29,596 nt of DNA from Gammaproteobacteria bacterium (GTDB lineage: Bacteria > Pseudomonadota > Gammaproteobacteria > Xanthomonadales > Xanthomonadaceae): the NCBI GenBank assembly GCA_026398715.1, contig JAPLSI010000107.1:1-29596 (forward strand). Direction: 5' to 3'. Positions 1 to 29,596 of the stretch are shown here, piece by piece. Numbering within the stretch: the stretch's first letter is position 1; the number at the start of each line of letters is the position of its first letter. The notes under the pieces are model-generated. The model had not been told where the DNA came from. It made no database searches and saw only the letters and a list, made by a program, of their open reading frames with translations. Both the position numbers and the translations under genes were made by a program.

Positions 1-2
1 TC

Positions 3-140
3 CGGCACTTGCTGTGGGACATCGGCTGGGGATTCGAGATGCCGAAGGTCTATGCCAGTGGCAGGACCGTCGTGGCACTGGCAATCGTCCTGACGGCGCT
101 GGTCGCCTACCTGGGCATCAATGCCGGGGGCGCACCATGA
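3..140 (+). CDS. sdhC: Succinate dehydrogenase cytochrome b556 subunit, C-terminal part
   Basis: Partial gene: the reading frame enters from the left edge and gives the last 45 residues, beginning RHLLWDIGWGFEMPK and ending in a transmembrane segment (TVVALAIVLTALVAYLG) before the stop. HLLWD is the haem b/quinone-region motif typical of SdhC. SdhC and SdhD anchor succinate dehydrogenase (complex II) in the inner membrane and carry electrons to ubiquinone. The stop overlaps the sdhD start in the sequence ATGA (137-140), so the two are probably translationally coupled. The assignment rests on this short tail plus the following sdhD-sdhA-sdhB genes; the context makes it secure. Confidence 0.9.
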   Translation, partial: RHLLWDIGWGFEMPKVYASGRTVVALAIVLTALVAYLGINAGGAP

Positions 141-514
141 GCCTTCGTCATCCTCTCGCGCTTGCGCGCGGCCTGGGTTCGGCCAAGGACGGCGTCGGCC
201 ACTGGTGGGTGCAGCGCCTTACGGCCATGGCGCTGCTCCTGCTGGCGCCCTGGTTCATCTGGCTGGCGCTGGGCCTGATCGGCGCCGACCACTTCACCGT
301 TCGCCAGACCCTGGCGCAACCCCTCAACGCCTCGCTGCTGCTCGCCTTCGTGCTCTCGCTGTTCTGGCATGCGCAGTTGGGCCTGCAGGTGGTGATCGAG
401 GACTACGTGCACGGCTGGCTGGAAATTGCCCTGCAAGTCGCCGTCAAGTTCGCCTACGCCTTCGGCGCGCTGGCCTCCGCAATCGCTATTGGCCGCATCG
501 CCTTCACCGCCTGA
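137..514 (+). CDS. sdhD: Succinate dehydrogenase hydrophobic membrane anchor subunit
   Basis: A 125-residue protein with three hydrophobic segments (about residues 30-50, 65-83 and 100-122), the usual size for SdhD. It pairs with SdhC to bind haem b and ubiquinone and to hold the SdhA/SdhB heads at the cytoplasmic face of the inner membrane. The motif [19 protein letters not shown] around residues 75-93 matches the SdhD haem-ligand (His) and quinone-site (Asp-Tyr) region. The ATG at 137 was chosen because it overlaps the sdhC stop in ATGA; an in-frame ATG further upstream lies inside sdhC and is not credible. sdhA follows after 7 nt. Confidence 0.93.
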
Positions 515-521
515 GCCCCCA

Positions 522-2315
<1,794 letters not shown>

Positions 2316-2326
2316 GACCCAATACG

Positions 2327-3112
2327 ATGGCCGAGTTCACGCTTCCGAAAAATTCCAAGGTCACGAAGGGCAAGCACTTCCCCGCGCCCACTGGCGCGAA
2401 GAACGTGCGCAGCTTCAAGATCTATCGCTGGAATCCGGACGATGCGGACAACCCGCGCACCGACACCTACGACGTGGACCTCGACACCTGCGGGCCGATG
2501 GTGCTGGACGCGCTGATCAAGATAAAGAACGAAGTGGACCCGACGCTGACCTTCCGGCGTTCCTGCCGCGAGGGCATCTGCGGCTCCTGCGCGATGAACA
2601 TCGACGGCGCCAACACGCTGGCCTGCACCAAGGGCATCGACGAGTGCGGCAAGAAGGAAGTGCCGATCTATCCGCTGCCGCACATGCCGGTGGTGAAGGA
2701 CCTGGTGCCGGACCTTACGCAGTTCTACGCGCAGTACGCATCCATCAAGCCCTGGCTGCGCAGCCAGAGCGCGCCGCCGGCATCCGAGCGACTGCAGTCG
2801 AAGGAAGACCGGGCCAAGCTCGATGGGCTTTACGAGTGCATCCTGTGCGCCTGCTGCAGCACGTCGTGCCCCAGCTATTGGTGGAATGGCGATCGCTATC
2901 TCGGCCCCGCGGTCCTGTTGCAGGCCTACCGATGGATCATCGATTCGCGTGACGAGGACACCGGCGTGCGCCTGGACGACCTCGAGGATCCGTTCAAGCT
3001 GTATCGCTGCCACACCATCATGAATTGCACCCGCACCTGCCCGAAGGGATTGAACCCTGCCAAGGCGATCGGCGAGATCAAGCAACTGATGCTGCGCCGG
3101 CGCGGCGCCTGA
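2327..3112 (+). CDS. sdhB: Succinate dehydrogenase iron-sulfur subunit
   Basis: A 261-residue protein carrying the three Fe-S clusters that wire SdhA to the membrane quinone site. An N-terminal ferredoxin-like domain has the [2Fe-2S] ligands in [10 protein letters not shown]...C (Cys80, 85, 88 and 100). The C-terminal domain has [12 protein letters not shown] (Cys171 onward) and [17 protein letters not shown], the [4Fe-4S] and [3Fe-4S] ligands. It follows sdhA by 11 nt in the same operon. The N-terminus is somewhat extended ([18 protein letters not shown]) compared with E. coli SdhB, which I recall as usual in this order. No ligand is missing. Confidence 0.97.
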
Positions 3113-3140
3113 CAGGCAGGACCTGTCGGGTCCCCTGGCA

Positions 3141-3386
3141 ATGGACGACGCTGAAATCCGCAGGCTTCGCTGGCGTTGCCGGCGCGGAATGCGCGAGCTG
3201 GACCAGCTGATGCTGCGCTATCTCGACCGGCGATGGCCCGAGGCGGACGATGCCGAAAGAGGGCGATTCCTACGACTGCTCGATTGCGAGGACGATAAGC
3301 TCTGGCAATGGTGCATGGGCCGCGAACGGCCTACCGATCCGGAGTTGCAGTCCATTGTCCAGGTCATCGTCGAGCTTCCTCATTGA
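3141..3386 (+). CDS. sdhE: FAD assembly factor SdhE (succinate dehydrogenase flavinylation)
   Basis: A small cytoplasmic protein of 81 residues. The signature RRGMRELDQLMLRYLDRRW (about residues 14-32) contains the RGxxE motif that defines the SdhE/YgfY/Sdh5 family. These proteins bind SdhA and help attach FAD covalently; an older name, CptB, came from a proposed antitoxin role next to YgfX/CptA. It sits 28 nt after sdhB, where a short stem-loop (3119-3133) occupies the spacer. Its position at the end of the sdh genes and before a YgfX-like gene supports the call. Confidence 0.92.
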   Translation: MDDAEIRRLRWRCRRGMRELDQLMLRYLDRRWPEADDAERGRFLRLLDCEDDKLWQWCMGRERPTDPELQSIVQVIVELPH

Positions 3387-3810
3387 CTGGCGCCCCTCGC
3401 GGCTGCTGTGCGCAGCCCATGGCGTTCTCGCCTTGCTCGCCGGCATTTCCCTGTTCCTGAGCGCCCTTCCGCGGGTCGCCTGCGGGCTGGGTGCCGTGGC
3501 CATCCTCGTTTCAGCATTCATTTCCATCCGCCGCATGGCGACCCGTCCGGCCCAGGTCCTGCGCATCGCCGGGGACGGCAGTTGGGCCGTCCTGCTGTGC
3601 GTCGGGCGGCCGCCGCGCCTGTTTTCCCGGGTTCGACTGGGCCTTCGCGGTCCGATGGCCTGCCTGCAGGCGGCGGACGCCGCAGGTCGTTCAGTCCAGT
3701 GGAACTGGTGGCCCGATACCCTGCCTGTCGCTGCCCGCAGGCAACTTCGGCTGGCATCAGGCGGTCCAATCGGCAATTCCGGCCCCGCTCTTGCGACAAT
3801 GTCGGGCTGA
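3355..3810 (+). CDS. YgfX-like small inner-membrane protein (start uncertain)
   Basis: A 151-residue protein with two adjacent hydrophobic segments near the N-terminus (about residues 16-55) and a basic soluble tail, the layout of YgfX/CptA family proteins, which typically follow sdhE. The region SFLIDWRPSRLL just before the first segment resembles the family's start. No ATG fits: the TTG at 3355, 10 nt after a GGAG, gives MSRSSSSFLIDWRPSR and overlaps the end of sdhE by 32 nt. YgfX was described as interacting with MreB/FtsZ as a toxin, but that role is debated. The family call is from topology, context and the N-terminal pattern rather than strong residue conservation. Confidence 0.6.
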   Translation: MSRSSSSFLIDWRPSRLLCAAHGVLALLAGISLFLSALPRVACGLGAVAILVSAFISIRRMATRPAQVLRIAGDGSWAVLLCVGRPPRLFSRVRLGLRGPMACLQAADAAGRSVQWNWWPDTLPVAARRQLRLASGGPIGNSGPALATMSG

Positions 3811-3826
3811 GCCACCAAGGATGTCC

Positions 3827-5071
3827 ATGTTCCAACCCCTGTCGTTCTCCATCGGTCTGCGCTACCTGCGCGCCAAGCGCCGCAATGGATTCATCTCCTT
3901 CATCTCGCTGGCCTCCATCCTCGGCATCATGATCGGGGTGATGGCGTTGATCACCACCATTTCGGTGATGAACGGCTTCCAGGAAGTGTTGCGGGAAAGA
4001 ATCCTCGGCATGGTCTCGCACGCCACCATCGACGGGCTGGACGGGCCGCTGGTCAACTGGCAGCAGGCCATCGAGGTCAGCAAGAAGGATCCGCGGGTGC
4101 TGGGCGCTGCGCCTTATGTGCAGACTGAAACCCTGCTGCAAGGTTCGCGCCGACAAGGTGCGTTGATCCGCGGCGTCCTGCCGGCCTACGAACCGGCAGT
4201 TTCCATCCTTGGCGAGAAGATGAAGCAAGGCCGGCTCGACGACCTGCAGCCCGGCAAGTACCGCATCATCCTGGGCAAGGAACTGGCGCAGATGCTCGGC
4301 GTGGGCGTCGGCGATTCGGTCAACGTGTTCGTTTCCGAGGCGACCGTCACGCCGATCGGTCCGATTCCACGGGCGCGACGATTCGAGGTTTCCGGCATCT
4401 TCGAGGTCGGTGCCCAGGAATATGACTTCGGGCTCGCTGTCATCCACCTGCAGGACGCGCAACGCCTGATGCGCATGGGCGACGGCGTCACCGGCGTGAG
4501 GTTGAAACTCGACGACATCTGGGACGCCTGGTCGGTGGCGCGCAGCCTGGCCAACCAGATGGATGGCATGTACCGCGTGCGCGACTGGACCCGCGACCAC
4601 GAAAACTTCTTCCGTTCGCTGAAGATGGAAAAAACCATCATGTTCGTGCTGTTGTCGCTGGTGATCGCCATCGCGGCATTCAACCTGGTCTCGTCACTGG
4701 TGATGCTGGTGCAGGACAAGCAGGCCGACATCGCGATCCTTCGCACGCTGGGCCTGTCGCCCGGCTCCGTGATGCGGGTATTCATGGTGCAGGGCACGGT
4801 CATCGGCATCGTGGGCGTCGCGATGGGCGTCGTCAGCGGCGTGCTGCTTTCGCAGAATCTTTCCATCATCGTCAAGTTCATCGAGGGCCTGACAGGCAGC
4901 GAGCTGATGCCGTCGGACGTTTATTACATCAGCGGCGTGCCAACGTCGGTCGAACCCTACGACGTGGCGCTGGTTGCGGTCATCGCGCTGGTCATGTGCC
5001 TGTTGGCAACCATCTATCCGGCCTGGCGCGCGGCGCGCACCGACCCCGCATCGGCGCTGCGTTATGAGTGA
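3827..5071 (+). CDS. lolC: Lipoprotein-releasing ABC transporter permease (LolC/LolE type)
   Basis: A 414-residue inner-membrane permease that, with the LolD ATPase, extracts outer-membrane lipoproteins and hands them to LolA. It opens with the family motif [20 protein letters not shown] and a first transmembrane segment (about residues 25-45). A large periplasmic domain follows, then three C-terminal segments forming the FtsX domain, ending in DPASALRYE. There are two in-frame ATGs at 3821 and 3827; the second is preferred because AAGG lies 6 nt upstream of it and abuts the first. The gene overlaps lolD. No second LolC/E gene is adjacent, so this may be a homodimer-forming LolF-type permease. 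Confidence 0.92.
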
Positions 5072-5771
5072 GGCCACCGGCATGGACTGCGTCATCCGTT
5101 GCACCCAATTGGGCAAGACTTACCGCGAGGGCAACCTGGTGACGCCCGTATTCGAAGGCCTGGACCTGGCCGTTGCCCGTGGCGAGACCGTCGCGATCGT
5201 CGGCGCGTCAGGCGCCGGCAAGAGCACCTTGCTGCACCTGTTGGGCGGGCTCGACAGCGCGACGTCGGGCGAGGTGATCGTGGACGGCCAGACCATCTCG
5301 GCGCTGCCCGAAAAGGCGCGCGGACTGTTGCGCAACCGCGCGCTGGGATTCATCTACCAGTTCCACCACCTGCTGCCGGAATTCACCGCGCTTGAAAACG
5401 TGATGATGCCGCTGCTCATCCGCGGCGGCAGCGTTGCGGCTTGCCGGCCGGAAGCGCAGGCATTGCTGGAGCGGGTTGGTCTTGGCCATCGCCTTGGCCA
5501 CAAGCCTGGCGAGCTTTCTGGCGGCGAACGCCAGCGCGCAGCAGTGGCGCGCGCGCTGGTCACGCGTCCGGCCTGCGTGTTGGGCGACGAACCGACCGGC
5601 AACCTCGACGAGAAGACTGCGGCGTCCGTCTTCGACCTGCTGCTTGAACTCAACCGCGAAATCGGCACGGCGCTGGTCATGGTGACCCATGACCGCCGCC
5701 TCGCACGCAAGCTCGACCGCACCCTGGAACTCACCCAGGGAAAATTGCAGACGCTCGGCCCGAACGACTAG
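5064..5771 (+). CDS. lolD: Lipoprotein-releasing ABC transporter ATP-binding protein
   Basis: A 235-residue ATPase of the LolCDE lipoprotein-release machine, close to the 233 residues of E. coli LolD. It shows Walker [10 protein letters not shown] at residues 47-55 (Lys53), the Q-loop region [20 protein letters not shown], which is very typical of LolD, the ABC signature [15 protein letters not shown], Walker [13 protein letters not shown], and a switch His in VTHDRRLA. The ATG at 5064 overlaps the lolC stop by 8 nt; a second in-frame ATG at 5082 is possible. comEC follows 4 nt downstream. Confidence 0.95.
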
Positions 5772-5775
5772 CCCG

Positions 5776-8121
5776 ATGAACTGGCGAACGCCGCTCCCGC
5801 CCCTCGGAATGATGGTGGCGGTGGCGGTACTCGCCGGCGTGTCGGTCGTGCAGGTGTTTCCGTGGTTGCCGCCCCTGTGGGCGAGTGCGGCGCTGCTGGT
5901 CGCCGCTGCAATCGTGTTCCGGCAGCGCGACGGCTGTCGGGCCTTCGGCGCATTCCTGTTCGGCGTCGCCTGGGCCTGCCTGGTCGGGCAGTGGGTGATG
6001 GACTCTCGGTTGCCGGCCGAACTATCGCGCCAGGATTTCCAGATCGAAGGCCAGGTCCTGGGCCTCCCGCAACGCGAGGACGAGTCGGTCCGTTTTGATT
6101 TCAGGATCGACAAGGCAAGCGTCGGCGTGCCGGCCGGAGAACGCGTGAGGCTCGGCTGGTACGGCCAGGTGCTTCCGCAGATCGACCCTGGCAGTCGATG
6201 GCGACTGCAGGTTCGCCTCAAGCGCCCGCTGGGCGTGCTCAATCCCGGTGGTCGCGACTTCGAACGAAACGCCCTTGGCATGCGTATCGCCGCCACGGGT
6301 TACGTGCGCGAACCGCATCGGGCCAGGCAGTTGCAATCCGGGCGGGGCGTCGACCGATTGCGCGACAGGATTTCCGCGCGTATCGCGCGTGCGCTGCCGG
6401 ACGGGCGGGGCCGATTCGTGCAGGCGCTTGCTGTTGGTGATACCCGCCAAATCGAGGCATCCGACTGGGAAATCCTGCGCGCGACCGGGCTGACGCACCA
6501 GATCGCCATCTCCGGATTCCACGTCGGCATGGTTGGCGGGCTAGGGGCGCTGTTGACGTCCGGGCTATTCCAACTATTCCCGGGTTGGGGACGGCGCCTG
6601 CCCAGGCCGCAAGCGGTGGCACTGGCCGCGATGGTGTCCGCCTTTGGATACACGGCGTTGGCGGGCTTCGCGTTGCCCACCGTGCGCACCTGGCTGATGA
6701 TCGCCGTCGTGCTTTCGGCACGCCTGCTTCGGCGGCCGCAATCGGGAAGCGAGTCCTACGCGCTCGCGCTCATCGCAGTGCTGCTGTTCGATCCGCTCAG
6801 CGTTCTGGCCCCGGGATTCTGGCTGAGTTTCATCGGCGTCGGCTGGCTGATCTGGTGCCTGCCGCAATCGCGCCGTACCGGGCCCGTCCGCAATTTCCTG
6901 CAGGCACAGGGGGTGGCGGTGCTGGGATTGCTGCCGCTGACGATTTGGTTCTTCGGCCAGGCCTCGCTTCCCGGTCCCCTGGCCAATCTGGTTGGCGTGC
7001 CCGTCATCAGTTTGTGCGTCGTGCCACTGGCCCTTCTGGGCTTGTTGTGCTCGACCATTTCCGCCAGCGCCGCGGACCTTTGCTGGCAGGCCTCCGCCTG
7101 CATCATGGATTGGCTCTGGTGGGCGTTGGAGGCCATGGCAGGCTGGCCCGGGGCCACGGTCTGGCTGGCCGAGCCGGGCTGGGTGGCGTTGGCGCTGGGA
7201 TGCATTGCTGCGTTCTGGTTGCTGCTGCCCCGTGGTGCGCCGGGGCGTTCACTGGCCTGCTTGTTGTTGCTGCCGATGCTGTGGCCGGATCGCATTCCGC
7301 CGGCGCCGGGCCAGGTGGATATCCGGGTCATCGACGTGGGGCAGGGCTTGTCGGTACTGGTGCAAACCTCGTCGCACAACCTGCTGTTCGACGCCGGCGC
7401 CGCCAGTCCGCGGGGCTTGGACATGGGCGAAGCCGCCGTCGTCCCGAGCCTGCGTGCGCTGGGTGTATCGCGCCTGGACACGTTGCTGGTCAGCCATGGC
7501 GACAATGACCACAGCGGCGGAATGCAAGCGGTCGTGCGCGCCTATCCGGACGTTCGCGTGCTTGGCGTCGAGGGCTGGGCGCGACAGGGCATGGGCCTGT
7601 GCCAGTCGACCCAGGCCTGGCAGTGGGACGGGGTCCGCTTCACCGTGCTGCATCCGCCGCCGCTGTTTCCCTACCTGCGCAACGACAGCTCGTGCGTGCT
7701 ACGGATCGAGGCGGGCGGGCGGGTTGCCTTGCTGCCCGGCGACATCGGCGAGCAGGTGGAAGCCCGGCTCCTGAACGCGCAGCCTGGCGGGCTGAGGGCC
7801 GATCTCCTGCTCGTTCCCCACCATGGCAGCCTGACGTCTTCCAGCACGCCGTTCATCCACGCTGTTTCGCCGCGGTGGGCCGTTGTCAGCGCGGGCGCAG
7901 AAAACAGATTCGGCTTGCCCCGAAGCGAGGTCCTGGATCGGTATTCCCGGGCTGGCTCGACGCTGGTCAATACCGCCACGGCCGGCGCAATCGCGTTCAG
8001 GCTCGATGCCTCGGGCGCGAGGATCGTGTCGATGCGCCGGTTCGATCGGCCGCGCTACTGGCGGGAACCGGCAAACCCCGGCTCAGGCTATGCTATCGGC
8101 AATCAATCAAGTGACAGGTGA
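5776..8121 (+). CDS. comEC: DNA internalization channel protein ComEC/Rec2
   Basis: A 781-residue polytopic membrane protein that carries single-stranded DNA across the inner membrane during natural transformation. The N-terminal part (about residues 10-200) has hydrophobic segments and an OB-like DUF4131 region. The central competence domain contains TGLTHQIAISGFHVGMVGG (SGFHVG at 246-251). The C-terminal metallo-beta-lactamase-like domain starts near DVGQGLSVLV and has SHGDNDHSGG (His574) and VPHHGS. All three domains are present, so it looks functional. It begins 4 nt after lolD with no clear ribosome site, suggesting coupling. Its last codons are 3 nt from exbB. Confidence 0.95.
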   Translation: MNWRTPLPPLGMMVAVAVLAGVSVVQVFPWLPPLWASAALLVAAAIVFRQRDGCRAFGAFLFGVAWACLVGQWVMDSRLPAELSRQDFQIEGQVLGLPQREDESVRFDFRIDKASVGVPAGERVRLGWYGQVLPQIDPGSRWRLQVRLKRPLGVLNPGGRDFERNALGMRIAATGYVREPHRARQLQSGRGVDRLRDRISARIARALPDGRGRFVQALAVGDTRQIEASDWEILRATGLTHQIAISGFHVGMVGGLGALLTSGLFQLFPGWGRRLPRPQAVALAAMVSAFGYTALAGFALPTVRTWLMIAVVLSARLLRRPQSGSESYALALIAVLLFDPLSVLAPGFWLSFIGVGWLIWCLPQSRRTGPVRNFLQAQGVAVLGLLPLTIWFFGQASLPGPLANLVGVPVISLCVVPLALLGLLCSTISASAADLCWQASACIMDWLWWALEAMAGWPGATVWLAEPGWVALALGCIAAFWLLLPRGAPGRSLACLLLLPMLWPDRIPPAPGQVDIRVIDVGQGLSVLVQTSSHNLLFDAGAASPRGLDMGEAAVVPSLRALGVSRLDTLLVSHGDNDHSGGMQAVVRAYPDVRVLGVEGWARQGMGLCQSTQAWQWDGVRFTVLHPPPLFPYLRNDSSCVLRIEAGGRVALLPGDIGEQVEARLLNAQPGGLRADLLLVPHHGSLTSSSTPFIHAVSPRWAVVSAGAENRFGLPRSEVLDRYSRAGSTLVNTATAGAIAFRLDASGARIVSMRRFDRPRYWREPANPGSGYAIGNQSSDR

Positions 8122-8124
8122 GGC

Positions 8125-8769
8125 GTGCTGGAACTGATCAAGGCGGGTGGCCTGGTAATGGTGCCGATCCTGCTGCTCGCGGTGCTGGCCCTGGCCATCA
8201 TCATCGAGCGGTTCTGGAGCTTGCGCAGCAAGGAAGTACTGCCGCCCGGGCTGGGCGCCGAGGTTCGGGAATGGGCGCGCGGCCGCCAGCTCGACCCCCA
8301 GCACATCGACGTGTTGCGCAGGAATTCACCCCTGGGCGAGGTGCTCGCAGCCGCGCTGGACGTTCGCTACCGACCGCGCGAGTTGATCAAGGAGCGAGTC
8401 GAGGACGTCGGGCGCCACGTTGCGCACCACATGGAGCGCTTCCTCAATACGCTCGGCACCATCGCCAGCGTGTCGCCCTTGCTGGGCCTTCTGGGCACCG
8501 TGTTCGGCATGATCCAGATGTTCCTGAAAATCCTGACGACCGGCGTCGGCGACGTGAACCAGTTGGCGGGTGGCATCGGCCAGGCCCTGATCAGCACGGC
8601 CGGCGGCCTGTGCGTGGCCATTCCAGCTGTCATGTTCCATCGTTATTTTCGCGGCCGTATCGCCGAGTACGTGATCGAAATGGAAAAGTCGGCCATCGCG
8701 CTGCTCGACACGATTGACGAAGGCATCCTTCCTGCCGCGAAACCCGCGCGTCGCCGGAGCGATGCGTGA
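8125..8769 (+). CDS. exbB: MotA/TolQ/ExbB proton channel family protein
   Basis: A 214-residue inner-membrane protein with an N-terminal segment (GLVMVPILLLAVLALAIIIERF) and two C-terminal segments, including ASVSPLLGLLGTVFGMIQMF and LISTAGGLCVAIPAVMFHRYF. These are the family hallmarks: a GLLGTVxGM turn and a Thr/Ala-lined pore helix. With the ExbD partner it forms a proton-driven motor that energises an outer-membrane or envelope process through a TonB- or TolA-like protein. The start is GTG at 8125, supported by AGGTGAGG directly upstream. The ATPase-rich lipid A context is common in gammaproteobacteria, but the specific client is unknown. Confidence 0.92.
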   Translation: MLELIKAGGLVMVPILLLAVLALAIIIERFWSLRSKEVLPPGLGAEVREWARGRQLDPQHIDVLRRNSPLGEVLAAALDVRYRPRELIKERVEDVGRHVAHHMERFLNTLGTIASVSPLLGLLGTVFGMIQMFLKILTTGVGDVNQLAGGIGQALISTAGGLCVAIPAVMFHRYFRGRIAEYVIEMEKSAIALLDTIDEGILPAAKPARRRSDA

Positions 8770-9191
8770 AACTGGGCAATCCTGCCGCCGCCGACGAGCC
8801 GGAAATCAACCTGATCTCGCTGATCGACGTACTGTTCTGCCTGATCCTGTTCCTCGTCCTGACCACCAGCTTCAACCAGCGCGCGGCATTGAAGCTGCAG
8901 TTGCCGCAGGCGCAGGCTGGAGTGGTGCCCGACGACGGCACGCCGCTGATCGTGCTGGTGGACATGGAAGGAAAGTTCTTCGTTGGCAACAATGAAGTCG
9001 CCAAGACCGACGTGGTCTCGCTCAAGGAGGCCATCGCGCGGGCCGCAGGCGATGATCGCAGCCAACCCGTCATCCTTCGCGCCGATGGCCGGACGCCGCA
9101 CCAGGCGGTGGTGACGGCAATGGATGCCCTGGGTCAACTCGGATTCCAGAAGCTGTCCATCGCCACTACGCCCGAGCAGCGCAAACCGTGA
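8766..9191 (+). CDS. exbD: ExbD/TolR family biopolymer transport protein
   Basis: A 141-residue single-pass protein: a short cytoplasmic N-terminus, then NLISLIDVLFCLILFLVLTT with the essential membrane Asp at residue 21 (ExbD Asp25, TolR Asp23), and a periplasmic domain ending in the TolR-like pattern RADGRTPHQAVVTAMDALGQLGF. It works with the preceding ExbB as the proton-conducting stator. The GTG start shares a GTGA overlap with the exbB stop. Its own stop overlaps the msbA start in the same way. Confidence 0.94.
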   Translation: MKLGNPAAADEPEINLISLIDVLFCLILFLVLTTSFNQRAALKLQLPQAQAGVVPDDGTPLIVLVDMEGKFFVGNNEVAKTDVVSLKEAIARAAGDDRSQPVILRADGRTPHQAVVTAMDALGQLGFQKLSIATTPEQRKP

Positions 9192-10945
9192 GCCTGCTGC
9201 CGCCGACGGCCTGGCAGACCTACCGGCGGCTGCTGGGCTACGCCAAGCCGTACCGGCTCTTCCTGGCGGCCGCTTTCGTGGGCATGGTGATCGAGGCGAG
9301 TTCCGCAGGCCTGTTCGCCAAGCTGATGGAGCCGATGGTCAACGAGACCTTCGTTGCCCGCGACCCCGGCGTGCGCTGGACCTTGCCGCTGATGATTGTC
9401 GGCCTGTTCCTGATGCGCGGCATGGCGACCTTCGTCACCGACTACGGCATGGCCCGGGCCGGCCGCAGCGTCGTGCGCGATTTGCGCAGCGCCGTGCTTT
9501 CCAAATACCTTCGCCTGCCCAGTTCGCGTTTCGACAGCGAGCCGGTGGCTGCGATGGTGTCGCGCCTGAACTACGACACCGAGCAGGTAACGCAGGCAAC
9601 CAGCGAAGCGCTGAAGGTGATGGTGACCGATACGCTGACCATCTTCGCGTTGCTGGGCGTGATGTTCTACCAGAGCGTGCGCGTGACGCTGGCGATGCTG
9701 GTGATCGCGCCCCTGATCGCCGTCATCTCGGGCTACGTGGGCGCGCGCTACCGGCGTATCAACCGTGGCATCCAGACCGGCGTGGCCGGCATGGCGCAGG
9801 CGGCCGAGGAAGTGCTGTCGGCGCAGCAGGAAGTAAAGATCTACGGCGCGCAGCAACTCGAGATCGACCGCTATCGCAACCTCGCCGAGCGCAACCTGCG
9901 CCTCAATATCAAGGTCGAGACCACGCGCGCCAGCGCATCGTCGCTGGTGCAGGTGCTGGCCGCGGCTGCGCTTGCGGTGATCCTTGTCGTGGCCGGCAAC
10001 GAAGCGATGGCTGGCCGCATGAACGCGGGCAGTTTCGTTTCCGTGATGATGGCGATGATGGCGTTGATCCCGTCGCTGAAGCGCATCACCAATATCCAGA
10101 GCGCCGTGCAGAAGGGCATCGCCGCCTCGGAGCGACTGTTCGCCGTGCTCGACGAGCCCGATGAGGTCGACACCGGTCGCACGCCGCTGCAGCGCGCGCG
10201 GGGCGAAATTGAATTCATCAGCGTCGGCGTGCAATACGACAGCCAGGTCACGCCAGCCCTGCAGGACATCAGCTTCCGCGCGTCTCCCGGCACGGTCACC
10301 GCCATCGTCGGGCGCTCGGGCAGTGGCAAGTCCACGCTGATCCGCCTGCTGCCCAGGTTCTATGAGCCCAGTACGGGCCAGGTCCTGCTGGATGGGCGAC
10401 CGATTTCCGACTACCGACTGGAAGACCTGCGACGCCAGATTGCGCTGGTGGGGCAGCAGGTGATGCTGTTTGACGGATCCATCGCCGACAATATTTCCTA
10501 CGGCCAGGATCGCTCCGACGCAGCAGCCATCCAGCAGGCGGCAGACGCGGCCAACGCGAGCGAATTCATCAACCGCCTTCCGAAAGCGATGGCGACCCCC
10601 ATCGGCGAAAACGGCGCGTTGCTGTCGGGCGGCCAGCGGCAGCGCGTCGCGATTGCGCGGGCGATGCTCAAGAACGCCCCGATCCTGATCCTGGACGAAG
10701 CGACCGCAGCGCTCGACAACGAGTCGGAACGGCTGGTGCAGGACGCGCTGAACCATCTCATACCCGATCGCACGACGCTGGTCATCGCCCATCGCCTTTC
10801 CACCATCGAGCACGCCGACCAGGTGCTGGTGCTCGACCAGGGTCGCCTGGTGGAGCAGGGCACCCATGCGCAGTTGCTGGCACAGGGCGGGCTTTACTCG
10901 CGCCTGCACCGGATGCAGTTCCGCGAGGAGGCGGAACGCGGGTGA
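9188..10945 (+). CDS. msbA: Lipid A export ABC transporter, permease/ATP-binding protein MsbA
   Basis: A 585-residue half-transporter with a six-helix permease (about residues 15-310) and a C-terminal ATPase. It flips core-lipid A across the inner membrane. Motifs: Walker A GRSGSGKST with Lys381 (E. coli Lys382), signature LSGGQRQRVAIARAML, Walker B ILILDEATAALD, and the H-loop VIAHRLSTIEHAD. The permease region GTFVTDYGMAR-like segment and YRRINRGIQ coupling region also resemble MsbA. The next two genes (lpxK, kdsB) are lipid A and Kdo genes, which makes MsbA a better call than a generic exporter. GTG start in a GTGA overlap with exbD. Confidence 0.95.
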   Translation: MSLLPPTAWQTYRRLLGYAKPYRLFLAAAFVGMVIEASSAGLFAKLMEPMVNETFVARDPGVRWTLPLMIVGLFLMRGMATFVTDYGMARAGRSVVRDLRSAVLSKYLRLPSSRFDSEPVAAMVSRLNYDTEQVTQATSEALKVMVTDTLTIFALLGVMFYQSVRVTLAMLVIAPLIAVISGYVGARYRRINRGIQTGVAGMAQAAEEVLSAQQEVKIYGAQQLEIDRYRNLAERNLRLNIKVETTRASASSLVQVLAAAALAVILVVAGNEAMAGRMNAGSFVSVMMAMMALIPSLKRITNIQSAVQKGIAASERLFAVLDEPDEVDTGRTPLQRARGEIEFISVGVQYDSQVTPALQDISFRASPGTVTAIVGRSGSGKSTLIRLLPRFYEPSTGQVLLDGRPISDYRLEDLRRQIALVGQQVMLFDGSIADNISYGQDRSDAAAIQQAADAANASEFINRLPKAMATPIGENGALLSGGQRQRVAIARAMLKNAPILILDEATAALDNESERLVQDALNHLIPDRTTLVIAHRLSTIEHADQVLVLDQGRLVEQGTHAQLLAQGGLYSRLHRMQFREEAERG

Positions 10946-11943
10946 AGGCTTCCATCGAGCGCTGGTTGGCGCAACGCTGGTATGGCGGGTTGGAACCCGG
11001 CCCTGCACTTCGCGCGCTGGCCGGCATCTACCGCGTGGCGACGCTGCGGCGCATGCGCGCCGAGTATCCGTTGCCGCTTCCGGTGCCGGTGATCGTGGTG
11101 GGAAATTTTACTGCCGGCGGTACGGGCAAGACGCCCCTCACTATCGCGATGGCGCAGTATTTCCAGCGCCGCGGTCGCAACCCGGGAATCATCAGCCGCG
11201 GTCACGGGCGCAAGTCGAGACTGCCCGTGCGTGTCGATGCAGGCACTCCGGTCGCCGAGTGCGGCGACGAGCCGCGCCTGATGTTCGAACGTACCGGGCT
11301 TCCGGTACTGGTCGATGCCGATCGACTCGCGGCCGCCCATGCGGCCATCGCCGAAGGTTGCGATATCCTGATCGCCGATGACGGCTTGCAGAATCGCGGC
11401 CTGCCCAGGGATATTGAAATCGAAGTGGTCGATGCCGAACGCCGCTACGGAAATGGCCTGTTGATTCCCGCTGGCCCGCTGCGCGAAGCCCCCAGGACTT
11501 GCGATTTCCGGGTGGTGAACGGGCCAGGCGCCGCCATGGATGGCTGGTCGATGCAATTGCTGCTGTCGGATGCGTTGTTGATTGCCGGCACCAGCCAATC
11601 GCAAGGCGTGACCGACGCAGCGCCGACGCGACGCGCACTGCGGGAATTCCTCCCCGGCCCGGTGCATGCCGTGGCCGCCATCGGAAACCCGGGCCGATTC
11701 TTCGATGCGCTGGAAGCGCAGGGGCTTGCCATGGTGCGACATCCGTTCGAAGACCATCACGCCTTCGTCGCCGGGGATTTCGCCGGCATGCACGGTCCGA
11801 TACTCATGACCGAGAAGGACGCGGTGAAGTGCCGCAACCTGGGATTGTCCGATGCATGGGCAGTGCCGGTGGAAGCAAGGCTTGCCCCGGGCTTCTTCGA
11901 GGCATTGGAAAGCAAACTGGCGGCCAGACATGTCCGGAATTGA
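10942..11943 (+). CDS. lpxK: Tetraacyldisaccharide 4'-kinase
   Basis: A 333-residue membrane-associated kinase that phosphorylates the 4' position of the lipid A precursor disaccharide to give lipid IVA. The P-loop [11 protein letters not shown] (Lys63) and the motif [15 protein letters not shown] are diagnostic of LpxK, and [10 protein letters not shown] near the C-terminus is also characteristic. The length is normal. It starts with GTG in a GTGA overlap with msbA and its 3' end overlaps kdsB by 14 nt. In the relatives I recall a small Trm112-like gene often sits between lpxK and kdsB; there is no room for it here. Confidence 0.96.
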
Positions 11944-12694
11944 TTTCATCGTTGCGATTCCGGCGCGATTCGGCGCGAGCCGTTTACCAGGCAAGCCGCT
12001 TCGCCTGATTGGCGGCGAACCGATGGTGGTGCACGTGGCGCGCCGTGCCCTGGCTGCGGGCGCCTCGCAGGTAGTGGTTGCAACCGACGATCAACGCATT
12101 GCGCAAGCCGTCGCCGATTACCCGGTAACGGTTTGCATGACCCGCGCCGAACATCCGTCCGGCACCGACCGACTGGCGGAATGCGCGAAGCTGCTGGCGT
12201 GGCCGGATCGCCAGATCGTAGTGAACCTGCAGGGCGATGAGCCTTTCGCCCCGCCCGAAGGCATCCTGGCGGTTGCGCGGACGCTGGCGCAATCCAATGC
12301 CGAGATGGCGACGCTGGCCGCGCCGATCGACGATTGCGAAACGCTGTTCGACCCAAACGCGGTAAAGCTCGTGCGTGACGCGGTGGGCAATGCGCTTTAT
12401 TTTTCCCGCGCGCCCATTCCCTGGCAGCGCGATCGTTACGCGATCGATCGCACCAGTGCGCCGCCCGCCGGAAGCCTCCGGCACATCGGCATTTACGCCT
12501 ATCGAGCCGGTTTCCTGGATGTCTTTTCGAAATTGCCGCCGGGCATGCTCGAGAGGGCGGAGGCACTGGAACAGTTGCGCGTGCTGGAAGCGGGATACCG
12601 CATCGCTGTCGGGATCACGCCGGTGCCTTTTCCGCCGGGCGTGGATACCGAGGCCGACTTGCAGCGCGCCGAAGCAAGGTTTGCCGCCGGCTAG
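11930..12694 (+). CDS. kdsB: 3-deoxy-manno-octulosonate cytidylyltransferase
   Basis: A 254-residue cytoplasmic enzyme that activates Kdo with CTP to CMP-Kdo for the LPS inner core. The N-terminal nucleotide-binding motif [15 protein letters not shown] lies at about residues 9-23. [21 protein letters not shown] and [12 protein letters not shown] follow in the expected order. The ATG at 11930 was chosen because it gives the canonical short N-terminus ([14 protein letters not shown]); it overlaps lpxK by 14 nt. The gene ends 1 nt from the end of a convergent methyltransferase gene, the left boundary of the glycan island. Confidence 0.96.
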
Positions 12695-12695
12695 T

Positions 12696-13481
12696 TCAAG
12701 CCCGTCCGCACACCAGTATCTGTTTCCTGGATTGGGCGTTGAATCCGGACTTGTCGAAATCGCCGTATCGCGCATGCACGACCAGGCCGGCCTGTTCGAG
12801 CTGGCCCATCAGGTCTTCGGCGAAGTGTTGCCGCAAGCGATAGCTCGTGCTCGCCAACGGCTCCTGGCCGGGGTGATCGGCATTCACCAGCCGCCAGTTC
12901 AGGTCCACGATGCGGGTACGTGCGTCGTAGCGCATGTCCTCCCGGATTTCCAGGCGCCGACCTTCGGGATCAACGACGGACCGGGCAAGCCGATCGGGCT
13001 GTTCCGCTGCCAACCAGGACAGGCTGGGCTGGTAGAGGTCGAAAGCGTAGATGCCGGTCGGCGCCAGAAGATCGCGCGCGGCCACGAAGGCCTGCACCAG
13101 GTCCTGGTCGAGCAGCAGGTGCTGCAGCGTGTTGAAACAACAGAAAACTAAATCGAAGGGGCCGTCGACGGGCGGCTTGCGGATGTCGCCGAAAATCCAT
13201 TCGATGCCCGACGCGCGCGCGCGGGCCACCTTGAGCATGCCTTCGGAACCATCCACGCCGACGAAACGTGCCGGGCTGGCATCGCCTCGCAACGTCGCCA
13301 GGTGGGCGGCCATGGCGATCGAGATCGTACCCGTGCCGCAGCCAAGTTCCAGGACCGATTGTGTGTCCCGGTTCACCAGGCTGTTGTAGAACTCGATGAA
13401 CGGGGCGCGATCGGCGTCCAGCAGGTCGTAATACTCTGCCCACCGATCATAGGCGGCGGCTTCGGGACTGCTGGACTGCAT
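12696..13481 (-). CDS. Class I SAM-dependent methyltransferase
   Basis: A 261-residue Rossmann-fold methyltransferase. Motif I is LELGCGTGT (Glu45 to Gly51), followed by VGVDGSEGML (motif II acidic region), a motif IV-like FDLVFCCFNTLQHLLLD and LLAPTGIYAFDLY. This is the layout of small-molecule methyltransferases of the Methyltransf_25/11 type; the substrate cannot be read. A GGAG five bases before the ATG supports the start. It is the last gene of a three-gene minus-strand unit (sulfotransferase, GT61, methyltransferase), which suggests methylation of the glycan made there. Its end meets kdsB with a 1-nt gap. Confidence 0.85.
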   Translation of the reverse strand: MQSSSPEAAAYDRWAEYYDLLDADRAPFIEFYNSLVNRDTQSVLELGCGTGTISIAMAAHLATLRGDASPARFVGVDGSEGMLKVARARASGIEWIFGDIRKPPVDGPFDLVFCCFNTLQHLLLDQDLVQAFVAARDLLAPTGIYAFDLYQPSLSWLAAEQPDRLARSVVDPEGRRLEIREDMRYDARTRIVDLNWRLVNADHPGQEPLASTSYRLRQHFAEDLMGQLEQAGLVVHARYGDFDKSGFNAQSRKQILVCGRA

Positions 13482-13515
13482 TGTTGCTCCGTGTCGGGAA
13501 GGGGCCAGGAACGCG

Positions 13516-14823
13516 CTAGCCTTCGCGCAAGTATCGCCCGAAAACGTCCGGATCGATTTCGTAATCTGAAAAATGGGTGTAGCCGCCTTCCTCGATGCGC
13601 CGGAACGGGCCCGTCACGACCGTGCATTCGACGCCCATCGCCTCGAGCAGCGCCGTGACTTCGGTAAGGAATTCGGTGTGCGGGTGGTTCAGGATTCCGA
13701 CCCGGGTGCCCGGGCGGGCGAAAAACGCCATGAAGAATGCCGACCCTTCAGGGCCCACCAGCCAGTCTGCGCTGCGGACAAGGCGCAACTGTTCGTCGAA
13801 GTCGAAGTCTTCCAGGTAAACCAGGCGGAAGCCCTGGTCCACGGCGATCTTCTCGATGGCTGGATGGTTGACCAGTTTGCGATGCCGATTCGGGCGTCGC
13901 CCGAGGAACAGGCGGGTTCCCGGAACCTGGTCTGCGGCATCGCTGCCAAGCATCCGGCCCATGTCGCCGAACAGGTCGCGGAACCTGTCGGTCGGCGCGG
14001 CCACCAGGTCGTAGCGGAATCGCTGGTTGAATTGCGGATAGATCGGGGCGTAGTAGTAGGTCGGCGCGAACCACAGTCGCGCGACGCGTACCTTTTGCAT
14101 CGGAGCGACTTCGATCACCTGCGCGCCGGGGCCCAGCAGCATTTCCAGGCATTGGCGATGCTGCCGATTCATGCCCTGGTCGATGAGCACCGGAACGCGC
14201 GGCATCAGGCCCGACTGCAGGGCCATCCACAGGCGCGGCAGGTATTCGACTATCCAGTGCCCGAACGCGAAGGAGTTGGGGCCGAGCAGGCTGAAACACT
14301 CGGCCACGTCCAGCGTATCGGTGCGCGGTTCATCCACGATCCAGACGGCGTCGCCGTCGCGACGGAAGGCGGCCGAGTCCAGTTCGATCTCGTCGTCTAT
14401 CCGCGAAAACTCCTCGCCTTCAAAGTCCAGCAGCGCCTGGCCCGGCAATTCCACCAACTGCGAGCGTCCGCGTACCGTCGACTGGTCGAACGCCGCGACA
14501 TAGGTCGAACGGGTGACGTGTTGCAGCACCCGCTGGTCGCCATCACCGATGACCCGGGACGGGTTGTTCGTGAACCGGTCACCGCCGCCATCGAGCAACT
14601 GGAATCGCGCCGCGTGGGTCTCGGCGAACGTTCTCGCGCTGGTCAGCCGAACCCGCGACAGCCCGGTTCCGGACGGCAACTGCATCACTGCGGAAAACGC
14701 CGCGAAGGCGTCATCGAGGGTGAGGGGCGCGAGCGCCTGCTTGACGAACAGCATGGGCCAGGTGCGGCCGCGTCGTGCCGCGACCAGTTCGTCGGGTGAA
14801 AGGTTCGCGAATAGTTCGCTCAT
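13516..14823 (-). CDS. Glycosyltransferase family 61 (DUF563) protein
   Basis: A 435-residue protein. The central block NSFAFGHWIVEYLPRLWM matches the GT61/DUF563 motif (N-F-x-H-W-x-x-E-x-L-P-R-L). The C-terminal block WLVGPEGSAFFMAFFARPGTR corresponds to the family's HGAGLTNxLFxPPG region, with PEGS in place of HGAG. GT61 enzymes are sugar transferases of variable specificity (for example xylosyl transfer). The N-terminal about 130 residues are not recognisable. It lies between a sulfotransferase-like gene (15 nt upstream) and a methyltransferase (34 nt downstream) on the same strand. The acceptor and donor are unknown; the altered HGAG motif could mean altered specificity. Confidence 0.78.
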   Translation of the reverse strand: MSELFANLSPDELVAARRGRTWPMLFVKQALAPLTLDDAFAAFSAVMQLPSGTGLSRVRLTSARTFAETHAARFQLLDGGGDRFTNNPSRVIGDGDQRVLQHVTRSTYVAAFDQSTVRGRSQLVELPGQALLDFEGEEFSRIDDEIELDSAAFRRDGDAVWIVDEPRTDTLDVAECFSLLGPNSFAFGHWIVEYLPRLWMALQSGLMPRVPVLIDQGMNRQHRQCLEMLLGPGAQVIEVAPMQKVRVARLWFAPTYYYAPIYPQFNQRFRYDLVAAPTDRFRDLFGDMGRMLGSDAADQVPGTRLFLGRRPNRHRKLVNHPAIEKIAVDQGFRLVYLEDFDFDEQLRLVRSADWLVGPEGSAFFMAFFARPGTRVGILNHPHTEFLTEVTALLEAMGVECTVVTGPFRRIEEGGYTHFSDYEIDPDVFGRYLREG

Positions 14824-14838
14824 CGCCGTGGGTCCGGG

Positions 14839-15615
14839 CTAGACATCGAATTCCGGAAACATCTCGAACAAGAGGCGCTCGCGCCGACGCACGAGGCGCT
14901 TCGACGCGTCGTCGTAGTAGGCGGCCCACGGCATCGTTTCGGTCCGGGTGCTGCCTGCGGGACGGATCTTTTCGCTCGAAAGGATGAACTCCAGTTGCGA
15001 AGCAGGGTAACCCTGGCCAAGCAGGAAGGCATGCAGCCGAACGTTCAGCTGGTCGGTCGGGATAAAACTGGTCGCGGGAAAGATGGACCGGAAATTTCCG
15101 GTTTGAACCAGGTCTGGCAGGTTGGCGAAGACATCCTCAGGCTCGGGGGCAAGGAACCTGATGAAGTCGAAACTGAGCGGGCCGATCCCGAGTTCGGCAA
15201 GAACGCCGTAGCCGACTGCGGGTGCGTAGCTCGGCTCGTTCAGTTCCCAGTCGTTGACGGCTGCAAGGTATTCGGCGAAATCCAGTTCGGGGAAGTGGGG
15301 GAACGCCGCCCTGATCCTGTCAGGATCGAAGGTGTCCCCCGGGTGCGTCTTCCACCAGCCGAATTCATAAAGCGAAACGTGGTGGTCATAGGGATTGCGC
15401 ACGGTCAGCAGCATCTGCTTGTCGCGGTGTTGCTCGGGTACCTGGCAGTAGCGCTCGTGCTGGTCGGGACAGCCAAAACTGCCGCGGTAAGGCGGGTTGG
15501 CACTGTCCATGTAAAGACCCGGGCCGCTTTCCAGTAGTCGTGCAAGCGTCGCTTCGACGAAAGTGCCGCCCGTCTTGGGGATGTGCAGATAGACGAAGCG
15601 GTCGGTGATCACCAT
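14839..15615 (-). CDS. Sulfotransferase-family protein
   Basis: A 258-residue protein starting with VYLHIPKTGGTFVEATL; the HIPKTGGT element (Lys14) is the 5'-phosphosulfate-binding loop of carbohydrate sulfotransferases (Sulfotransfer_2 type). A second element, LTVRNPYDHHVSLYEF, fits the 3'-phosphate-binding motif with its Arg and Ser. The expected reaction is transfer of sulfate from PAPS to a sugar hydroxyl, but many bacterial members are untested. First gene of a minus-strand unit with GT61 and methyltransferase genes. No clear ribosome site precedes the ATG; a TATCCT six bases upstream suggests a possibly leaderless transcript. Divergent from galE across 73 bp. Confidence 0.8.
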   Translation of the reverse strand: MVITDRFVYLHIPKTGGTFVEATLARLLESGPGLYMDSANPPYRGSFGCPDQHERYCQVPEQHRDKQMLLTVRNPYDHHVSLYEFGWWKTHPGDTFDPDRIRAAFPHFPELDFAEYLAAVNDWELNEPSYAPAVGYGVLAELGIGPLSFDFIRFLAPEPEDVFANLPDLVQTGNFRSIFPATSFIPTDQLNVRLHAFLLGQGYPASQLEFILSSEKIRPAGSTRTETMPWAAYYDDASKRLVRRRERLLFEMFPEFDV

Positions 15616-15621
15616 CGGCGC

Positions 15622-15627
15622 AGGATA
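15622..15627 (-). promoter_or_regulatory. Candidate -10 element for the sulfotransferase gene
   Basis: Read on the minus strand the site is TATCCT, ending 6 nt before the ATG at 15615. A start of transcription about 7 nt downstream of the -10 would fall on the ATG itself. No convincing -35 box is seen at 16-19 nt. Tentative, from spacing only. Confidence 0.25.
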
Positions 15628-15688
15628 GCGTGCGCTGCGCGATGGGTGCTACTTTGGCGGCCGGCATTGGCGATGAACGCGGGCAGGC

Positions 15689-16699
15689 ATGGCTTCGAAA
15701 GGCAAGATACTCGTTTGCGGCGGTGCAGGTTACATCGGCTCGCACATGTGCCGGCAGTTGTCCGTTGCCGGATTCGAGCCGGTGGTATTCGACAACTTCT
15801 CGACCGGCAACCGTTGGGCCGTGAAATGGGGCGACCTCGTCGAGGGCGACCTGCTCGACCCGGTCGCACTGGCGCGGGTTTTTGCCGGCCAGCGGTTCGA
15901 CGCGGTGCTGCATTTCGCCGCCAAGGCGCTGGTGGGCGAGTCGATCGGCGATCCCGGTTTGTATTTTCGCAACAATGTGTCCGGCACCATCAACCTGCTG
16001 GCCGCGATGCAGGCGGCGGGCGTGGGGCGCCTGGTGTTCTCGTCCACCGCCGCGGTGTATGGCGAGCCGCAGCATGTGCCGATGCAGGAATCGCATCCCA
16101 CGGCGCCGATCAACCCTTATGGCTGGAGCAAGTTGCTGGCCGAACGCGTGATCGAAGAGTATTGCGCTGCCCACGGAATGCGTGCGATCGCGCTGCGCTA
16201 TTTCAACGTCGCCGGCGCCAGTCCGACGGGCGAGATTGGCGAGGTGCACGATCCCGAGACGCATCTGGTCCCCAACATCATTCGCGCCGCACTGGACCCG
16301 GGGCTTGGCCCCGTGCTGATCCACGGCGGCGACTTTCCGACGCCTGACGGTACCTGCATCCGCGACTACGTCCACGTCGAGGACCTGTGCGACGCCCATC
16401 TGCTGGCCCTGCGGCAGCTGGACCGCCAGGAAGGATTCCGTGTCTTCAACCTCGGCACCGGCGACGGTTATTCGGTCGCGCAGGTACTCGCGCAGTGCCG
16501 CGCCCGGCACGCAGGACGCCCCGAGTCCTCGCTCGGCCCACGTCGGCCGGGCGACCCGGCCCGGCTGGTGGCGAGCCATGCCGCCGCGACCGAAGTGCTG
16601 GGTTGGGAGCCGCGCTTCGGTTTGGCGGAAATCATCGACAGCGCGTCGGCGTGGCATTCGCGCGCCGGCCGCGGTGGCCATCCGGCAGGCGACGGCTAG
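15689..16699 (+). CDS. galE: UDP-glucose 4-epimerase family protein
   Basis: A 336-residue short-chain dehydrogenase-type epimerase that would interconvert UDP-Glc/UDP-Gal (or the GlcNAc/GalNAc pair). The NAD-binding motif GGAGYIGSH is at about residues 11-19. HFAAKALVGESI, FSSTAAVYGEP (catalytic Ser/Thr region), NPYGWSK (Tyr144, Lys148) and RYFNVAGASPTGEIGE follow, all in GalE order. The C-terminus contains GTGDGYSV. It lies on the plus strand within an island of mostly minus-strand genes and most likely supplies a nucleotide sugar to the neighbouring transferases. Its stop codon shares the palindrome CTAG with the stop of the convergent GT61 gene. Confidence 0.93.
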   Translation: MASKGKILVCGGAGYIGSHMCRQLSVAGFEPVVFDNFSTGNRWAVKWGDLVEGDLLDPVALARVFAGQRFDAVLHFAAKALVGESIGDPGLYFRNNVSGTINLLAAMQAAGVGRLVFSSTAAVYGEPQHVPMQESHPTAPINPYGWSKLLAERVIEEYCAAHGMRAIALRYFNVAGASPTGEIGEVHDPETHLVPNIIRAALDPGLGPVLIHGGDFPTPDGTCIRDYVHVEDLCDAHLLALRQLDRQEGFRVFNLGTGDGYSVAQVLAQCRARHAGRPESSLGPRRPGDPARLVASHAAATEVLGWEPRFGLAEIIDSASAWHSRAGRGGHPAGDG

Positions 16700-17721
16700 T
16701 CGTCGCAGGCCTGCAGGGCGAGATCGAGTTGCTGGCAGTCGACCAGGACGTCGCCGCCATGCGGGTAGGGAAAGACCGGCGTGTTGGTGGACGTGATCTG
16801 CGAATACCGGTGATGGAGCACGCGGTAGATTTCGCTGTACGTGGGGTTGAGGTACAGGGGAGAAAAGCACTCGATCACCCGTGACTTCGGCGCCATCAGC
16901 TGGCTGTGCACGAATTGCGAGCCGTGCAGCCCGGCCATCACGCGCATGCCTGCTGCCGCAGAAATCTGCTCGCGCACCGACAGTGCGCCCATGTCCACGC
17001 GCTGCAATCCATATTTTTCGAGCAATCGCGCGACTTCCTCTTCGTTGACCAGCTTCCGGCCAAGGCGTGTCTGCTGGCCCCGGTCGAGCCACAACCTTTC
17101 GCCCAGGTTCGAAGCGCCTGCTGCACCCAGCAGCAGGCTCCGCAAGCGATGCAGGACGCCGGGATAGTCGGAGACATTCAGGTAACTGACGGGCGTGGTG
17201 TACAGCGCGCTGCGAAAGCGGGTCGGCCGGCTGGTCTCCAGGATGCGGGCATCGGGCACCCCGATCAGTTCCAGCAAGGTGCGCGCGAAGGCGGGCAGTC
17301 CGGATATCACGTAGGCGCAGTGGATGCCTGCGTGCTCGAGCACGACCAGCTTCATCAACTCTTCGTGCCAATGGGTGAAGTTTCGTGAAAATACGTTGCC
17401 GAGGATGCAGACGTCGCCCGCGTAGTCGCTGTCGATGAACCCATCGAAGTGGTTGATGCCCTTTTCGAGCAGTCGCGCGCGGATGAACTCGGACGTGAAG
17501 TCGTAGCTGAGCGCTTCGATCGGCAGGTAGCGGCCCTTGGCTACCTGCAGCCCCTGGCCCGGATTGTGGGCGTTCGGCACGTACAGTACGTCGGCCACGC
17601 GAACGGCTTCCACCGGCAAGCGCTCCGACAGGCCGGCGATGGAGTGGATGGCTCCACCCTCGGCACGCACCATCCCGATGATGGAGGCGCTTGCCAGTTG
17701 TTCGACCTGCACGATGCCCAT
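16696..17721 (-). CDS. Glycosyltransferase family 61 (DUF563) protein, second copy
   Basis: A 341-residue protein with both GT61 blocks: NFTHWHEELMKLVVLE near residue 110 (the N-F-x-H-W element) and AGLHGSQFVHSQLMAP (His266), equivalent to the HGAGLTN motif. It is more canonical at the second motif than the GT61 gene at 13516 and not obviously a recent copy of it. The start at 17721 (MGIVQVEQL) has AAGGGA upstream; an upstream in-frame ATG at 17823 would run through the divergent promoter region and is less likely. The gene forms its own unit, convergent with galE and divergent from the acyltransferase gene. Sugar specificity unknown. Confidence 0.8.
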   Translation of the reverse strand: MGIVQVEQLASASIIGMVRAEGGAIHSIAGLSERLPVEAVRVADVLYVPNAHNPGQGLQVAKGRYLPIEALSYDFTSEFIRARLLEKGINHFDGFIDSDYAGDVCILGNVFSRNFTHWHEELMKLVVLEHAGIHCAYVISGLPAFARTLLELIGVPDARILETSRPTRFRSALYTTPVSYLNVSDYPGVLHRLRSLLLGAAGASNLGERLWLDRGQQTRLGRKLVNEEEVARLLEKYGLQRVDMGALSVREQISAAAGMRVMAGLHGSQFVHSQLMAPKSRVIECFSPLYLNPTYSEIYRVLHHRYSQITSTNTPVFPYPHGGDVLVDCQQLDLALQACDD

Positions 17722-17770
17722 TCGATTCCCTTCGCTGCCAACGCATGAAGTCTGGAGGGTGGTCGGTGAA

Positions 17771-17801
17771 TTGGCAATGCGATGACGGGGCGACGTATGC
17801 T
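17771..17801 (+). promoter_or_regulatory. Candidate promoter for the acyltransferase gene
   Basis: The 104-bp space between divergent genes contains TTGGCA (17771-17776) and TATGCT (17796-17801) with a 19-nt spacer, about 24 nt before the ATG at 17826. Both boxes are fair matches to sigma-70 elements but the spacing is long. Tentative. Confidence 0.3.
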
Positions 17802-17825
17802 TCTCGCCTGCCACGGCGTCCAACG

Positions 17826-18812
17826 ATGAGCCTCGACGTACAAATCATCTCCCTGTCCGACCCCGATCGCTGGCGCGCCGAACTGGCCGTTGACGGGCGC
17901 CCGTCCCAGGCCTGGGACTATCTCTCGGCGATCTCCCGGCCGGGCGCCGAACCTCGACTGGCGATCGTGCAGGCGCAAGGTGCGCGCATGGTGCTGCCCT
18001 TCATCGAACGCGACTGGCAGGGCAGCGTGGATATCGCCACGCCGCTTGGCTTGTCCGGAGCATCGATGCAACCAGCGTCGATCGCGCCGGTCGCGCTGTG
18101 GCGCGAGTACGCCATCAGCCGCGGCTGGGTCGCCGGTTACATCCAGCTGGCGGACGACCTGGACATCCGGGCGCCTGGCGAATTGGACCAGGTCGTTGCA
18201 GGCAACGAGATATTCCTGCTGGACCTGCGCGGCGCCGATGCCATGGCGCCCGCATCCGAAATCGTCCGGCGCAAGCTGCGTCGTGCCGTCAAGCACGGTG
18301 TCGCCTTGGCTCGCGATCCCGTAATGCTCGCCGATGCCCTCGTCCGCCTGTATCCGGACACGATGGCCCGCCTGGGCGCGAGCTCGGTCTATCGCCACGA
18401 TGAGGCCGGACTTCGCCAGTTCGCGAATCTGGAAGGGGCGGTGGTCGTCGGCGCGATAGTGGACGGCGCAGTGGAGTCCGTTTCGGTATTCCTGCGCGCC
18501 GGCCGCCGTGCCGAATACCTGTGCAACGCCTGCAGCCCGCAAGGTCGCGACCTGGCGGCGTGGCTGATCAGCGAGGCTGCGAAAATCCTGCAGGCGGATG
18601 GTGCCACCGAACTGAACCTGGGCGGCGGCGTCGCCACGGGCGACGGACTGCACCAGTTCAAGGCGCGCTTCAACGCAAGGCCGCGGCGCTTGCGGTCCCT
18701 GCGCCAGGTCTACGACAAGGCCCGATACCTCGAGTTGTGTGCCGCACGCGGGACAGGGCCGGACGGCGGCTGGTTTCCCGCCTATCGCGCGCCGGTTTCC
18801 CCTCAGGCCTGA
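17826..18812 (+). CDS. GNAT/FemAB-like acyltransferase
   Basis: A 328-residue soluble protein. The C-terminal half has the pattern of BioF2-like/FemAB GNAT proteins: AAWLISEAAKILQADGATELNLGGG, then GLHQFKARFNARPRRLRSL, where the G-L-x-x-F-K-x-x-F-x-x-x-P element is typical. The middle has FLLDLRG and RRKLRRAVKHGV, also seen in this group. Such proteins transfer acyl or aminoacyl groups; here an amino sugar made by the nearby aminotransferase is a plausible acceptor, which is inference. It is a single-gene plus-strand unit; its last 10 nt overlap the end of the convergent sulfotransferase gene. Confidence 0.7.
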   Translation: MSLDVQIISLSDPDRWRAELAVDGRPSQAWDYLSAISRPGAEPRLAIVQAQGARMVLPFIERDWQGSVDIATPLGLSGASMQPASIAPVALWREYAISRGWVAGYIQLADDLDIRAPGELDQVVAGNEIFLLDLRGADAMAPASEIVRRKLRRAVKHGVALARDPVMLADALVRLYPDTMARLGASSVYRHDEAGLRQFANLEGAVVVGAIVDGAVESVSVFLRAGRRAEYLCNACSPQGRDLAAWLISEAAKILQADGATELNLGGGVATGDGLHQFKARFNARPRRLRSLRQVYDKARYLELCAARGTGPDGGWFPAYRAPVSPQA

Positions 18813-19654
18813 AGATCCACTTCGAAGCCCAGCGCGCGCACCGCTTCGATATCCTTAGCGTCGAATACCGCGCAGTCCATCGATCGATAACGTCCGTGGC
18901 TGGGCTGCGGCTCGACCATGCCTGCCAGTGCTTCGGATTCCTGCCGGGGCAGGCCCAGGAATTGCTGCAGCCGCTCGACACCGTCCACCGGATTGGCGCA
19001 GAAGGCATCGTAGTCGAGCCAGAGGAATCTCTCGCCCATTGACGCGCCCAGGGCATGGGCGCGACGTTGCACCGCCAGCCAGTAGCGCAACGCGCGCACG
19101 GGCGTCGGCAGGTCGCCGGGAATCCCGAAAGCATCGGCCCAATAGGCGAGCTGGTTCTGGTTGCTGCTGAAAGCCATGTCGAGGCCGTGACGCACTACAT
19201 GCACATAGCGCAGTGCCGGAAAATGACGGGCAAGGAAGGGCAGCAGCACGTGCGTGTTGGGTTCCTTCCATCCCCAGGGCCGATTATCGGCTTGTGCTGT
19301 CGTGGCGGCGGACAGACGGGTGGCGCGCTCCGCCAGCCAGTCGCGTGGATGTTGTGGTCGATCATCCGCGGCAAGCTGCTCGATGCGGCCCTGTTCGTGC
19401 GGCGTCAACGGACGCGACGCTGTCATTGCTGCCACGAAGATGGCGAGGTCCTGCGCCAGTGCAGCGTCGTCCATCGACAAAACTTCCGGTCGCTTGAACA
19501 ACAGGGTCCACGCCAGGTTGTCCTGCGAGGAATTGACGTCGAAACCGATGTTCACGCCCAGCTGCCGGGTGATGGCGGCAATCAGGTTGGTGCCGCTGCC
19601 ACCGACGCCGCCGATGGCGACGTGCGGGTCGCGCGGGTGGCCGTGGTCCGTCAT
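18803..19654 (-). CDS. Sulfotransferase-family protein, second
   Basis: A 283-residue protein with GGVGGSGTNLI (residues 15-25) at the position of the 5'-phosphosulfate loop, PWGWKEPNTH at about 127-134 (the W-G-x-K-x-P element), and YVHVVRHGLDMAFSSN with Arg155 and Ser163/164 as the 3'-phosphate motif. This matches the Sulfotransfer_1/3-like group and differs in type from the HIPKTGGT protein at 14839. It could equally bind another nucleotide, since loop residues vary. The start overlaps the stop of the WbqC gene by 4 nt, so it is the fourth and last gene of a minus-strand operon. Confidence 0.75.
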   Translation of the reverse strand: MTDHGHPRDPHVAIGGVGGSGTNLIAAITRQLGVNIGFDVNSSQDNLAWTLLFKRPEVLSMDDAALAQDLAIFVAAMTASRPLTPHEQGRIEQLAADDRPQHPRDWLAERATRLSAATTAQADNRPWGWKEPNTHVLLPFLARHFPALRYVHVVRHGLDMAFSSNQNQLAYWADAFGIPGDLPTPVRALRYWLAVQRRAHALGASMGERFLWLDYDAFCANPVDGVERLQQFLGLPRQESEALAGMVEPQPSHGRYRSMDCAVFDAKDIEAVRALGFEVDLQA

Positions 19655-20352
19655 TCCGGCTCCCGACCGGGGTGCTGCAGCTCAGCGGCCATGGCGCCGC
19701 GCTGGCCCGCCATCAGGGCGGGCAACAGGTGCATGAAGGCGCCTTCATAAGGTGGCAGGAATTCGAGTTCGATGCCCTCGCGCGCGAACGATTCCGGATC
19801 GTACAGGTCCCTGCCGCCGGGCGAGTTGAGGTAATGCGTCGCGCCGCGTGCATGGGCGATCGCGAGGATCCTTTCCTGCGCACGCAGTGCCGGATCCATG
19901 CCGAGCGCCGAGCTACGCACGATCGGCGTGTGGATGTCCAGCAAGTCCAGCACGAGCCGAAGGCCCGACTCCAGGAAATCCATCACCGAATCCAGCGGCG
20001 CGTGCAGGTGCTCTCGAACGCGATCCGCATCCGGTCCACGCGTCGAGGCAATCCACGCCAGCGAGGACAGACTGCGATCAAACCGGGCGCGCGCATCGGC
20101 GGCGAAGGCAAGGTCGCGAATCAGGACATCCTGCGGTTGCCGCGCCAGCGGCAGGCCCAGCCAGTCGGATTCGCGTCCCAGGCTGGCAACCTGCGTGCGG
20201 TGCACGCGGCCCCGGCGGGGCATTTGAACGCAGTCGTACAGGACGAACTCGTCGACGTCGGAAAACAGTCGGAAGTAGCCCAGGTAGGGGAAGAAATAGG
20301 GCTGCATCACGGCAATGCGCTTGCCCGGTTCGATCCGACGCGGCTGGCTCAT
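19651..20352 (-). CDS. WbqC family protein
   Basis: A 233-residue protein. The N-terminal block IAVMQPYFFPYLGYFRLF (residues 13-30) followed by VDEFVLYDCVQMPRRG is the signature of the WbqC family, found in O-antigen and flagellin-glycan clusters. A biochemical role is not firmly established; members are thought to act in dTDP- or UDP-amino-sugar modification. YLNSPGGRDLYDPESF near residue 185 is also conserved in the family. It is translationally coupled on both sides (ATGA overlaps with the GT2 gene and the sulfotransferase gene), which ties it to the aminotransferase fusion two genes upstream. Confidence 0.85.
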   Translation of the reverse strand: MSQPRRIEPGKRIAVMQPYFFPYLGYFRLFSDVDEFVLYDCVQMPRRGRVHRTQVASLGRESDWLGLPLARQPQDVLIRDLAFAADARARFDRSLSSLAWIASTRGPDADRVREHLHAPLDSVMDFLESGLRLVLDLLDIHTPIVRSSALGMDPALRAQERILAIAHARGATHYLNSPGGRDLYDPESFAREGIELEFLPPYEGAFMHLLPALMAGQRGAMAAELQHPGREPE

Positions 20353-21230
20353 TGGTCGAGACCGCCCTGGCCGTGCAACATCTCGCGTGCGCTGCGGATG
20401 GTGCCGTTGTCCCGATAGCGTCGCATGTCCTCGGCCGACAGCCGCTGGCGATCGAATTCGTCGTCGATCCCGCCCTGCACGGCAATGTCCCGCCAACGAC
20501 GCCACTGCCGGGCCATTCCCGCGCCGAAGTAGTCGTCGTGCATCGCCATCAGCTTCTGGATGTTTTCCACTTTTCGTCGGAACCGCCCGCGGCTGGTGAA
20601 GGGCAGGTGGGCGATGACCACGTCGGTGGGCACGCGGGTCGCCAACGGCGCGCCGGCGATGCCCTGGGCTCCATGCATGCCGTTGTCCAGCGAGCCGATG
20701 CGCTCGGGCCTGGCCAGGATCTTGGGCATGGGCACCCGCACGATCCACGGCGCGGCCTGTTGCTCGAGCGGGACGTTGAAAAAATCGGGAATGGGCTTGA
20801 CGAACATCAGCAACTGATCGTGGTTGGCCGGCGTCACCGGCCAGGACACGCAGGCGCCGGCATCGGCCAGTACGACGTTGTAACGATCCACGCAGAGCAG
20901 GTCGGCGTCGGTACCGGCCAGGCAGTCGCGCAGGTTGCCGGTGGCGGGCAACCACAGTTCGTCGGCGTCCTGGAACAGCATCCAGTCCGCGCGCGCTGAT
21001 TTTGCCAGCGCGAGGTTCTTGTGCAGCCAGGAATCGCCAGGCTCGCTGTCGCTCATTGTCTCGAACCAGAAATCCTCGCCGCGGCAGGACTCGAGGAATT
21101 CGGCGGTGCCATCGGTGGATTCATGGTCGACGGCGATGATGTGGTCCACGCCGATCGAACGCAGATGCGCGATCACGCCGGGGATGAGTTCGATCTCATC
21201 CTTGACACTGAGGTGCGCGGCGATCCGCAT
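20349..21230 (-). CDS. Glycosyltransferase family 2 protein
   Basis: A 293-residue cytoplasmic transferase with a GT-A fold. The N-terminus (HLSVKDEIELIPGVIAHLRS) resembles the start of GT2 proteins of the Glyco_tranf_2_4 type. VDHIIAVDHESTDGT is the nucleotide-sugar region, and FQDADELW holds the metal-binding DAD at residues 88-90. FTSRGRFRRKVENI near residue 225 is typical of this subgroup. It begins 7 nt after the aminotransferase fusion gene and overlaps WbqC by 4 nt. Donor sugar unknown; an amino sugar from the same operon is a reasonable guess. Confidence 0.85.
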   Translation of the reverse strand: MRIAAHLSVKDEIELIPGVIAHLRSIGVDHIIAVDHESTDGTAEFLESCRGEDFWFETMSDSEPGDSWLHKNLALAKSARADWMLFQDADELWLPATGNLRDCLAGTDADLLCVDRYNVVLADAGACVSWPVTPANHDQLLMFVKPIPDFFNVPLEQQAAPWIVRVPMPKILARPERIGSLDNGMHGAQGIAGAPLATRVPTDVVIAHLPFTSRGRFRRKVENIQKLMAMHDDYFGAGMARQWRRWRDIAVQGGIDDEFDRQRLSAEDMRRYRDNGTIRSAREMLHGQGGLDQ

Positions 21231-21237
21231 CAGCGGT

Positions 21238-23040
21238 TCACTCCGCAACCAGGCCGTCGTGCAGCGCACGCACGACCCGTGCCACGGTCTGCTCGTCAAG
21301 GTCCGGCGCCATGGGCAGGCCGAGCAGGCAGGGCGTGATCGCGTCGGTGACGGGAAGCGCGTCGCGCAAGCTGTCGGCGTAGTAGGACTGGTGATGCAGT
21401 CCCTGGCCGTACCAGTGCCGGTACTCCACGCCATTGCGATCCAGCGATTGCTGCACCCGGTGCGCCTGCACGCCGTCGTGGCAGCGCAGCAGGACATAGC
21501 TCGAGCAGACGTCCGGCGCCGTGAACAACATCGGCTCCAGCGGCGTACCGGCCACATGGCGATGGTAGCAGGCAACCACGCGCGCAAACGCGGCCTGTTT
21601 CTGCCGCCAGTCGTCGAGTTCGGCCAGCCCGATGGCGGCGTGGTATTCGCTCATCTTTCCGTTGGTGCTGGCAGTACGGCTGTCGCGACTGAAATGGAAA
21701 CCGTAGTTGAGCGCCTGGCCGATGCGCGTCGCCAACTCGATGTCGCTGCAGACCACGCAACCGCCTTCTGCGGTTGCGAGACTTTTGGTTGCGTGCAGGC
21801 TGATCATCACCGGGATCGGGCCCAGATGCGCTTCCGGCGCCAACTCGAGTGCTTCAAAACTCGCGGCTCCATCGATCACTACGGGTATGCCGGTTCGTTC
21901 GCGGAACGCCAGCCAGGGCGCTTGTTCGACCGGCCTGCCGAATGCTGCCACCGGAATCACCACGCCGACCTGGTCGAGGCGGGGATGCGTCGCCATCTTG
22001 TCTGCGTCCAGCAGCCAGCTGTCGGCTTCCACGTCCACCAGGCAGGGCCTGAAGCCGCATTCCTGCGCAGCCACGGCGGTCGCGACGAACGTCAGCGCCG
22101 GCATCAGGGCCAGCGGGCGTTCCGGGCGCGCGCGCCCGGCCGTCGCCAGGATGGATCCGACCAGCCCCGCGGTGCCCGTGTTGGCCGACACGACGCTGCC
22201 TTCCGCTTGCTGGAAGTGGCGCGACAGCCGCGCTTCGAATTCCAGTACCAGCGGCCCGAAATTCGAGTAGATCCGCGATGCATCGATTCGCCGCAGGTAG
22301 GGAAGCAGTTTCTCGGCCCTGGGCAGCAGGGGACGCAACACCCGCACCGGTCCATTGGCATCGGCGATGCGGTCGGGCAGGACGTCGGATGACACTGCCA
22401 CGTCCTCGCGGAAGGCGTAGCAGGTGTACTCGTAGAGGCCGTAATCGGCGCGCATCCGCACGCGCCGCCCTGCCAGTGGGTGCAGGAGCGCCGCCATGTC
22501 GTCCATGGGCGCATGGAACAGGTCCTCGCGTTCCCAGTCCACGACCTTCGACATCACGTTGAATGCCAGGCCGCGACGAACCCGGGGCCAAACCGACCTG
22601 ATCGTGGACTCGACGAAGGACTGCATCTGCGCGTGGCTGAGGTCGTGCTTTACCGTGAACAAGCCGTTGGCAACCAGGTAGTCACAGTCGACCAGCCCCA
22701 GGTCCGCCCCATCGGCGTTGACATCGAGTTCGTGGAACGCAGCGCCTGGGAATTTCCCGCGCGCGTGTTCCAACGCCAATCGCGACCGGTCGATGCCCAC
22801 GTAGGTGATGCCGGTCATCCCGCGTTCGCGAATGCGCTCGAGCAGTCCACCGGTGCCGCAGCCCAGGTCGCACAGCACCACGTTCCCGGCCGGCCTTGCC
22901 TCGAGCAAGTCGAGCATCACGTCGTAGCGGGTGGCCCGGCCGGCGGCATCGGGCCACATCGCGCCTTGCGGCGTGTCGCCGAACTCACCCAGGGCCTGGT
23001 CGTAACGGGCGAGAATCGAGTCCTCGGGGCGGCTGTTCAT
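21238..23040 (-). CDS. Methyltransferase / DegT-type sugar aminotransferase fusion
   Basis: A 600-residue two-domain protein. Residues about 1-235 are a class I SAM methyltransferase (motif I CDLGCGTGG, Asp58 to Gly65; YVGIDRSRLALEHARGKFP; MSKVVDWEREDLFHA). Residues about 240-600 are a complete PLP-dependent DegT/DnrJ/EryC1/StrS aminotransferase: LPYLRRIDASRIYSNFGPLV (from 246), PVVIDGAASFEAL (Asp binding the pyridine nitrogen), SLHATKSLATAEGG with the PLP lysine at Lys419, and NGKMSEYHAAIGLAELD. It probably aminates a keto-sugar nucleotide; the methyltransferase half may act on the same product. The ATG at 23040 is preferred over an in-frame TTG at 23058. First gene of a four-gene operon. 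Confidence 0.88.
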   Translation of the reverse strand: MNSRPEDSILARYDQALGEFGDTPQGAMWPDAAGRATRYDVMLDLLEARPAGNVVLCDLGCGTGGLLERIRERGMTGITYVGIDRSRLALEHARGKFPGAAFHELDVNADGADLGLVDCDYLVANGLFTVKHDLSHAQMQSFVESTIRSVWPRVRRGLAFNVMSKVVDWEREDLFHAPMDDMAALLHPLAGRRVRMRADYGLYEYTCYAFREDVAVSSDVLPDRIADANGPVRVLRPLLPRAEKLLPYLRRIDASRIYSNFGPLVLEFEARLSRHFQQAEGSVVSANTGTAGLVGSILATAGRARPERPLALMPALTFVATAVAAQECGFRPCLVDVEADSWLLDADKMATHPRLDQVGVVIPVAAFGRPVEQAPWLAFRERTGIPVVIDGAASFEALELAPEAHLGPIPVMISLHATKSLATAEGGCVVCSDIELATRIGQALNYGFHFSRDSRTASTNGKMSEYHAAIGLAELDDWRQKQAAFARVVACYHRHVAGTPLEPMLFTAPDVCSSYVLLRCHDGVQAHRVQQSLDRNGVEYRHWYGQGLHHQSYYADSLRDALPVTDAITPCLLGLPMAPDLDEQTVARVVRALHDGLVAE

Positions 23041-23073
23041 TCTCGACTGCGATGCCAAAACCGGAATCGGGAC

Positions 23074-23079
23074 ATGATA
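23074..23079 (-). promoter_or_regulatory. Candidate -10 element for the aminotransferase operon
   Basis: In the 80-bp divergent spacer with uvrC, the minus strand reads TATCAT about 33 nt before the ATG at 23040. The -35 region is not convincing. Tentative. Confidence 0.25.
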
Positions 23080-23108
23080 GGTGGCTTCGGCAGGTGGCGC
23101 GAGTGCGC

Positions 23109-23114
23109 GATAAT
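23109..23114 (+). promoter_or_regulatory. Candidate -10 element for uvrC (possibly leaderless)
   Basis: GATAAT ends 6 nt before the uvrC ATG at 23121, so transcription would be expected to start at or next to the A of the start codon. The bases between are GCGGGG, which could instead be read as a weak ribosome site too close to the ATG. No good -35 box at the usual spacing. Confidence 0.3.
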
Positions 23115-23120
23115 GCGGGG

Positions 23121-24830
23121 ATGACGCAATTACCTGAACCGCCAGCCTTCGACGGAAAGGAGTTCGTGCGCGAACTCACCACGGCGCCGGGCGTGTACCG
23201 GATGATTGCCGGCGACGGCAGCGTGCTTTACGTGGGCAAGGCGGCGTCCCTGAAGAAACGCGTGGCCAACTACTTCCGCGCCGACCAGCCATCGCGGCGG
23301 ATCGCATTGATGGTTGCGCAGATCGCCCGCGTGGAAATCACCGTCACCCGCACCGCCAGTGAAGCCCTGATCCTGGAAAACCAGCTGATCAAGACGCTGC
23401 GTCCGCGCTACAACGTGCTGCTGCGCGACGACAAAAGCTACCCCTACATCCTGCTGACCGACGAAACCTGGCCGCGCATCGCCTACCACCGGGGGCCTCG
23501 CGCGGTCCCCGGGAGATATTTTGGCCCCTATCCGGGGTCCGGGGCGGTGCGCGAGACCATGGACCTGATGCAGAAGATCTTCAAGTTGCGCACGTGCGAG
23601 GACAGCGTGTTCCGCAACCGAAGCCGGCCCTGCCTCCAGCACCAGATCGGACGCTGCAGTGCGCCTTGCGTGGGACTGGTGGCCACCCGCGACTACGATG
23701 CCAGCGTCGGCCGGGCCGCCTTGTTCCTGGAAGGGCGCAGCAGCGAGCTGGTGGATGAACTGACCAAGTCAATGGACGCCGCCAGCGCGCGCCTCGAGTA
23801 CGAGTCGGCCGCGCAATTGCGCGACGCGATTGCCGGAATCCGCAAGGTGCAGGCGCGGCAGTACGTCGAGGGTGAACAGGTCGAGATGGATATCCTCGCC
23901 TGCGCCTTCACCCCATCTCTGGCCTGCGTGTTGCTGCTGTCATTCCGCGACGGCATGAACCAGGGCACGCGACCCTTCTTCCCGAAACTAAACGGGGCGG
24001 AATCGGCGGAGGAGGTGCTCGCGGCCTTCGTCGGCCAGTACTACCTGGAAAAACGACCGCCGCGGGAGATCGTGCTCAGCCACGACATCCCGGACATCGA
24101 ACTGTTCGAGAAGGTTTTTTCGGAACAGGCCGGCCGGCGTGTGGAAATCAAGCCGAGCGTGCGCGGGGAACGCGCGCGCTATCTCGAACTGGCGCGCAGC
24201 AATGCCGAGCATGCGCTGCAGGCTCAGGCCAGCAGCAGCGCCACCCAGAACCGCAGGTTGGTTTCCTTGCAGGAACTCCTGGGCCTGCCGGCGCCGCCGC
24301 AGCGCATCGAGTGCTTCGACATCAGCCACACCATGGGCGAGGCCACGGTGGCGTCCTGCGTGGTGTTCGACGGGCAGGGCCCGGTCCGCGCGCAATACCG
24401 GCGGTTCAACATCACCGGGGTCACGCCCGGCGACGACTACGCTGCCATGCGCCAGGCGCTCGAGCGACGCTTCCGCCGCGCCATCGAGGAGGTCTTTCCG
24501 GATGGCAGGGAAATTCGTCCGGGCGTCGAGTCCCCCGGACTGCAGTTGATCCAGCAGGTGCGTGACGAGGCGCATCGGTTTGCCATCACCGGCCACCGCG
24601 GCCGCCGCCAGAAGACGCGCGAGACCAGTCGCCTGGAAGACATTGCCGGCATCGGTCCGCGCCGGCGCGCGAGCCTGCTCAAGCATTTTGGCGGCCTGGC
24701 CGGCCTGAAAGAGGCGGGCGCCGAGGAGATTGCGCGCGTCGAAGGGGTCAGTGCTGCCCTGGCAGCCCGCATCTATGCTTCACTACACGGGCTGGAAAGC
24801 CCTGCCAGCCTGGCCCCGGAGAGCCCGTGA
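23121..24830 (+). CDS. uvrC: Excinuclease ABC subunit C, lacking a block of the nuclease domain
   Basis: UvrC makes both incisions around bulky DNA lesions after UvrA/UvrB recognition. The frame is open for 569 residues. Present are the N-terminal GIY-YIG nuclease (APGVYRM, Tyr26; VLYVGKAASLKKRV), the UVR UvrB-binding helices (about 208-240), ECFDISH (Asp400, E. coli Asp399), TPGDDY (Asp438), RDEAHRFAITGH (His485, E. coli His538), and C-terminal HhH motifs (IAGIGPRRR). Missing is the stretch normally between RRAIEE and the PDGREI...SPGL region. That stretch carries LLIDGGxGQ with the third catalytic Asp (E. coli Asp466) and VGVAKG. From Asp438 to the His there are 47 residues here, 100 in E. 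coli. The family is about 600-615 residues, so the shortfall is a clean in-frame loss near 24486-24497. Deletion artefact or real inactivation of 5' incision. Confidence 0.93.
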   Translation: MTQLPEPPAFDGKEFVRELTTAPGVYRMIAGDGSVLYVGKAASLKKRVANYFRADQPSRRIALMVAQIARVEITVTRTASEALILENQLIKTLRPRYNVLLRDDKSYPYILLTDETWPRIAYHRGPRAVPGRYFGPYPGSGAVRETMDLMQKIFKLRTCEDSVFRNRSRPCLQHQIGRCSAPCVGLVATRDYDASVGRAALFLEGRSSELVDELTKSMDAASARLEYESAAQLRDAIAGIRKVQARQYVEGEQVEMDILACAFTPSLACVLLLSFRDGMNQGTRPFFPKLNGAESAEEVLAAFVGQYYLEKRPPREIVLSHDIPDIELFEKVFSEQAGRRVEIKPSVRGERARYLELARSNAEHALQAQASSSATQNRRLVSLQELLGLPAPPQRIECFDISHTMGEATVASCVVFDGQGPVRAQYRRFNITGVTPGDDYAAMRQALERRFRRAIEEVFPDGREIRPGVESPGLQLIQQVRDEAHRFAITGHRGRRQKTRETSRLEDIAGIGPRRRASLLKHFGGLAGLKEAGAEEIARVEGVSAALAARIYASLHGLESPASLAPESP

Positions 24831-25387
24831 CCCTGACGATTCCCACGATGCTGACACTCTTTCGCATCGTGCTCGTTCCGGTGCTGGTGTTCTGCTTCTA
24901 CTGGGCCAATCCGTGGAGCAACGTGCTTGCCTGCGCGGTGTTCGTGCTTGGCGCGCTCACCGACATCCTGGATGGCTGGATCGCCCGGCGCTACCAGATG
25001 TATTCGGCCTTCGGCGCCTTCCTCGACCCCGTTGCGGACAAGCTTGCCGTGACAGTCGCGCTGTTCCTGATCGTTCAGTGGCACCACACGGTGCCCATCG
25101 CGCTGTTGTCGGCGGTGATCGTCGGTCGAGAAATCACCATCTCGGCCCTGCGCGAATGGATGGCGCAGATGGGCGACCATGGCTTGGTGAAGGTCGCCGG
25201 CCTGGGCAAGCTCAAGACCATCGTGCAGATGACAGCAATCAGCTTGTTGATCTTTCGCGAGCCGTTGCTGGGGCTGCCGATATTCCTCATTGGCGAGTGG
25301 TTGCTGGGTTTTGCCGCGGCGTTGACCCTGTGGTCGGGCTGGGATTACCTTCGCGCCGCGTGGCCTTCCATGCGCAAACGCGGATGA
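24827..25387 (+). CDS. pgsA: CDP-diacylglycerol-glycerol-3-phosphate 3-phosphatidyltransferase
   Basis: A 186-residue polytopic inner-membrane enzyme that makes phosphatidylglycerol phosphate, the first committed step to phosphatidylglycerol and cardiolipin. The CDP-alcohol phosphotransferase motif is complete: Asp46, Asp49-Gly50, Ala53-Arg54, Gly63, Asp67 and Asp71. IPTMLTLFRIVLVP at the N-terminus and VGREITISALREW in the middle are PgsA-specific. The start is GTG in a GTGA overlap with the uvrC stop, so it is coupled to uvrC, the arrangement common in gammaproteobacteria. Length and topology are normal. Confidence 0.95.
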   Translation: MTLTIPTMLTLFRIVLVPVLVFCFYWANPWSNVLACAVFVLGALTDILDGWIARRYQMYSAFGAFLDPVADKLAVTVALFLIVQWHHTVPIALLSAVIVGREITISALREWMAQMGDHGLVKVAGLGKLKTIVQMTAISLLIFREPLLGLPIFLIGEWLLGFAAALTLWSGWDYLRAAWPSMRKRG

Positions 25388-25411
25388 ATGAAGGCAAATG
25401 GTGATCAGGTG

Positions 25412-25441
25412 TTGACAGCAAGGTGCCAAATCGCCAAAAAT
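25412..25441 (+). promoter_or_regulatory. Promoter for tRNA-Gly
   Basis: A perfect -35 TTGACA (25412-25417), an 18-nt spacer and AAAAAT (25436-25441), followed by the GC-rich discriminator ACGCG that is common at growth-controlled stable RNA promoters. The expected start of transcription is a few bases before the tRNA at 25453. Confidence 0.6.
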
Positions 25442-25452
25442 ACGCGTCTTCT

Positions 25453-25528
<76 letters not shown>

Positions 25529-25536
25529 GAAGCCCG

Positions 25537-25565
25537 AAACCCCGCGTTTGCCGGGGTTTTGTTTT
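25537..25565 (+). terminator. Rho-independent terminator after tRNA-Gly
   Basis: An 8-bp stem AAACCCCG / CGGGGTTT around a short CGTTTGC loop, followed by TTTTGTTTT. It lies between tRNA-Gly and tRNA-Cys, so the tRNA-Gly transcript probably ends here. Confidence 0.85.
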
Positions 25566-25573
25566 ATCCGGGG

Positions 25574-25601
25574 TTGCCAAGCGCGCAAGTCGCGCTAAGC
25601 T
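25574..25601 (+). promoter_or_regulatory. Candidate promoter for tRNA-Cys and tRNA-Leu
   Basis: TTGCCA (25574-25579), 16-nt spacer, TAAGCT (25596-25601), about 18 nt before tRNA-Cys. It lies just downstream of the tRNA-Gly terminator, where a new promoter would be needed. The -10 keeps the three most conserved positions. Confidence 0.45.
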
Positions 25602-25619
25602 TTCCCCACGTTAGTCACC

Positions 25620-25693
25620 GGCCAGGTGGCAGAGTGGTCATGCAGCGGCCTGCAAAGCCGCGTACGCCGGTTCGATCCCGACCCTGGCCTCCA
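25620..25693 (+). tRNA. tRNA-Cys (anticodon GCA)
   Basis: 74 nt with encoded CCA. Acceptor GGCCAGG pairs with CCTGGCC; anticodon arm GCGGC-CTGCAAA-GCCGC gives GCA; the T arm contains GGTTCGATCC. Followed by 37 nt and then tRNA-Leu with no terminator between, so the two are probably co-transcribed. Confidence 0.97.
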
Positions 25694-25730
25694 TCGCGCA
25701 AACGCGGTGATTGCGGCACCATGCGTCCAA

Positions 25731-25817
25731 GCCCGGGTGGCGAAACTGGTATACGCATGGGACTTAAAATCCCCCGGCCGCAAGGCCATGCGGGTTCGAC
25801 CCCCGCCCCGGGCACCA
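25731..25817 (+). tRNA. tRNA-Leu (anticodon TAA)
   Basis: 87 nt with encoded CCA and a long variable arm (about CGGCCGCAAGGCCATG), as expected for a class II tRNA. Acceptor GCCCGGG pairs with CCCGGGC; the anticodon loop CTTAAAA gives TAA; the T arm is CGGGTTCGACCCCCG. The first anticodon-stem pair is a T-C mismatch by this folding. No Rho-independent terminator is seen after it. Confidence 0.95.
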
Positions 25818-25887
25818 GTTCACAGTTTCCGATCTTGAACGGCGCGCCATGGGCAGCTGCTACTCCAAACGCTAGTGCATTCCTACC

Positions 25888-25916
25888 GGTTCGAACCTGA
25901 GCCCAGTTGCTAGCAT
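25888..25916 (+). promoter_or_regulatory. Palindrome and candidate extended -10 before the secreted-protein gene
   Basis: In the 142-bp space after tRNA-Leu there is a perfect 10-bp palindrome GGTTCGAACC (25888-25897) and TGCTAGCAT, which reads as an extended -10 (TAGCAT, 25911-25916), 44 nt before the ATG at 25960. The palindrome lies where a -35 box would be. It also resembles a tRNA T-loop, so it may be an old tRNA remnant rather than an operator. Confidence 0.3.
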
Positions 25917-25959
25917 CAGATTGCCGCCGGGGGGCGGACATCCAAGGGAGTAGCTTCAA

Positions 25960-27156
25960 ATGATCAAGGTCCTTTCCAGGGTCAGTTTGCTGGCGGCCGC
26001 CAGCCTGGCCTTTGCCGGCGCAGCGTCGGCGCAGTCGCCGAATGGCTTCGCATCCATCCTTCACATTCCGGTCGTGGTCAACACGGCGTCATTCCAGAGC
26101 ACGATCTTCGTGCATAACCCGAATGGCACAGCCACCAACGTCCAATTCAACTACTACGGGGCCACGGGCACCGCGAGCGCCGGTTTCCTGGATTGCGGCG
26201 TGCAGTCGATTCCGGCCGGTACCACGGCGGAATTCGACTTCGGCACCGTTTGTCCGCTGGCCGCCGGCTCCAATTTCGGCAACATGCGCATCTGGGAAAC
26301 CGATGCGGCCGTGCGTCCGATTGCGGCGTATACCCGCGTCCAGGCACCCAGCGGCAATGGCTTCTCGATCGAAGGCTTTCCGATCGGCAACTTCGCCAAC
26401 GATGTCGGCGCCAGCGTGACGCTGGGACTGCGCCGCCAGGCTGCGGCGCCGACCTACCAGTCCAACTGCTTCGTTTCGTCCATCGGCGAGGCGGTGACGG
26501 TGGACATGGCCCTGTTCGATGGCAGCAACGTGCAGCTTGGCACCACGCAGGTGATCGCCGTCGGCGCCAACGACACGACCCGCCTGCTGGATGTGTTCAC
26601 GGCGGCTGGCGCGCTTCCGGGTGATTACTCCAACGTCCGCGCTGAGTTCCGGCAGAACATTGCCACGGTCGGCAATCCGTCCTTCTCGGCATTCTGCACC
26701 GTGCAGAACAATACCTCGTCCGACGCCGACTTCCGCATTGCCAAGACGATTTCGCCCGATGACGATGCCCTCCTTTACTCCACCAATCAACCGAAGGATG
26801 GCTTGAACAACCTGTTGTCGATTCCCGCTGGCGGCAAGGCGGTCTTCGGGTATTTCCTGAAGCATCCTGACTTCATCTCCTGCCGGATCGTCGGTGGCAA
26901 CGCGAACAACACTGAAATCCAGCTGCGCACCCCGACCGGTACGATCGTGGCCGGCGGTGACGATATCAACCAGTTCGGCGAATACTTCACCGGTGAAAAG
27001 AGCACCGTGAACAACGGCACCAACGGCATGTGGACGCTTGAAGTGGGCTCGCGCGACGGCACCGGCATCGACGCCACCAAGTACAACGTGCAGTGCGCGA
27101 CGGGCAACGGCAGCAACCGCGGCCTGCTGATCGGCAACCTGCCGGATGATTTCTGA
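25960..27156 (+). CDS. Secreted protein of unknown function, six cysteines
   Basis: A 398-residue protein not recognised as a named family. A clear Sec signal peptide (MIKVLSRVSLLAAASLAFAG, cleavage after ASA at residue 24) directs it out of the cytoplasm. The mature part is rich in Asn, Gly, Thr and Ala with alternating hydrophobic residues, suggesting beta-sandwich folds. One segment (STIFVHNPNGTATNVQFNYY) resembles the repeated 'interesting-pattern' seen in secreted beta proteins. Six cysteines (DCG, VCP, NCF, FCT, SCR, QCA) could form three disulfides. The C-terminal part (IQLRTPTGTIV ... MWTLEVGS) faintly resembles a P-domain jelly roll. Strong ribosome site AAGGGAG 9 nt before the ATG; a strong terminator follows, so it is probably monocistronic and well expressed. 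Confidence 0.8.
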   Translation: MIKVLSRVSLLAAASLAFAGAASAQSPNGFASILHIPVVVNTASFQSTIFVHNPNGTATNVQFNYYGATGTASAGFLDCGVQSIPAGTTAEFDFGTVCPLAAGSNFGNMRIWETDAAVRPIAAYTRVQAPSGNGFSIEGFPIGNFANDVGASVTLGLRRQAAAPTYQSNCFVSSIGEAVTVDMALFDGSNVQLGTTQVIAVGANDTTRLLDVFTAAGALPGDYSNVRAEFRQNIATVGNPSFSAFCTVQNNTSSDADFRIAKTISPDDDALLYSTNQPKDGLNNLLSIPAGGKAVFGYFLKHPDFISCRIVGGNANNTEIQLRTPTGTIVAGGDDINQFGEYFTGEKSTVNNGTNGMWTLEVGSRDGTGIDATKYNVQCATGNGSNRGLLIGNLPDDF

Positions 27157-27188
27157 TCGGCGGTTAATGCGATAAGCTCGAGTTCCAG

Positions 27189-27228
27189 AGAAGCCGCGCA
27201 GGTATTCCTGCGCGGCTTCTTGGTTTTT
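27189..27228 (+). terminator. Strong Rho-independent terminator
   Basis: A perfect 14-bp stem, AGAAGCCGCGCAGG / CCTGCGCGGCTTCT, with a TATT tetraloop and the tail TGGTTTTT. It ends the secreted-protein transcript, 33 nt after its stop codon. The arms are nearly symmetrical in base content, but A-rich flanking is absent on the left, so it acts mainly in the plus direction. Confidence 0.93.
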
Positions 27229-27249
27229 CGGCCCTTTGGAACTTGCGGC

Positions 27250-27750
27250 ATGATGAAAGTTAAGCTCTCGACGGTGGCGCTGCCGGTCTTGGCGCTGCTG
27301 CTGGTGGCCTGGTGGTTCATTCAGGGTCGTGGGTCGGCTCCGGAAGAGGTTGCCAGTCCGTCGGCCACGGTGCCCGTCGTGTCGTCGCCGGTTCCGCCGG
27401 CGGCAGTTGCCCGACCCGTTGGTCAGGTGCCGGGCTACACCGCGCCCCCCATCGAGTCCTTCACTCCTGCGCAGGTCGCCGAATTGCGTCGCGCGGAAGT
27501 TGAGCGAAGCGCGAACTCGGAGCCGCCGAAGACGTTTGTCGGCATCGATGGAAAGACGCATGCCCTGGAGTACAACAGCTCGGCGAAATCCGACGCCAGG
27601 CAGGAGGCGCGCGACATCAGGCGGGCATTGCTGATGCGTCAGCTGATGGCGGACCCGCAGCGTTTCGCGCGCGACCACCAGTTGAGCCTGAAGGAAGTGC
27701 AGTGGATCGTGGACGGGACCAGCGACTTCCCGGACCGGCTGCTGGACTGA
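27250..27750 (+). CDS. Single-pass membrane protein of unknown function
   Basis: A 166-residue protein that I do not recognise. One N-terminal hydrophobic segment (STVALPVLALLLVAWWF, about residues 7-23) is followed by a Pro/Val/Ser-rich linker (about 30-70) and a charged C-terminal region with a probable helical part (EARDIRRALLMRQLMADPQRFARDHQLSLKEVQWIV). This suggests a periplasm-facing or lipoprotein-like tethered domain. The ATG at 27250 is chosen (GGAA 9 nt upstream); it is followed directly by a second ATG. It begins only 22 nt after a strong terminator and ends 4 nt before the glutamate-synthase-domain gene, so the pair is probably co-transcribed. Confidence 0.75.
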   Translation: MMKVKLSTVALPVLALLLVAWWFIQGRGSAPEEVASPSATVPVVSSPVPPAAVARPVGQVPGYTAPPIESFTPAQVAELRRAEVERSANSEPPKTFVGIDGKTHALEYNSSAKSDARQEARDIRRALLMRQLMADPQRFARDHQLSLKEVQWIVDGTSDFPDRLLD

Positions 27751-27754
27751 CACC

Positions 27755-29386
27755 ATGCTGCCGCCGCGCTATTGGATTTTCGCCTTTTGCATCCTCGCGA
27801 TGCTGGCCTCGCTGGCGGCGTTGCCGCTGGGCGCCGGTTGGGCATGGCCCGCCGCCATCTTCACCATCCTCAGCCTGGTAGGCGTCGCCGACTTGCGGCA
27901 GGAGGCGCAGACACTGCGTCGCAACTACCCGGTGATCGCGCATCTTCGATACTTCCTCGAAAGCCTGGGTCCGGAGATCCGCCAGTACTTCATCGAATCG
28001 GACAACGACGAGCGGCCGTTTTCCAGGCAGCAGCGCTCTGTCGTCTACCAGCGCGCGAAGAACGCCCTGGACAAACGGCCGTTCGGAACGCAACTCGATG
28101 TCTATGCCGACAAGTACGAATGGATCAATCACTCGATCATGCCGGCCACGGTGCCGTCGCATGATTTCCGGGTGGAGATCGGCGCGGGCACCGCGCAGCC
28201 GTACTCCGCCAGCGTGTTCAACATCTCCGCGATGAGCTTCGGTGCGCTGTCGGCCAACGCGATCCGCGCGTTGAACGAGGGCGCGCGCCAGGGAAACTTC
28301 TACCAGGACACCGGGGAGGGCTCGATATCGCAGTACCACCGCGAAAATGGCGGCGACCTGGTCTGGGAAATCGGCTCGGGATATTTCGGCTGCCGGGATG
28401 CCGAGGGCCATTTCGACGAGGCGTCCTTCGTCGCAAACGCCAGTTCGCCGCAGGTAAGGATGATCGAGGTCAAGCTGTCGCAGGGCGCCAAGCCCGGGCA
28501 TGGTGGCGTGCTTCCCGGTGTCAAGGTTTCCCCGGAAATCGCGGCTGCGCGCGGCGTGCCCGTTGGCGTGGACTGCGTCTCCCCTGCGCGGCATTCGGCG
28601 TTTTCCACGCCCATCGAATTGCTGCAGTTCGTCGAGCGCTTGCGCAAGCTTTCGGGCGGCAAGCCCACGGGCTTCAAGCTCGCCATCGGGCATCCTTGGG
28701 AATGGTTTGCGATTGCCAAGGCGATGCGGGAGTCAGGCATCCTGCCCGACTTCATCGTCGTGGATGGGGGCGAGGGCGGCACCGGCGCCGCACCACTGGA
28801 ATTCACTGACCATGTCGGCGTCCCGTTGAGGGAAGCACTGCTGCTCGTGCACAACACTCTGGTCGGCTTGTCGCTTCGCCCGCATATCCGGATCGGGGCT
28901 GCAGGCAAGATCATCACGGCGTTCGACATCGCGCGGACGATGGCGATGGGCGCCGACTGTTGCAACGCCGCCCGCGGCTACATGTTCGCCCTGGGATGCA
29001 TCCAGTCGATGAGTTGCCACACCGATCGCTGCCCGACCGGCATCGCTACCCAGAACCAGTCGCGACAGAAGGCACTGGTGCCCGAAGACAAGTCGACCCG
29101 CGTGCTTCGCTTCCACGAAAACACCCTGATGGCGCTCAGGGAATTGATTGCCGCGGCTGGCCTGGAACATCCGGGTCAACTCGGGCCCGAGCACATCATC
29201 CGCCGAATCTCCTCGACCAAGGTTGCCTCGCTTTCGATGCTGACTTCCTTCATCGAGCCGGGCGCATTGCTCGACGGCAAGCTGCCCGACCACCCCGTCT
29301 TCGAGGCCTTCTGGCCCGAGGCGCGCAGCGACTCGTTCGCTGCGCCCGCCCGTGCAATAGCGATGCGCAGCACAAAGCTCAGATAG
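27755..29386 (+). CDS. FMN-binding glutamate synthase family protein, membrane-anchored
   Basis: A 543-residue protein made of two N-terminal transmembrane segments (about residues 8-27 and 31-48) and the central FMN/[3Fe-4S] domain of glutamate synthase without the glutamine amidotransferase part. Visible are SAMSFGALSANAIRALNEGA, GEGSISQYH, GVKVSPEIAAARGVPVGVDC, FIVVDGGEGGTGAAP (FMN phosphate region), and the cluster motif CIQSMSCHTDRCPTG (Cys415, 421 and 426). The family is annotated as glutamate synthase, but lacking the amidotransferase it may use ammonia or do another reaction; the true substrate is unknown. It follows the single-pass protein by 4 nt. No clear terminator is seen after it. 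Confidence 0.9.
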   Translation: MLPPRYWIFAFCILAMLASLAALPLGAGWAWPAAIFTILSLVGVADLRQEAQTLRRNYPVIAHLRYFLESLGPEIRQYFIESDNDERPFSRQQRSVVYQRAKNALDKRPFGTQLDVYADKYEWINHSIMPATVPSHDFRVEIGAGTAQPYSASVFNISAMSFGALSANAIRALNEGARQGNFYQDTGEGSISQYHRENGGDLVWEIGSGYFGCRDAEGHFDEASFVANASSPQVRMIEVKLSQGAKPGHGGVLPGVKVSPEIAAARGVPVGVDCVSPARHSAFSTPIELLQFVERLRKLSGGKPTGFKLAIGHPWEWFAIAKAMRESGILPDFIVVDGGEGGTGAAPLEFTDHVGVPLREALLLVHNTLVGLSLRPHIRIGAAGKIITAFDIARTMAMGADCCNAARGYMFALGCIQSMSCHTDRCPTGIATQNQSRQKALVPEDKSTRVLRFHENTLMALRELIAAAGLEHPGQLGPEHIIRRISSTKVASLSMLTSFIEPGALLDGKLPDHPVFEAFWPEARSDSFAAPARAIAMRSTKLR

Positions 29387-29489
29387 CGGTCGCGCGTTTT
29401 GTGACGTGCCGCCATTCCCGGCATGACCTCCCCCGGGGCTTTGGGAGTAGGCTGGGCGGGACTGAAACCCGAAAGCGAGCTCTGAGCCC

Positions 29490-29596
29490 TTGGTCATCAA
29501 GGACCCCTTCCTGGCGAGGACGCAAGACGGGCTTTCGCCCCAGCAACCGCTGTGGGATGCACTGCCGGACGGCTTGCTGGTCATCGACGGCGACGG
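29490..29596 (+). CDS. N-terminus of a probable PAS-domain signalling protein (partial)
   Basis: The window ends in an open frame of 35 complete codons. From TTG at 29490 it reads MVIKDPFLARTQDGLSPQQP and later PDGLLVIDGDG, the opening strand of a PAS domain as found in sensor kinases and diguanylate cyclases. The frame is closed upstream at 29463 and no in-frame ATG or GTG precedes the PAS-like part, so TTG is the only usual start seen. The ribosome site is weak. The 103 nt before it (29387-29489) hold only weak small hairpins and no clear promoter. The call depends on the short PAS motif, so it is tentative. Confidence 0.5.
   Translation, partial: MVIKDPFLARTQDGLSPQQPLWDALPDGLLVIDGD

What the first reader, a model, noticed from the sequence alone, without database searches (positions are those of the whole stretch)
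24423..24578. UvrC lacks the IDGG block of its nuclease domain, including one catalytic aspartate
Seen: the frame runs without a stop for 569 codons, yet it goes directly from RRAIEE to VFPDGREI...SPGLQLIQQ (junction near 24491/24492). From Asp438 (TPGDDY) to the catalytic His (His485, RDEAH) there are 47 residues; in E. coli UvrC the same span is 100 (438 to 538). Known: 5' incision needs Asp399, Asp438, Asp466 and His538; Asp466 lies in the LLIDGGKGQ motif, which is absent here together with the VGVAKG segment. About 45-50 codons are missing cleanly and in frame. Inference: either an assembly/sequencing deletion, or a real UvrC that can no longer make the 5' cut, possibly leaving only the GIY-YIG 3' nick.
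Basis: partly seen in the sequence, partly recalled or inferred. Interest (0 to 1): 0.85.

Follow-up and report, generated by a model that had tools for sequence, protein, structure and literature searches.

The report
Repair gene uvrC missing 49 codons
A DNA-repair gene of an Arenimonas-like bacterium lacks 49 codons that hold one of its cutting residues; the close relatives checked have them, so this looks like an isolated very recent mutation or an assembly error, not a new kind of enzyme.

Summary
uvrC (23121-24827 plus stop, 569 aa) lacks exactly 147 bp (49 codons) at 24490/24491. The nearest genome found (G014) is collinear there and has the 147 bp. Of 26 genus loci tested at DNA level, 24 resolved: 23 carry 147 extra bp, one 153. 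The loss removes strand-helix-strand of the RNase H fold and the IDGG aspartate (E. coli Asp466), 16 columns invariant in 33 relatives. The protein should not make the 5' cut. It is no shared short form: 161 of 161 fetched database proteins have ID(G/V)G; no block loss was seen among 213 matching genomes of the family (listing capped, 5 cut off at contig ends). The retained 569 residues show no decay: none private against 121 relatives, 9 versus 8 changes since G014, dN/dS 0.027. So the deletion is very recent or an artefact; no genome or reads are held, so I cannot separate these. Junction homology is 0-2 bp. None of 27 genus genomes shows Cho above its cut-off or a second UvrC (completeness not told). 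A working 3'-nick-only UvrC is not excluded but nothing supports it.

The parts
23121..24830 (+). uvrC, 569 codons plus stop, with an internal 147-bp in-frame deletion
   Evidence: Open frame; TIGR00194 535.7 bits, cut-off 285.45
24490..24491 (+). Deletion junction: 147 bp present in G014 between the aligned bases are absent here (placement ambiguous by 0-2 bases)
24270..24489 (+). Retained first part of the RNase H domain: strands 1-3 and helix A, with the aspartates of DISH (window D400) and GDDY (D438)
   Evidence: PF08459 matched only at profile positions 1-80 of 159 in its best stretch; alignment A1; model
24492..24620 (+). Retained last part of the RNase H domain: VFPDG...RDEAH, with the catalytic His (window H485)
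   Evidence: Alignment A1; PDB chain 2nrt matches in two pieces, 378-453 and 456-551
23187..23414 (+). GIY-YIG 3' endonuclease domain, intact
   Evidence: PF01541 residues 23-98, 39.2 bits, cut-off 22.6
23745..23846 (+). UVR motif (UvrB contact), intact
   Evidence: PF02151 residues 209-242
24630..24785 (+). (HhH)2 DNA-binding domain, intact
   Evidence: PF14520 residues 504-555
24827..25387 (+). pgsA, whose GTG start overlaps the uvrC stop (GTGA); same overlap in G014

Best explanation
An ordinary uvrC of an Arenimonas-like bacterium has suffered a single, very recent 147-bp in-frame deletion with 0-2 bp of homology at its ends (illegitimate recombination). Shown: the deletion takes out strand 4, helix B and strand 5 of the RNase H-like fold with the IDGG aspartate, while the GIY-YIG, UVR and HhH parts and the frame into pgsA are kept. 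Inferred: the protein can still meet UvrB and may still nick 3' of a lesion, but cannot make the 5' cut, so the allele is null (or worse, leaving nicks) for nucleotide excision repair. Inferred: an in-frame rather than out-of-frame loss would be favoured because pgsA start and uvrC stop overlap and the two are probably translated in a coupled way. It is a mutant allele, not an established short UvrC.
For: Exact 147 bp loss against a collinear genome; no other indel above 4 bases in the collinear 19.1 kb, so base accuracy there is good; block present in the relatives examined; retained residues without decay: 0 private residues against 121 relatives, 9 window-branch versus 8 G014-branch changes; dN/dS 0.027 over 554 codons, like lolD 0.027, exbD 0.030 and msbA 0.036. 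If selection had gone, at most about 2% of the window branch can have passed since (427 neutral changes expected on the whole branch, 95% limit of excess 7.7). Model of the short protein matches the solved RNase H domain 2nrr at TM 0.60, rmsd 3.7, the full-length relative at 0.91, rmsd 1.8. No repeat of 3 bp or more at the junction in any of 24 relatives, which speaks against a simple repeat collapse in assembly.
Against: Only one sequence shows it, and no reads or genome are held. The pristine rest of the gene is just what an artefact would leave. In-frame length has a one-in-three chance anyway. Model confidence for the whole short protein is low (pTM 0.41).
Confidence: 0.5

Rival explanations
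1. Assembly or sequencing artefact: the organism has an ordinary full-length uvrC and 147 bp were lost by a misjoin, a chimeric read or a consensus error.
For: Single occurrence; block retained in relatives; the rest of the protein is under full constraint with no private residue. Draft genomes do break inside this gene: G022 has an N run there and 5 of 28 re-examined family genomes end within uvrC.
Against: Junction is clean, in frame, with 0-2 bp homology, so a k-mer repeat collapse does not explain it; no other large indel in the collinear 19.1 kb; the open frames there are intact.
Confidence: 0.42
2. A maintained short UvrC: the 5' nuclease is dispensable and the protein serves as a 3' nickase or as a non-catalytic UvrC.
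For: The retained 569 residues look fully constrained. In Helicobacter pylori a UvrC with both catalytic sites mutated kept its role in short recombination imports (PMC9426483, passages seen), so a non-nuclease role for UvrC exists.
Against: The constraint was measured over divergence from G014, most of which must predate the loss. No relative shares the form. The same H. pylori paper reports that inactivating the catalytic residues gave a UV defect like the knockout. No Cho or second UvrC was found in 27 genus genomes to share the work.
Confidence: 0.05
3. Early pseudogene decay of uvrC as in reduced or symbiotic genomes.
For: uvrC is degraded by varied deletions in clade I symbionts of vesicomyid clams (PMC5310779, passages seen).
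Against: No frameshift, stop or substitution excess in the window gene; the neighbours are intact and 68% GC coding sequence (G014 block GC 0.68) gives no hint of a reduced genome.
Confidence: 0.03

Closest known systems
UvrC of Arenimonas-type relatives (P0001; G014 contig 26)
   Same: 94.6% (P0001) and 96.1% (G014) identical over the 569 shared residues; same start region, same pgsA neighbour in G014
   Different: They carry the 49-residue block (P0001 462-510) with IDGG and VGVAKG
T. maritima / B. stearothermophilus UvrC C-terminal half (PDB 2nrt, 2nrr, 3c65)
   Same: Same RNase H-like domain; DISH, DDY and RDE(T/V)H segments align
   Different: The window has no counterpart of the solved strand carrying (I/V)DGG, the helix after it and the next strand
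Helicobacter pylori UvrC with catalytic-site mutations (PMC9426483, passages)
   Same: A UvrC without a working 5' nuclease
   Different: Laboratory point mutants; there the GIY-YIG site was mutated too in the tested multiple mutant
Cho (excinuclease Cho)
   Same: A UvrC-like protein that makes only the 3' cut (recalled)
   Different: Cho is a short N-terminal homologue; the window protein scores 56.2 against a cut-off of 367 and keeps UVR, most of the RNase H region and HhH
Degraded uvrC of vesicomyid clam symbionts (PMC5310779, passages)
   Same: Natural loss of parts of uvrC by deletion
   Different: Those frames are collapsed with stops; this one is a single clean in-frame loss

Membership tests
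UvrC (TIGR00194) | Score above the curated cut-off | tested here: met
   535.7 bits, cut-off 285.45; but NF001824 (PRK00558) 432.3 is below its 451
UvrC (TIGR00194) | GIY-YIG domain, UVR motif and HhH domain | tested here: met
   PF01541, PF02151, PF14520 all above cut-off
UvrC (TIGR00194) | Complete RNase H-like 5' nuclease domain with the aspartates of DISH, DDY and IDGG and the His of RDEAH (residues Asp399, Asp438, Asp466, His538 in E. coli, from a cited title seen) | tested here: not met
   D400, D438 and H485 present, the IDGG aspartate and the 49-residue block absent; PF08459 best stretch covers 1-80 of 159
UvrC (TIGR00194) | Dual incision with UvrA and UvrB | not testable with these tools
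   Needs an incision assay
Cho (NF007833) | Score above the curated cut-off | tested here: not met
   56.2 bits, cut-off 367
A natural short-UvrC family | More than one independent member with the same loss | tested here: not met
   None among 161 fetched proteins, 24 resolved genus loci, or the 213 matching family genomes as far as listed

The most novel reading that the evidence does not exclude
A natural UvrC that has dropped the strand-helix-strand unit carrying the IDGG aspartate and works as a 3'-nick-only or structural UvrC, with another nuclease or polymerase path finishing excision, kept by selection together with the coupled pgsA frame.
Probability: 0.05. Interest if true: 0.7.

Novelty: new member of a known kind. 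Interest (0 to 1): 0.2.

Why it matters
If real it is a natural loss-of-5'-incision allele that leaves the 3' nuclease, a separation-of-function mutant usually made in the laboratory, and its carrier should be UV-sensitive since no Cho or second UvrC was found in the genus genomes searched. If it is an artefact it is a reminder that a clean, in-frame, domain-sized gap in one assembly is not evidence of a new enzyme form.

Tried and rejected
Shared short form: rejected. Junction-focused database search (residues 436-486) gave 4219 hits, 120 listed; the top one, P0121, ranks first because it holds two copies of the RNase H region, each with IDGG, and no listed protein runs across the junction without the block. 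Block moved elsewhere in the window: no. Plasmid copy: no match in the plasmid collection. Hairpin at the deletion ends: the G014 stretch folds no better than shuffles (z -0.26). Apparent second deletion in G022 (L112): an N run, excluded. Apparent two-piece UvrCs in family genomes: 23 of 28 have the block whole (second pieces start at residue 438-463 of P0001, mostly because of an insertion before it, or a frame or contig break) and 5 end at contig edges. Pattern test over 107 loci: 101 fit; of the 6 that did not, L012 and L029 do have IDGG, L092 has the block with His changed to Pro, L112 has Ns, and L062 and L069 were not resolved by pattern (their match span is 58 codons longer than the query stretch, which implies the block). 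L107 and L111 were not matched in the DNA test but fit the pattern. The sdhB row used a wrong frame and is dropped. Literature; a search for uvrC with Arenimonas found no paper; I did not search for reports of this allele in any other way.

Full report
What is there. The window is chromosomal DNA of a Lysobacteraceae bacterium close to Arenimonas: named nearest UvrC hits are Arenimonas, and the best of 27 genomes of the genus of L002 (Arenimonas sp. GDDSR-1) is G014, with 95% and 93% protein identity in two pieces. No whole genome is held for the window. uvrC runs 23121-24827 plus stop and reads for 569 codons. It is collinear with contig 26 of G014 at 86-88% DNA identity over window 1-12673, 23146-24490 and 24491-29596, and between the last two G014 has exactly 147 bp more.

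How unusual it is. The other gaps in those three alignments are eight single bases and one of 4 bases (three short gappy alignments within the non-collinear 19.7-23.0 kb part were not counted). At DNA level 26 genus loci were tested; 24 resolved, 23 of them with 147 extra bp and one (L109) with 153; L107 and L111 did not resolve there but fit the motif chain; G022 has a run of N and was left out. All 161 database proteins fetched (the best 120 listed of each, out of 8000 scored) carry ID(G/V)G. The junction-directed search found no protein continuous across the junction among the 120 listed.

What is lost. Counted in P0001, residues 462-510 are missing, with 16 columns invariant among 33 relatives: P465, D466, I470, D471, G472, G473, G475, Q476, A480, G496, A498, K499, G500, R503, G506, E508. 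In the AlphaFold model of P0001 this is the strand 467-471, helix 474-486 and strand 493-498 and most of a short strand 509-511. The model of the window protein keeps strands 396-403, 409-417, 427-431, the helix 439-450 and the long helix 472-501, with a poorly predicted link between them (mean pLDDT 54 and 74 for residues 451-460 and 461-470). Against the solved RNase H domain 2nrr the window model gives TM 0.60 and rmsd 3.7, the full-length control 0.91 and 1.8; matches at E up to 0.001 fall from 135 to 17. Overall model confidence is modest (pTM 0.41 and 0.47). The structure paper of the C-terminal half is not held. The inference that the protein cannot cut 5' is strong but untested.

Is the rest of the gene decaying? 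No. None of the 569 residues is private against 121 relatives, whereas the first 20 database relatives have 0-8 private residues each; since the split from G014 the window branch has 9 and the G014 branch 8 amino acid changes by the majority of five outgroups. dN/dS against G014 is 0.027 over 554 aligned codons, within the range of neighbours such as lolD 0.027, exbD 0.030 and msbA 0.036 (sdhB was read in a wrong frame and is dropped). About 427 amino-acid-changing substitutions would be expected on the window branch without selection; the 95% limit on the excess is 7.7, so relaxation could cover about 2% of the branch at most (a rough bound that takes half of dS 0.667 for the branch). The loss is therefore very recent, or not real, or the remaining protein is still under selection; the first two are by far the simpler.

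How it may have arisen. The junction has 0 bp of homology with G014 and 4 other relatives and 2 bp (GG) with 19, of 24 compared; the G014 stretch does not fold better than shuffles. That fits illegitimate recombination, and does not fit a repeat collapse in assembly; a chimeric read, misjoin or consensus error remains possible. The GTG of pgsA overlaps the uvrC stop in the window and in G014, so an out-of-frame loss could hurt pgsA expression, a possible reason for an in-frame survivor (inference; in-frame also has a chance of one in three).

Backup. In 27 genus genomes the window protein found only the two pieces of one uvrC each and the Cho model rang only on that gene, 0 of 27 above its cut-off. 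Genome completeness is not told, and the window's own genome could not be searched.

Known comparisons. In H. pylori, passages of PMC9426483 report that catalytic-site mutants in UvrC are as UV-sensitive as the knockout, yet a strain mutated in both nuclease sites and the DNA-binding domain keeps the unchanged import-length distribution. Passages of PMC5310779 report uvrC degraded by deletions in clam symbionts. So both a non-nuclease role of UvrC and natural uvrC loss are on record; nothing seen here lifts the window allele above an isolated deletion.

Verdict. Real very recent deletion that kills 5' incision 0.5; artefact 0.42; maintained short enzyme 0.05; early pseudogene decay 0.03. Interest is low unless reads confirm it and more carriers appear.

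Noticed in passing
12674-23120: Not collinear with G014: a set of glycan-type genes (methyltransferase, two glycosyltransferase 61, epimerase, sulfotransferase, WbqC-like, glycosyltransferase 2, DegT aminotransferase) sits between kdsB and uvrC.
   Followed up: partly
21238-23058, - strand: 606-aa open frame with an N-terminal methyltransferase domain and a C-terminal DegT/DnrJ/EryC1 aminotransferase domain; G014 has two stretches similar to its first part.
   Followed up: no
24827-24830: pgsA GTG start overlaps the uvrC TGA stop; same in G014, and stop and start look closely set in other genus loci (frames not checked there).
   Followed up: partly
25453-25817: tRNA-Gly, tRNA-Cys and tRNA-Leu genes follow pgsA.
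   Followed up: no
14839-15615, - strand: 258-aa open frame with no Pfam family at E 0.001.
   Followed up: no
L092 (G018 contig 161), uvrC: The catalytic His codon of RDEAH reads CCC (Pro) in this genome, a single-base difference from its relatives; error or a second inactive allele.
   Followed up: no
L112 (G022 contig 110), uvrC: A run of N replaces the middle of uvrC, which mimics an internal deletion in protein searches.
   Followed up: yes
L029 and several family genomes (e.g. L123): A long insertion lies just before the (V/I)LPD-LLIDGG strand of UvrC in Lysobacter-type genomes, splitting matches there.
   Followed up: partly
P0121 (466 aa, metagenome contig of 1650 bases): UvrC C-terminal fragment with two RNase H regions in tandem, each with GDDYA, IDGG and DEAHRFA.
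   Followed up: partly
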